DNA of 64,000 bases from Tomocerus qinae (taxonomy: Eukaryota; Arthropoda; Collembola; Entomobryomorpha; Tomoceridae), in assembly GCA_020055645.1 (NCBI GenBank), contig CM034547.1, positions 26,560,513 through 26,624,512 of the forward strand, read 5' to 3'. Shown piece after piece: positions 1 to 64,000 of this stretch. The notes under the pieces were generated by a model. That model was not told where the DNA came from. It searched no databases and saw only the letters and a list, made by a program, of their open reading frames with translations. Numbering within the stretch: position 1 is the stretch's first letter; each line of letters starts with the position of its first letter. The position numbers and the translations under genes were made by a program.

Positions 1-119
1 ACTGTAGGAAAAAGGTATCAAACTAGATACCCACAAATGAGGTATAATATAAAAAAATTTATTTCATGAGTGGGGTGGCGACTCCAATTTATACGAGAGC
101 CGAGTTCCGATTACACGAG

Positions 120-990
120 TACCAACTTCCATCAAGGGAACATTTATTTTTGACGGGTAGTTTCACAGCAGGTGGTGTTTTGACGAATAGCTTAACGGCA
201 CATGGAATTTTGATGGGCAAGTGCACGGCAGTTGGAATTTTGACGGGTAATTTTACGGTACGTAGAATTTTGCCGGATAATTTTACGGTACGTAGAATTT
301 TGCCGGATAATTTTACGGTACGTAGAATTTTCAAGGGGTAATTCTACGTAAAATTTTCACGGTAATTCTAAGTAGAAATTTCACAGGGTAATTTTAAGTA
401 AAATTTTCATGGGGTAATTCTAAGTAGAATATTCACAGGGCAACTCTTAGAATATTCACAGGGTAATTCTTAGAATATTCACAGGGTAATTCTTAGTAGA
501 ATATTCACAGGGTAATTATTAGTAGAATATTCACAGGGCAACTCTTAGTAGAATATTCACAGGGTAATTCTAAGTAGAATATTCACAGGGTAATTCTAAG
601 TAGAATATTCACAGGGTAATTCTAAGTAGAATATTCACAGGGTAATTCTAAGTAGAATATTCACAGGGTAATTCTAAGTAGAATATTCAAAGGGTAATTC
701 TAAGTAGAATATTCACAGGGTAATTCTAAGTAGAATATTCACAGGGTAATTCTAAGTAGAATATTCAAAGGGTAATTCTAAGTAGAATATTCACAGGGTA
801 ATTCTAAGTAGAATATTCACAGGGTAATTCTTAGTAGAATATTCACAGGGTAATTCTAAGTAGAATATTCACAGGGCAATTCTAAGTAGAATATTCAAAG
901 GGTAATTCTAAGTAAAATATTCACAGGGTAATTCTAAGTAGAATATTCATAGGGTAATTCTACGTAAAATTTTGGAGGGTAAAAGTACGG
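120..990. repeat. Minisatellite array (30-bp then 26-bp units)
   Basis: Two adjoining tandem arrays. From about 150 to 345 a unit of about 30 bp is built on GAATTTTGACGGGTAATTTT. From about 345 to 975 a 26-bp unit, TAATTCTAAGTAGAATATTC followed by ACAGGG, repeats more than 20 times with few differences and contains the palindrome GAATATTC. Short ORFs on both strands here only reflect the periodicity. No gene is visible in the first 1,080 bases. Confidence 0.93.
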
Positions 991-1085
991 CAGGTGGCAT
1001 TTTGACATACAATCTAGAGGGATAATTTCATGTTGGGTGACGGGTAACTAAACGCTCTCTTGAGGTTAGTACTCCTTAAGCCGTA

Positions 1086-1400
1086 TTGTACTTCAAACTT
1101 ACTCCATATTCTACTCCACACTTACCCCATCTCCATATTCTACTCCAACTCCACACTTACCCCATCTCCATATTCTACTCCAACTCCACACTTACCCCAT
1201 CTCCATATTCTTGTCCAACTCCATACTTACCCCATCTCCATATTCTACTCCAACTCCACACTTACCCCATCTCCATATTCTACTCCAACTCCACACTTAC
1301 CCCATCTCCATATTCTGCTCCAACTCCACACTTACCCCATCTCCATATTCTACTCCAACTCCACACTTACCCCATCTCCATATTCTACTCCACTCTTAAT
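1086..1400. repeat. 35-bp minisatellite, left part
   Basis: About nine copies of a unit reading CTCCACACTTACCCCATCTC then CATATTCTACTCCAA. A related array resumes at 4240-4560 beyond the non-LTR element, so the two are probably one locus split by that insertion. The apparent ORFs (Pro/Ser/Tyr/His-rich) are periodicity artefacts. Confidence 0.93.
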
Positions 1401-1402
1401 CC

Positions 1403-1552
1403 ACCTCCATATTCACTATATATATTCACTACATATTCACTATATATATTCACTACATATTCACTATATATATTCACTACATATTCACTATATATATTCA
1501 CTATATATTCACTACATATTCACTATATATATTCACTACATATTCACTATCC
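1403..1552. repeat. Short AT-rich tandem repeat
   Basis: Units built from ATATTCACTATATATATTCA and ACTACATATTC, period about 24 bp, directly next to the 5' end of the non-LTR retrotransposon. Confidence 0.9.
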
Positions 1553-4220
1553 ATTAAATATCGAAGCTGTATGGATCTACATAAGACCCAAAATATTACC
1601 CCGTGAAGTATCTGGCATAGCAGTCTGTAGCATTTACTACCCGACCCCAACTAACAGGACTTTGGAGGATGATGACTATCAAGTAGAACGAGCTACATTG
1701 AATGAAATTCACGATTTTTTACAACATTCTATCGACCATCTACGGACGCGAAATGAAAATATTGGAATAATAATCGCCGGAGACTTCAATGATTTTGATG
1801 TAAAGCAAATAAGTTAGGCTAATTCTCTGTGCCAGGTAATAAAATTTCCAACATTTCATAAGAATGATGGTAAAATGTCAGCCCTTGATAAAATATTATC
1901 AAATGTAAAAAATTACTATAATGACCCTGTACCGCTAGCTCCATTAGGAAAATCGAAACATTTATCAGTAATATGGAAACCAGTATTGTATGCACGTAGT
2001 ATTAAAGTTAAAAAAAGCCATCTTATTATAGACCTATCAAAGGGAGTGGTAAAGCTGATTTTCAAAAACTTTTGATAACAGAAACATGGGAAAATGTACT
2101 TAATGCTACTTGTGTAAATGAAAAAGCGAAAATATTTAATACTAAATTACAGTGTTATTTTGAACAATGTTTTCCATTAAAATTAAGATATGATAGTAAT
2201 GACAAACCATGGATGACTAATAAGATAAAAATATTAATGCGGAAAAAGAACATATTGTACAAAAAGGGTGATATCTAATGGAAATCAATAAGAAATGCCT
2301 TACGTAAAGAAATTAAAATCTCAAAGTTAGAACTGAGAAGTAAAAAATCTGACGAAATTCTTAACTATTCAAAGCCTTGGTACAATTTAGTAAAAAACCT
2401 TAATAATATAAGAAATGACCCGTCCGGATTATTCAGCTCTGTATCGCTGATTGTCGATGAAATTAATCCACCTAGACTTTGTGAACTACTAAATGTGATA
2501 AATGGTCATTTCAAAAAAACAGCAACAACATATGAAGGCTTATCTAGTCAATATTTTTCCAATAGTACGAATAGAATCTAGCCAGCCTGCAGTTTTATCG
2601 GAAATGGAAGTACACAAGTTATTACTGAATTTAAAACCTGATAAATCTGTACCAGTTAATACAATACCTATTAAATTATTAAAAGAATTTGCAATTAAAC
2701 TAAGTTACATTTGTTCTCATATAATGAATAGTAGCTGTAGAGTCATGCATCATGCCAGAGGTCTGGAAATAAGCGGTAATAACAGTATTACCAAAAACAA
2801 AAGTAATTAAGACGATGAATGATATGAGGCCATTATCAATCACTAGCCCATTCTCTCATTTGCTGGAAAGCGTAATGTATAATAGATTGAGTGCACAAGC
2901 GATACCATACATAAGTAAAAACCAGTATGGATCACAGAAAAGATGTGGTACAGTGCATTATTTAGTAAAATTGATTGATTTTATACTGTCCGCTTTAGAA
3001 AAGGCAGGGGTAGTCGTAATCCTCCATATTTTTGATATTTCTAAGGCATTTGAAATGGTTGAACACTCGTCATTAGTTAATTACCTATATAAGTCATGTA
3101 AGGTAGATTTGTTTACTATTCTTTGGCTCGTCAGTTTTTTAACTTCTAGAAGACAAAGGGTTAAGTGTAAGAGTGCTGACAGCTTAGTTTGTAGTTGTGG
3201 TACCCCCCAGGGGACGAAGACATCTATGCTTTATTGCCCAAATGAACTCGGTATTTTTGAAGTTTGAAGAAAAATATGGACATAAAAATTTTTTAATTAA
3301 CGGGTTTGTTGACGATACCGCAGTCGCCGAAAAAGTATTGAACAAAACACCCAATGGGCACGATATGCTCAATGACATGGCAACATGGGTTGAAGATCGT
3401 AAATTGACATTCAATGCAAAAAAATTCGGATTCATGGTATTTGATTTCGGAAAGAATAAAAGCATAAGTGATCAATGGGCATTTACGGTAAATGGTGTAC
3501 AAATACCTAGACTGAATTCCACAAAGCTACTTGGTGTAATTATATCAATTGATATTAAGTGGGTAAACCTTTATTAAGCATTGTAAAACAGGCTTCTTCA
3601 AAAATGTATATTCTCTTGAATCTCAAAAGACACGGCTATAACCCTATAGAAATACTACACGCCTATAAATGTTATGTGAGACCTACATTAGAATATGGTT
3701 GTGTTGTATGGGGACCAGGGCTTACTCAAGAACTTTGTCAAATGTTAGAAAGAGTTCAAAAACTGGCTCTATCAATTGTTTTAGGCTGTCCCATACCACA
3801 GTCTGCATATGAGGGAGTATGTAAATCAATTGATGTGGAATCCTTGGAGGTGCGTAGAAGTATGTTATTAACAAAATTTGGTATTCAATTGTTCAATTCA
3901 GATAGATTTAGATCAGTACTACCACCATATTATAACAACGAAAGGAGAATTACAAGACAAACTCAAAAATTATTATTACAGCCAAATAGTACAAAAATTA
4001 AAAAGAGGTATGAAAACTCTACGGTACCAAAAATTATTAGTACCATTAATACTATGTATAATCACAATGAAATAAAATGTAACAATGACATAATTTTTAG
4101 GTAAGACTAATTAAGCTATCAAATCACTTGAAATCTTTAAATCTGTTAACTCTATTGTATTTATGGTTGTAAAATTCAGTTTTTAAACTGCCTTGTAACC
4201 GTTCAGATAAATAAAACCTA
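1553..4220 (+). pseudogene. Non-LTR retrotransposon, 5'-truncated and frame-broken (endonuclease + reverse transcriptase)
   Basis: Remnant of a LINE-type ORF2. The first piece (1553-1816) holds the end of an APE-type endonuclease domain, including the GDFND motif near 1780. Reverse transcriptase follows in several frames. FDISKAF at about 3031 carries the first catalytic Asp, GTPQGT lies at about 3198, and FVDD at about 3304 carries the catalytic Asp pair. A typical C-terminal RT region (YVRPTLEYGCVVW at about 3673) ends at 4104. The reading frame is broken by stops and frameshifts at about 1817, 2075, 2278, 2810, 3230 and 3577, so it is not functional. The N-terminus is missing. The 3' end carries short AATACCT repeats (4205-4240). 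It lies inside the CTCCACACTTA minisatellite. The family is probably in the Jockey/CR1 group; the exact clade is uncertain. Confidence 0.9.
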
Positions 4221-4239
4221 ATACCTAAATACCTAATAC

Positions 4240-4560
4240 CTATTCTACTCCACACTTAATCCATCTCCATACTTACTCCATCTCCATATTCTACTCCACA
4301 CTTAATCCACCTCCATATTCTACTCCACACTTAATCCACCTCCATATTCTACTCCACACTTAATCCATCTCCATATTCTACTCCACACTTACTCCATCTC
4401 CATATTCTACTCTGCACTTACTCCATCTCCATATTCTATTTGTACTCCACATTTACTCCATCTCCATATTCTAGTCCACACTTACTCCATATTCTAATCC
4501 ACATTTACTCCATCTCCATATTCTACTCCATACCTATTATATATTCTACTCCATATTCTA
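4240..4560. repeat. 29-bp minisatellite, right part
   Basis: Tandem copies of CTCCACACTTAATCCATCTC then CATATTCTA, related to the array at 1086-1400 on the other side of the non-LTR element. Confidence 0.9.
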
Positions 4561-4617
4561 CTCCATATGGGAAAAATGGAATTCTTATGGCCCACACAAA
4601 AATTTTAAATGACAAAA

Positions 4618-4937
4618 ATTTTTAGTAAACAGTCGTTATTTGTATGGTGTGTTATAGATAACCGTGTGAATAATGTATGGTACTAATAACAGTACCAGAG
4701 TAAGTAAAAAGGCTAAGTTATGGTTAAACAATGTATTGGGGTATGCAGAAGGTAAGGTACTATGGCAGTTTAAATTCTGGTTTGAATTCTGAGCAAAAGA
4801 CAGCAATTTGTGATCTATTAACTGCAACTACTTACTCTGGTACTCTTATTACTACCACATATTATTCTCTTAACTACTAGATAAATTCACACGGTTTTGT
4901 ATAACACACCATACAACTTACGACAGTTTACTAAAAT
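4618..4937. mobile_element. MITE with long terminal inverted repeats
   Basis: About 320 bp. The left end (TTAGTAAACAGTCGTTATTT) matches the reverse complement of the right end (TTAGTAAACTGTCGTAAGTT). Similarity continues inward about 95 bp through TGTATGGTGTGTTATA and GTACCAGAGTAAG. AATTT lies outside both ends and may be a 5-bp target duplication. No coding capacity. Confidence 0.8.
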
Positions 4938-4939
4938 TT

Positions 4940-5670
4940 CTTGCCATACAAAATTCCCAGGGTTGTGGGTCGGGTTTTTTATGGGTTGGGGTTTTTTGGC
5001 AAAAAACCCACCCCGCTTTACTTAAAAAACCCCGGGTTTATTGGGTTTTTTGGGTTTTTTACAAAACATACAAAAATTTGCACTACAGCTCCATCTAGAT
5101 ACGCAATACATACTAATTTCTATTCAAAAATGTAAACAAATGCATAATCAGGTGGAAACAAATATTATAGCTTCTGCACTTCTACTTCTAGTTTTATGTA
5201 TACTTTAGTCATTGCATTGTGAAGATTATGTTCATAATATTGTTGTACAGATAATTTCAATTTATCACTTACATATTCATTACTGTAATGCTGTGCAATT
5301 AAAGCTTCAAATTAACAAAGGAATAATTTCATAAAGTCAATATAATCAGTTAAATATTATAATGCTTATAGTATTTTTTCACTAGTTGTTATCAAACAAT
5401 AATAATGATATAGGTGTTCACAAAAATACTGGATTAGCTACGTTACAACATAATAAAATTAAACTTTTATGCTTCAATTTTTCTTTTCATTACGTAAGTA
5501 ATAAAAAGACACGGTTGTTGTTGTTGTCAGCTGTAGTTCTCATATATGGTATAGTATAGGCTTGTATTTATACCTATAGTTATATAAAAAACCCTTAAAC
5601 CCAAAAAACCCGGGGTCGAGGGTTTTTTCCTAAAAAACCCGGGTTTTTCGATACCTTGAAAATTCCTGTG
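4940..5670. mobile_element. Foldback-like element with G-rich/C-rich ends
   Basis: Blocks of GGGTTTTTT with AAAAAACCC at 4965-5060 recur in inverted form at 5585-5655. Together they can fold back over about 0.5 kb of non-coding AT-rich spacer. Telomere-like in appearance but irregular. Boundaries are approximate; no target duplication was identified. Confidence 0.5.
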
Positions 5671-5689
5671 TGCCATAAACGTTAATTTA

Positions 5690-5900
5690 CTATTTTCTTC
5701 AAAAAACTCTCCCCGTGCGTTTACTGCTGATTCTCTTGAAACTAACTTCTTTGAAAAACAGAATTTTAAAGGAAAAATACAATAGTATTCAATCAACTTC
5801 TGAAGCGGGGATGGAAAATATTTTCGACAATGGGATGACCAGTCAAAGCTGCCATTTAGTGGTCTGTGGGAACTGGGAACACCTATGCACACTGGGGAGT
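5690..5900. repeat. Dispersed repeat R1 (copy 1)
   Basis: Closely matches 20430-20615, sharing CTCCCCGTGCGTTTAC, GAAGCGGGGATGGAAAATAT and CAAAGCTGCCATTTAGTG. In the second copy it continues the repeat at 17665-17820/21330-21480, so R1 is part of a longer dispersed element. Confidence 0.8.
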
Positions 5901-5971
5901 GTACATTTATTAAAGCGGTCGTCTAAAAGCTGAGTTCGTTCTCGAATATCTCGCTCACTGAAGCGCGAACT

Positions 5972-6880
5972 CGATGTGATTCCTAAAGGTTAGTATCAAG
6001 GAGTGTCAACAGCTAAAAATTATGAAAAAACAGATGAAGAGAAACCAAGGGATAATACCCCAACCAGTTAAAGCTCCTTGGTTAGTATAAGGTAGGATTA
6101 TAAATATTAATAAAATAATATATATTAATATTTACTTTAATACTGAAACGTATATTTATACAGAAAAAATCCCCACCGACTGATCCGGGTTCATCTATTG
6201 CTGTTAAAGGGAAGAAAACTTCATGATCTTGTACTCCATCTGTACGTGATCTAAGCTCATCAAATTTTATCACAGAAAAGGAGACTCAATCTAACAGTAG
6301 AACTAGATCAAGATCTAGTGTGATTCCTAAAGGTTAGTATAAGATAGGATTATAAATATTAATAAAATAATATATATTAATATTTACTTTAATAATGAAC
6401 ATATACTAAGATTAAGCCTGAAACAGCTTAATATGCCCAAAGTCTTTGTTATATTTGATGCCATCTCTCATAATTTAATCATTACTATTGGCTATTTGAC
6501 AGCCAATAACAATGACTAAATTATGACCACCTCAGGTGGATTGGAGTTTGAGAATAGGCGCCAATTCGTGGCGCAATAGTTTGGCAGTATAGGCATTCAA
6601 ATTTGCCTTCCCATTGGTAAATGGACTTTGTGTGTCTTATAGCAGAAAAAAGCTTTTTTCTGCTATGAATACTTAGTCTATGAATAATGAAATGTATATT
6701 TATACAGAAAAAATCCCCGCCGACTGATCCGGCTTCATCTATTGCTGGTAAAGAGAAGAAAACTTAGTAATCAGTCAGATTACATGCAAGATCTTTTACT
6801 CCATCTCCACATGATGTAAGCTCATAAATTTTTATCACAGAAAAGGAGACTCAATCTAACTGTAGAACTATTAGAGCTGT
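5972..6880. repeat. Duplicated exon-like segment
   Basis: The block from GTGATTCCTAAAGGTTAGTA onward occurs at 5976 and again at 6320. The block from ACAGAAAAAATCCCC to GGAGACTCAATCTAAC occurs at 6158-6296 and 6698-6860. The blocks begin after an ACAG and end before GTTAGTAT, so they look like copied exons with an Arg/Ser-rich reading frame, but each copy contains stops. A separate insertion of about 270 bp (6410-6680), with small palindromes, lies between the copies. No functional gene is claimed. Confidence 0.65.
5997..6080. mobile_element. 84-bp hAT-like MITE
   Basis: Terminal inverted repeats CAAGGAG/CTCCTTG, flanked by a perfect 8-bp target duplication GTTAGTAT (5989-5996 and 6081-6088). 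The paralogous copy of the flanking sequence at about 6320-6400 lacks the insert and has a single GTTAGTAT, giving an empty site. A second family member lies at 23706-23777. Confidence 0.9.
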
Positions 6881-7188
6881 TGGAATTAATCCAGTAAGTT
6901 ATAATATTAATGTTTTGTGTATTTTAAAATGAAGAAAATGTCCGTAAAAGCGACTAAAAAGATTGATTTGGAAGGCATAACTTTATTTCACATTTAACAC
7001 GCACTTTATATTGGCGACATAAAAGTTTCCGCCCTAGCAGGCTTTCAAAGTGAGTAATCCTTTGATTAACTGTGGTCGGGTACTCAGTAAAGACACTGGT
7101 TGCAAGATTTCCAACCTTAACTGGGTACCTATTTCCTAATAGCTTTCCTTTCACTTGCGTTTGAAGGAAGCCCAAAGCCCTGCAGGCG

Positions 7189-7542
7189 ATGGCTTACACA
7201 CTCTCTGCTCCTCATCACCTCTGGTGTACTCGCTTTGTAAGAAAAACAACGGTTGCGATTCTATGCCACATCAGTTTGGTAGGGCTCCTTTTGTTTAGGT
7301 TTAAAGAACACTATAGCAGAAGAAATGGTTCAATTAAGTCAGTCATTGTCTTAAAAGAAATACCAAACCATGTTAGTATGATGGTATACTTCGACAAGTA
7401 TAAAACCTCTGCATACCCCGTCATGCCTCTTAGCACGCAATATTTATACCGACAGGTATGTAGTAAGCCGATGGAGGTAGATGGAACAGTGGCAGGGGTT
7501 ACAGAAGAAGCATATATTGAACCAATAAAAATTAAATACTAA
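7189..7542 (+). CDS. Unrecognised ORF upstream of the transposase
   Basis: An open frame of 117 residues with a central hydrophobic stretch, about 100 bases before the Mutator-like transposase frame. I do not recognise a domain. It could be an N-terminal relic of the same transposon or a chance ORF. The surrounding 6,900-7,640 interval holds nothing else I can support. Confidence 0.25.
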   Translation: MAYTLSAPHHLWCTRFVRKTTVAILCHISLVGLLLFRFKEHYSRRNGSIKSVIVLKEIPNHVSMMVYFDKYKTSAYPVMPLSTQYLYRQVCSKPMEVDGTVAGVTEEAYIEPIKIKY

Positions 7543-7643
7543 AAGTGACAAAGGAACTATTGCCAATAAAATACGCGTTACTGTTAAACACTTCAATTTA
7601 AGGATTAATGAAAAATACCTAATTCTTTGTTTTAGTTATCAAA

Positions 7644-9501
7644 ATGACAAAATACAACAGCAGGAAGAGAATAAGGATAGAAGCCATGAAAAAAGCCCTT
7701 TTAACCAAGCGAAGAAAACAGGAAAGCACAGAGGTTTTGGTAAACACAGATGTTGTTAAACCAGTCGGCCGTCGCATTTTCTCATTAACGTCTCTGGAAA
7801 AAGCCCTAAACTTGGCAATTGAACATAGAAAGACTTGTCCCACCGGAAACTTAGAAATGGTTAAAGAAAAGAGAGATGGGTTATTAACAATGCTCTCATT
7901 CTCTTGTACATATTGTTCTGCTGTCTTGAATGTTGAAAATGATAGCAACGTGTGTTCATTGCCCATTAATGATGCTGGAGTTTGTGCAGCGAATGCATGT
8001 GGCACAGGGTTTTCTGTTATCCAGCACACAATGACTTTACTAGAAGTTCCTTTCATGGCTAAAAAGAAGTACTTAGAAAGAGAAAAGAAGTACCATTCTG
8101 ATTTGAAAAACGTGGCAGAGTCTGTCCTTAAAGAAAATGGAGTCAAAGAGTGGCAAATGGCAACGGAGCTTGGTTGGATTGACAGTGATGGAGTCGTGTT
8201 TACAGAAGTAGAGGGCGACTGTGCCTGGTCGATAAGATCATATGGTAACAAAGGAACTTCTCCTGCTGGCTCAGCTGTTCTCATTGGAACGTTAACAAGA
8301 AAGCCTCTTTTTATAGCAACCAGGAACAACTATTGTTATACTTGCCACGTTTTTGGAAGTGATCATCCACATACGTGTTACAAGAATAGGAATGATACAG
8401 CAAATTCAATGGAGCCGGCAATGATACTCGAAGGGTTCCAAAAAAGTATGATCATGCATAATATGCGACACAAACGATATATCGGTGATGGTGACGCATC
8501 AGTTTTCAATGAAATTTTAAGCAGTGCATTGCAATGAAGAAAACAACTTTTCTTTTGTGAAAAAAGTTGAATGTGTAAATCATTCTGTAAGATGCATGAA
8601 CAAGAATTTAAGAAAGCAACTTGGACAAACAATACACCCAGTACCGCATCGGAAACTATTTACAGAAATAGTTCATGCCATTGGAAAAGCCGCTGTTTAT
8701 TGCATTGAATACAACGCAAGTCATATTCCTTTGACTAATAACACCAACTTGAGAAACGACCTTGAAAATACAAAAGCAAAATATCAGAAAAATAACTACA
8801 TATCTCATACCGATTCCAATGAAGAAAAATCAACTTCAAAGTATTTGCCACTTAAAAATACGTCAATTTATCTTGAAAGCAAAAAGATAATTGAGTGACT
8901 GGCTAAAAACTCTTACTCTCTTATCCGTGGAAAAACAACGAATTTAGCTGAAGGGCATTTTTCTCAGTTTGCTAAATTTCTTCAGGGAAAGCTAATCAAC
9001 ACTGTACAAGCCGGATCCTACGATAGAAAATCCTTGCAGACACTATTAGCCTCGTTTTTTGGGCCCCGTTGGTACTCTCCAGTATTAAAAATGGTGACAG
9101 GGAATGATACGCCTCTAATAATTAAAAAGCGATTTGATCGCGGTCTTAAAGAAAGGGAGCAGAATTTGGCTGTAAAGCGAAATTCGAAGAACAAAAGTTC
9201 TAGACGTGGTCCAAAACTTTGTCGGCAGATGCCAGAATACTTCAGCAAAAGTCATTTGTATGGAGACCTTTTTTATGGAAATAATGTCAATAATCCTGAC
9301 ATGACCGACGCAGTTTTTGAACAAGAAGTTGAGTTATATTGGAATCAAAAAAGCATGAAAAATACAAGCGAAAAATGGCAAATCCATCTTCAAACCATTG
9401 GTCAATTTCAAAACAATGCTTACTGTTCAGGGCTAAATGTCCTAGTAGCTAGGTTACATCAAATATTATGTTATAATATTAACGAGGGGCTTCGTCTCTA
9501 A
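7644..9501 (+). pseudogene. Mutator-like transposase (arthropod MULE type), frame-broken
   Basis: The first 297 codons (7644-8537) match the Mutator-like DDE transposase domain found in many arthropod proteins. EGDCAWSIRSYG at about 8211 carries the probable first catalytic Asp (residue 192). A Cys/His cluster follows (YCYTC...HTCYKN). GDGDAS at about 8484 carries the second Asp (about residue 282). The frame then shifts near 8530. KKVECVNH, normally continuous with this domain, is in another frame (8524-8898), which ends in a stop. The C-terminal part (9034-9501) lies in a third segment that ends INEGLRL. At least one frameshift and one stop make this a pseudogene. Family assignment rests on motif order; the exact superfamily name is inferred. 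Confidence 0.82.
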
Positions 9502-9556
9502 ATTAGTTGAGTGGTTGAGTATCAAAATGCATGTTAAACATGTTTCACAACGGGCA

Positions 9557-9858
9557 CTATTTCTTCCAAAATACAACCTTAATTGTAATGAAACCTGCAT
9601 ATTTGGAATTCTGGAACATCTGGCTACACCTGACTGCACTTAGATTTTTGATTTGATATTCTAGTTCTAAATACTCCAAAAATAGTAATGTCTTAAGAAA
9701 GCAATAATTTTACAACTTTTTTACAACTTTAATTTTTTAGGGGCATTTAAAGTTACAATATCAAAAATCTAAGTGCAGTCAGGTGTAACTGGATGTTTCA
9801 CGATTCCAAATATGCAGGTTTCATTAAAATCCGGGTTGTATTTTGGAAGAAATAGAAC
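9557..9858. mobile_element. Foldback MITE, about 90-bp inverted repeats
   Basis: The left arm begins CTATTTCTTCCAAAATACAA and includes ACACCTGACTGCACTTAGAT. The right arm is its inverted copy with about 10 differences. Arms are separated by about 110 bp of AT-rich sequence. No ORF. It lies just after the transposase pseudogene and may be a derivative of some other DNA transposon. Confidence 0.85.
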
Positions 9859-10284
9859 TGGATATAAGAGTAGTTTTTTGAATAATGAAGAATTTCAAAT
9901 TCGATGAAAGTCGACCGGAAATGCTATCATGGAATATCCGAGCACATTGACTTAGATAACATGATAACGCAAAAGTAAAAAGTAATAATCTCTATAGAAA
10001 ACATTGATTCAAAGGCAAGCTCTTCCAAGAACCATAGCAATACAGTACAAGTCTACTAATATTCTTATTCTGTCCATACATCTTTCTATCTATTATTCTG
10101 TCGTCATTGGCAATTGCAATCACATAATCAATACCACCAAGCAAAGAATAGATTATCTTATATATATTTTTGAAAATCATCGAGTATTTTACATAAACTA
10201 TCTATGATTGTCAAAAACCAGGGGTAGTTTGAGAGGATAGTACCCATAGTAATCAATACATCTTAGTGTGTCGGTTAGGTCAGA

Positions 10285-11046
10285 AACTACTCGAAATCTT
10301 TCGAAACTACTCGAATTCTTTCGAAACTACTCGAATTCTTTCGAAACTACTCGAATTCTTTCGAAACTACTCGAATTCTTTCGAAACTACTCGAATTCTT
10401 TCGAAACTACTCGAATTCTTTCGAAACTACTCGAATTCTTTCGAAACTACTCGAATTCTTTCGAAACTACTCGAATTCTTTCGAAACTACTCGAATTCTT
10501 TCGAAACTACTCGAATTCTTTCGAAACTACTCGAATTCTTTCGAAACTACTCGAATTCTTTCGAAACTACTCGAATTCTTTCGAAACTACTCGAATTCTT
10601 TCGAAACTACTCGAATTCTTTCGAAACTACTCGAATTCTTTCGAAACTACTCGAATTCTTTCGAAACTACTCGAATTCTTTCGAAACTACTCGAATTCTT
10701 TCGAAACTACTCGAATTCTTTCGAAACTACTCGAATTCTTTCGAAACTACTCGAATTCTTTCGAAACTACTCGAATTCTTTCGAAACTACTCGAATTCTT
10801 TCGAAACTACTCGAATTCTTTCGAAACTACTCGAATTCTTTCGAAACTACTCGAATTCTTTCGAAACTACTCGAATTCTTTCGAAACTACTCGAATTCTT
10901 TCGAAACTACTCGAATTCTTTCGAAACTACTCGAATTCTTTCGAAACAACTCGAATTCTTTCGAAACTACTCGAATTCTTTCGAAACAACTCGAATTCTT
11001 TCGAAACTACTCGTATTCTTCGAAACTACTCGAATTCTTCGAAACT
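10285..11046. repeat. Homogeneous 20-bp satellite array
   Basis: About 38 copies of TCGAAACTACTCGAATTCTT, nearly all identical; variants occur only in the first unit and the last few (AACAAC, CGTATT). The unit contains TTCGAA and GAATTC palindromes. Because 20 is not a multiple of 3 and the unit lacks stops, frames remain open as a 20-residue repeating peptide; this is not evidence for a protein. The 9,860-10,285 interval before it shows no feature. Confidence 0.97.
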
Positions 11047-11049
11047 TCG

Positions 11050-11233
11050 TTACAAGTAGAATTTTAAATAACGTATCCAAAAGAAAAGCCTACATAACAA
11101 TCAAGAGAAACATGAAAAATCAAGTAATTATTTTGGAGATTCTTTTAGGTGGTGACAAATAGTAATAATATGTAAGTTATGATTTCGTTGTTATACAGAT
11201 GTTTTAAATCTCAATGGCACCATATCCTATACG
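11050..11233. repeat. Dispersed repeat, disrupted copy (pairs with 24540-24790)
   Basis: Sequence from AATTTTAAATAACGTATCCA to AATGGCACCATATCC closely matches 24548-24766. In this copy the match stops at the 5' edge of the MULE derivative and resumes after it (GATACTAGGTGG at about 12467); in the 24.7-kb copy the two halves are joined. Confidence 0.8.
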
Positions 11234-12459
11234 GGTATCCGGAGATTTCGTCAATAAAATTTCGACAATTGACAATGGTGATTCCGACAATAGGTAAAAG
11301 GTGATTCCGATAATGTTAAAGGAGATATCGATAATGTCAATGGGGAATTCGACAATAAATAGGAATGTACTAATATTGTACTCTGTAATTCTGTGATGTT
11401 GTCTGTAGTGTATTATTTGCTACTTGATAAGGCGTAAATTAGTACTCCTCATTTGGTTTCTTCGCTCGTAATCTCACTTAGTCGAAGATAGCAAAATTAG
11501 TCATTTGTGTAAGTTGAAGTCAACATTGCTCAACTAATGTAATACTTAAAATGCACTTTAGTGGCACTGTAGAAGTTGACCTGGAATCTTCAAAATGAGC
11601 GGTGCTATTGTTGTTGAATCTCAAAGAGGTAGTCAAAAGTTGGCCTACGGAGGTTACGTTTACATTAGATCAAATAATGTCGGTGTTATTGGCATTGTGA
11701 AAAGGATATTTTGACCCAATCACAAGTATTAGCTTGAATGTTAGGTCCAAGATAGCATTAGCATTTGTACCACAGAATGAAATAAGGATTCGTTTTTTAG
11801 AAATCTGGACTACTTTCCCATCAATTCTTACTCCATTCACTCAATATGTTGAAAAGAATCGGATAGGCACTTGGACAAGTCAACCAACTTTCCCTCCAGA
11901 TATGTGGAATTGTTACCAGCGTAGTTTATCAGGGATTCCGAGTACTACTAATAGCCATTAGCCAGGAGGGTTTTCATAACTCATAATATTATTTTCATAA
12001 GTCATTGGAACTTACAATACCATTGACACTGCACGATGTTGTGCTGCTAAGCTGCTATATCCCACTTATTAGACAGTAGCGATAAAAAGATTATAAGAAG
12101 AAACAGAATGGTTGAAGAAGCGTCTGACACAGAAGGTGATGAGAATGCTGCAATAATATAAGTTATGGCCATTATGATTATCATAAATAGAACTATAAAG
12201 ATATATAATTAACAGACTACAGAATATTGACATATTGACTACGGCATTTTAAAAGTAAGTACAACGCTAATACTGTTATTTAGCCTATTATTATTTTTAC
12301 ATGGTATATCATTTTGTGTGAATAAAAGAAATTTTTGATTTGTCGATATCTCCATTGTCATTGTCGAATAATCCTTTACCATTGTCGATATTAAACTTTT
12401 TCTTGTCGAAATCTCCTTTGTCAATTGTCGAAACTGTATTGACGAATTCTCCTACAACC
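11234..12459 (+). mobile_element. MULE deletion derivative with TIRs and target duplication
   Basis: Ends GGTATCCGGAGATTTCGTCA and, inverted, GGTTGTAGGAGAATTCGTCA; the match continues through TTTCGACAATTG. Both sides carry CCTATACG (11226-11233 and 12460-12467), an 8-bp duplication that is 9 bp with one mismatch. Variants of GGAGATATCGACAATG repeat beneath each end. Inside, 11594-11713 resembles a decayed FLYWCH zinc-finger module (KLAYGGYVY) and 11734-11961 resembles the C-terminal part of FLYWCH-MULE transposases (MWNCYQRSLSGIPSTTNS). The rest of the transposase is gone, so the element is non-autonomous. Confidence 0.85.
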
Positions 12460-13106
12460 CCTATACGATACTAGGTGGGGGCAATGAGATAATTGAGCCT
12501 TTTATTCGATCAACTTGCTATCTCGTATCCAGGTGGTATCCAAGTATTTTTAGAGCGTTGTTACTCAGGCCGACCAAATGTTATGAAATTTAAAACAGCC
12601 GAATCCCCTGTTGGAAATACCTCTTGCCTGATTCAAATGATCAGTTTAATAGGAGATTTATAAAGAAAGAACGAAAGTTTATTAAAGAGAACTACTGAAC
12701 TACCCACAGCAATCTTTTTTTCATACCTTACCCAATTCTAACAAAATATTGAAACTGTATAATATGAACTTAAATTCCGTTTGATCCGAATATGATTGTC
12801 AGATTAATGTAGGAATATTTTAGTGACAAAAAATATAGATTTATAGGATTCTTAACTTTTACGCTGAAGGTTCTTGTCACAGTTTTGGCTGATAAGAGCC
12901 AAGAGTGTGTTTAGACGTCTTTGGAAAGATTTGTACCCTCCTTTGGTTAAAGGGAACAATGGGTAGTTGAGGATTTCAGTCATTGTCAGTAAATGCCATT
13001 CCTCCTTACTCGGTGCCATCTTGACGTAATCATACAACTTTTGGTAGAACGAGTATCTGCAACTGCAATTAAAAATAAAATAATAAACAAACTACAGTCT
13101 GGCTAC

Positions 13107-13280
13107 GGCTAGATAGGTTGGGCAATCGATTTCATATTCCCCCAAAATTTGCGGTGTATCTTTTAAGCATTGTACTTTATTCAGGATAAATCGGCTTTTA
13201 GTAACTATATAGTAAGTTACACGGAAAAGTAAATACAAAATCTGCGCGAAAATCATATCGATTGCCCAACCTATCTAGCC
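13107..13280. mobile_element. Short palindromic MITE
   Basis: A perfect 24-bp terminal inverted repeat starts GGCTAGATAGGTTGGGCAAT, enclosing 126 bp of AT-rich spacer. No target duplication is obvious. Apart from this element I see no supported gene or repeat between 12,480 and 15,370. Confidence 0.85.
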
Positions 13281-15369
13281 AGTAGTTATTATTACTTCTA
13301 CAATGAAGTTGCGCGTGCTAAAAAAACACATTTCAATAACAAACTTGGTCTCCAGGGGGGCCAATAAAATGCCTCGAGTGTCATGTCAATAGGAAAGCCG
13401 ACAGTCTTTGGAAAATGACCCGCCAAAGGTCAAATTTACCTGAAGTTGTTGATTTAATTTAAAACAATTTTTCAACCTAATTTACAGCAAAAAAGGGCCA
13501 AGATAAGTAGAAATAAGATAGAAAATAAGTAGCATACGAAAAGCTTGGAATTTTAGTCATCGCAACCTAAAACATGGCAAAATAACATAGGGTTAGGATA
13601 TCCAAGGTCAGATGTTAGTGAAGATTGTGATGTCTTTCATGCCAGCCTAACTTCAAGTTTAGCAAGTGGCAAAGAAAATGAAGAATTTCAAATAAGAATA
13701 TCTCAAAAATTGATGATATCCTTTGATTCTTTGATCTCCTTTACACATAAATAGAGAGATTCCATTCCTTTGCGCAAGCGTGGCGCGTAACTAAATGACC
13801 AAACCATGCCGGGGCGTAGGAAGCTTATTTTAACACAAATTTTATGCCAAAAAATTAATTCTGATTAACAGATGAACATTTTGAAGATTTTTTAATCCCT
13901 ATAATATTCGCAGTAATAAGCCAGGGACGACATTCTGAACCCCTTAGCAAGGGGAAATCGCAAGCAAATATTGAGTTACCACAGGAGTTGCTATTGTCCA
14001 TATTCTCATCATTGTCGTAGATTTAACTTTGCTATCGTTGTCGTAGGAATAGGGAAAGCGCTGCTACAAAACACGATTCTCATCCCATAATTTTGCCACA
14101 GCATAGCAAACATCTGTCGCAAAGTTAGCGCAAACTGAGAGCTACCGCAACTTTGCGATCACATTGTTGAAGGCACTTGGAGATTGGAGACACTTGTGAT
14201 CCCTATGGTTACTTTGACAATATCAATTGCAATTTGATAATCTCCGGTCTCGGACTCCGTAGTACGACTGTCAAGTGCCATGCATATTGAAGTGCAAGAC
14301 ATTAGGCAACTGTAATTTCCATGACTACAGTCACTCGTAAAGTAGTACCTCAATCAATGCCTAACACCCTTCCCACACTACTCCATACCTTGGAGTTGGA
14401 ACATCCATGCCGATAAGTACCGTTACCTAGGACAACTTATCAAAAACTGCTACAACGTCGCAAACTTGCTAGGACGCTGCTAACTGACATGAGAATATGG
14501 ATTTATTTTGACATCGCAAGTAGACATAGCAACTCTTGCGATATCGCAAATTTACCACAAAAGTTCAGAATACCGTCCCAGTATTTTTAATAAAAATTTC
14601 AGATTTTTATCATGTAAAACAGGGAAGATATCATTTTTCACGTTTAAGCTGGGGAAGAGTAGGCTCGCTCCACAACGTGTATTCTGTAACATGTATATTG
14701 CGCGCTTTCTGTAGCTCTCACTCACGATAAGAGTTCTGTTTAGTGGATCCCTATAGCATACGAAGGCTTCAAATAGACAGCCAGTTAAGGGTTACAATTA
14801 ACACCGAAATTGAGAATGGCACATGGCATGGTCAAACTTTAACTTTTTGAAAATAGGATTTGATTACAATGACTTAAAACTACGTATCCATGCAGCGAGA
14901 AGAGCGTACAATGGGCACCTTTCTCTATCGCTTCCAAAATATGAAAACGTACATCTTTTAAGTGCATTTCATCGCTATATACCCTGAAGACACATTTTAT
15001 GAATCTATTGAAACTCAGGAAGAACATCCACGCAATTACGTTGCCGATATCATTAATGATTTTCCAGATCCAAACTTTGATACTGCATTCTTAGAACACA
15101 AAAAAATGTACCCTGTTTAACTGTTTCTTCCTATTTAGTTCGTGAGTTGTGTTCCATTAATTATTTGGTAAAGTATTAAACAATTGGTATTACGAGCACT
15201 GTCGGGTTGTACAGACACTGTTGCACACATTACAAAGACATTAAACACATTAATGCTATTCTCATTAGTGACCTTCGGGTGCTTAGTAATCAAGATATTA
15301 GTTGCTTACTAAATTAATAAATTATATATTTGTTTGTTATTGAAATGTGTTTTTTTAGCACGCCCTTAT

Positions 15370-15565
15370 TCAATTATCATTATCAATTGACGACCTTTTT
15401 CAAATAATAACCGCAGTGAACATCGCTTCTGAATGGTGGATGCATTTTTAAAATTGACTAATCAGAACACAATTCCATGGAAAAATTTTATATGGTTTTC
15501 ATAAAGCATAAAGGGAAATATTTATTGCAACACTGAACTTTGAACTACAGACTAAGTGATAGGAA
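15370..15565. repeat. Dispersed repeat R3 (inverted copy at 23440-23940)
   Basis: Shares CAATTGACGACCTTTTTCAA, GGTGGATGCATTTTTAAAAT and CTTTGAACTACAGACT in inverted form with 23440-23940. That second copy carries a 72-bp MITE which is absent here. The 15,565-16,060 interval, 5' of the DIRS-like gag, shows nothing else. Confidence 0.75.
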
Positions 15566-16067
15566 AATACTTCATCGCAAACTAATACACCAATGTGATT
15601 CGAACCTTATTACGTTCGATCCACATTGTAATAAACTCTATGATGTAATTAAAATTATACATTCGGTCGTCCTGACCTCTACATCAATTCTAACAACGTA
15701 GTGTCCTGTGTTTCCGGCTGTCATCTCCACAATCTTTAAAGAGAAAACAATCACACACCACATCCACTCACGCCGCGCCATTTCAGTCATTCCTTTTGTT
15801 TTGTGGCTGTCGATAACATCCAAATTGTCCTTTGCGACAAATAATTCGGTTTTCCGAAATTTTTCTCAAGGAATACTTTCGATTTCTGTTATTTTTAATC
15901 GCAGAAAATATTGTGCTTTTCAAAGTTAACAATTTTGCAAAATTTTTATTCGTTTCAAGGTAAAATTAAGGTTAATATTGGTAACCGTCGATAACGTCAT
16001 TTATCATTCGTACCATAATGTAATTATTGAACCAATTATTTAATATTTATCAAGTACATTACAGAAA

Positions 16068-17475
16068 ATGACTTCGAGTTCGTCATCATCAACATCGTCC
16101 GGGAAGAAGTTGAAACATCATAATCGGATGAGGAAAAACTCCAGTCGAACATCCAATAGAATCTCCAAATTGGAGAATTTCCTATACGAATTAATGAGAC
16201 CCAGGCATCCTCACGGTTGGCCAGTGAGGTCAATTTCTAGGGAACGGTCACATTCGCTTCGCAGAAATACATCTAGATCCCCGTCTCGATCTAAATCGCA
16301 CTCTCCATCGAAGGAGAAATTAAATCGGAAAATGCGTTCAAAGTCTCGCTAGGTGGAGTTTATTGTGAACCCCAATGATAACAAGGAAAAGGTAAGCGAA
16401 GATGAAAAAGATCTTTTGGAAATATCAGTTCTCGATGAGGAGACAAAACAACTCCTAGGCGCTATACCAGGATCTCTGGATAAATTGGGACCGGATTTTC
16501 ACCCGGAAGTTGCTAATAGATGGGCGCCAATTGCACAAAAAGGGCTAAACAAAGAAGACAGACAAAATTAAAAATTGCTATGTTCCACCGGGAAATTGTC
16601 AGTTTTCAGGTCCTAACTTAAATCCTGAAATAAACAGCATCTTATCTCTCAACTGTAGAGAAAAAGATAACGAACTTAAACGAGTTCAAGACAACATTGC
16701 TGTGACTCTGACAGCATTAGGGTCTCTAACGTCATCTCTCCTAGATGGGAAAGCTGTTGTTCCTCAAAATCAAATAATTAGTACCCTCAGCGATGCCAGT
16801 CGTTACCTCCTAGGTACTCAATATTCACTGTCTATTTTCCGCAGAAAGCAGATAAGGCCTAGTGTCAAAGACACTGCCATGCAAGAAGTGCTCTTTAAAT
16901 CTCCGATTTATCCAATGCTTTACGGAGAAGATTTAAGTAATCAGGTGAAAGTTGCAACCAACTTAAATAAAGTAAGTCAGGAAATTGCGAAGCCGAAACC
17001 TGATCCTCCAAAATATTCTAGCTATTCTAATAAGCCAAGTTCAAGTACGCAAACCTCAAATTACTCTAAAGGCTATCATACAAGAGGCTCTGCACCCTAT
17101 GCAAAAAATGATAGAGATCCTTTAAACTACCAACGCCCGACTCCGACATACAAGAAAAATCATTGGCACAATCGGAGCGGGCAATCTTACACCCGAATAT
17201 AAATATCGAAAACGTTACTACCAAGGTAAGTTTATCAGGTGAATTACAACTATTTGAAAAACAAAATTGAAAGTTCCTAAATCTGTTATTAATATAATTA
17301 AAGGCTACAAATTGCCATTTATTAGCAAATTCAGCACAATGTGCCGCAAGCTAGAAAAATGCCTGAGTTTTCACAAAAGCAAATGACTGAATCTATCAGA
17401 AAATTGCTTAAAATGGGAGCAGTCTCTGTATGCAAATCTATGAAGGATCAATTTATATCAATGAGGACTAAGTTT
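16068..17475 (+). pseudogene. DIRS-like retrotransposon fragment: gag and start of reverse transcriptase
   Basis: The first frame (16068-16571) is Ser/Arg-rich with an SR-like tract (residues 60-90) and is interrupted by a TAG at 16350. It ends at 16571, and the match continues in another frame (about 16575-17202). The acidic segment, then PDFHPEVANRW, then PGNCQFSGPNLNPE and LTALGSLTSSLL occur in the order I know from gag proteins of arthropod DIRS-type elements. The C-terminus is Ser/Tyr/Lys-rich. At 17341-17460 a peptide containing LLKMGAVSVC resembles the N-terminal entry of a DIRS-type RT. It is then cut off at about 17475 by an unrelated dispersed repeat. Stops and a frameshift make it a pseudogene. 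The DIRS assignment is from memory of the family pattern. Confidence 0.65.
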
Positions 17476-17820
17476 GTTATTGTTATTAATTTATTACAAG
17501 TTGTTTATCCTTATTATAAATTTGATACTGCCCGATACTGACTGTTACTGACTACCTGTTAGCTGGATATGGACTTCCCTTACTATGGCTGGGTACTATG
17601 GATACTTACTTTCTTACCATACTGTAGTGTGGATCTAAAGTTTTAGGGTTGTTGCAACAAAATTAACTGTAAACGCACTGGGAGTTTTTTTTGAAGAAAT
17701 TTTAAAATTACGAGCTTTAATTATTTTGGCATCAAAATTATACCTTGTTTTCGAGTTTTTCTGGCCTTCTCCCCGTATATTTCTCCAGGTTTTTAACCTG
17801 TAATTTTTATTTTATTGTTA
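17475..17820. repeat. Dispersed repeat R2 (direct copy at 21105-21480)
   Basis: Both copies read through ACTGACTACCTGTTAGCTGG or a close variant, then TGGCTGGGTACTATGGATAC, then GGCCTTCTCCCCGTATATTT. An inverted copy lies at 18890-19011 and resumes at 20407 beyond an inserted element. R2 truncates the DIRS-like fragment here. Confidence 0.8.
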
Positions 17821-17839
17821 TTGCCCGTGCAACTCTCTA

Positions 17840-18231
17840 GTATACAGTAAAAAATATTCAGTTTTCTACATCAAAATGAAGTTGTTCATCGTATTCCTGG
17901 TCGTGTGGAGATAACTCGGTCAGAATATGTACACAGTAAAAAATGTTCAGTTTTCTACATCAAAATGAAGTTGTTCATCGTATTCCTGGTAGTGTGGAGA
18001 AAACTCGGTCAGAATATGTATACAGTAAAAAATATTCAGTTTTCTACATCAAAATGAAGTTGTTCATCGTATTCCTGGTCGTGTGGAGAAAACTCGGTCA
18101 GAATATGTATACAGTAAAAAATGTTCAGTTTTCTACATCAAAATGAAGTTGTTCATCGTATTCCTGGTCGTGTGGAGAAAACTCGGTCAGAATATGTATA
18201 CAGTAAAAAATATTCAGTTTTCTACACCAAA
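17840..18231. repeat. 89-bp tandem array carrying repeated ORF starts
   Basis: Four full 89-bp units plus the start of a fifth. Each unit contains CAGTTTTCTACATCAAAATG followed by AAGTTGTTCATCGTATTCCT. ATG codons fall at 17876, 17965, 18054, 18143 and 18232, exactly 89 bp apart. The first four encode MKLFIVFLVVW and diverge; only the fifth leads into a longer secreted-type frame. Confidence 0.95.
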
Positions 18232-18474
18232 ATGAAGTTGTTCATCGTAAGCCTGGTCCTAGTGTCAAGTATAATATGTCTTGTAAATTGTAAAATGTAT
18301 TGCACGCATTATTATTATTATTACATTAAGGAGGCTCACCACGCAAACCTGCATAGCAACCGGGACTATCTAACTAAAGGCATGTTAAAAAATGTTTTAC
18401 TTCTGACTTTATTCCTCCCGAAGGATAAGGCCGATTTTTATGGGACTTACATTTTTGGGATCCTGGACTATTGA
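18232..18474 (+). CDS. Putative small secreted protein
   Basis: From the fifth ATG of the 89-bp array the frame gives 80 residues. It starts with a strong signal-peptide pattern (MKLFIVSLVLVSSIICLVNC, residues 1-20) with probable cleavage near residue 20. The mature part begins with a Tyr run (residues 27-31), is fairly basic and has a second hydrophobic segment (about residues 52-62). I recognise no family. Support is the signal sequence and its amplification upstream. It could instead be the first exon of a longer gene or a decayed copy, and the repeat context lowers certainty. Confidence 0.4.
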   Translation: MKLFIVSLVLVSSIICLVNCKMYCTHYYYYYIKEAHHANLHSNRDYLTKGMLKNVLLLTLFLPKDKADFYGTYIFGILDY

Positions 18475-19011
18475 GAACACACGTCGGCGGATGGATTTTT
18501 GATATCGTTGCTTTAAATGCTTTTAAAAAATTCAAATTCCAAAAAAAGTGAATCAGTTTTAGTTTTAGCTCGCCTGAATAAGGCAGCTTATAGAACCGCA
18601 CAGTCTGTCCGTACGTCCGTTCATCCGTCCGTACCCACGATAACTTTCGAAAGCAATAACGGATATAGACGAAAACGATGATTATGGACCACTGACGATC
18701 CCTATTGATTTTGGGGTAAATCGGTCTATAGGTTGCTGAGATACCGCGCGCTCACTTTGTCTTCATTTTGATAGTTAAAGTGAAAAATGGGCATTGAAAA
18801 TTGTACTACCGTTTCCTATAGATTGTTAGCAGGATAGTATAAACTATATACTGCCGCTTCTACTAAAACTGAAATTATATAGTGAAATAACAAAAACGGA
18901 AAATTACCTTCAAAAGTAAAAAAATTACAGGTGAAAAACCTGGAGAAATATACGGGGAGAAGGCCAAAAAAACTCGAAAACAAAATATAATTTAGATGCC
19001 AAGATTTAATT

Positions 19012-20406
19012 GAGTTTGCGAGTTCTAAAAGTACACTTTTCAGTAACAATCTCTGTCTCTAATGGAGACAATAAAGTGTCACTATTGTCACCCAAGAGCA
19101 ATACCCGACAGTCCCCAACCAATTGCCGACAAAAGACTTTCCGTTCCTTAGCTTTGTTAACAACCACATTTTGTTTCTATGTAAAATGAGCCCAATCCCA
19201 CTTAATGTCGTTGAAGAACTATTCTTCGCAAAAATTTAGCTACTCTGTCGAGGGTTGACCACAAAAATACGTTTAAAAGTTGATGCCGTCATTGGAAAAT
19301 TTCTTACTAAGTACTGAGACTACTCAAACAATACCCAAGAAATTAATTTTGATTTTTCTCGGAATTTTACCAAATATTCGCAAAATCTTTTGCGTTCAAA
19401 TAAACGTAAGAATATATATGCTGAAAATGCCTATAGATATGAAATATTTCAACGCCAAATGCGATTGATTTTTGGTAATAGATAGATTGCAGTATTTCAA
19501 AAACCGGTCACCATTTGCCTTTTATAATCTCTAAATTAATAAAATTTAAACAACCAAAAATTTTTTGACTGTATTTTTATTAGGATGGGTCAGAGAAAAA
19601 CGAAAATAGTGACGGGTAGCATATTAAGCGACTATGTATTGAAGACTAAATTCCTGATTTTTGCATTGAGAAAAGAACTCAAAAAAATTTGGATAAGATT
19701 TTGCATTGGGAAAAATTCAATTCGGGGTCGGACATTACATTTTATTCCCTTTGATAGATATATGTCACCTTTTCCAATACTATTCCTGGAGACAATATAG
19801 CTGATTAGTCTATGTTCGGTAACCAACCGTTTAGCTATATAAATCAGCCTGTATGACATGTTACAATGACAGGGAAGTGGTGGCTAGAATAGGTGAATGA
19901 TCAAAATAAGAAAATAGAGAAATGTAGACTGAGAAAAGTATTCTTTGTCGGGTGGCATCTTTAAAAGATCAAACACATTTAGCCGCTGTCCACGTTACTA
20001 CGTTACTAGCCAATTTAAGCTGCTGTCCAATTTATTAGGCAATTTAATTGGACGACTGGTAAAAATGGTTTTGGTCGGATAAAATTGAACGCTAAATGTG
20101 GCGTTAATGTCGCCTGTTAACGATAGCTAAGCAAATAGGGTGGCACTGGCACTGTAAATCACCTAAAAAAATAAAACTCACTGAAAATAGGAGGGCCTAT
20201 AATAGCCTAATGGACCAGTTGTCGTTAACCGGTATCAAAGTATCAAAGGGATATGGATGGGTAAAAAACTAACCCATATCTTGATTGTCGGACATCTACC
20301 AATAGACTTTCGGGTGTTTACTAAGTATACTTTTAAATAATTTGGCCAGTTGATAAAATAAAAAATAGTTGTTATTGAAAAGTGTACTTTTAGAACTCGC
20401 AAACTC
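19012..20406. mobile_element. 1.4-kb TIR element inserted in repeat R2
   Basis: Terminal inverted repeats of about 40 bp begin GAGTTTGCGAGTTCTAAAAG. AATT lies at both edges (19008-19011, 20407-20410), consistent with a 4-bp target duplication. The flanks join into the uninterrupted R2 sequence seen at 21350-21420, giving an empty site. Short open frames inside show no recognisable transposase. Confidence 0.75.
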
Positions 20407-20429
20407 AATTACACCTCGTAATTTTAAGA

Positions 20430-20620
20430 TTTTCTTCAAAAAAATCTCCCCGTGCGTTTACCGCTAATTCACTTGCAATTCTCCTCGAAAAAAAAACATT
20501 TTAAAGAACAAAAACACAATAGTGATTCATTTAACTCCTGAAGCGGGGATGGAAAATATTTTCGACAATGGGAACACCGGTCAAAGCTGCCATTTAGTGT
20601 TCTATGGGAACACCTTTGTA
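20430..20620. repeat. Dispersed repeat R1 (copy 2)
   Basis: Matches 5690-5900, including GAAGCGGGGATGGAAAATAT. Here it continues directly from the R2 sequence interrupted at 19012. The 20,620-21,105 interval shows nothing further. Confidence 0.8.
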
Positions 20621-21104
20621 ATCGTGCATATATGTTCCCTCAGTTATTGTAACGTAACGACTCTAAATTATTTTCTGAAAATCAAAATCCAGGTTAAATT
20701 GTCGGATCCATAGTAATTAAGCAACAATTAATATGATAAATTTTTCCGTATCAACAACATTTAACAGTAAAATATGTTTAGATATGACAGCGCCATAATT
20801 GTCAACTAAATGTCCAAAGTAACATAAAAATGTTACAGTGTGAAGAAATTGCCACAATGTACAAAGTAACTGCGAAATTAGTAATTTCTGCTTTTTATAC
20901 GGAAAAGTTTTTTGCCTTGAAATATTATTTTTATTATCTTATTTCAATACTTCATTTCCATGAAATTTATATTTGCAGTTATTACCACTTAAAGTCTAGT
21001 TGATATTACAGTATGTCAAGAAAGTAGTTTTCCATATGAAATCAGTTTCCATAGCATAGCAGTTTTTACATTATTTTATGGTTATAATACTAACTCTCAA
21101 ATGG

Positions 21105-21480
21105 GGAGTAAGTTTGTTATTATTATTAAATTACTACAAGCTGTTTATTCCTAGTGGATTTACGGATACTGCTCGATACTGACTATTACTGACTACCTTC
21201 TAGTTGGATATTGACTTGGCTTACTATGGCTGGGTACTATGGATACTGGTTTCCTATGGATACTTACATTCTTTATATACTGTAGTGGGTATGGCAAGTT
21301 TTAGGGTTGTTGCAAGGAATTAACTGTAAACGCACGGGGAGATTTTTTTGAAGAAAATCTTAAAATTACGAGGTGTAATTATGTCTTGGCATCTAAATTA
21401 TATCTTGTTTTCGAGTGTTTTTGGCCTTCTCCCCGTATATTTCTCCAGGTTTTTCACCTGTAATTTTATTTTTTTGTTTT
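21105..21480. repeat. Dispersed repeat R2 (copy 2)
   Basis: Direct copy of 17475-17820. It includes CTCCCCGTATATTTCTCCAG and provides the uninterrupted version of the site disrupted at 19012-20406. From 21,480 to 22,690 I see only AT-rich sequence with a G/C-rich foldback patch at about 21875-21905. Confidence 0.8.
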
Positions 21481-22689
21481 TCTTGATATATCTGGTTACA
21501 GGTAACTATTATATAATAACTACGAACTAACCAAATTAGGAATATTTCGAAATTATTTATATAGGTACCTTATTTTATATAGGTATGAAATTAAAAATAA
21601 AAACAAGTTACAAGTAAAACATTATTCGCAGTCTTCGCAAATTTTTGTAAATATTGGAAAAGTAATGTAATGTACCATGTTCGAGTAAACTTCTAATCAA
21701 CATGTCCCCATTTCCTAAATATTGTTCATCCCTTCCTGGTTTATAATGTAAATTTTAAATCTATGAAAAAATCATAAATATTATGTTATTTGAGCTACAT
21801 CTCTAAAACTTTGATTTTTTCGCAAAATTATTAATAATATATTATGTATGTGATAAGATAATTTATTTTTTATTGGGGGCTGCCGCCCCCAAACCCCCGC
21901 TTGAGGGGTGATGAATATTTCGTATTCTTTTAGTTGGTAAAACACGAGCCAGTAAAGCGTAAAGGTTTGTATAAGTATAGTAGTAATGAGCATTACGGAT
22001 ATGCATGCCTAACTCCATTTGTCATTTTCTATGCCTGGAACCGCACTCAATGCTAATGCATCCCTGAAATTTTCCTTATTCTAAATTTTTTACAACCCCT
22101 GTCAGCGCCCTCAAGCCTAAAATATTTTCCATCCCTGGAATAGTTCTTGGTACTCCGTATTTGCATTGGGATGTGAAGTGACTGGGATTATTGAGAATGG
22201 GAATACTTCGTAACAGGAATAATGCATCTCTAAATCCGACATTATTATCATTATTGAGATGGTGCCTGCCAATATGCCAATTTAGTGCTCAGTACTCCGT
22301 ATCTACGGAGATTGAATTAGGAAATGGAAAGTTACAATGTGTATTCCTAGTCCATACAATCCATCCAGTAACTAATTGAATAAATGACTATGATTCATTG
22401 CACCAAGTCGCCAAGGAGATATCAAACAATTTTAAAATTCATTCTTCCGGTTCCTACGGCTAAAGTTGAACCCGGACAGTTGGCTCGAATTAACGCACAC
22501 CCCGCAGAGGAATGCTTTACGTTTTCGGTATCTTGCATTATGTCCCAGAAATTACCAGTTTACGAGCAATCTCTCTTCAAAATTTTTAGCCAACGTGAGA
22601 AGTGCATAATAGTGGTGAAACCACACATTGCCCTTCGGGCAATGCGCTGAATGCTTTGCAGTTTTTCCCCGTATAATAACGAATCTGTT

Positions 22690-23225
22690 TCAAGTTTGTC
22701 TTCCTTTTAACAGTCAATATTAATATATTTTCATTATGTATTAACTTTGATAGTCAACATTAATATATTTTCATTATGTATTGACTTTAATAGTCAATAT
22801 TAATATATTTTCATTATGTATTGACTTTGATAGTCAATATTAATATATCATTATGTATTGACTTTGATAGTCAATATTAATATATCATTATGTATTGACT
22901 TTGATAGTCAATATTAATATATTTTCTTATGCATTGATCTTGATAGAGGATATTAACATATTTTGATTTTGTATTAATTTTGATAGTCAATATTAATCAA
23001 TTTTGATTTTCTATTGATTTTCATTGTCAACATTAATCAATTTGGATTTTCGCTTGATTTTCATATTCAAAATTAATCAATTTTGATTTACTGTTAATTT
23101 TCATATTCAAAATTAATCAATTTTGATTTTCTGTTGATTTTCAGTCAACACTAATGAACTTTGATTTTCTGTTGATTTTTATAGTCAACATTAATCAATT
23201 TTGATTTTTTGTTGATTTTTCAAAT
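22690..23225. repeat. About 40-bp minisatellites (inverted relative to 36.3-37.7 kb)
   Basis: Units of TATTGACTTTGATAGTCAAT plus ATTAATATATTTTCATTATG run to about 22990. From there the related unit with TTGATTTTCTGTTGATTTTC takes over. Both are reverse complements of the minisatellites at 36.9-37.7 and 36.3-36.75 kb. Confidence 0.93.
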
Positions 23226-23439
23226 AATATAGCTTCGTTTCCTTATAATATCAATGTCTGAATTTTTAATATGTTATAGCTACATACATAAAGACCCAAT
23301 TCTGAAAGTTTGATCAAAATCTGTACGCTCGGTTTTGTGCTAAGTGCGAGTACTTTTCGTCTACCAAAATGTGTACACGTTAACCTTTAATCAGGCAAGC
23401 TTCTGTTACGGCTTTACCTGATATTTTCCTATCACAAAT

Positions 23440-23940
23440 CTGTAGTTCAAAGTTCAGTATTGCAATAAATATTTCCCTTGGGAATGTGGTAGAATGGCCA
23501 CTGTGGACTGTGACCTTTGTAGGTCAAATTCATAACATGTCTGAAACTTGTGACCATCCAGGGTCTGCAGTCTAAATTTTGAGACTAACTATCCCCAGAT
23601 TGATTGAAAATTAGGTGACTTATCCATGATTTCCTTGAGTAGGAAAATACATGGAAAGCCTACTACTGTACCCCCTTAAGTCTGTAGTTCAAAGTTCAGT
23701 GTTGCCAAGGAGCTTTAACTGGTTGGAGTATCCCTTGGCATCTCTTCGGCTGTGTTGATTGACGTTGACACTCCTTGAGTGTTGCAATAAATATTTCCCT
23801 TCGAAATGCTTTGTGAAAATCATATAAAATTTTGCCATGGAATTCGGTGTTCTGATTGGTTAATTTTAAAAATGCATCCACCAATCAGAAGCGATTTTCA
23901 CTGCGGTTATTATTTGAAAAAGGTCGTCAATTGATAATTC
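23440..23940. repeat. Dispersed repeat R3 (copy 2, inverted)
   Basis: Inverted match to 15370-15565, here with a duplicated GTCTGTAGTTCAAAGTTCAG motif and a 72-bp MITE insertion. Confidence 0.72.
23706..23777. mobile_element. 72-bp hAT-like MITE, second copy
   Basis: CAAGGAG at one end and CTCCTTG at the other, flanked by a perfect 8-bp duplication AGTGTTGC (23698-23705 and 23778-23785). Internal sequence (CTTTAACTGG) matches the element at 5997-6080 in inverted orientation. Confidence 0.9.
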
Positions 23941-23999
23941 CATCTGTATATTATTTAATTTTAGTAGTACCTTTTAAAGTGTTGACAGATTTGGATATT

Positions 24000-24218
24000 C
24001 CAAACATTCTTCGGTTTTTTTAAAATGTCGATTGAAGTCTCCAAAATATTGAGCAGCACAACTTCATTGCCCAGTCGAGCCTTGTCTGTCAACTTACCCG
24101 ATTTTTCGATCGAACTGATGTCTTTTATTATTGCTTCGACGGAATAATTTACCGCAGCATCTTCAAAATTGAGGGCAGGCACCAAAGTAGGGCAGACGTT
24201 GTTAATAAAGCAATCTAA
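24000..24218 (-). CDS. Possible internal exon of an unrecognised gene
   Basis: On the minus strand a TTTTAG acceptor-like site at about 24219 opens a frame of about 70 residues (…PALNFEDAAVNYSVEAIIKD…). It has regular amphipathic helix character and ordinary codon content, unlike the surrounding repeats. No clear donor or neighbouring exon was found, and I recognise no family. It may be a real exon, a transposon protein relic or chance. Confidence 0.3.
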
Positions 24219-24539
24219 AATATTTAAAAAATTAATAATATTAACAAACTGGTTACCGGTGTAGAGAGTGATGTGTCAAAAATGTCTTTGGTCGTCAAAC
24301 GAAGGAAGCTGAACCAAGTCGAAACAAGTCGAAAATGTTGTTTAAAAACAACAAATTAAAAATTCATAGGGAGATGCGAGGAAAACTAGAAAACAAGATA
24401 AAGGTTTCTGGATAATTAAAATATGGTGTAATTAAATAAATATTTATGCCCAAGTCTCCCGGTTGAAATTGTTTTTGAATCGTTGTTAGCATTGTGCAAT
24501 GTGAAAATTGGATTTCAATTTGCAATTCTAATAATATAT

Positions 24540-24790
24540 GGTATTTATAAGTAAAATTTTAAATAACGTATTTAAAAGAAAAGCTTTCATAAAAATCAAG
24601 AGAAACATGAAAAATCAACTAAATCAAATACTTTGTTATTTTAAATTTTACTACACTATTCTTTCCTCAGATATTTTGGGAGGAAATATTCTTTTAGGTG
24701 GAGAGAAATAGTAATATGTAAGTTATGATTTCAAGATGTCTTAAATCTTAATGGCACCATATCCACTAGATACTAGGTGGAGACAATAGT
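24540..24790. repeat. Dispersed repeat, undisrupted copy (empty site for the MULE derivative)
   Basis: Matches 11050-11230 and 12460-12480 joined. AATGGCACCATATCC runs straight into a sequence ending GATACTAGGTGG, without the 1.2-kb element. The 24,790-25,700 interval shows nothing I can support. Confidence 0.8.
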
Positions 24791-25749
24791 TGTGTAAGAG
24801 AGTATCGCATAGTATTAGTAGAACTCATGGACAATGTACTTATTCGCAACAATTAACTGGTTGTAGAAGCCCAAATTGTTTAATGTCTCCACCTGGGGCC
24901 ATTCAGACTTTTTTCAGACTATGCAATCACGATTTAAAAATATTTGATATGTCACAACTCCTGAATTTCTCCACGGAAGTAAAAGATATATACATATTCT
25001 TTCTATATAGTCTAGCATTTTCATAATTTCAGGAGAACCTTTTTGAATCAGTCAACCAATTTTCAATATTATGATATACATTTTTTGTTACTTTCTTTAC
25101 TAATAAACGTGAAAAGCCTATTTCGAATTTGTAATTTCAACCGGGAGACTTGGGCATAAATATTTAATTGCACCATATTTTAATTATCCAGAAATTTTTT
25201 CTTTGTTTTCTAGTTTTCCTCGCGTCTCCCTATGAATTTTTAATTTTTTAATTTGTTATTTTATTTTATAGTTTTTATTGTCAATATGTAATGTAGTGCT
25301 ATTGAACGTTATGGCGGTATAAGTGAGAATATTTAGGGATGCTGTACACAAAACAATATTGTTTTATCCCTGTAATATTTCACCAAAAAATTCCATCCCT
25401 GGAGCTATTTTCAATTTCTAAAAATATTTTCCATCCATAGAATTTTCCCCCATTTCGGAAATATTTTTCTATCTCTGCAACCTTTACTTGGGAAATGTCC
25501 ATTTATTCACAAAATTATTAATAAATACTCTATCGAATGATATCAGTATTTGGTTTTCTGGGTGGTTCTGCCCCCCAACCCCCGATAGGGGAATGAAAGG
25601 TAAGTGTTTCGGTTGCAGTTAGTGGTACCAGTAGTAAGTCAATCCCATGTTTTAGTAATAGGCAACGGTATTCAGTCACCTTGCGTATTACTATGACAAG
25701 AGTGGATTGAGAGGACGTAACAGTGATGATCAAGGACACTAGCTGTTAT

Positions 25750-27200
25750 TTCACAAGGGTCACCCGGTGTCACCCCGAGGAGAGTAGTACGTAATTTCCA
25801 TGTAAACCCCTTAAGTATGACTTCCGGTGACGTCACTCGAAGTCTATCAATCCCATGTAATGTTCCCACAAACTCCACCTACTTTTCAGTTGCATAGGTG
25901 ATGTCCACGGGTTGGTGATGATACGGATTCGAAAGAGTAATACCAGTAGTACACTTATACTACTAATGCACTAGTGCACTGTATCTACGGAAACTGAATG
26001 GGATAATAGACCATGTTCTTAAGTACCCCAATTTTCAAAAATTGGGGTACTTACCCAAAATCATATGTATAGTCATCCGAAAGAATTCCTTGTCAAGTCG
26101 AGAAGTCAAAATAAGTAAACTGCATTTAAGAAAGATGTTTTAAAACAGCTTTATAGGTGATATAACCAATCAGATAAACCAATTTTGAAAAATTTTTGGG
26201 GTACAATTTATACCAATTTTGGGGTACTGATTTCAATGTATAAAAATTTTGGGGTACTGACTTCAATGTATACAAATTTTGGGGTACTGACTGCAATTTA
26301 TAAAAATTTTGGGGTACTGAATATTGTGTATACTTTTGGGGTACATATAAATTTTGGGGGATATGTAAATTTTGGGGGATATATAAATTTTGGGGGATAT
26401 ATAAATTGTTGTTTTCTAATAGCTCAAATTATTTGATAGTTCAGGACATTGTTAACTTTGTCATACCATGAAGACTAATACATCATACTAATACATTATT
26501 AATATATTACTAATAATATGTTAATACATCTTAGGGTGGTGTGTAGCAGGTTTTGTGTGGGGCGTAGCGGCTGTCGGGTTGGGGTTGCGGATGTCGGGTA
26601 GGGGTGGCCTGTGTCGGGTAGCAGGGGTCGGGTAGTATGAGACGGATATGGTCATGTGCGCCGTCGGGTGTGTTTTTAAAATTGGGGTACATAAGAACAT
26701 GGTCTATTAAGGTCACAACCGAATCTTCGGGCTCTAGCGGGAGAATCGTTCCTCCGACAGAGTTGCTGAATTAACGCACACTTCATGGATTAATTATCTA
26801 CCAGTACTAGTACTGTCTTCATAATTTTTTCCCAAAAGTTTCAAGTTTCCGAGATATCCTCCCAGAGGATTTTTGAACTAAGACTGGAATGCTTATCATA
26901 TGGATTGTAAATCCTGAGATTAGTTTAATTAGTTATCCTGCCTCGAATGTCTCCCCATGAAAAAAAATTGTCCGCTTTCGAATGAACTTTTACACGACTT
27001 TCAACGATGTAAAGATAAAGGTTATCGTTTTGGTACTCGGTTGTTCGGCACAAAAGTTATTGAGGAACCGCAACCAGTGGACATCCCCTACGCAAGAGAA
27101 AAGTGGGCGAAGTTTGTGGGAACTTTATATGGGATTTTGACTTTGAGTGACGTATTTACGATTGGGGGATTTACGTAATACTCTCCTCCACAGAGGTAAG
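25750..27200. repeat. Inverted repeat pair flanking a TIR element
   Basis: The sequence near 25750-25930 (minus) matches 27060-27200 (plus): GTGGACATC, AGTTTGTGGGAAC and CATGGGAT blocks occur in order. Between the arms lies the element at 26004-26709. This could be a larger foldback element or a chance inverted pair of a dispersed repeat. A 73-codon frame at 26957-27178 covers the right arm; no family was recognised. Confidence 0.55.
26004..26709. mobile_element. TIR element with internal minisatellite
   Basis: The left end (TAATAGACCATGTTCTTAAG) and the inverted right end (TAATAGACCATGTTCTTATG) match, continuing into TACCCCAATTTT. The element may use a TA target site. An internal array of AATTTTGGGGTACTGA units, about 32 bp, covers 26180-26410. 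No coding capacity. Confidence 0.85.
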
Positions 27201-27819
27201 ATCGGGTGACCTCATCTCCATTGGCGATAAAAATAACAAATCAGTGTCCGAACCTTCCCCTGGTTCAGAATTCGGCACAAAAATGGAGGACTCCGTTTGG
27301 TCCCATAGGCCGACTTTCCCAGCCCAGACGGTGTTCTATTTTAGCCGGCTAAAAATGATTTGGGCTATTTTGAAATCGCGATATCTTCATTACAAAAATG
27401 GAAAATGTTAAATTTTCAACGGGTCTTTTGTCAAAGAAGTTCCTGTGAATTTTTTGGGTATTTACACTTCTTCGTAGGTCCAGTAAGTGCAGATCCTTAG
27501 GGACTTTGCTAAAAATGTCATACAATTTTTTCACTTGTATCTTTTTGTTCAAGATGTACATGGTAATCAAGGGGCTTAGTGATACGTATCCATAGAGATT
27601 TACTAATTTGCGAATCTATATACTTTTGGATTGATTTGGTTCAGTTTGTATAGTTGTGCAGTGCACCTTAAAAAGCTGTCCACTTTTATTACCCGACTTT
27701 CTACAATCATTTTCCCAGACAGTTAGAAAGATTTTTTTTAAAACTTGGTCGTTGTGTTCATAGTTCAGACAGACAGACAGACAATCTACGTTTATGCATG
27801 AATCAATTTTAGTAATGAA

Positions 27820-28758
27820 TTAATTACTATAAATAAATTGGAAAATGATGTCCAAGTTCATTGAGGTTTCCCAGTATTTGGAATAGAGCATTGGGACATT
27901 GACAACGCCGTCGTGTCCAATACAAGGGTGCACCCAAAGTGATTTGAATGTTTCCAGGGCTCCGCCCTCAGGGACAAAGTGACGACATGCTCCAGAAAAC
28001 TGGTTTCCCCCAACCAGTTCTCCGAATCGAAATCGGGGGTAAAGTAGTTGGAAAGAACTGGTTGGGGGAAACCAGTTTTCTGGGGCACGTCGTCACCTTG
28101 CTAATGAGAGGCGTAGCCATGGGACCAATCAAGGCATCTTGGGTGCACCATTGGTTTGTTTCTCGATGGGTTGTAACGAATTAGTGGAGGAGAGTTGGGA
28201 TAAGTTGCTGGGATGAAAATATCGAACATGAAGACAAAGTATTCGTAGGGCGTCTTGGGCGGTCCACGCAGAATAGCACATAAGACGTCCTAGAAAATAG
28301 ATACTGATTAGATTTAAATGAAAACGTGATATAGTACTGATTGAGACTCACGTAGCGGTTGTGAAATGCCATAATGTTGATAGGAAGTGATTCGTTTAAC
28401 GTGATGGCCAACTCTTGTTTAATTTTTTCCTTCAAATGCGGAACATATTCCAAATCTTTATCATAAAACGAGTGGAAAGGGGGCACTCGCGGACTGAAAT
28501 GCAGCTTCTGTACATTCATTTAACTGATTAGTTCACTAATCACTTAATAATCTAAAGATAATGTGATTTAACCTGAGTGGATTTTATTTGTGGATGAAGC
28601 GATTGTCGGTCTTCAAAAGTCCACTCCATTTCAGTCTTTGTCTTTATTGCAGATCTTGCATACGTCTTTTCGTTGATCCTTGCATTGCTGTTGAGATATG
28701 TCACCGATTGTACACTTGGCAATTGTAGCACCTGATATTTGTCAGTCATCACTGTTAT
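27820..28758 (-). pseudogene. UBE2O-like UBC-domain exons, split by a MITE
   Basis: Three minus-strand exons can be joined with GT-AG introns. They are 28573-28758, 28352-28507 (from the AG at 28508-28509) and 28289 down to about 27820. The second and third carry an E2 (UBC) fold like that of UBE2O: FHSFYDKDLEY, a helix, then RYDVLCAILRGPPKTPYEYF and FDIFIPATYPNSPPLIRY. The third exon is split by a 207-bp MITE. Skipping it and one 8-bp duplication keeps the frame, leading into GHDGVVNVPML and WETSMNLDIIFQ. The residue aligned with the catalytic Cys (DGxVC) appears to be Asn. As it stands the MITE adds a stop, so this allele looks disrupted. The frame stops at 27820 or splices on (GTAATT). Confidence 0.7.
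27935..28141. mobile_element. 207-bp hAT-like MITE within the UBC exon
   Basis: 8-bp target duplication GGTGCACC at 27927-27934 and 28142-28149. Ends start CAAAGTGATTTGAATGTTTC and, inverted, CAAGATGCCTTGATTGGTCC. The arms extend to a strong internal hairpin built on AGAAAACTGGTTTCCCCCAA. Non-coding. Confidence 0.9.
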
Positions 28759-28949
28759 CTGCCATTTAAACAGAATTGACAAGTTAGGAATTTGGTTAAA
28801 GTAAGACAGTAGTAGTAATCAAAAGTATGATTTAAATTAAAACCTACGGCAAGCCGTAACAGAAGCTCGCCTAAGTGAAGGGAACCGTGTACACAGTTTT
28901 AGTAGAATAATAGAAATAGATTTATTTTCATATCTATTGGTTAATATTG

Positions 28950-29560
28950 AGTATCAAAATCAAAATGTATGAATGTTGACCATCAAAGTCAACAGAAAAC
29001 CAAAGCAGATTAACATTGACTATGAAAAATAACAGAAAATAAAATCAGATTCATTTTGACCATCAAAAGCAATAGAAAATCAATATAGATTAATGTTGAC
29101 TTCCAAAATCAGCAGAAAATCAAAATAGATTAATGTTGACTATAAAAATCAACAGAAAATCAAAATAGATAAGTGATGACTATGAAAATCTATAGAAAAT
29201 CAAAATAGGTAGTTGCTGACTATGAAAATCAACAGAAAATCAAAATAGGTAATTGCCAACTATGAAAATCAACAGAAAATCAAAATAGGTAATTGCCAAC
29301 TATGAAAATCAACAGAAAATCAAGATTTGATTAATGTTGACTATGAAAATCAGCAGAAAAACAAAATTGTTTAATGTTGACTATGAAAATCAACAGAAGA
29401 TCAAAATTAATTAACGTTGACTATGAAAAGCAACAGAAAATCAAAGCAGATTAACGTTGACTATGAAAAGCAACAGAAAATCAAAATTTATTAATGTTGA
29501 CTATGAAAATCAACAGAAAATCAAAATTGATTAATGTTAGCTATCATAATGAAAAGTAAT
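28950..29560. repeat. 40-bp minisatellite
   Basis: Tandem GTTGACTATGAAAATCAACA then GAAAATCAAAATTGATTAAT with moderate divergence. The same family recurs at 36.3-36.75 and 38.46-38.99 kb, and inverted at 40.9-41.4 and 22.99-23.2 kb. Confidence 0.95.
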
Positions 29561-29769
29561 TCGAAAAATATAAATTTAACTATCTATTTGCATATAAATG
29601 CGAAATAGATTTATTTCCGTCCTATAATAGGTATTTTCCGGTTTTATTTACTTTACTAGCTGGTTAGCCAATCCTACGACAGGGCTCTGTTTCACATAAA
29701 GCAAAATAAAAGATGCAAATATGACTAATCCCAAGCTCAAGTTCCCATATATATTTCATACCACAGTTT

Positions 29770-30110
29770 CCTATGCTAAAACCTCGGCCAATCCGTACCC
29801 ATTAGTAGTCTCACCTCCGCGCCCCTACTCAAAAACCATAATTGTTCCATCGACATAAAATCTCCAGCACCCCGCCCCCACCCAAATAGCAACTTTTTCA
29901 CCGACATGTAACCCCCACCTCCCTGCCCCTTCCCAAATAACAATTGTTTCATCGACATGGGGTCTCCATCTCCCCGCCACTACCCAAATAATATATTTTT
30001 TCAACAACATGTATAGTCTCCAGTCCCCACCCCTTCCAAAATAACATAATCATTTCATCGACATGTAGTCTCAACCTCACTGCCCCATCCCTATTAACAT
30101 AACATACATA
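29770..30110. repeat. About 58-bp minisatellite
   Basis: Five to six degenerate units around CCCAAATAACAATTGTTTCA, TCGACATG and GTCTCCA. Gly-rich minus-strand frames here are periodicity artefacts. Confidence 0.85.
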
Positions 30111-30129
30111 ACATTGGGTTTTTACTTTT

Positions 30130-33100
30130 TACTATTTCTAGAAGTGACAAAATATAGTTTTACCACTTCCGGAAGTGTCAACATATAGTTCTATTGCTTC
30201 TAAAAGTGTCAACATAGGTATTTATTGCTTCCAGAAGTGTCAACATATGGTTTTACTGCTTCTAGAAGTGTCAACATATGGTTTTACTGCTTTTAGAAGT
30301 GTCAACAAATGGTTTTACTGCTTATAGAAGTGTCAACATAAGGTTTTGCTGCTTCCAAAAGTGTCAACATAGGGTTTTACTGCTTCCAAAAGTGTCAACA
30401 TAGGTATTTATTGCTTCCAAAAGTGTCAACATATGGATTAAGTGTCAACATATGGTTTTACTGCTTATAGAAGTGTCAACATAAGGTTTTGCTGCTTCCA
30501 AAAGTGTCAACATAGGGTTTTACTGCTTCCAAAAGTGTCAATATAGGTATTTATTGCTTCCAAAAGTGTCAACATATGGTTTTACTGCTTCTAGAAGTGT
30601 CAACATAGTCGTTTTACTGCTTCTAGAAGTGTCAACATAGGGTTTTACTGCTTCCAAAAGTGTCAACATAGGGTTTTACTGCTTCCAAAAGTGTCAACAT
30701 AGGTATTTATTGCTTCCAGAAGTGTCAACATATGGTTTTACTGCTTTTAGAAGTGTCAACATATGGTTTTACTGCTTTTAGAAGTGTCGACAAAGGGTTT
30801 TACTGCTTCCGGAAGTGTCAACATATGGATTTACCACTTCTGGAAGTGTCAACATATAGTTCTATTGCTTCTAAAAGTGTCAACATATAGTTTTTCTGCT
30901 TTTAGAAGTGTCAACATATAGTTTTATTGCTTCTAGAAGTGTCAACATATAGTTTAATTGCTTCTAGAAGTGTCAACATAGGGTTTTACTGCTATTAGAA
31001 GTGTCAACATAGGTAATAATTGCTATTAGAAGTGTCGTCATAGGTATTTATTGCTATTAGAAGTGTCGACATAGGTATTTATTGCTATTAGAAGTGTCAG
31101 TTTTACTGCTTCTAGAAGTGTCAACATAGGGTTTTATTGCTTCAAAAAGTGTCAACATAAGGTTTTGCTGCTTCCAAAAGTGTCAACATAGGGTTTTACT
31201 GCTTCCAAAAGTGTCAATATAGGTATTTATTGCTTCCAAAAGTGTCAACATATGGTTTTACTGCTTCTAGAAGTGTCAACATAGTCGTTTTACTGCTTCT
31301 AGAAGTGTCAACATAGGGTTTTACTGCTTCCAAAAGTGTCAACATAGGGTTTTACTGCTTCCAAAAGTGTCAACATAGGTATTTATTGCTTCCAGAAGTG
31401 TCAACATATGGTTTTACTGCTTTTAGAAGTGTCAACATATGGTTTTACTGCTTTTAGAAGTGTCGACAAAGGGTTTTACTGCTTCCGGAAGTGTCAACAT
31501 ATGGATTTACCACTTCTGGAAGTGTCAACATATAGTTCTATTGCTTCTAAAAGTGTCAACATATAGTTTTTCTGCTTTTAGAAGTGTCAACATATAGTTT
31601 TATTGCTTCTAGAAGTGTCAACATATAGTTTAATTGCTTCTAGAAGTGTCAACATAGGGTTTTACTGCTATTAGAAGTGTCAGCATAGGTAATAATTGCT
31701 ATTAGAAGTGTCGACATAGGTATTTATTGCTATTAGAAGTGTCAGTTTTACTGCTTCTAGAAGTGTCAACATAGGGTTTTATTGCTTCAAAAAGTGTCAA
31801 CATAAGGTTTTGCTGCTTCCAAAAGTGTCAACATAGGGTTTTACTGCTTCCAAAAGTGTCAATATAGGTATTTATTGCTTCCAAAAGTGTCAACATATGG
31901 TTTTACTGCTTCTAGAAGTGTCAACATAGTCGTTTTACTGCTTCTAGAAGTGTCAACATAGGGTTTTACTGCTTCCAAAAGTGTCAACATAGGGTTTTAC
32001 TGCTTCCAAAAGTGTCAACATAGGTATTTATTGCTTCCAGAAGTGTCAACATATGGTTTTACTGCTTTTAGAAGTGTCAACATATGGTTTTACTGCTTTT
32101 AGAAGTGTCGACAAAGGGTTTTACTGCTTCCGGAAGTGTCAACATATGGATTTACCACTTCTGGAAGTGTCAACATATAGTTTTATTGCTTCTAAAAGTG
32201 TCAACATATAGTTTTTCTGCTTTTAGAAGTGTCAACATATAGTTTTATTGCTTCTAGAAGTGTCAACATATAGTTTAATTGCTTCTAGAAGTGTCAACAT
32301 AGGGTTTTACTGCTATTAGAAGTGTCAGCATAGGTAATAATTGCTATTAGAAGTGTCGTCATAGGTATTTATTGCTATTAGAAGTGTCGACATAGGTATT
32401 TATTGCTATTAGAAGTGTCAGTTTTACTGCTTCTAGAAGTGTCAACATAGGGTTTTATTGCTTCCAAAAGTGTCAACATAAGGTTTTGCTGCTTCCAAAA
32501 GTGTCAACATAGGGTTTTACTGCTTCCAAAAGTGTCAATATAGGTATTTATTGCTTCCAAAAGTGTCAACATATGGTTTTACTGCTTCTAGAAGTGTCAA
32601 CATAGTCGTTTTACTGCTTCTAGAAGTGTCAACATAGGGTTTTACTGCTTCCAAAAGTGTCAACATAGGGTTTTACTGCTTCCAAAAGTGTCAACATAGG
32701 TATTTATTGCTTCCAGAAGTGTCAACATATGGTTTTACTGCTTTTAGAAGTGTCAACATATGGTTTTACTGCTTTTAGAAGTGTCAACATATGGTTTTAC
32801 TGCTTTTAGAAGTGTCGACAAAGGGTTTTACTGCTTCCGGAAGTGTCAACATATGGATTTACCACTTCTGGAAGTGTCAACATATGGTTTTACTGCTTTT
32901 AGAAGTGTCAACATATGGTTTTACTGCTTTTAGAAGTGTCGACAAAGGGTTTTACTGCTTCCGGAAGTGTCAACATATGGATTTACCACTTCTGGAAGTG
33001 TCAACATATAGTTTTATTGCTTCTAAAAGTGTCAACATATAGTTTTTCTGCTTTTAGAAGTGTCAACATATAGTTTTATTGCTTCTAGAAGTGTCAACAT

Positions 33101-35455
33101 ATAGTTTAATTGCTTCTAGAAGTGTCAACATAGGGTTTTACTGCTATTAGAAGTGTCAACATAGGTAATAATTGCTATTAGAAGTGTCGTCATAGGTATT
33201 TATTGCTATTAGAAGTGTCGACATAGGTATTTATTGCTATTAGAAGTGTCAGTTTTACTGCTTCTAGAAGTGTCAACATAGGGTTTTATTGCTTCAAAAA
33301 GTGTCAACATAAGGTTTTGCTGCTTCCAAAAGTGTCAACATAGGGTTTTACTGCTTCCAAAAGTGTCAATATAGGTATTTATTGCTTCCAAAAGTGTCAA
33401 CATATGGTTTTACTGCTTCTAGAAGTGTCAACATAGTCGTTTTACTGCTTCTAGAAGTGTCAACATAGGGTTTTACTGCTTCCAAAAGTGTCAACATAGG
33501 GTTTTACTGCTTCCAAAAGTGTCAACATAGGTATTTATTGCTTCCAGAAGTGTCAACATATGGTTTTACTGCTTTTAGAAGTGTCAACATATGGTTTTAC
33601 TGCTTTTAGAAGTGTCGACAAAGGGTTTTACTGCTTCCGGAAGTGTCAACATATGGATTTACCACTTCTGGAAGTGTCAACATATAGTTCTATTGCTTCT
33701 AAAAGTGTCAACATATAGTTTTTCTGCTTTTAGAAGTGTCAACATATAGTTTTATTGCTTCTAGAAGTGTCAACATATAGTTTAATTGCTTCTAGAAGTG
33801 TCAACATAGGGTTTTACTGCTATTAGAAGTGTCAGCATAGGTAATAATTGCTATTAGAAGTGTCGACATAGGTATTTATTGCTATTAGAAGTGTCAGTTT
33901 TACTGCTTCTAGAAGTGTCAACATAGGGTTTTATTGCTTCAAAAAGTGTCAACATAAGGTTTTGCTGCTTCCAAAAGTGTCAACATAGGGTTTTACTGCT
34001 TCCAAAAGTGTCAATATAGGTATTTATTGCTTCCAAAAGTGTCAACATATGGTTTTACTGCTTCTAGAAGTGTCAACATAGTCGTTTTACTGCTTCTAGA
34101 AGTGTCAACATAGGGTTTTACTGCTTCCAAAAGTGTCAACATAGGGTTTTACTGCTTCCAAAAGTGTCAACATAGGTATTTATTGCTTCCAGAAGTGTCA
34201 ACATATGGTTTTACTGCTTTTAGAAGTGTCAACATATGGTTTTACTGCTTTTAGAAGTGTCGACAAAGGGTTTTACTGCTTCCGGAAGTGTCAACATATG
34301 GATTTACCACTTCTGGAAGTGTCAACATATAGTTTTATTGCTTCTAAAAGTGTCAACATATAGTTTTTCTGCTTTTAGAAGTGTCAACATATAGTTTTAT
34401 TGCTTCTAGAAGTGTCAACATATAGTTTAATTGCTTCTAGAAGTGTCAACATAGGGTTTTACTGCTATTAGAAGTGTCAGCATAGGTAATAATTGCTATT
34501 AGAAGTGTCGTCATAGGTATTTATTGCTATTAGAAGTGTCGACATAGGTATTTATTGCTATTAGAAGTGTCAGTTTTACTGCTTCTAGAAGTGTCAACAT
34601 AGGGTTTTATTGCTTCCAAAAGTGTCAACATAAGGTTTTGCTGCTTCCAAAAGTGTCAACATAGGGTTTTACTGCTTCCAAAAGTGTCAATATAGGTATT
34701 TATTGCTTCCAAAAGTGTCAACATATGGTTTTACTGCTTCTAGAAGTGTCAACATAGTCGTTTTACTGCTTCTAGAAGTGTCAACATAGGGTTTTACTGC
34801 TTCCAAAAGTGTCAACATAGGGTTTTACTGCTTCCAAAAGTGTCAACATAGGTATTTATTGCTTCCAGAAGTGTCAACATATGGTTTTACTGCTTTTAGA
34901 AGTGTCAACATATGGTTTTACTGCTTTTAGAAGTGTCAACATATGGTTTTACTGCTTTTAGAAGTGTCGACAAAGGGTTTTACTGCTTCCGGAAGTGTCA
35001 ACATATGGATTTACCACTTCTGGAAGTGTCAACATATAGTTCTATTGCTTCTAAAAGTGTCAACATATAGTTTTTCTGCTTTTAGAAGTGTCAACATATA
35101 GTTTTATTGCTTCTAGAAGTGTCAACATATAGTTTAATTGCTTCTAGAAGTGTCAACATAGGGTTTTACTGCTATTAGAAGTGTCAGCATAGGTAATAAT
35201 TGCTATTAGAAGTGTCGTCATAGGTATTTATTGCTATTAGAAGTGTCGACATAGGTATTTATTGCTATTAGAAGTGTCAACATAGGGTTTTACTGCTTCC
35301 AAAAGTGTCAATAAAGGTATTTATTGCTTCCAAAAGTGTCAACATATGGTTTTACTGCTTCTAGAAGTGTCAACATAGGGTTTTACTGCTTCTAGAAGTG
35401 TCAACATAGGGTTTTACTGCTTCTAGAAGTGTCAACATAGGGTTTAACTGCTTCT
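30130..35455. repeat. 31-bp satellite in higher-order repeats
   Basis: About 170 monomers of the form GTTTTACTGCTTCTAGAAGT then GTCAACATATG. Each centres on a short palindrome (CTTCTAGAAG, CTTTTAGAAG, CTTCCGGAAG, or broken CTTCCAAAAG and CTATTAGAAG). A marker monomer with TAGTCG recurs at 30606, 31282, 31927, 32603, 33434, 34079 and 34755. Spacing is 676, 645, 676, 831, 645 and 676, so higher-order units differ by whole monomers (31 or 155 bp). Confidence 0.96.
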
Positions 35456-36097
35456 AGATATAGTAGAGATTATAAAATTTCAAATTTGGTCGAAGCGGCA
35501 AAATTTAAATTTGACTATCATAATGAAAAGCAATTCGAAAAATATAAATTTGACTATCAATTTGAATATAAATAATTGTGAAATAGATTTATTTTCCGTC
35601 CTATAATAGGCATTTTCCGGTTTTATTTACTTTGTTACAAAATCTTAAATTTGGTCGAAGCGGCATTTAAAATTTTGTACTATCCCGCTAACAATCCATA
35701 GGAAGCACATTTGAACTTTTAATGTCCATTTAATGTCACATTTTCATTTTGACTATCAAAATGAAGACAAAGTGAGCGCGCGTCATCTCAGCAACCTGTG
35801 GACCAATGTGGCCCATTTTCAATAGGCTTTGTCACAGGTCCATAGGCAATGTTTTTGCAAAGTTTAGTTGAAATCCATCAATGTCTTCAAAAGTTATCGT
35901 GTAAACGGACGGACGCACGGACGGACGGACTGTGCGATTCTATAAGCTGCCTTATCAGGCGAGCTAAAATTGACGCAACTTCCGTTATATTCGTCCTAAA
36001 AGATAGTTTAATACCTCGTTCGATATCAGAATGGTTTAAGGAACACTATTAAGTAGGTTACAGTCATCCCCTAACAGGGGAAGGGGGTAAAATCATA

Positions 36098-38107
36098 AAA
36101 CCTACAGCAAGCCGTAACAGAAGCTCGCCTGATTAAAGGTTAACATGTACATATTTTGGTAGACAAAAAGTACTCGCACGTAGCACAAAACCGAGCGTAC
36201 GGATTTTGATCAAACTTTCAGAATTGGGTCTTTATATATGTAGCCATGACATTAAAAATTCAGACATTGATATTATAGGGAAACGAAGCTATATTATTTG
36301 AAAAATCAACAAAAAATCTAAATTGATTATTGTTGACTATGAAAATCAACAGAAAATCAAAATTGATGAATGTTGACTATGAAAATTAACAGAAAATCAA
36401 AATTGATTAAAGTTGACTATGAAAATCAACAGAAAATCAAAGTTCAGTAATGTTGACTATGAAAATCAACAGAAAATCAAAATTGATTAATTGTGAATAT
36501 GAAAATTAACAGAAAATCAAAATTGATAAATTTTGAATATGAAAATTAACAGAAAATCTAAATTGATAAATTTTGAATATGAAAATCAACAGAAAATCAA
36601 AATTGATTAATGTTGACAATGAAAATCAATAGAAAATCAAAATTGATTAATGTTGACTATGAAAGTCAACAGAAAATCAAAATTGATAAATGTTGACTAT
36701 GAAAATCAACAGAAAGTCAAAATTGATTGATATTAATATTGACTTGACTATCAAAATCAATACAAATCAGAATATATTAATAACGACTATCAAGATCAAT
36801 GCATAAGAAAATCTATTAATATTGACTATCAAAATCAATACAAATCAGAATATATTAATAACGACTATCAAGATCAATGCATGAGAAAATATATTAATAT
36901 TGACTATCAAAGTAGTCAAAACATAATAAAAATATATTAATATTGACTATCAAAGTCAATACATAATGAAAATATATTAATATTGACTATCAAAGTCAAT
37001 ACATAATGAAAATATATTAATATTGACTATCAAAGTCAATACATAATGAAAATATATTAATATTGACTATCAAAGTCAATACATAATGAAAATATATTAA
37101 TATTGACTATCAAAGTCAATACATAATGAAAATATATTAATATTGACTATCAAAGTCAATACATAATGAAAATATATTAATATTGACTATCAAAGTCAAT
37201 ACATAATGAAAATATATTAATATTGACTATCAAAGTCAATACATAATGAAAATATATTAATATTGACTATTAAAGTCAATACATAATGAAAATATATTAA
37301 TATTGACTATCAAAGTCAATACATAATGAAAATATATTAATATTGACTATCAAAGTCAATACATAATGAAAATATATTAATATTGACTATCAAAGTCAAT
37401 ACATAATGAAAATATATTAATATTGACTATCAAAGTCAATACATAATGAAAATATATTAATATTGACTATTAAAGTCAATACATAATGAAAATATATTAA
37501 TATTGACTATCAAAGTCAATACATAATGAAAATATATTAATATTGACTATCAAAGTCAATACATAATGAAAATATATTAATATTGACTATTAAAGTCAAT
37601 ACATAATGAAAATATATTAATATTGACTATCAAAGTCAATACATAATGAAAATATATTAATATTGACTGTTAAATTCAAGACAAACTTGAAACAGATTCG
37701 TTATTTTACTTTTAAAGGTAATTTTCCGGTTTTGTTATTTTACTATATAATTTCAGTTTTAGTAGAAGCGGCATGATATAGTTTATACCATCCCGCTAAC
37801 AATCTATAGGAAACGGTATTACAATTTTCAATGCCCATTTTTCACTTTAACTATCAAAATGAAGACAAAGTGAGCGCGCGGTATCTCAGCAACCTATGGA
37901 CCGATTTACCCCAAAATCAATAGGGATCGTCAGTGGTCCATAGGCATTGTTTTTGCCAAGTTTGGTCTATATCCGTCATTGCTTTCGAAAGTTATCGTGG
38001 GTACGGACGAACGGACGGACGGACGAACGGACGGACGGACGAACGGACGGACGGACGGACGGACAGACTGTGCGGTTCTATAAGCTCGCTTACTCAGGCG
38101 AGCTAAA
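36098..38107 (+). repeat. Macrosatellite-type unit C
   Basis: Starts CCTACAGCAAGCCGTAACAG and ends TATAAGCTCGCTTACTCAGG then CGAGCT. It contains the 40-bp minisatellites (36.3-37.67 kb), a palindrome-rich spacer, GAAGACAAAGTGAGCGCGCG at about 37860 and a long GGAC/GAAC tract at 38003-38065. The 130-bp link before it (35966-36097) matches that after it (38107-38238), so units B, C and D are tandem. Confidence 0.8.
36895..37670. repeat. 40-bp minisatellite, homogenised
   Basis: About 19 nearly identical copies of AATATTGACTATCAAAGTCA then ATACATAATGAAAATATATT. Each unit contains the inverted repeat TTGACTATCAAAGTCAA. The inverted counterpart lies at 22690-22990. Confidence 0.97.
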
Positions 38108-38238
38108 ATTGGCGTAACTTCCGTTATATTTGTCCTAAAAAATCGTTTAATACCTCGTTCGATATCAGAATGATTTAAGGAACACTATTAAGTAGGTTGC
38201 AGTCATCCCCTAACAGGGGAAGGGGGTAAAATCATAAA

Positions 38239-39455
38239 ACCTACAGCAAGCCGTAACAGAAGCTCGCCTGAGTAAAGTTTACCGTGTACACATTTTGGTA
38301 GCGAAAAGTACTCGCACGTTACACCAAACCGAGCGTACGGATTTTGATCAAAGTTTCAGAAATGAGTCTTTATATATGTATCTACGACATATTAAAAATT
38401 CAGACATTGAAATTATAAGGAAACGGGAGCTATATCATTTGAAATATCAACATAAAATCAAAATTGATAAAATTGTTGACCACGAAAATCAATCGAAAAT
38501 CAAAATTGATTAATGTTGACAATGAAAATCAACCAAAAATCAAAATTGATTAATGTTGACAATCAAAATCAACCGAAAATTAAAGTACATTAATGTTGAC
38601 TATAAAAATCAACGTAAAATCAAAGTACATTAATGTTGACCATAAAAATCAACAGAAAATTAAAGTAGATCAATGTTGACTGTAAAATTCAAAAGAAAAT
38701 CAAATTACATTATTATTGACTATAAAAATCAATGGAAAATCAAAATTGATTAATGCTGACTATGAAAATCAACAGAAAATCAAAATTGATTAATGTTGAT
38801 TAAGAAAATCAACAGAAAATCAAAGCACATTAATGTTAACTATAAAAATCAACAGAAAATCAAAGCACATTAATGTTAACTATAAAAATCAACAGAAAAT
38901 CAAAGCACATTAATGTTTAATATGAAAATCAGCAGAAAATCTACTTTGATTGATTATGAGTATTAAAATCAACAGAAACTTAAATTTGGTTAATAATGAC
39001 TATCAAAATTAAAAAGAAATCGAAAAATGGAAATTTGACTATCAATTTGAATAGAAATGAGAAATTGATTTATTTTCGTCCTATGATGGTTATTTTGCAG
39101 TTTTATTTACGTTGATATAAAATCTTAAATTTGGTAGAAGCGGAGTTAAAAATTAGCATGATATAGTTTATACCATCCCGCTAACAATTAATAGGAAACA
39201 CAATTGAAATTTTTATGGCCCATTTTCTGCTTTGACTATCAAATAAAGACAAAGTGAGCGCGCGGTATCTCAGCAACTTATGGACCGATTTGAACCAAAA
39301 TCAATAGGGTTCGTCACTAGTCCATAGGCATTGTTTATGCGTAATTTGGTCACCTTCGGTCAATGCGTTCGAAAGTTATCGTGGGTCCGGACGGACGGAC
39401 GGACAGACAGTGCGATTCTATAAGCTGCCTTATTCAGGCGAGCTAAAAATTGACG
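38239..39455 (+). repeat. Macrosatellite-type unit D
   Basis: Same start (CCTACAGCAAGCCGTAACAG) and end (TTATTCAGGCGAGCT) as unit C. It holds a 40-bp minisatellite (38.46-38.99 kb), GACAAAGTGAGCGCGCGGTA at about 39248 and a short GGAC tract (39390-39405). A 72-codon frame at 38295-38513 is a shadow of the repeat. Confidence 0.8.
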
Positions 39456-39764
39456 TAACTTCCGTTATACTCGTCCTAAAAAATCGTTTAATACCTCGTT
39501 CGATATCAGAATGATTTAAGGAACATTATTAAACTAAAAATAGACACTGTTTTACTCTTTTGCCGCTATTTTTTTACATGACAAGCCAAGCAATGACCTA
39601 GCCGATCAGCACACTTGGTACAAGTCACCTGATCCGCTAAACCAATCAACACATTTGATTCAACTTGTGGGCAGTGGCTTAGTGGCTTCAACAAAAACAA
39701 AGAATTGTCCCATCTTCTATACCTCACTAACGCCCTCCATTATTTATCTATGCAACACAATACA

Positions 39765-39920
39765 GCCCGAACTATACTTCCCGTTTCATCGTTCACTTCA
39801 CGTTTGGTGACGTCAAAATGACGTCATATCACATTTCAAGATATTTTTAAATCACTGTAGTGACGTCATTTTGACGTCACCAAACGTACGTGACGATGAA
39901 ACGGGAAGTATAGTTTGAGC
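39765..39920. mobile_element. Palindromic MITE carrying four CRE-type sites
   Basis: Arms of about 65 bp begin with CAAACTATACTTCCCGTTTC (AAACTATAC in one, GAACTATAC in the other). Each arm ends in GTGACGTCAAAATGACGTCA, so TGACGTCA or a close variant occurs four times. The spacer is about 20 bp. No ORF. Confidence 0.85.
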
Positions 39921-40228
39921 TTAAGTGGATATCTTTACACTGTATGAGAATCTACTTCCACCAAGTATTAGCCCACCGATAATACTCGTTTTGGACGGTC
40001 TGGAGGGTAATAAACATTTATAATAAAACCTGCAATCTCTTTGTCAGTTTACACATAGACAATAGACGGATTTAGACATCTGCATTTTTGGATCCAATTA
40101 AGGTCAGCGTATTCCTAGTTACAGCTCTAGTTACACTGACTATCAAATTTGCCCGCAACTTTTTTTAGCAAAGTCCCTAAGGATCTGAGACGACTTATCC
40201 TACACACACATAGTTAATTTGAAAAAGA

Positions 40229-40425
40229 TACATCGAAACTTTCTTCATCGTTTCCTTATTGAAAATGTCACACTTTCGACTTTGTTTTCTAAGATACCGC
40301 AGTTTGAAAATTGAAACTTGATTTTTTGGTCAAAATGTTAAGTTAAAAACTAAAAATCTTAGACAACAAAGTTGAAAGTGTGAAATTTTCAATAAGGATA
40401 CGATGAAGAAAGTATCGGTGAATCT
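40229..40425. repeat. Long imperfect palindrome
   Basis: CGAAACTTTCTTCATCGTTT and AAATGTCACACTTTCGACTT on the left pair with their inverted copies ending near 40425, around an AT-rich loop. Unit E begins immediately after, so the palindrome may mark its insertion context. Confidence 0.8.
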
Positions 40426-40427
40426 TT

Positions 40428-41545
40428 TAGCTCGCCTGAGTAAGCGAGCTTATAGAACCGCACAGTCTGTCCGTACGTCGGTACGTCTGTACGTCCGTAC
40501 GTCCGTCGCCACTATAACTTTCGAAAGCATTGGTGGATATTGACCAATTTTGGCAAAAACAATGCCTATGAACTACTGACGATCCCTATTGAATTGGGGG
40601 TAAATCGGTTCATTGGTTGCTGAGATACCGCGCGCTCACTTTGTATTCATTTTGATAGTCAAAGTGAAAATTTGGCATCAAATGGACATTAAAAAGTTCA
40701 ATGGCGTTTCCTATAAATTGTTAGCGGATAGTATAAAATATTTCAATCCGCTTCTACCAAATTTGAGATTTTATAATAAAGCAAATTAAACCGGAAAATA
40801 ACTATTAGACGATGGAAAAAAATCTATTTTGGCTTTTTATTCCATTTTATAGTCAAATTTCCATTTTTTGATTTGCTTTAAATTTTGATAATCATTATTA
40901 ACTGATTTTAATTTTCTGTAGATTTTAATACTCATAATCAATCAAGATTGAATATCTGTTGATTTTCATAGTCAAAATTAATCAATTTTGGTTTTCTGTT
41001 GATTTTCATAGTCAACATTAATCAGTTTTGATTTTCTGTTGATTTTCATACTCAATATTAATCAATTTTGATTTTCGGTTGATTTTAATACTTAATATTA
41101 ATCAATTTTGATTTTCTGTTGATTTTAATACTTAATATTAATCAATTTTGATTTTCTGTTGATTTTCATAGTCAACATTAATCAGTTTTGATTTTCTGTT
41201 GATTTTCATACTCAATATTAATCAATTTTGATTTTCGGTTGATTTTAATACTTAATATTAATCAATTTTGATTTTCTGTTGATTTTAATACTTAATATTA
41301 ATCAATTTTGATTTTCTGTTGATTTTCATAGTCAACCATTATCTATTTTGATTTTCTGTTGATTTTCATAGTCAACAATTATCTATTTTGATTTTCTGTT
41401 GATTATGATAATCGATATCAATCAATTTTGATTTGATATATTTTGATCAAAATAAATTTATTTCTATTATTGTTAGATTACGACCAAAATGTGCACACGG
41501 TCCCCTTTACTCAGGCGAGCTTCTGTTACGGCTTGCTGTAGGTTT
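40428..41545 (-). repeat. Macrosatellite-type unit E (inverted)
   Basis: Begins TTTTAGCTCGCCTGAGTAAG and ends CTCAGGCGAGCTTCTGTTAC then GGCTTGCTGTAGG. It contains TCCGTACG tracts, the inverted GCGCGCTCACTTTGT block and the inverted 40-bp minisatellite (40.9-41.4 kb). From 41,545 to 42,830 I see no supported feature. Confidence 0.8.
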
Positions 41546-42831
41546 TTAAATTTACTATTTGTGTGTAGGACCAGTCGTCTCAGATTCTTAGGGACTTTGC
41601 GAAAAAATTTTTGCTTTGCTTATGACCAACTTGGTAGTCAAGTGGCTTATTAAATTGTCTGATCTGTCATGCAATTATATATCCTTGGCTGGATGGGCGC
41701 TAAAATATAAATGTTTTAAAGGGTGTGTGTTAGTTTGCCGTAAGCCGAGAAAGGGTTAATTTTAGAAAAAGACGAAGACATCGGGAGCAGGTAAAGAATA
41801 AGTTGCATAGGGTTTGTGAAAGTGTTGTGCTTGTGCCCCCTTCTTGTGCATGCCTAAACACTTGCTTCTCTTTCACATTGTATGGAGATTCTATAATGTC
41901 TATGTGACAGCAATGGTGTAATGTATGCATAAGTCAACCAATTTACAATGAATGTAAATGTGGTAAAATGGTAAATGTCCAGTTGCTTTGTACACCATAG
42001 ATCACGCATCTTTACTCTACATAAGCATAAAGTGGGGCATGCGCATGGGATTCTTTCATTATTCTTGAATAAATGTTTGTATCTATGTCCGTAATATTTT
42101 GTAATTAATGAGTAAGGGTAATATTTTGTAATTAATGAGCAAGGACTAGGCTATCAGTAGAGTCCAATCAACGGTCTATGATATTCGGGCCAATGCGCAG
42201 TCGCTAGAAATTTACTGATTTCAACATTTTCTAGCACAATTTATGTGCTAGGATTCAACTAGTATATCATACTTGACAGTATACTTTACTAGAATTATTA
42301 GTTGCTACTTTGTAATATATTATGCATTGGAAAATGAGATGTTATATTGAATGAAAATTAATTATCAATGCAATGGAAAATACTTAGTTAAAATATTTAT
42401 ACTCATTCGAACTTTGCGATTTACGTTGTAAATCAGTTGAATGAGTTAAAAGACTGTGGCCCAAAATTTTGGCTCCGGGAGACAAAATCTGCCTCCAACT
42501 TGTTCTCCACTTTCCTGTTATAGTGGCGCTGAGACGAAAATTGTAAAGGGAACCCCCTTATCACTAACTAGACCTGGCGTTTATTTTCGAAAACAAAGTC
42601 ACCTTGTTTAGCGGGATTTTAAATATCGCTAGGTCAGTCTCCTAACTAGAAAATACTGCATAAATTATAATTATGTACAAGCATAACTTTTAGCGCGCGT
42701 TGCTTTTGCTAACAAAGTTTGTAACCACCACTGCGATTCTACCCATATTTCTTCTCTATTTTTGAGCTAGTTCATAAAAATTCGATGGAAAGTGCAAAAT
42801 TTTATTATTTAAAAGGAAAAAAGGGAATAAC

Positions 42832-43056
42832 TTGATAGTGTTTAACGATATAATATATATAAATGCAAACAATAGCAAGACAGGAAATATCCAATACTGG
42901 ACATGCCAATCTGGTTGTGGAGTTCGAGTAACAACTCAAAATAATAATTTAATTAATGAAGGCAATCAATGGCACCACACACATGGGCAACAAATAGTAG
43001 AAATAATAATATTTCTATGGGAAAATACTCAAAACTACAACACGCCCCAGAGCTGA
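42832..43056 (+). pseudogene. FLYWCH zinc-finger fragment
   Basis: A 74-codon frame has the FLYWCH pattern: an N-terminal F-x-Y segment (IVFNDIIYI), then QYWTC, a second Cys (SGCGVRV) and the terminal HHTHG, that is Cys-Cys-His-His order. FLYWCH modules occur in MULE transposases and in some host DNA-binding proteins. No transposase domain follows, and the frame ends about 25 residues after the finger, so this is probably a transposon relic. A short host gene or an isolated exon cannot be excluded. Confidence 0.6.
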
Positions 43057-43374
43057 GTACTTTTCTTTGCGTAGAGTGGAGAGAGTACTCAATCAGGACT
43101 GGTGGATATAGTTCGCGCTGACGAAAATTGAAAAAATTCTCTATAAATTGAAACTGGTCGTTTACACTTATACGAATCTACGCAAATCTACGAAGGTAGC
43201 GGGGAAAACCCTACTATATTAACTATTATAAGGTTAACATGGGACCGTATAAACCCAAAAACCGACTTTCGGTCGACGGCCTTGTGATGTAGCACAAGGT
43301 GGCGGACCGTTGGCCGTTGCGTCTATATTTTAGTATCTTGATCCCACCTTAAGTAAGCGCTAGATGATAATTAC

Positions 43375-43689
43375 CGATCCGTCCGACGACGTGTACAAAA
43401 TGAAAGCCAAAATGGGTTTTTTGTTGGTTGAGGGAAAGACGATGACAGCCCCGGCTCCGGTCTCAAGGCTTTCTTTAACTTCATACAGGGACTCTTCAAA
43501 CTCGGTCCAATGTCCACTAGACTTATCTTGCACTGCCACAACCACCATATAATCCTCAAAATTCACCGTTTTTAAAATTCCTTTGTTAGAACTAGAACTG
43601 GATAAAGTTACATGAAGACCCGGGTAGAGACTAGGGCTTTCCAAGAAGTCGTCAAGCTCGCACGGGCTAATTAGTGTTACCACTCCATC
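43375..43689 (-). CDS. UBE2O-like protein, internal exon 3
   Basis: A 105-codon exon bounded by an AG acceptor (43690-43691) and a GT donor (43373-43374, GGTAATTATC on the minus strand), both phase 0. It begins DGVVTLISPCEL and continues LYPGLHVTL. With the end of exon 2 this resembles the conserved CR2 region of UBE2O (…VxWxDGxVxxxISxxEL…pGdxV). Exon 2 lies 57 bases upstream across a short intron (43690-43746). The next candidate exon of the same gene is about 14.6 kb away at 28758, beyond the satellites. Confidence 0.65.
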
Positions 43690-44042
43690 CTAGATAATTA
43701 ATTAGTTAAATAGGTATCACATGTGCGCATTAAATATTGATTATACCTTTAGCCAAATGACTTGGAGTAGAGACGTCATGTCGACGACTTGCACAAGGAC
43801 AGTCGTGTTATCCTCTAATACATCGTTGATGATGTTGTGATCCTTAAATTCCTCGTGAGAATTCTTAGGGTGCATTGCCCACAGATTTTCTTGGACGACA
43901 ATCATGTCATCCTTCAGCTTTAAATTCCGTATTGATCCTAGATGTACACTTAAATTTTCAAACGGCTTCAATCGTCGAGTGAAGTTTTGCTGCAAGTCAG
44001 CTTCGTTAAGACAATGCTTTGGTCTTGGTCTGCATCTCATAC

Positions 44043-44518
44043 TATTAGAGAGCAGAGCTCCCCACAATTCATACACTAAAAGGAGCGAACAGTCTAGTGC
44101 GCCGTTCCCTCCACCCTAACATTCCTTCCAGCAAAGGAAATACAAATTGTCGTAGTAGTCGACATGCTGCTCAGCTTCAGCCTACACATCCATTCGGTCA
44201 GCCATTGCACCAACACTGAGAACCTCGTCTTCTCCAGTATTTCTTATATTCTAAATTCAATTCTGATCTTTGTCAATTAAGTAACTGTCATATTAAATTG
44301 TGCTACTTTAAACTATACTACGGAAGTCTATTGGCAATTGGATTGATTGGGCAAGCACGAAACCTAACCCCGAGATACATTGAATCATAATTCATATTTT
44401 ATATTATATTATTATTATAATATTTAGTAATACACATACAACATTACATTCACATTCCCCTCAAATTATAATGAGTTTGCTGTTACTACAGTAGAACAGC
44501 GGCAGACTCATAATAAAG
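44043..44518 (+). repeat. 5' long terminal repeat (476 bp)
   Basis: Begins TATTAGAGAGCAGAGCTCCC and ends GACTCATAATAAAG. Identical to 48516-48991 as far as I can read, with a constant offset of 4473 throughout (no indels). The ends are not the usual TG...CA. Confidence 0.96.
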
Positions 44519-44533
44519 TGACACCCAACGCTA
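44519..44533 (+). promoter_or_regulatory. Possible primer-binding site
   Basis: TGACACCCAACGCT directly follows the 5' LTR. It resembles the tRNA-Lys type PBS (TGGCGCCCAAC) with two G-to-A differences. Position is right; identity is tentative. Confidence 0.45.
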
Positions 44534-44616
44534 AAATTGCTTTCAATCTCTCCATTGTCAAGACGTCTTCAGTGAAAAAAATTGAAGAAAAACGAAGATT
44601 CATCTTTACTACTACT

Positions 44617-44765
44617 ACAAGTCGTACTAGTTGACTTGTCTTCGTTATCGTCATCTGTCGCAAAGTCGCACTAGTTGACTTACGGTATCCTTCATCATCC
44701 ATCGACATAAGTCGCAATACTTGACTTATCCTATATCATCAAAATAAGTCGTATTAGTTGACTTA
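44617..44765 (+). other. Four-hairpin array in the retrotransposon leader
   Basis: Hairpins at 44617-44639, 44663-44681, 44707-44729 and 44745-44765 share stem core AAGTC/GACTT and 9-nt loops of the form GYANTASTT (GTACTAGTT, GCACTAGTT, GCAATACTT, GTATTAGTT). Outer pairs covary: ACAAG/CTTGT in the first, ATAAG/CTTAT in the third, TAAG/CTTA in the fourth. They lie between LTR and gag, where packaging or dimerisation signals of retroelements usually sit. Confidence 0.75.
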
Positions 44766-44867
44766 CTGGATCTCCAATTTTCATCGAGCTGGAACACTTG
44801 GCTATTCAATGTCTACTACAAAACATCGAACTAAAACGGTAAATAACACAATATAATATAATCTAGC

Positions 44868-45107
44868 ATGGTACCTATTTCTCTGTCAGAATTAATTCAC
44901 CCTGATTTCATTACGTATGGTTTTGTCAAAATTTTTCCAAAAGAATTGCCTATGACAATGACTGAATACAAAATCTGTATCGGTGTCGAACACTTATTCA
45001 ATTCTCGATTGTTTTTGCAAAATACATCCGACTTATCAACTACACTTTTCTATTGTGTGATGAACGGATACAGATTTTATTCAGTGCAGTTCAGTGAAAT
45101 TAACTAA
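44868..45107 (+). CDS. Short leader ORF, unknown
   Basis: An ATG-started 79-codon frame in the leader of the LTR element, containing Thr/Tyr/Phe-rich sequence (…LPMTMTEYKICIGVEHLF…). No domain recognised. Its position upstream of gag would make it an upstream ORF on the genomic RNA if translated. It may be chance. Confidence 0.25.
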   Translation: MVPISLSELIHPDFITYGFVKIFPKELPMTMTEYKICIGVEHLFNSRLFLQNTSDLSTTLFYCVMNGYRFYSVQFSEIN

Positions 45108-45548
45108 TATATCATTCATTTTCAAAAAATCTAACAAAATTTTTCTAAACTATTTGTCTCAAGTAACCCCTACCTACCTAAGCTTGCCGTATTACTTGGC
45201 AGACATTTTTCTTAAAAACGCCTACCTTCCTTCTAATGACCTCGAACTTTCAGAACATTCCAGACCTATCTGTTAATCAGCATAATTACCTCTCGCCTAC
45301 ATACGTTATCTATCGAACATTTTGTTTCAATGCTATTTTAGTATTCATTTTTCCAATCATTGTGTATGGAGACGATATTACAATATTATTATCACAGTCA
45401 ATAGTTTTCATTTACTTTATTTAAAACTTACCTACTTACTAGTATAATATATTTCAACAAAGTTTTAACAATTTATCTTGTCTTTTACCTACCTTGCTGT
45501 CTCCACTCCACATTTGAATAATTATCTCAATTATTTAGATAACTTTGC

Positions 45549-47276
45549 ATGGAGAGGGATAGAAGCGTAGAAAGAGGACATAGAGAGAGGTTAGAGCTAG
45601 GTAACGCAGTTAATGTAGATAATAATATTCAACCAGCTAATAATATTCCTATCGAACCTGCATTTCTGAATCCAGAAATACTTTGGGAAAACGCTTCTAC
45701 AATCTTTACTTCGGACTCTCGTCCAACTACACCAGATATTTTTGTCAGTTATTCTAATAGTTCTAATCACAGTATGGATAATTTACCTGATTTACCTGAA
45801 GAACTGCAAGCCATCATTCCACAAGAGCGTAGACAAATGCTAGATAGATATCTTGCTCAAGCAGTTGAAGTATTAGTACGTAACAATAACGCACAACCAG
45901 TAGCTAATCAAATCCAACAGCCAGGTCACATTCAAAATCGTCTAGACATTCAGCCTCTACAAAGAGACAGACAATTTATCATAAATGCTCCTAATCCTAA
46001 CCTAAAGATACCACAATACAATCCTAAAACTACCACAGCTAATAACTATTTAAATGATGTGGAAATTTATTTCCAAGCTCAGCATTATGAACGAAATAGA
46101 TGGTTTAATCTAATTCCGAGTATTCTAGCTAAAGAAAATGAGCAGTGGTACGACCTAATCAAGAATCAGATAGCGACATGGGATGAATTCCGAGACATAT
46201 TTAATGCAAAATACGACTCACCAACTATTCAGAACGAAAGAAAAAGAACTCTGTACACAAGACGCCAGCAATCCAATGAAGCTGTCGAGACATATGTCTA
46301 CGACATGATCACCTTGGCTCAACAAATAAATCCAAATGAAGTCATGGAAGTCTCCGTCAACCGAGCAAGAGATGGCTTTATTCCTCGACTACGATTGGCA
46401 GTCAGCCACGTTGAATATCTCACGGCCGATGACCTCATTGCTGCCGCTAAGGTTGCATTAAAAAACTTACAGGACGCAGAAAGGTATAAAGCAGGCCTTC
46501 CTCCAGCAACCAAGCAAGAAGCAGATAAGCGCTTTCGAGAACAAAATTCCTCAGACCACCCTCAGAACCATGTAAATCCTCATGGAGAAGAAAATACTTC
46601 CTTCGACTCCGAAGAAAGCTTCAAAGGGCGATTCAATTCTCGTCGTTGTTATAATAATAACAATGGCTATTTTCGTAACAATCATAATAATCCTAATCCT
46701 AATAATATACAAAATAATAGTACTAATCATTCTAATTCTAACACCAACAGAGACGAGCGTAATAATAACTCGAGACAACAGTCAAACAGAGGTGCTCACT
46801 CATCATCAAACTCTCGTCAACCCGCTAACAATCCGAATTACGATGTAAAATGCAGAAAATGCACCGGCTTTGGGCATGCTACTCCAGATTGTCCAAATAC
46901 ACATGGAGTTATGATGACACTCGTTCATGATGATGGCCGTAATACTTGGCCAACATCAGCGAACGAAAACTACTACTATAATTCTCAACCTTCGACTTCT
47001 CAGGCTTCAAACGACCGTAATTCTTGTGCAGCTCCGACTCCCCATCACTATCATGACCGTAATACTTGGTCATTGTCACAACACAACAATGACCGTACTA
47101 CTTGGTCATCGTCACAACACAACAATAACCGTACTACTTGGTCTTCTTCGCAGCAGAGAGACAACATATCAAATCAAGCAGAAACACTAACAGAAGATCT
47201 ACATAATTCTCAGGATGGTGTTAGTGGTAAATCAAACAATCATAGCTGGGAAATGCATCCCTATTTTTCATCTTAA
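45549..47276 (+). CDS. gag: Gag polyprotein (Ty3/gypsy type)
   Basis: 575 residues, ATG start. Residues 1-150 are Asn/Gln-rich with Pro tracts. Residues about 155-320 form a retrotransposon Gag capsid domain (IPQYNPKTTTANNYLNDVEI, then a Trp-rich helix region WFNLIP...WYDLI...WDEFRDIFNAKY, and VETYVYDMITLAQQI). Residues 340-430 are basic and Asn-rich. A CCHC zinc knuckle lies at about 434-447 (CRKCTGFGHATPDC, fitting C-x2-C-x4-H-x4-C). The tail (about 470-545) repeats a motif like DRTTWSSSQHNN about four times. The protein should assemble virus-like particles and bind the element's RNA. No frameshift or stop is present, so it appears functional. No pol follows. Confidence 0.92.
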   Translation: MERDRSVERGHRERLELGNAVNVDNNIQPANNIPIEPAFLNPEILWENASTIFTSDSRPTTPDIFVSYSNSSNHSMDNLPDLPEELQAIIPQERRQMLDRYLAQAVEVLVRNNNAQPVANQIQQPGHIQNRLDIQPLQRDRQFIINAPNPNLKIPQYNPKTTTANNYLNDVEIYFQAQHYERNRWFNLIPSILAKENEQWYDLIKNQIATWDEFRDIFNAKYDSPTIQNERKRTLYTRRQQSNEAVETYVYDMITLAQQINPNEVMEVSVNRARDGFIPRLRLAVSHVEYLTADDLIAAAKVALKNLQDAERYKAGLPPATKQEADKRFREQNSSDHPQNHVNPHGEENTSFDSEESFKGRFNSRRCYNNNNGYFRNNHNNPNPNNIQNNSTNHSNSNTNRDERNNNSRQQSNRGAHSSSNSRQPANNPNYDVKCRKCTGFGHATPDCPNTHGVMMTLVHDDGRNTWPTSANENYYYNSQPSTSQASNDRNSCAAPTPHHYHDRNTWSLSQHNNDRTTWSSSQHNNNRTTWSSSQQRDNISNQAETLTEDLHNSQDGVSGKSNNHSWEMHPYFSS

Positions 47277-47450
47277 TTCTCACATAACTATTAATTAGTA
47301 CATAAAATTAACATGCTAGATTTTAGGTACATGCACCCAATTGCTATAATATTATCATCATATATGAATATATTGGAAAGGAAGATTTAGTCTCTCACGA
47401 CAACCAATGCAATTTAGAATGGATTTCTGTATAAATTGTATTATTGTATA

Positions 47451-47655
47451 AAAATCCTATAACGGCCTAGTCCTTCATAGGTAGTGCAGTTGATAATAGT
47501 AAATCACTCGCACATATAAATAGTTAAAATCCTATAACGGTTTAACCCTTCATAGGTAGTGCAGCTGATAGTAGTAAATCACTCGCACAGATAGATAGAT
47601 TAAAAATCCTGTAGCATTTCTCACAGGTAGTGCAGCTGGTATAAACCACTCGCAC
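47451..47655 (+). other. Three-copy, two-hairpin RNA motif downstream of gag
   Basis: Copies at 47451-47513, 47526-47588 and 47603-47655. Each has hairpin 1 (CCTAT...ATAGG in copies 1 and 2, CCTGT...ACAGG in copy 3) and hairpin 2 (GTGCAGNTGAT...ATCACTCGCAC in copies 1 and 2, GTGCAGCTGGT...ACCACTCGCAC in copy 3). The A-T to G-C replacement in both stems of copy 3 is compensatory, arguing for conserved RNA structure rather than a simple DNA repeat. A separate 12-bp-arm hairpin follows at 47745-47770. Confidence 0.8.
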
Positions 47656-48503
47656 CCAGAGTAGGATAATGCATCCGACCTCTAATATGAACAATGAATA
47701 TTTTGATGAAAATTAAATTCAAATACTAATTATGTTTTTAGGTGCGGGTTGAACATTAATGTTCATCCCGACTTACATAAATGTCAGGAACTAGGCTCAT
47801 ACACTTGACTAATTATTTCCTCGACAATGTCATTATTGACTAATTAATTTAAAAATAATTGTTTACTTTATATCATAAAATCTTTCGATTCGGCTACCTT
47901 AAAATTAAAATCCTATCTATCGTGTGTTTGTATTTCGTTACTATTCAGCTACTAATACTAAAGTTAAAATTAGCTATAGTCCTATCTTTATCTCTAGGTT
48001 AATGTTACTTTCTCTCTTACAGCACAATTACTAAACAAAAACTAACACACAGACAGATTAATCAATGTTCTAGTTCATTGTCATTTCAGAAACAACATCC
48101 TCAAGTCAATAAAGCTGTGAAACGTATATTGTACCGTATTATTTGGTCATATATACCATCAATTCCAGAAACAGCACGAAACACCAATGTTGACCTTTCT
48201 ATACGTTAATGACTATCTGATTGCTACCATTGTGACAAACATCTGAACTAACTGACAATAATATTCTTTTTGTTTCTAATTAACTATCTCTAAATATTAA
48301 ATACCAAATTATTTTGTTTTCTGTTTCAAAAGTTAAAATCTGATTGATTTACATTTCTAAATTATGTCTAAAAAGTAACATTACAATGTGATGACTTAAC
48401 CAAATTGATTGAAATACTTGATTTAATTATAAACCCATGCAATTTATTTCTGAAGTCTACACTACAGATTTTTCACGTCGTCCATCCTAAGATGTCCTCG
48501 TTC

Positions 48504-48515
48504 GAGGGAGGAGAA
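48504..48515 (+). promoter_or_regulatory. Polypurine tract
   Basis: GAGGGAGGAGAA ends exactly at the first base of the 3' LTR, the expected place for the plus-strand primer. It supports the LTR start chosen here. Confidence 0.85.
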
Positions 48516-48991
48516 TATTAGAGAGCAGAGCTCCCCACAATTCATACACTAAAAGGAGCGAACAGTCTAGTGCGCCGTTCCCTCCACCCTAACATTCCTT
48601 CCAGCAAAGGAAATACAAATTGTCGTAGTAGTCGACATGCTGCTCAGCTTCAGCCTACACATCCATTCGGTCAGCCATTGCACCAACACTGAGAACCTCG
48701 TCTTCTCCAGTATTTCTTATATTCTAAATTCAATTCTGATCTTTGTCAATTAAGTAACTGTCATATTAAATTGTGCTACTTTAAACTATACTACGGAAGT
48801 CTATTGGCAATTGGATTGATTGGGCAAGCACGAAACCTAACCCCGAGATACATTGAATCATAATTCATATTTTATATTATATTATTATTATAATATTTAG
48901 TAATACACATACAACATTACATTCACATTCCCCTCAAATTATAATGAGTTTGCTGTTACTACAGTAGAACAGCGGCAGACTCATAATAAAG
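48516..48991 (+). repeat. 3' long terminal repeat (476 bp)
   Basis: Same sequence as 44043-44518. After it the host exon resumes at 48992 (minus strand). The 49,040-50,700 interval holds no feature I can support. Confidence 0.96.
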
Positions 48992-50708
48992 ACCGTTTTT
49001 ATCCTGCACCACCTCTTTGATCCAATTCACTCTCACCTATTAATATACATGAAATAAACTAAATTGAACAATTGAACTTTCTAAATACTCTATGGAATGA
49101 TAGAATTTGGTTATATCCGCGGGTTGTCATAATTGGTGTCCGACCACCAAATAAAAATTACTAGGTATTAAAATGCTTCTAAAGTGGACATTTTTATAAC
49201 GCGAACTTGGAAATTCTGAGAGGTTAGCTGAAATGGGTTGCAAAAATAATAAAATTGCAATACGACCCTTTTTTCGTTTTTATTAAAATTATCAGGTCGT
49301 CAAGAGGGTTTGGTTTCGGCTGGCTCTATATGTTATTGCATGGATTAGAGGCCAGTGGCTCGGATCGGTTCGCTCATCTAAACTAGCAATAGGTGTGGTC
49401 GAATTTGAAATATGCGACTAAAATATGATAGGCTGGGACGAAGAACAAGCAACTAGACTTAACGAACATATGTTGGCTGGCTAGAATATTGATTGGTTTT
49501 AAGGTGTGAAAAAGGCGGAGTAGTTGGATGGCTAGACTACTGATAGGTGCAGAGTGGGGGGAGGCGGAGCCAAATGACAATAAGCAGATTGTTATAGCTG
49601 AGCCTTCTTTACTAACAATTCTGCCAACAAAAGGTAGATGGCTCTTCGTTGATTTAGGCTAGGTTTATTATATCCGTAAAATATGGACCGGTAGGACATT
49701 AATTTATTATACGATAAGTGGTAAAGTCATTGATGAGGGTGTTGCCGGTGGTAAGTGGTAAGAGATGAATTGTTACCAATGTTCAACAACGCCAACACTG
49801 GCAACGAGGTACCACTGTCTAAAATCAGTCCTCGACTGTGAACAAATTAATTTTTGATACTGTTTTGATGCTGTTTTCCACTCCAACACTTTGGAAACCC
49901 GTTCTAGCACATTGGAAACTCAATCCAACACAACTCATGCATGTTTTCAAGATGTTGTTTTGCATATTCAAACCAGTTTGTGTAAGATTGAAATCGATTT
50001 TTGAAAAATCAGTTTTGCATAAATAAAGTAGGGAAGAGAGAGAAGTTATGCCTCATTTGCGGCCCTACTTTGACTGAGAGTTTGGCCCTACCTAAAGGAT
50101 TTTGGCTTAACCTATCGGGTTATTTAGACCTGTAGACACCCTCAAAACAAATACCAGGAGAATTTGATTATATAATTATATTCTAGCGCTTCAGCATATT
50201 TGACTGACTGACAAGGTGACAAGTACAGGCAGTTTATTCACTGAGCCCCAGTTACAGTTTTTTAGATCTTGAAGAACATATAGTAGATTAGATTACATCC
50301 GACTTCCTTTACAGCAACTTCCTTTTATAGTATCCAGGCAACATTTCTCAAATTATGTCTTAAAACGTACTCTTTCGTATCTCGGTTCTCTGTTTACGAA
50401 GACTATACCTTCCAAATAATGTCTGATAATGTATAACAAATAAGACTTATTCCAAAGTTTTAATTCACAAGTATACTTCCAACAACTCAACTATATTCAT
50501 ACGAATGAAATTGCAATGAGATTCAGATTTGGTATTCATCCATACTATTTCGCTATTCACGGTATTTGCTTCATTAAATTCTACCCCTTAAAATGCATTT
50601 TGGAAATCATATAGATTTATGTAAATGAAATCTGCAATTTCATTGGCTAATTTCAAAAAATTTGGACCAATCAGAGAGGAGCAAAAATGTAGTCAGAATT
50701 TGAATCAA

Positions 50709-51106
50709 TAGTAGTAATCAAAAGTAGAATCGAATCCGATTTGATTTACTTTTTTGCATCAAAACGGTGTCTGCTCATGCGCGAACAAGAAAATCGTATC
50801 GTTCTCATCGGAATTTTTTGAATCGTCTCCTGGGACGATTTAGATTCGGATTAGAAAGATTTTGGTTAGAAAATCGCCGGTTGTAGTATTAAAGCTCAAG
50901 GTGAGTGAAATTGTTATGGGAACAATTACCATGACAATTTCAGTCACCTTGGCTAAGCTGTGGAATATCATTACTTTTGTTATTGAATCGTCATAGTTGT
51001 CAAATTATTTTAATCAGAGCACTCAAAAGCTATGTTGGATTTGATCCATTTTCTTTAATCTGAATCTAAATCAAATCCGATTCGATTTTACTTTTGATTA
51101 CTACTA
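50709..51106. mobile_element. 398-bp MITE
   Basis: Terminal inverted repeats TAGTAGTAATCAAAAGTAGA and its inverted counterpart, continuing through AATCGAATC and GATTTGATTT for about 40 bp. A TA target site is possible. A solo end with the same sequence lies at 28811. No coding capacity. It lies just downstream of the UBE2O-like first exon, probably in an intron. Confidence 0.88.
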
Positions 51107-51276
51107 ATGTCAGAACTAATGGTTACGACAGTATATCTTTTTCCTAAAAGTTTCAGGTTTTCGAGATTTGGCTAGGATTTTTGAACTAAATGTAAAGTCT
51201 TTTACATTAGTGATTGACAAATTCTGAAAACAGTTAGCCTGCCTCGAGTGTCTGCCTATGAAAAAATGCAATATAC

Positions 51277-51930
51277 TTGTTGTATGGAAATCCTTATGAT
51301 TGTGGAACTGAGGAATTCTTCTTTTGACATATTTGGCAGTGGCGAGAAATCCTTCCACTTTCTGTCTCCAAGCTTCAATCCGACGTAGAACATTGTATGT
51401 CTTCCAAAGTCATCCTTTTCGACAGAATGATTTTCAAGGTCGTCCCAGGTGATCCAAATTGTCTTCTTTTCATATCGCTGATCTTCCGAGCACGGATATT
51501 CTAATTTGACTATCCGGTTGACTTTGATACATTGGCCTACCCACATGTCGCACAAAATATGGTCTCCGTCACTCAATATTTTAGGATTGTACAACCTACT
51601 TGCAGGAACATTGACCACTACCACCTCATCTCGTATTCCTAATAATAATTTTGCAGTCACCGTCTTGTGGACGTTCTGGATGTATCCGATTTTGTTATCG
51701 CTGATTTGTCGAACAAAATCTCCAGGATGAAAAGCACGGTCAGATAGTTGCCACTTTGGAAAACATTTTGAGTAGACTTGTCTCGTTGAAGGCTGAGTGT
51801 GCCAAGCTACTTCAACACTAACACCCTCGTCATAATCCGACACAACGTGGCCAAAAATAGTTGGATTTTCACTGTTCGCTAGGGTCACCAGATCACCTCT
51901 TCTCAACTCCCGGTCCTTTGAAGTATCCAT
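51277..51930 (-). CDS. UBE2O-like protein, first coding exon
   Basis: A 218-codon exon from ATG at 51930 to a probable donor (CAACAA/GTATAT). It begins MDTSKDRELRRGDLVTLANS. It then matches the N-terminal CR1 pattern of UBE2O, the large hybrid E2/E3 ubiquitin ligase: GHVVSD...VEVAWHTQPS...PGDFVRQ...GYIQNVHKTV, then SRLYNPKILSDGDHILCDMW and VGQCIKVNRIVKLEY. UBE2O recognises exposed basic and hydrophobic surfaces of orphan proteins through its CR domains. Exon 2 candidates lie at 49036 and below and carry CR2-like sequence, so one minus-strand gene can run from 51930 towards 27820. The protein would be much shorter than vertebrate UBE2O unless exons are missing from view. The call rests on pattern match, not alignment. 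Confidence 0.72.
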
Positions 51931-52674
51931 TATTCAAATCGTACAAATTAACACTGAAAACACTTTTAACCAAACTCACTCAAGCCCAGCCCCTCCAACG
52001 CTAAAACATTAGTTTACTGTCACAGAAGACTCTCTACTTTGTTACGAGACTTTTGTTAGTAGAGAAGGATCCACCGAAGACCTTTTAGTTTAAACTTCTT
52101 ATTAATGTTTTCAATAATGTTTCCCAACACATACCTCGATGTACTATAATTTAGCACATGAAGGTATGCGTTGGGGTACATTATTGAAAACAATATATAA
52201 GAAAGTAAGATGGGCGTATTCTTAGTTACCAGCTATTGTTATTTTCAAAACCAGATCACTTCTTCTGTACAGATAGGTATGGATGCTATCCTTTATGTAC
52301 TAAATTAGTTTCCATAGGGTTAGATTTGTCGCCTGTCCGGTGTGTGTTAAAATTGGTTTTAACCTGTGAAAGCTATGTCACGCCTTACTGCCCTGTACTA
52401 AAGTCATTTTGGATATGATCGCTAGGCTGTTTCCAGTTTCGGGGCAGGAATGTGAAAAACATTTAAAATTGGGTAATGGTTATTTTCAGTCTACACTCTG
52501 TTCATGTTCAAAAAAATTGATTTTTTATTAACCTTAATTGTAATTATCAATTACTAGTGAACCCAACTAAAGGGCGAACCTAGCACTCAAGAAATATTCA
52601 GCAGACCACCAACCTCAGTGATAAATTACGAAAAAATCATCTTTATTTCCTTTAGGTTATTATATTAAAGTTGT

Positions 52675-52905
52675 AAATACAATAATTTAAATATACTTAA
52701 ATATAAATTTATTAAATATAAATTTAAATATAAATTTATTAAATATAAATTTAAACATAAATTTATTAAATATAAATTTAAATATAAATTGATTAAATAT
52801 AAATTTAAATATAAATTTATTAAATATAAATTTAAATATAAATTGATTAAATATAAATATAAATATAAATATAAATAAATAAATATAAATATAAATTTTC
52901 TACAG
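52675..52905. repeat. AT-rich minisatellite
   Basis: Repeats of AAATATAAATTTAAATATAA with TTATT variants, period about 30 bp, grading into ATAAAT. A G10 run lies at 53151-53160. From 51,930 to 52,675 and 52,905 to 53,560 I see no gene. Confidence 0.92.
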
Positions 52906-53565
52906 CGGTTGGAAAAATTATCTGCAGTTCCAACTTTCTGATAAAAAAGGGATTTACTAAACCACAACAATAAACTGATTGTAGCATCAAATACAGGAGA
53001 CAATGAAAGACTCCATTTTTAATAAACAGCTCAAAAAGTTACCAAAAAGCTACCATTTAAAATCAGAAAACTAAGATTCCCCCTGGTATTTTGGAAAACG
53101 TACAAATCCCATGAGAACAACTTACGAATAAATATTTTTAAAGGAGATCGGGGGGGGGGGTAATAAAATGCTAAATGTTTGCCGATATTGCAGACCCAAT
53201 TTAGATTAGGAGTTTTGAAGTGCTAATTATAATACGGACATTACGATCATTACGAATTCTTCCCTTTCGCCAATCATTTCCATCACAAAATAATCATCTT
53301 ATGTAAATTTCTATTTTTGTTTTGATGTTATTATAATGGGTGCCAATTAATTTGTATGGCATACACATGACTTTTGTATGGAGGATTTTTTGACATTTAG
53401 TGTGACTTTGTATGGTATGTTATGACTTACCTAATGACTTTGTATGGAAATAATTACTATGTATGGTGATAGTTTTATATAAACATGCATAGTATACCGA
53501 TGCACGATATCACCAGAGGTTGGTAAATTTATTTAAGTCTAAGAATATATATATATATGATGATT

Positions 53566-53618
53566 ATAAAAAGCATCCGCCATGACAGGCGTTGCCTGTC
53601 ATGGCAGATGCTTTTTAT
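53566..53618. repeat. 24-bp-stem hairpin near the Polinton edge
   Basis: Left arm ATAAAAAGCATCCGCCATGA then CAGG, right arm CCTGTCATGGCAGATGCTTT then TTAT, loop CGTTG. There is a single mismatch, which would be a G-U wobble in a minus-strand transcript. It lies about 0.4 kb before the first open frame of the Polinton. Confidence 0.85.
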
Positions 53619-54018
53619 ATATTGGAAAATAATTTTAAAAAAAAAATTTAATGGGGTGAAAAATTCGCTCTAGTACTAAACATCTGTATTCATGGGAAGT
53701 AAGTTATGAATAGTTCACACATCATATTTAATATGAAGACTTAACCTATAAAGAACATAAAAGTTTTATGAGAAAGTTATAAAAGTAAAGCGTCTAGACA
53801 TATGGATTTCAACAGATTTACAAATCTTGAAATACAACATCTTTTAGGTATTTAGGTCATTAAAAAATAAATAAATTACAAAAAAAAAATACAGTATAAT
53901 ATAAATGATTCATGTCATCTACAATGTGTCAGTCGACAACTGAGCTCCAAAGCAAAATGAAAATAAAAGTGGTTGTTAGCTCGGAATATCACCAATACCC
54001 TTCAATCCTGAACAAACC

Positions 54019-54320
54019 ATGTAGAAAAGAAAATAAAAATTGATTACAAACCAATCACTATTCACACAGAGCTAACACTAACTACATCTAAAGATAAGGA
54101 TGTAGTGTGCTATAGTGTAAACCAACGACAAAAGATTACACAACAGTCGTCATCGTCATTTACACCACCTGTTCTTAATTTCCAGTCTATTACCCCAAAA
54201 ACGTTGTTATCGACTAATGAGCCTTTTCTGGCTTTACAAACTTTAAATACAGCCGTAAAAGATTCATTAGACATTAATATTTCACCCTCTACAGTAAAAC
54301 AAATTTTGTCAAATCAGTAA
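54019..54320 (+). CDS. Unrecognised ORF at the left of the Polinton
   Basis: An open frame of about 100 residues with no upstream ATG in frame (a GTG lies at 54105). It could be a second exon or a truncated gene. The C-terminal part (LNFQSITPKTLLSTNEPFLA…) is soluble-looking and Ser/Thr-rich. No domain recognised. It is placed in the element only because of position and strand. Confidence 0.35.
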
Positions 54321-54594
54321 AAATGCTTTCAGGATCTAATTTAATCATCTAATTCTAAATGTGTATTATTATTTTATAGTATTAAAATAGCTCAGTTTTG
54401 TTATCCATGCCATTACAAAACAACCATTATTTACCAAAACGTTTCTACATAAAGTTTATAACGAGGAGTAACACAATAAACTGTTTCCACTTATTATTTC
54501 CCTATAAATACTTTTGAAGTACAGAATAACTCTTCATTTACATTTAACAATTACATTGCTTAACATAAATAAACAAAATAATTACATTTTTAAA

Positions 54595-54981
54595 ATGAAA
54601 TCCATATATACTTTTTCCGACGGTCATTATTTAGAGACTCTTCAATCCCAAATTCATAAGGGGACACCTTATAGCGTTAGTTCTAGGGTACAAAGAGGAG
54701 GGGGTTTGTTCTCTACAATGGCAAGATATGTATTGCCAGTCATCAAAAAACATGTCATTGCTAGCGCAAAACGAGCGGCGATTAAAACAGCATCAGATGT
54801 GCTCTGTGGAACATCCATAAAGCAAGCCATTAAAACAAATGGAATTAATTTAGCAAAGGAAATTGGAAAGAATATTATTTCTTCAGTTAACCAAAAAGGT
54901 TCTGGGAAAGTAAGAAAAAGGAAGTTGTTGACTTCCACATTTGACCATAACGAAAAGAAGAAGAAAAAATTCAGAGAATAA
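54595..54981 (+). CDS. Adenovirus pVI/pX-like core or minor virion protein
   Basis: 128 residues from the ATG at 54595, chosen over the upstream in-frame ATG at 54514 because the earlier 27 residues look like AT-rich leader. It has a GG-type motif (VQRGGG, residues 32-37), an amphipathic helix region (residues about 40-75), a second Ala/Ile-rich segment and a very basic tail (KVRKRKL, KKKKK). In adintoviruses a small basic protein of this form, resembling adenovirus pVI/pX, sits beside the capsid gene. QRGG-G fits the adenovirus-protease cleavage pattern, and an adenovirus-type protease is encoded nearby. The role is inferred from position and composition. Confidence 0.68.
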   Translation: MKSIYTFSDGHYLETLQSQIHKGTPYSVSSRVQRGGGLFSTMARYVLPVIKKHVIASAKRAAIKTASDVLCGTSIKQAIKTNGINLAKEIGKNIISSVNQKGSGKVRKRKLLTSTFDHNEKKKKKFRE

Positions 54982-55036
54982 AACCACCAGTTTTAAAGAA
55001 GGGTATCAGGAGAAATAAAATAGACATACTGTCATA

Positions 55037-56421
55037 ATGTCTTTACTCCACACATCATCTCAACCAGCGATTCGTGATCAGGCAGACTTATTTTCATCAT
55101 TATTAACAGGTAAGTTACTTTATATTTTCTACACTAATTTACTGACGGTTAATTTACATTTTTCTCAATAGATACAACTGTAGAATCGAGTTTCTATGCT
55201 GAATTTAAACCTGTCGTGAACATCCAGGACTCTGATGCAAAATTAGAATTTAAAATAATGGGTAATAGCAGCCACTACCTGAATCTTGGGGATCATTTTT
55301 TAACTCTATGTGTACGTTTGGAACAAAACAATGGTGATCCCATACCTCAAGAAATAGACATTAGCGTCACCAATAACACATTTCATTCTTTGTTTCTTCA
55401 ATGTGAGGTATATGTAAACAATCAAATTGTATCTACAACGAATAATTTGTATCCTTATAAAGCTTATTTCGAGGTAGTGTTTTCTTATAGTAGGGATTAT
55501 TATGAGTCACAAGCGTCCTGTACGTTATTTAACCCTGAAGATGACGCGTCTGTGGTAGATACTGCAAATGGTGGTTACTCTGAAAGACGAGATTTATTTA
55601 AGGGATCCAAAAATGTAGAGTTAGTAGGAAAACTACATATTGACTTGGGTAATCAAAGCCGTTACATTCTTAATGATACAAACGTAAGCATTGTTTTGAC
55701 TAGGTCCCCTGATAACTTTGTCATTTTATGTACAAACACCACTCTTGACGAAGATGCTGCTAGTACATTTATCCCCAGAATAAAATTTTTAGACGCAGGA
55801 TTGTTCATTAGAAAGGAAATTTTGTACCCAAGTTTGGTTGTTGCCCACCAAAAGCTCCTAGACAAGGAAGAGATTGCAAAATATTTTTATCAAAAAAAAG
55901 GTTTAAAATATTTTACAATCCCAAAAGGGAACCAGTCTTTTGTAGAGGAGAATGTCTTTGTAGCAAATGTTCCCAGTAAAGTAATTTTGGCTTTCGTATC
56001 TAGCAGAGGTTTTAATGGAGATCTTGCCTTAAATCCATTCAATTTCTATCACTACGATGTCAGCTACGTAGGTGTTTCTGTTAACAATATGCCCACACCC
56101 ATTAGACCCCTTAATTTAAATTTCAAAGACAATAAGTATCTACTGGCATACTATATGCTTTTCACTAGTTTAAAAAATGCTGGAAAAGATGTTGGTCTCC
56201 CCTTCAATAGATATAGTTACTGTACAGGAAACACTTTCTTTGCATTCGACATTTGCCCCTCAGATAGTGAGAACAACATTCTACATTTGGAAAAGTCAGG
56301 TAGTGTCCGTATAGAGCTAAAATTTCATACAGCTCTACCAGAAGCTGTTCACTGCCTTGTATATTCAGATACCCAGGCTGTCTTAGAAATAGATAAGTAT
56401 CGACAGGTGGTATCTCACTAA
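55037..56421 (+). CDS. Major capsid protein (hexon-like, double jelly roll), spliced
   Basis: Two exons: 55037-55109 and 55172-56421, joined across a 62-bp GT-AG intron (GTAAGT...CAATAG). The predicted product is 440 residues. The N-terminus (DTTVESSFYAEFKP) and the segment NTFHSLFLQCEVYVNNQIVS followed by YPYKAYFE are hallmarks of the Polinton capsid family, often annotated in animal genomes as F54H12.2-like. The remainder fits a double jelly-roll protein. No frameshift is present. Without the intron the frame would begin only at a GTG and lose this N-terminus, which supports splicing. The stop overlaps the protease ATG by one base (TAATG). Confidence 0.9.
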
Positions 56422-56999
56422 TGGATACATTACAATTACAATATATTTTACAACACACAATTGCCGACAGTAATAAATTTGTAAACGTTTTGTCGTGCGA
56501 TAAATTGGAATTTGTTCCCAACGAAGAATTTGCCATAATTGTTAATTCAGACCCTTCTACAAAACCTGGCTGTCATTGGTTAGCATTCTTTAAAGAAAAA
56601 TCAGACAACTATGTTGAATTTTTTGATAGTTTTGGATTTCCAATTAGCTACTATAATTTAGAATTTCAAAAATTTGTAAATAGATTAAATCTTAATGTAA
56701 GGTTAAGCAAAAAACAATTGCAATCACCAAGCGGGATCGTATGTGGTCAATATTGTGTATACTTTTTGCTAAATAGAAATATCCACAAAAAGTTTCAAGA
56801 TATTATTCAACCCTTTGGGAAAAAATTAACTAGTAACGATAGATATGTAGACAAATTTGTCCACTCTATACCGCTATACAATTCTCCCTTTAATAAAACA
56901 TGTAAAATAGATTGTTTGTCTTGTTATAAATGTCATGATACATATAAAAGAAATCCTTATATTCAAACTATTATATCATTATCTAAACATGTAAAATAA
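56421..56999 (+). CDS. Adenovirus-type maturation cysteine protease
   Basis: 192 residues. The catalytic order His-Asp-Gln-Cys of the adenain/Ulp1 clan is visible: GCHWLAF (His52), EFFDSFG (Asp69), KQLQSPSG (Gln101) and GQYCVYFL (Cys112). The size matches Polinton and adenovirus proteases. The C-terminal Cys-rich segment (CKIDCLSCYKCH, residues about 156-167) is unusual and could bind metal or form disulfides. The enzyme would cleave capsid and core precursors after GG-type sites. The gene starts on the last base of the capsid stop codon. Confidence 0.92.
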   Translation: MDTLQLQYILQHTIADSNKFVNVLSCDKLEFVPNEEFAIIVNSDPSTKPGCHWLAFFKEKSDNYVEFFDSFGFPISYYNLEFQKFVNRLNLNVRLSKKQLQSPSGIVCGQYCVYFLLNRNIHKKFQDIIQPFGKKLTSNDRYVDKFVHSIPLYNSPFNKTCKIDCLSCYKCHDTYKRNPYIQTIISLSKHVK

Positions 57000-57001
57000 A
57001 A

Positions 57002-57994
57002 ATGAAGAATAAATTTGCAACTATACCTCTCTGTCAATCTGTGTTTAGTCTTTATTGGGTTAGCATGTCTAACAACTTAATTCAGTCCGCTTATTTAAAT
57101 CCAAAACATCCAGCGAGTTTTGGAGGCATAAATAGATTAAAAGACGCATTTCCATCAGCATCAATTAAACAAATTCACACTGTGTTGCGAAAAGAAGATT
57201 GCTATACTAAACATAAAAATATACGTAGAAGGTTTAGACGCCGCCAAATTATTGTTCCAGGTAAAGATTATATTTGGCAAGCCGACCTAATTGATGTGAA
57301 AAAATACAGACGAGAGAACGATGGTTTTAACTTTATCTTGACCATTATTGACGTGTTCAGTAAATATGCCATTGCTATACCTATTCAAAATAAATCCGCC
57401 GAAGAGGTAACAAAAGCTTTTAAATACGTATTTAGTAAGGGAAATACACCAAAATTTCTGAGCACTGATTTTGGGAAAGAATTCTTCAATCGTAAATTAA
57501 TATCGTATTTAACTGACATTAACATTATTTTATTTCGTAATTTTTCAGACAAGAAGTGTAGTGTAGTAGAGCGTTTCAATAGAACATTATTTCTAAGATT
57601 ATCTAAACTATTTACGTTTCAACAAAATTGTAATTACACTAATAATTTACAGAATGTAATTACCTCATACAATAACTCAATTCATCGCAGTATTGGTATC
57701 CAACCATCTAAAGTTAACAAATATAATCAATTTGATATCTGGCTAAAACTATATGAGAAAACAATTTCTTTCCGTAATAAATCCAAAACTCTTTTTCATG
57801 TGAACGATGAAGTGAGAATTGTGAAAGATAAGAATTTATTTCAGAAAGGATATGATTCTAATTTTTCTTCGGAAACATTTATGATCTGTAAGGTAGTTAA
57901 TACCACCCCAGTTACATATAGAATAAAAGATAAAAATAATATTTGTATTGACGATATTTTTTATAACGAGGAAATGATTAAAATAAGTGCTTAA
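57002..57994 (+). CDS. Retrovirus-type integrase (DDE)
   Basis: 330 residues from the first ATG; MSNNLIQSAYLN at 57065 is an alternative start that better fits the family's N-terminus. Catalytic residues are Asp95 (WQADLIDV), Asp156 (STDFGKEF) and Glu190 (SVVERFNRTL), with 33 residues between the last two, as in Polintons. Residues about 265-325 form an SH3/chromo-like C-terminal region (VNDEVRIVKD...YRIKDKNN). It would insert the linear element into chromosomes. Intact; two bases separate it from the protease gene. Confidence 0.93.
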   Translation: MKNKFATIPLCQSVFSLYWVSMSNNLIQSAYLNPKHPASFGGINRLKDAFPSASIKQIHTVLRKEDCYTKHKNIRRRFRRRQIIVPGKDYIWQADLIDVKKYRRENDGFNFILTIIDVFSKYAIAIPIQNKSAEEVTKAFKYVFSKGNTPKFLSTDFGKEFFNRKLISYLTDINIILFRNFSDKKCSVVERFNRTLFLRLSKLFTFQQNCNYTNNLQNVITSYNNSIHRSIGIQPSKVNKYNQFDIWLKLYEKTISFRNKSKTLFHVNDEVRIVKDKNLFQKGYDSNFSSETFMICKVVNTTPVTYRIKDKNNICIDDIFYNEEMIKISA

Positions 57995-58038
57995 TGACAT
58001 TAACACCCCATTCTTAGTTTATGGATTGACTCAAAAGG

Positions 58039-58775
58039 ATGTCCTTCCATATGTATCTAACGTCCTCTTGTTCTAATTATTTCCCTGATAATACCACCAA
58101 CAATTTCAAGGTACAATTGCCATCTAACCTTAACATCCAGGCACATGAATACGAAGTTTCACTTACCGAGTTGTCACTAAAAATCAAAACAAATTGTAAC
58201 GAAAACAATTTTTTTATTAAAAAAGTGCTCAAACGACATTAAATCGAATAGTTTTAAAAGCCTTTCAATTCCCAATAGTTCCTTCAGGACTGTATCTAGC
58301 TTAGTAGCTTATATACAATCCATTATTGAAAAAAACTGACTATAAAGATCATATAACATTTAATTTTTCGAACATAACGAATAGAGTGTCAGTGACAATA
58401 TATAATTGTGAGGTAAAATTTAGCAAGCAATTGGCAAGTACAATAGGTTTGTGTGAGTTTTATAGCAACGATAGCAGTTATGAGGGTAATGTAATTGTAA
58501 ATAGTTTAAATCCAAGTACTAACATATTCATTTGTAGTAATATTGTCGAGTCAAGTATCTTTAACAGTAATTATGAGAAGATACTACGTTGTATACCTGT
58601 GAAAACTGGTAATACAGACAGTGTATTTCACCACCTTAGTGATCAATATTTCAAGGTGCCTGAAGGAACATATAATAGTATAAGTATATATTTGAAATCA
58701 GATAAAGAGGTGGATATATGTTATGAAATTGACGTTGTTAAACTACATTTTAAAAAAGTAATTAATAAAACATAA
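58039..58775 (+). pseudogene. Penton-like minor capsid protein, frame-broken
   Basis: The N-terminal part (58039-58242) has the family start SSCSNYFPDNTTNNF, and the C-terminal part (58326-58775) has the closing strands (…IYLKSDKEVDICYEIDVVKL). The middle is open in a third frame. The breaks lie near A-rich runs at about 58218-58226 and 58329-58336, each consistent with a single-base change. This could be decay, a sequencing or assembly indel, or less likely programmed shifting. Single jelly-roll penton proteins form the capsid vertices in Polintons and adintoviruses. Confidence 0.78.
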
Positions 58776-58781
58776 CATATT

Positions 58782-59405
58782 ATGACTAATGTAAATGAAA
58801 ACGAATATAAGTTCAAACATCCTTGCTCAATCGTTATAGCTGGCACCTCAATGTCAGGCAAAACGACATTTGTAGAAAAAATGTTAGAACACTTGAGCAC
58901 ATTGTTCAGTTCTTCAATTACGAATATTGTAATATCCTTTGCTAAAGAACAGAGTTTATACGACCGAATTAGAAATAAACATCAAAACGTAACGTTTGTA
59001 AACAACCTTGAGCTAGATGATTATTATGATTCATTAATCGTCATCGACGATCAAATGACAGATGTAGCAAAAAGCAGGAAAATTCAGGAGTTATTTATTA
59101 AAGGAGTTCATCATAATAGAAATACAGTTATATTAATTAACCAAAATCTATTTCCTCAGGGACAATTTGGGAAGGATATGAGGTTAAACACACATTATTT
59201 ATGTATTTTCAAATCCCCCTCATTTCTGTCTCAAGTACAATATTTAGGGAGGACATATTTTCCTCTTCACCCTTCATTATTAACCCATGCGTATTTAGAT
59301 GCCACCAAGTCTCCATACTCATATTTATTTATAAACTTACACACCCAGAGTGTGATGATAGAATACGAATCAGAACCTGTATTTTACCTAGTGAAGATGA
59401 GGTGA
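58782..59405 (+). CDS. FtsK/HerA-type genome-packaging ATPase
   Basis: 207 residues. Walker A is GTSMSGKT (residues 21-28) and Walker B is SLIVIDD (84-90). A conserved polar residue follows in VILINQNLF (about residues 115-123). Family members (A32-like) translocate DNA into capsids. Length and placement after the penton gene fit Polintons. Intact frame, ATG start. Confidence 0.92.
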   Translation: MTNVNENEYKFKHPCSIVIAGTSMSGKTTFVEKMLEHLSTLFSSSITNIVISFAKEQSLYDRIRNKHQNVTFVNNLELDDYYDSLIVIDDQMTDVAKSRKIQELFIKGVHHNRNTVILINQNLFPQGQFGKDMRLNTHYLCIFKSPSFLSQVQYLGRTYFPLHPSLLTHAYLDATKSPYSYLFINLHTQSVMIEYESEPVFYLVKMR

Positions 59406-59455
59406 TTTATACGTAAGAAGTTTTCTAATCATTTAGCTTTCTCACTCCATCATTC

Positions 59456-59866
59456 TTGTTTATGAGTTTGGTAGATGAGTATCGTATTTTGGTATTGTCT
59501 ATGTTTCAGTTGAATATGAGTAGGTGTACAGATAGAAACAAGTTATTTTTGGAACTTTTAAGTAAAGCTAACCCAATTCAAAGAAATAAAGCAATTAAAG
59601 AGGCTACTGCTGACAATCTTCATTGTATCACAGAGGTGGCTGTGAACACATTGAAGGGCAATATCCCAATAAAACCAGAGCTAAAAGAAAAATTAAAAAA
59701 GTATAAAAGTTCAATTCGAAAATTTTCTGAAAAAAATTATCTGTTAGTAAAAAGAAAAAAACATTTTTAAAGTATAGTAAGCATCTGCCATTATTGTTAC
59801 AACCATTTTTGTCAGCAAGTGGTATCATTATTGGTAGAGTTGTAAGCTCACATTTAAATTTACAGT
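59456..59866 (+). pseudogene. Conserved small basic Polinton protein, C-terminus frame-broken
   Basis: The frame 59456-59770 (a likely start is the ATG at 59462) gives about 100 residues with LLSKANPIQRNKAIKEATAD and a basic helix (ELKEKLKKYKSSIRKFSEKN). This pattern recurs as a small ORF next to the ATPase in many Polintons. After an A/T run at about 59755-59768 the frame stops. The usual hydrophobic C-terminal tail reads on in the next frame to about 59866. Function is unknown; a structural or core role is guessed from basic charge. Confidence 0.6.
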
Positions 59867-59890
59867 AAAAAAAGTTTTAATAAATTTTAA

Positions 59891-60656
59891 ATGTCGAAGC
59901 GCATGAAACTAATTCCTGAAAAGGAATACCATCATCTACATACATTAAAAAAAGCAAAGCATCTACAGCTTCCACAGTTGTTAGAAGAATCCTCAGTTAT
60001 AACAAAAGATAACGAGGCTTCAAATATATTAACATCTCAAATTCCAGACGATATAAAAAGTCAAATGTATAGTAGTATTATGAAAAGCGTAGGGGAAAAT
60101 ATACAATTGATTCTTAGGAAGCCAATTAAAGTAGAAATCGGTGAAACAAAAGCTAATTTGTCTGGACTGGCACCTATAGAAACCCCAGTTTTAAATCAAG
60201 ACGATATAATATTAACACCTGAGGATAAGCTACTATTAGCTTCAGTTCCACCATCAAATAAATCTGCGGTAAAACACATTATGAGCCTTCTCAAGGAAAA
60301 TGAGCAGATATCTTGGGATAATAGAGGCACTGTGAGATTCTTTGCCCAAAATCCATGTGAGGGCTCGAATATAATTGATTTGATAAGCTACATTACTAGA
60401 AATCTTAAGTGGGTTGTACATCCACCCAGGAGTTAACAGATTTTTGTTAGTTTGCAAAAAAATTAATATTCCTAGCACATTGTTAAATACTCGGTTACGT
60501 AAAGAATGGTGTCAACCTACTTTAAAACCTAGAGGAGATAAAACTCGCATAAGTGCCAATATTCTACAGCCTTCAACTTCATCTGAGGTTTCCTGGACAG
60601 CATTACGGAAAGAAGACCAAATTATAACGTTGGACGAATCAGTGAATAGCAGTTAG
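59891..60656 (+). pseudogene. Conserved Polinton ORF of unknown function, one frameshift
   Basis: The first part (59891-60436) begins MSKRMKLIPEKEY, has a Leu/Gln-rich region, then VPPSNKSAVKHIMSLLKEN, a segment ISWDNRGTVRFFAQ and SNIIDLISYITRNLKW. The family continues with a P-G-x2-x-F region, found in the +1 frame from about 60414 (GVNRFLLV, then RLRKEW), running to 60656. The break is one base near 60420. Similar proteins occur beside Polinton capsid genes; their role is unknown. Confidence 0.62.
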
Positions 60657-60732
60657 TAGAAGACTAACATGTAAGAAATTTTAATGTCATTCAATATTAT
60701 GATTTCAATCTATACACAACAAAAATTTGAGA

Positions 60733-61450
60733 ATGGCATCAAAATATTATATTTGTACTACAGGACATGGTATATATAATTTAGATATGGTGACTTTACA
60801 GTCTAGAATTTCCTCTTATACAAATATCAGGCTACAGTATAGTAACGTTTTTCTATTAAATTTGGTAAAATGTGGTTTTTATTACTCAGAAATTGAAGAT
60901 AAGTTGTTTTGCTACTTTTGTGGGTGTACTTTATTAAAAAATTTCAATAGTGATAATCCATGGTTGGAACACTCAATTTCCTATCCAAGGTGTCCTCATT
61001 TGCTTCTGCATAAAGGAAATAACTCCAAAGAACCAGACACCAACCTAGAAACCCTTATGGTATGCTTTTTGCTATAATTTAAAAAATGTTTTAATTTAAT
61101 ATTAAATTTCAATTTTACTTTAGAAAGTTGATGACATACCATGCATTGCGGACATACGTAACTCAGACCCATGGAGTAATGGTGTGTTGAACGTCTACTA
61201 CTACTATTATCATAAATGTGTTTTATTTGCTAAATATATTTTAAACTTAAATTGCATTGTAGATTTTGTTCAGAAAGCGTTTTTTGTTATGGGTGAAAAT
61301 TTATGTCAAATTTGTATGGAGAAAGAATCCATATATATGATGTCACCTTGTAATCATCTTGTATATTGTTCTAATTGTATTTGTACCCAACAGAAATGTA
61401 TAATTTGTCGTGTACCTCATGTTGGTTTTATGAAAGTTTTTAAATCATAA
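60733..61450 (+). CDS. BIR-RING protein (IAP-like), three exons
   Basis: Exons 60733-61059, 61124-61181 and 61263-61450 join with GT-AG introns and keep one frame; the product is 190 residues. One BIR domain covers about residues 22-95: zinc ligands Cys60, Cys63, His80 and Cys87 in the exact C-x2-C-x16-H-x6-C spacing, with the conserved Arg at 25. The C-terminus is a RING: C-x2-C-x11-C-x-H-x3-C-x2-C-x6-C-x2-C, ending RVPHVGFMKVFKS. This is the architecture of inhibitor-of-apoptosis E3 ligases, as in insects, baculoviruses and other large insect DNA viruses. In a virus-like element it would be expected to block cell death. Polyadenylation signals lie at about 61495 and 61515. Confidence 0.88.
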
Positions 61451-61588
61451 TGTTTTAGTTTTATTGTAATATTTCTTGTAAAATTTATCAATGAAAATAA
61501 ATCACTTGTTCGAGAATAAAATGAAGACTTGCTCAATGTTTATTAACGCATAAAGGAGTAAATTATTCAGTTAATCTTATAATTTCAT

Positions 61589-62029
61589 CTACGAATTATC
61601 CTCCCGATATCTTGAAAGAGCGATCTCATATTGGTCATCTCTTGGATTGTCTATCATCTCATCTGCATACTTCATAACATTTAACCATATTACATTATGA
61701 TTGTCCCTTAGTCTCCGAAGATCAAATTTTTCATTCCTGTTAACATACAATTAAAACATTAGTCAACAAATTTTGGTTTATGTAAATGATTAATTACTCA
61801 CTCTTCAGCCATGTCCAAAAGTGCTGTCATCAATGACCGAATTGTACGACTCCAACGGTGTATGGTACACGCGAAGTTCCTCTTTAATAATTTCAGCGAT
61901 TAAAAGAATTCGTAGTGCAGACCTATTGTGACCCAAAGTACTTACATACACTGTCGCCCCATAATAAGATAAAAGTTCTTTTGCCATATTGATACATGTT
62001 TGAGATCTGTGATTTGGGTTGTAAGACAT
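61589..62029 (-). pseudogene. Unknown accessory gene, two exons, one frame break
   Basis: Exon 1 (61802-62029) starts MSYNPNHRSQTCINMAKELL and has GATVYVSTLGHNRSALRILL then IAEIIKEE, which loosely recalls the Alba nucleic-acid-binding fold. Exon 2 (61589-61736) follows a GT-AG intron (61737-61801) and encodes NEKFDLRRLRDNHNV, ending YREDNS. Exon 1's ATG frame stops just before the donor. A different frame over its last 80 bases (…SLMTALLDMAEE) is the one that fits exon 2, so a one-base change lies near 61880. The gene is convergent with the IAP-like gene. No firm family. Confidence 0.5.
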
Positions 62030-62369
62030 GATGGCTAAATAAAGTATTGCGAGATGCTGATTCGGTTAAGAGAAATAACTTAATGATAAACAACTACTAT
62101 AAATTCTCTTCTACCACGTTTGTTTTGACTGTCCTTCTAATCACTGCACCGTTTCAGAGCGTGATAGTCAAAAGAGTTCAACTTGTTCTCACACAACATC
62201 AAATACGGTTTATGATTACTACCGTGCATTCACCTACTATAAAATAGATTTTCTTGACCAGTCACTTACTGAAGGAGTAGCAAGAAGAAGTGGATTCCTC
62301 AGAAAATGTCATATCTATATTACGCTACGACTTGTGATTTAGGCCTTGCCCCTATAAGGTTGTCTAACA

Positions 62370-62678
62370 ATGCAGCAGGATACTCCATTCTCAGGTGACA
62401 TACTTTTTGTTGACACATATTTTTTAAAATCTATATTTGTGAATATGTATTTAAATGAAATACCCTTGTTAACTGCATTTTACACAGTAAATTCCACTAT
62501 ACTGATGCAGTACTTTCGTTCATTGTTAGCATATACAAATCAAATGACCTATATTATGGTATATGATTTTGTTAGTTCTTACATGAAAAATTTGAAATTC
62601 AGTCACAGTATATGTGGTTTCAGTTGTATTGTAAAGTCTATACAGTGGGTGTATTTTTTACTGATAGTTAAACTGTAA
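62370..62678 (+). CDS. Unrecognised ORF in the accessory region
   Basis: A 102-codon frame with several hydrophobic segments (IFVNMYLNEIPLLTAFY, IQWVYFLLIVKL). It could be a small membrane protein or a chance frame in AT-rich sequence. No family is recognised and no splice partner was found. Nothing else is supported between 62,030 and 62,720. Confidence 0.25.
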   Translation: MQQDTPFSGDILFVDTYFLKSIFVNMYLNEIPLLTAFYTVNSTILMQYFRSLLAYTNQMTYIMVYDFVSSYMKNLKFSHSICGFSCIVKSIQWVYFLLIVKL

Positions 62679-62723
62679 ATAATACTGTCACATAATAAGT
62701 CACATAAATGCAACAGAAAAGTA

Positions 62724-63147
62724 ATGTCATCTATTTACGTTTACAGCCCGGTTGACGAAGTTATAAAACAACATGATTCATATCTCCTGAACACCTGTCT
62801 ATCAGTAAAATTGCCTGTAGGAACCTACGGAAGAATCACTAACACCAACGAGTTGGCTTGGGTTAGCGGAATTGATGTTTCCAGTAAGTAACTGTTCTGT
62901 AAATTGTAAAGATGTTAGTTTTCGTAATATAATAATTAAAGTAACATAATAACTAAAAATTAAATTTTAAAATGAAATCTCAACAGTTGGCTACGTTGAT
63001 CCTGGGGATTGCAATCCTATCCTGGTATTGTTACGAAACACATCTGACACTGACTATCACTTCTTCAGAGGCGAACCTATTGCCCAATTAATTGTTGAGA
63101 AGTATGAAAGCTGCGTATTAATTCCACTTAGTTCTTTAAATGGGTAA
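62724..63147 (+). CDS. dUTPase-fold protein with altered active site, two exons
   Basis: Exons 62724-62883 and 62987-63147 join across a 103-bp GT-AG intron (GTAAGT...CAACAG) to give 106 residues. Landmarks of the trimeric dUTPase fold follow in order: LPVGTYGRI (the P-xG-x-Y/G-RI strand), then ELAW, GIDV followed by GYVD, a strand LVLLRNTSD, and FFRGEPIAQLI (the kGdRIAQLI strand). The catalytic pieces differ. Motif 2 (RSGLA) reads TNELA, and motif 3 (GVIDxDYRG) reads GYVDPGDCN, keeping Asp but losing the Tyr. The N-terminal motif 1 and the C-terminal Gly-rich motif 5 are absent or very short. It is probably a non-enzymatic derivative; adenovirus E4-ORF1 is a known case of dUTPase descent. 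Confidence 0.72.
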
Positions 63148-63204
63148 TACTAACCAGACGAAATAAAACAAATGAGAGGATAATGTGAATTGATTTGTGT
63201 ATTT

Positions 63205-63340
63205 ATTCATGTACATTCATGTATTTATTTATTTATATATATATATATAAGTCATTCAAATGTACAGAACCAGTATTAATTAATTTATTATTATATTAAT
63301 ATAATCTAATATACTAAAAATGTAAAAAAGTAATAATCAT
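63205..63340. repeat. AT-rich low-complexity spacer
   Basis: TATATATATATATA and TTAATATAATCTAATATAC-type sequence between the convergent dUTPase-like and DNA polymerase genes; probably the shared 3' region. Confidence 0.8.
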
Positions 63341-63364
63341 ATAATGATATTACTTTAACCCTTT

Positions 63365-64000
63365 TTAGTAGAAAGTAGTTGAATGAGCCAATGTATTTAT
63401 TCCGTCAGGGAGAATGTATCTTTTCGAATCAAAAGGATGCATTCCCCTCTTATTGGATCTTATCGTATGAATAGCATGATTTTTAGACCTAATTGAATTC
63501 ATGGAGAAACTCAAATTTTTCTGCCTCTTTAATACCTTTTGATACATCTTGTGGTCGACACTAGCTTTAACTACATACTTTTTAATACCCTTTGCAGCCT
63601 TTTTCCCGGCGTTAGGTCCCTCCATACTATACATTTTGGGGGAAATACCTATCCAAGAGGTAATAATTTCCCCATGGTTATCTTCCGACACACACCCAAT
63701 TTTTTTCTTGTTTACCAGGCTAAAACATTTATGGGATTTTTCAAAATCACTGGTGTCAAACAATTCTTTGTTGTCTAGAATATCTGCGTAAAAATCAGGA
63801 GTGAAAATCCTGTATATAAGGCTATCAGTATCAGTTCCTAAAAGTAGTGCCCTGGGACCGTATTTATCCTTCATGAAATCATAATGAAATCTATACATAC
63901 ATAATTTACTAATTTCAAGCACAGAGAAAGCGATATAAATAGGTTTATTTAAAACTACTCTTTTTTTACCCATTACATATATAGCCAAATTTTCATTAAT
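63365..64000 (-). CDS. Protein-primed family B DNA polymerase, C-terminal part
   Basis: The frame is open at the right edge, so the gene continues beyond 64000; only about the last 210 residues are here. Visible landmarks are NKPIYIAFSVLEISKLCMYR (the finger/palm helix before motif C), LLLGTDTDSLIYRI (motif C with the catalytic Asp pair) and a Lys-rich region with SPKMYSM (the KxY-type segment). The C-terminus ends with PFDSKRYILPDGINTLAH, typical for Polinton polymerases. It would replicate the linear element by protein priming. It lies on the strand opposite to the capsid genes. Confidence 0.92.
   Translation of the reverse strand: MNENLAIYVMGKKRVVLNKPIYIAFSVLEISKLCMYRFHYDFMKDKYGPRALLLGTDTDSLIYRIFTPDFYADILDNKELFDTSDFEKSHKCFSLVNKKKIGCVSEDNHGEIITSWIGISPKMYSMEGPNAGKKAAKGIKKYVVKASVDHKMYQKVLKRQKNLSFSMNSIRSKNHAIHTIRSNKRGMHPFDSKRYILPDGINTLAHSTTFY

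Follow-up and report, generated by a model that had tools for sequence, protein, structure and literature searches.

A hairpin RNA array from within pol of a Ty3/Gypsy clade and its retention in enzyme-less derivatives in Tomocerus qinae

Introduction

Three tandem units, each folding into two hairpins, follow gag in an LTR retrotransposon of the collembolan Tomocerus qinae, and the array that they form is a structured RNA element under selection, in which compensatory changes go beyond phylogenetic expectation. It is most likely a cis-acting RNA element. The array is not peculiar to the gag-only element in which it was noticed, a point absent from the earlier note on this DNA, and alignment with full-length relatives indicates that it descends from their pol coding region. 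The window, i.e., the whole stretch of DNA that was analysed, comprises 64,000 nucleotides, and all DNA evidence presented here comes from one genome, the 334-Mb genome of the host.

The gag-only element and its array

The window element is of the Ty3/Gypsy type and gag-only: it is an LTR retrotransposon with an LTR pair, a gag ORF, and a polypurine tract (PPT), without reverse transcriptase (RT), RNase H, or integrase (Table 1). Its gag is 87% identical at the DNA level (blast) to that of the full-length relative L026, and 92% identical in a separate genome-wide gag search; the scores of the CCHC Pfam models on the window gag lie below the cut-off. The relic of the ORF3 start is made up of two matches, 47996-48105 (79%, to L026 5356-5468) and 48112-48295 (70%, to L026 5550-5735). 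A target-site duplication is absent at the LTR pair, where the adjoining bases are CATAC (44038-44042) and ACCGT (48992-48996). The missing duplication beside identical LTRs may mean that the copy arose by recombination or that the LTR ends were drawn wrongly.

Table 1. Features of the window element and its array (positions in the window).
Feature	Position	Strand	Remarks
5' LTR, 476 bp	44043..44518	+	100% identical to 48516-48991; 86% to the L026 LTR (full-length relative)
gag ORF (575 aa) with a capsid domain and a CCHC knuckle	45549..47276	+	Pfam Retrotrans_gag, E 5e-6
Former pol piece (RNase H-integrase border) containing the array; non-coding now	47367..47686	+	75-77% identical to L026 pol
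Array unit 1	47451..47525	+	Hairpin 1 47456-47481, hairpin 2 47484-47513; model R1 73.8 bits
Array unit 2	47526..47602	+	Hairpin 1 47531-47556, hairpin 2 47559-47588; model R1 72.5 bits
Array unit 3	47603..47655	+	Hairpin 1 47608-47627, hairpin 2 47630-47655; model R1 66.9 bits
Relic of the ORF3 5'-end region (Rrp6-like gene)	47996..48295	+	ATT at the place of the L026 ATG
3' splice-site-like sequence, pyrimidine tract and CAG	48003..48022	+	Sequence match only; position of the splice-site-like sequence preceding ORF3 in full-length relatives
Polypurine-tract-like sequence preceding the 3' LTR	48504..48515	+	By eye
3' LTR	48516..48991	+	Paired with the identical 44043..44518

The array begins 174 nt past the gag stop. 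The earlier note had described three copies at 47451-47655, each with two hairpins in the same order, and paired changes in copy 3 (CCTAT/ATAGG to CCTGT/ACAGG and TGAT/ATCA to TGGT/ACCA); direct reading bears out the former and shows the latter to be real. By themselves, the three copies are weak evidence, and it is the wider sampling described below that settles the structure. Their sense folding z-scores are -2.45, -1.24, and -2.32, and shuffled sequences matched units 1, 2, and 3 in folding in 3, 26, and 5 of 200 cases, respectively. That no known motif had been recognised agrees with Rfam 15, which returned zero matches for the whole window at the gathering cut-off and zero for four further arrays (L059-L062) at E values up to 10; membership of a known Rfam family was therefore rejected.

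Several other features were observed in the window. A 36-bp repeat in the C-terminal region of gag (three adjacent copies at 47043-47150 and a fourth at 46923-46958) encodes a repeated peptide C-terminal to the zinc knuckle. The element is flanked by minus-strand ORFs at 43360-43683, 43741-44076, and 51256-51930, which may be parts of one host gene; a UBE2O-type match to the ORF at 51256-51930 is weak and below the cut-off. ORFs that by eye resemble those of Maverick/Polinton-type elements (capsid-like protein, protease, integrase, packaging ATPase, and DNA polymerase) occupy 54514-63988, and a large satellite array with a 31-bp period and 163 copies lies at 30440-35458.

Copies in the host genome

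A DNA search of the host genome with the window array returned 43 matching pieces. The window family (W) is found at 10 places at 96-100% identity plus one shorter place, family N occupies 17 places that are mostly 76-78% identical, and L026 and L027 are full-length elements, the pol of L027 containing stops. Searches with the L034 and L033 arrays added the families Y (7 places) and X (20 places). Two of the seven Y places (L059 and L062) and four of the 20 X places (L060, L061, L063, and L064) were read directly, and the remaining 16 X places were assigned because they resemble the array of L033. When 300 aa of L026 pol served as a protein query, with the best 131 of 817 candidates scored, the full-length elements L031-L038 and L040 were added, which are 64-75% identical and in some cases broken. 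The unit number is three in W, N, and Y and two in the full-length elements and X.

The covariance model and host-genome search that the earlier note had proposed were carried out and yielded 113 units with mostly kept pairs. The model (R1) is based on 22 distinct units and on a structure drawn up by hand from these, and it located the 113 units, 55 of them distinct, in 43 sources; all lie inside arrays, the sources having been chosen for holding arrays. Applied to 31 sources, 19 of which are array-less relatives (37-53% identical), R1 detected 25 units, all of them in the other 12 sources, with no further hit up to E 1.

Outside this genome, a pattern scan of viral contigs gave zero matches, and gag and pol alignments against viral contigs gave none that was confirmed. 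Protein searches returned two relatives for gag, one of them 49% identical over 60% and from a metagenome record, two remote proteins for the integrase region, and zero relatives for ORF3. As neither the viral-contig nor the protein searches provided confirmed DNA relatives, the DNA evidence is limited to one genome.

Covariation and the hairpin core

Among the 55 distinct units, standard pairs are formed in 93.7% of 1136 pair cells, and two-sided changes occur at 17 of the 21 pairs. Breaks are not as frequent as compensations, a comparison that the earlier note had named as a possible refutation: 198 of the 1136 cells have changed on both sides, as against 72 that are unpaired. All 21 pairs are formed in six of the 55 units and 20 of the 21 in 27; the weak pairs are 15-25 and 49-64, which are unpaired in 20 and 18 units, respectively. 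The covariation score is 0.432, compared with 0.049-0.099 when the partners are slid by 1-3 columns.

The changes were also compared with a tree-based null that preserves both the phylogeny and the per-column number of changes (1000 simulations per alignment). On the model alignment, the MI sum was 6.45, whereas the null had a mean of 1.20 and a maximum of 2.61. Because this alignment had been fitted to the model, the test was repeated on a structure-blind MAFFT alignment, which gave an MI sum of 6.38 against a null maximum of 2.30 in 1000 runs; nine of the 21 pairs reached p<0.01 on both alignments. RNAalifold, applied to 21 representatives, arrived at the same fold unaided, with 19 pairs, 15 of which show two-sided changes. 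The number of further pair types was not above that of shuffles in the 55 units (33 vs. 31.2; 97 of 500 shuffles reached this number). For the initial 22 units, further pair types were matched by 499 of 500 shuffles and the count of pairs with two-sided changes by 38 of 500. The compensatory changes beyond the tree-based null in this wider sampling support the earlier proposal of a selected RNA structure in the gag-only element.

Each hairpin contains a core of A-G and C-U steps whose 3' side has an unpaired C, and this core is flanked by two stems that vary freely, but in pairs. The core of hairpin 2 (AG / CTC) is kept in 54 of the 55 distinct units and that of hairpin 1 (A-R-Y / Y-T-C) in 49, the six exceptions being the broken copy L037, four X-type first units, and one Y unit (L062). 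As there are 4-6 hairpins per array, one core is repeated 4 to 6 times, which would suit a multivalent binding platform. The core lacks specificity when used as a pattern by itself; a script matched it in five of the six hairpins of the window array, at six further places elsewhere in the window (both strands), and twice in 14 other pol loci. An antisense structure is also conceivable, since the minus strand folds well and at lower energy than the sense strand, but the excess of G-U over A-C cells (34 vs. 9, in cells that are not independent; 8 vs. 2 among the 21 representatives, counted by hand) favours the sense strand, and we infer that the array acts on sense RNA.

Origin in pol and retention without enzymes

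The pol ORF of L026 (1173 aa) encodes RT, RNase H, an H2C2 zinc domain, and an integrase core, and its two-unit array is read in frame and separates RNase H from the integrase zinc domain, an arrangement that recurs in the translations of L031-L034 and L036-L038. Codons were compared among five full-length gag-pol lineages (L029, which equals L026, as well as L031, L033, L034, and L038), leaving out the near-duplicates L032, L035, L036, and L040 and the broken L037 and L027. In these lineages, amino acid identity of pol is 0.50 inside the array, its lowest stretch, and 0.74 outside, whereas the same residue is encoded by the same codon at a frequency of 0.76 inside the array (n=223) and 0.53 outside. 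The 45-codon window with the highest synonymous identity of all pol (0.83) is at the array. The lowest protein identity together with the highest synonymous identity fits RNA selection on a tolerant protein linker.

The window element shares gag, the array piece, the ORF3-start region, the PPT, and the LTR with L026, and blast found nothing in it that matches L026 1740-3732 or 3990-5355 (protease-RT-RNase H and most of integrase). A short, possible remnant of the integrase zinc-domain codons was seen by eye near 47745-47800. Altogether, four multi-copy derivative families (W, N, X, and Y) keep the array. Lists read by eye, in which decayed remnants could be missed, contained no RT or integrase match within 10 kb of the derivative arrays; among the candidates scored (the best 150 of 538 for RT), RT and integrase matches near arrays occur at full-length loci only. 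N elements measure 3.8-4.5 kb between outer LTR ends, and the LTR pairs of the five copies tested are 99.6-100% identical. L011, the one N copy compared with L026, has gag and array matches only, and its retained pol has its left edge at 3754 in L026 coordinates, 21 nt from that of W (3733). Gag matches (best 150 of 312 candidates scored) are present beside 9 of the 11 arrays in W, all 7 in Y, 4 of the 20 in X, and 15 of the 17 in N, and 14 of the 15 beside N arrays contain stops. ORF3 matches adjoin five of the 20 X arrays, one being partial and one having stops, and the reading frame of the array itself contains stops in X and Y.

The best-matching parent of the array is L026 for W, L033 for X, and L036 or L034 for Y. 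Since these parents differ, the loss of pol from elements that kept the array was probably a repeated event, and W stands most clearly apart; W gag is 92% identical to that of L026 and at most 77% identical to those of the other full-length, X, and Y copies. Recent conservation in N and W extends beyond the array: diversity in N is 0.026 in the array vs. 0.086 outside, a value as low being found in 222 of 1563 equal-length blocks, and for W 532 of 2932 equal-length blocks are as low as the array.

ORF3 and the 3' splice-site-like sequence

Full-length elements carry ORF3 in the env position (L026:930-2612, minus strand), with 79 matching pieces in the genome. It comprises a 3'-5' exonuclease domain (PF01612, E 8e-20) and an HRDC domain, the closest solved structures being Rrp6/EXOSC10 (E 3e-19), and a CCHC-like knuckle can be discerned by eye. 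L026 has the D-x-E, D, and Y-x3-D motifs, the first two of which are likewise present in L033, L034, L036, and L040. Relatives of ORF3 with 24-35% identity adjoin several array-less Gypsy elements.

At all eight loci read, which represent five lineages, the ORF3 start codon is preceded at 4-17 nt by a pyrimidine-rich tract and AG. The window element keeps this 3' splice-site-like sequence (48022), a sequence match only, and ORF3 itself is gone. No 5' splice site with at least 8 of 9 consensus bases was found in 44401-47990 of the window; a 5' splice-site-like GTAAGT is seen just upstream of the array in L026 (4178-4183, minus strand) and L028 (near 3928), and none of the other 12 loci shown has one. 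The array lies upstream of the 3' splice-site-like sequence, so if this site is used, the array would be intronic and mark unspliced RNA. On the basis of this layout, the array probably marks unspliced RNA.

Function of the array

The likeliest role of the array is the selection of genomic RNA, via either Gag-mediated packaging or nuclear export. All the roles that the earlier note had put forward (packaging, export, and translation/stability) are still candidates. We would give roughly even chances to the more specific proposal that the array of this one Ty3/Gypsy clade marks full-length unspliced RNA for mobilisation, with packaging by Gag as the likeliest route. Its 4-6 core-bearing hairpins would form a multivalent landing platform for one protein. 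This partner would most likely be Gag, picking array RNA for particles, with a nuclear-export receptor a close second; that the array binds a protein, and that the protein is Gag, is what we infer. In keeping with a packaging or other mobilisation signal, non-autonomous derivatives among the best candidates scored retain the array, and Ty3 RNA localisation and packaging are reported to depend on UTR or POL sequences (PMC4974528). According to the same paper, terminal sequences suffice for Ty1 and Ty3 mini-elements to move once proteins are provided in trans (PMC4974528); a packaging signal inside the element would therefore be no general need, which counts against Gag packaging. Also against it, the stops in nearly all N gag matches mean that the binder must act in trans in N, the antisense strand folds at lower energy, and the low diversity in N and W is not confined to the array.

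Unspliced-RNA marking fits packaging and export alike, and a tentative alternative is that the array is an export or intron-retention element that gets unspliced RNA out of the nucleus via NXF1 or another factor. The 3' splice-site-like sequence before ORF3, kept together with the array in the window, would place the array in unspliced RNA only, but this site is a sequence match and the matching 5' splice site was not found in 44401-47990. Furthermore, the array, with its repeated hairpins bearing internal loops, is reminiscent of the CTE and its two internal loops (PMC7551171), and the C. elegans LTR retrotransposon Cer1 needs a dedicated protein for gRNA export (PMC10309623). Like the array, the CTE (MPMV/SRV) and related retroviral export elements are cis-acting structured RNAs with repeated internal loops, and the CTE serves unspliced RNA, as the array would in this comparison. 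They differ in that the array consists of 4-6 short hairpins inside pol and has the AAGACA loop, which PMC7551171 names for one MLV NXF1-recruiting element, in none of the 55 distinct units.

It is unlikely that the array and the Rrp6/EXOSC10-like ORF3 are two halves of a new Rev-RRE-like system. Here, spliced mRNA would give rise to a nuclease of the exosome type, captured by the element, that would go back into the nucleus, recognise the array in unspliced element RNA, and shield or export it; gag-only parasites would retain the array so as to exploit ORF3 and Gag in trans. In the RRE and Cer1-CERV systems, an extra protein from spliced mRNA likewise helps unspliced RNA, to which the position of ORF3 and the splice-site-like sequence would correspond here, whereas ORF3 is Rrp6-like by annotation and its contact with the array is hypothetical.

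Improbable, too, is an element for stability or translation, whose hairpins would prevent decay or control gag translation apart from packaging and export. The array does lie 3' of gag in the derivatives, and the parent elements encode an Rrp6-like nuclease, so decay may matter; yet in full-length elements it sits in the translated pol frame and is crossed by ribosomes, and in the N family it is kept where gag has stops.

Very improbable is a mere by-product of deletion, in which hairpins stall reverse transcriptase and template switches at these sites leave an array without a role behind, as the closely spaced left-hand boundaries of pol in W and L011 might suggest. Template switching at hairpins could favour deletions, yet it would not preserve pairs afterwards, and the synonymous conservation in intact pol, the kept pairs in derivatives that have lost the frame, and the retention of the ORF3-start region would all be left unexplained.

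A repeated peptide motif (GSAAD...SLAQ) with incidental pairing would suit the position of the units in the pol frame of full-length elements and the residues that they have in common, but it is scarcely credible and was rejected on the pol codon comparison: protein identity is lowest and synonymous identity highest at the array, and derivatives whose array frame contains stops still keep it. A functionless plain tandem repeat was rejected on covariation, the tree-based null, and synonymous conservation.

Relation to known systems and implications

Retroviral packaging signals have been mapped near the 5' end. Like these and the Ty packaging signals, the array, as a putative signal, is cis-acting and kept by derivatives without enzymes. 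The packaging signal of Ty1 is placed near the 5' end (PMC4974528), whereas the array lies between the RNase H and integrase codons. The same paper describes the location of the genomic-RNA sorting signals of Ty elements as not clearly defined (PMC4974528). No description of such an array was found in the open-licence literature. Gag-only non-autonomous LTR elements include the TR-GAG and LARD types. These have LTRs and a gag ORF and no pol enzymes, as does the window element; unlike them, several families here retain a defined RNA element of pol.

The clade presents a stretch of pol with dual use, in which RNA selection overrides protein selection. Its derivatives are apparently the outcome of a repeated natural deletion, in which the enzymes were lost and one structure of 130-250 nt from inside pol was kept. 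What has been kept is a small, precisely bounded RNA that offers a predicted recognition core together with natural compensatory variants.
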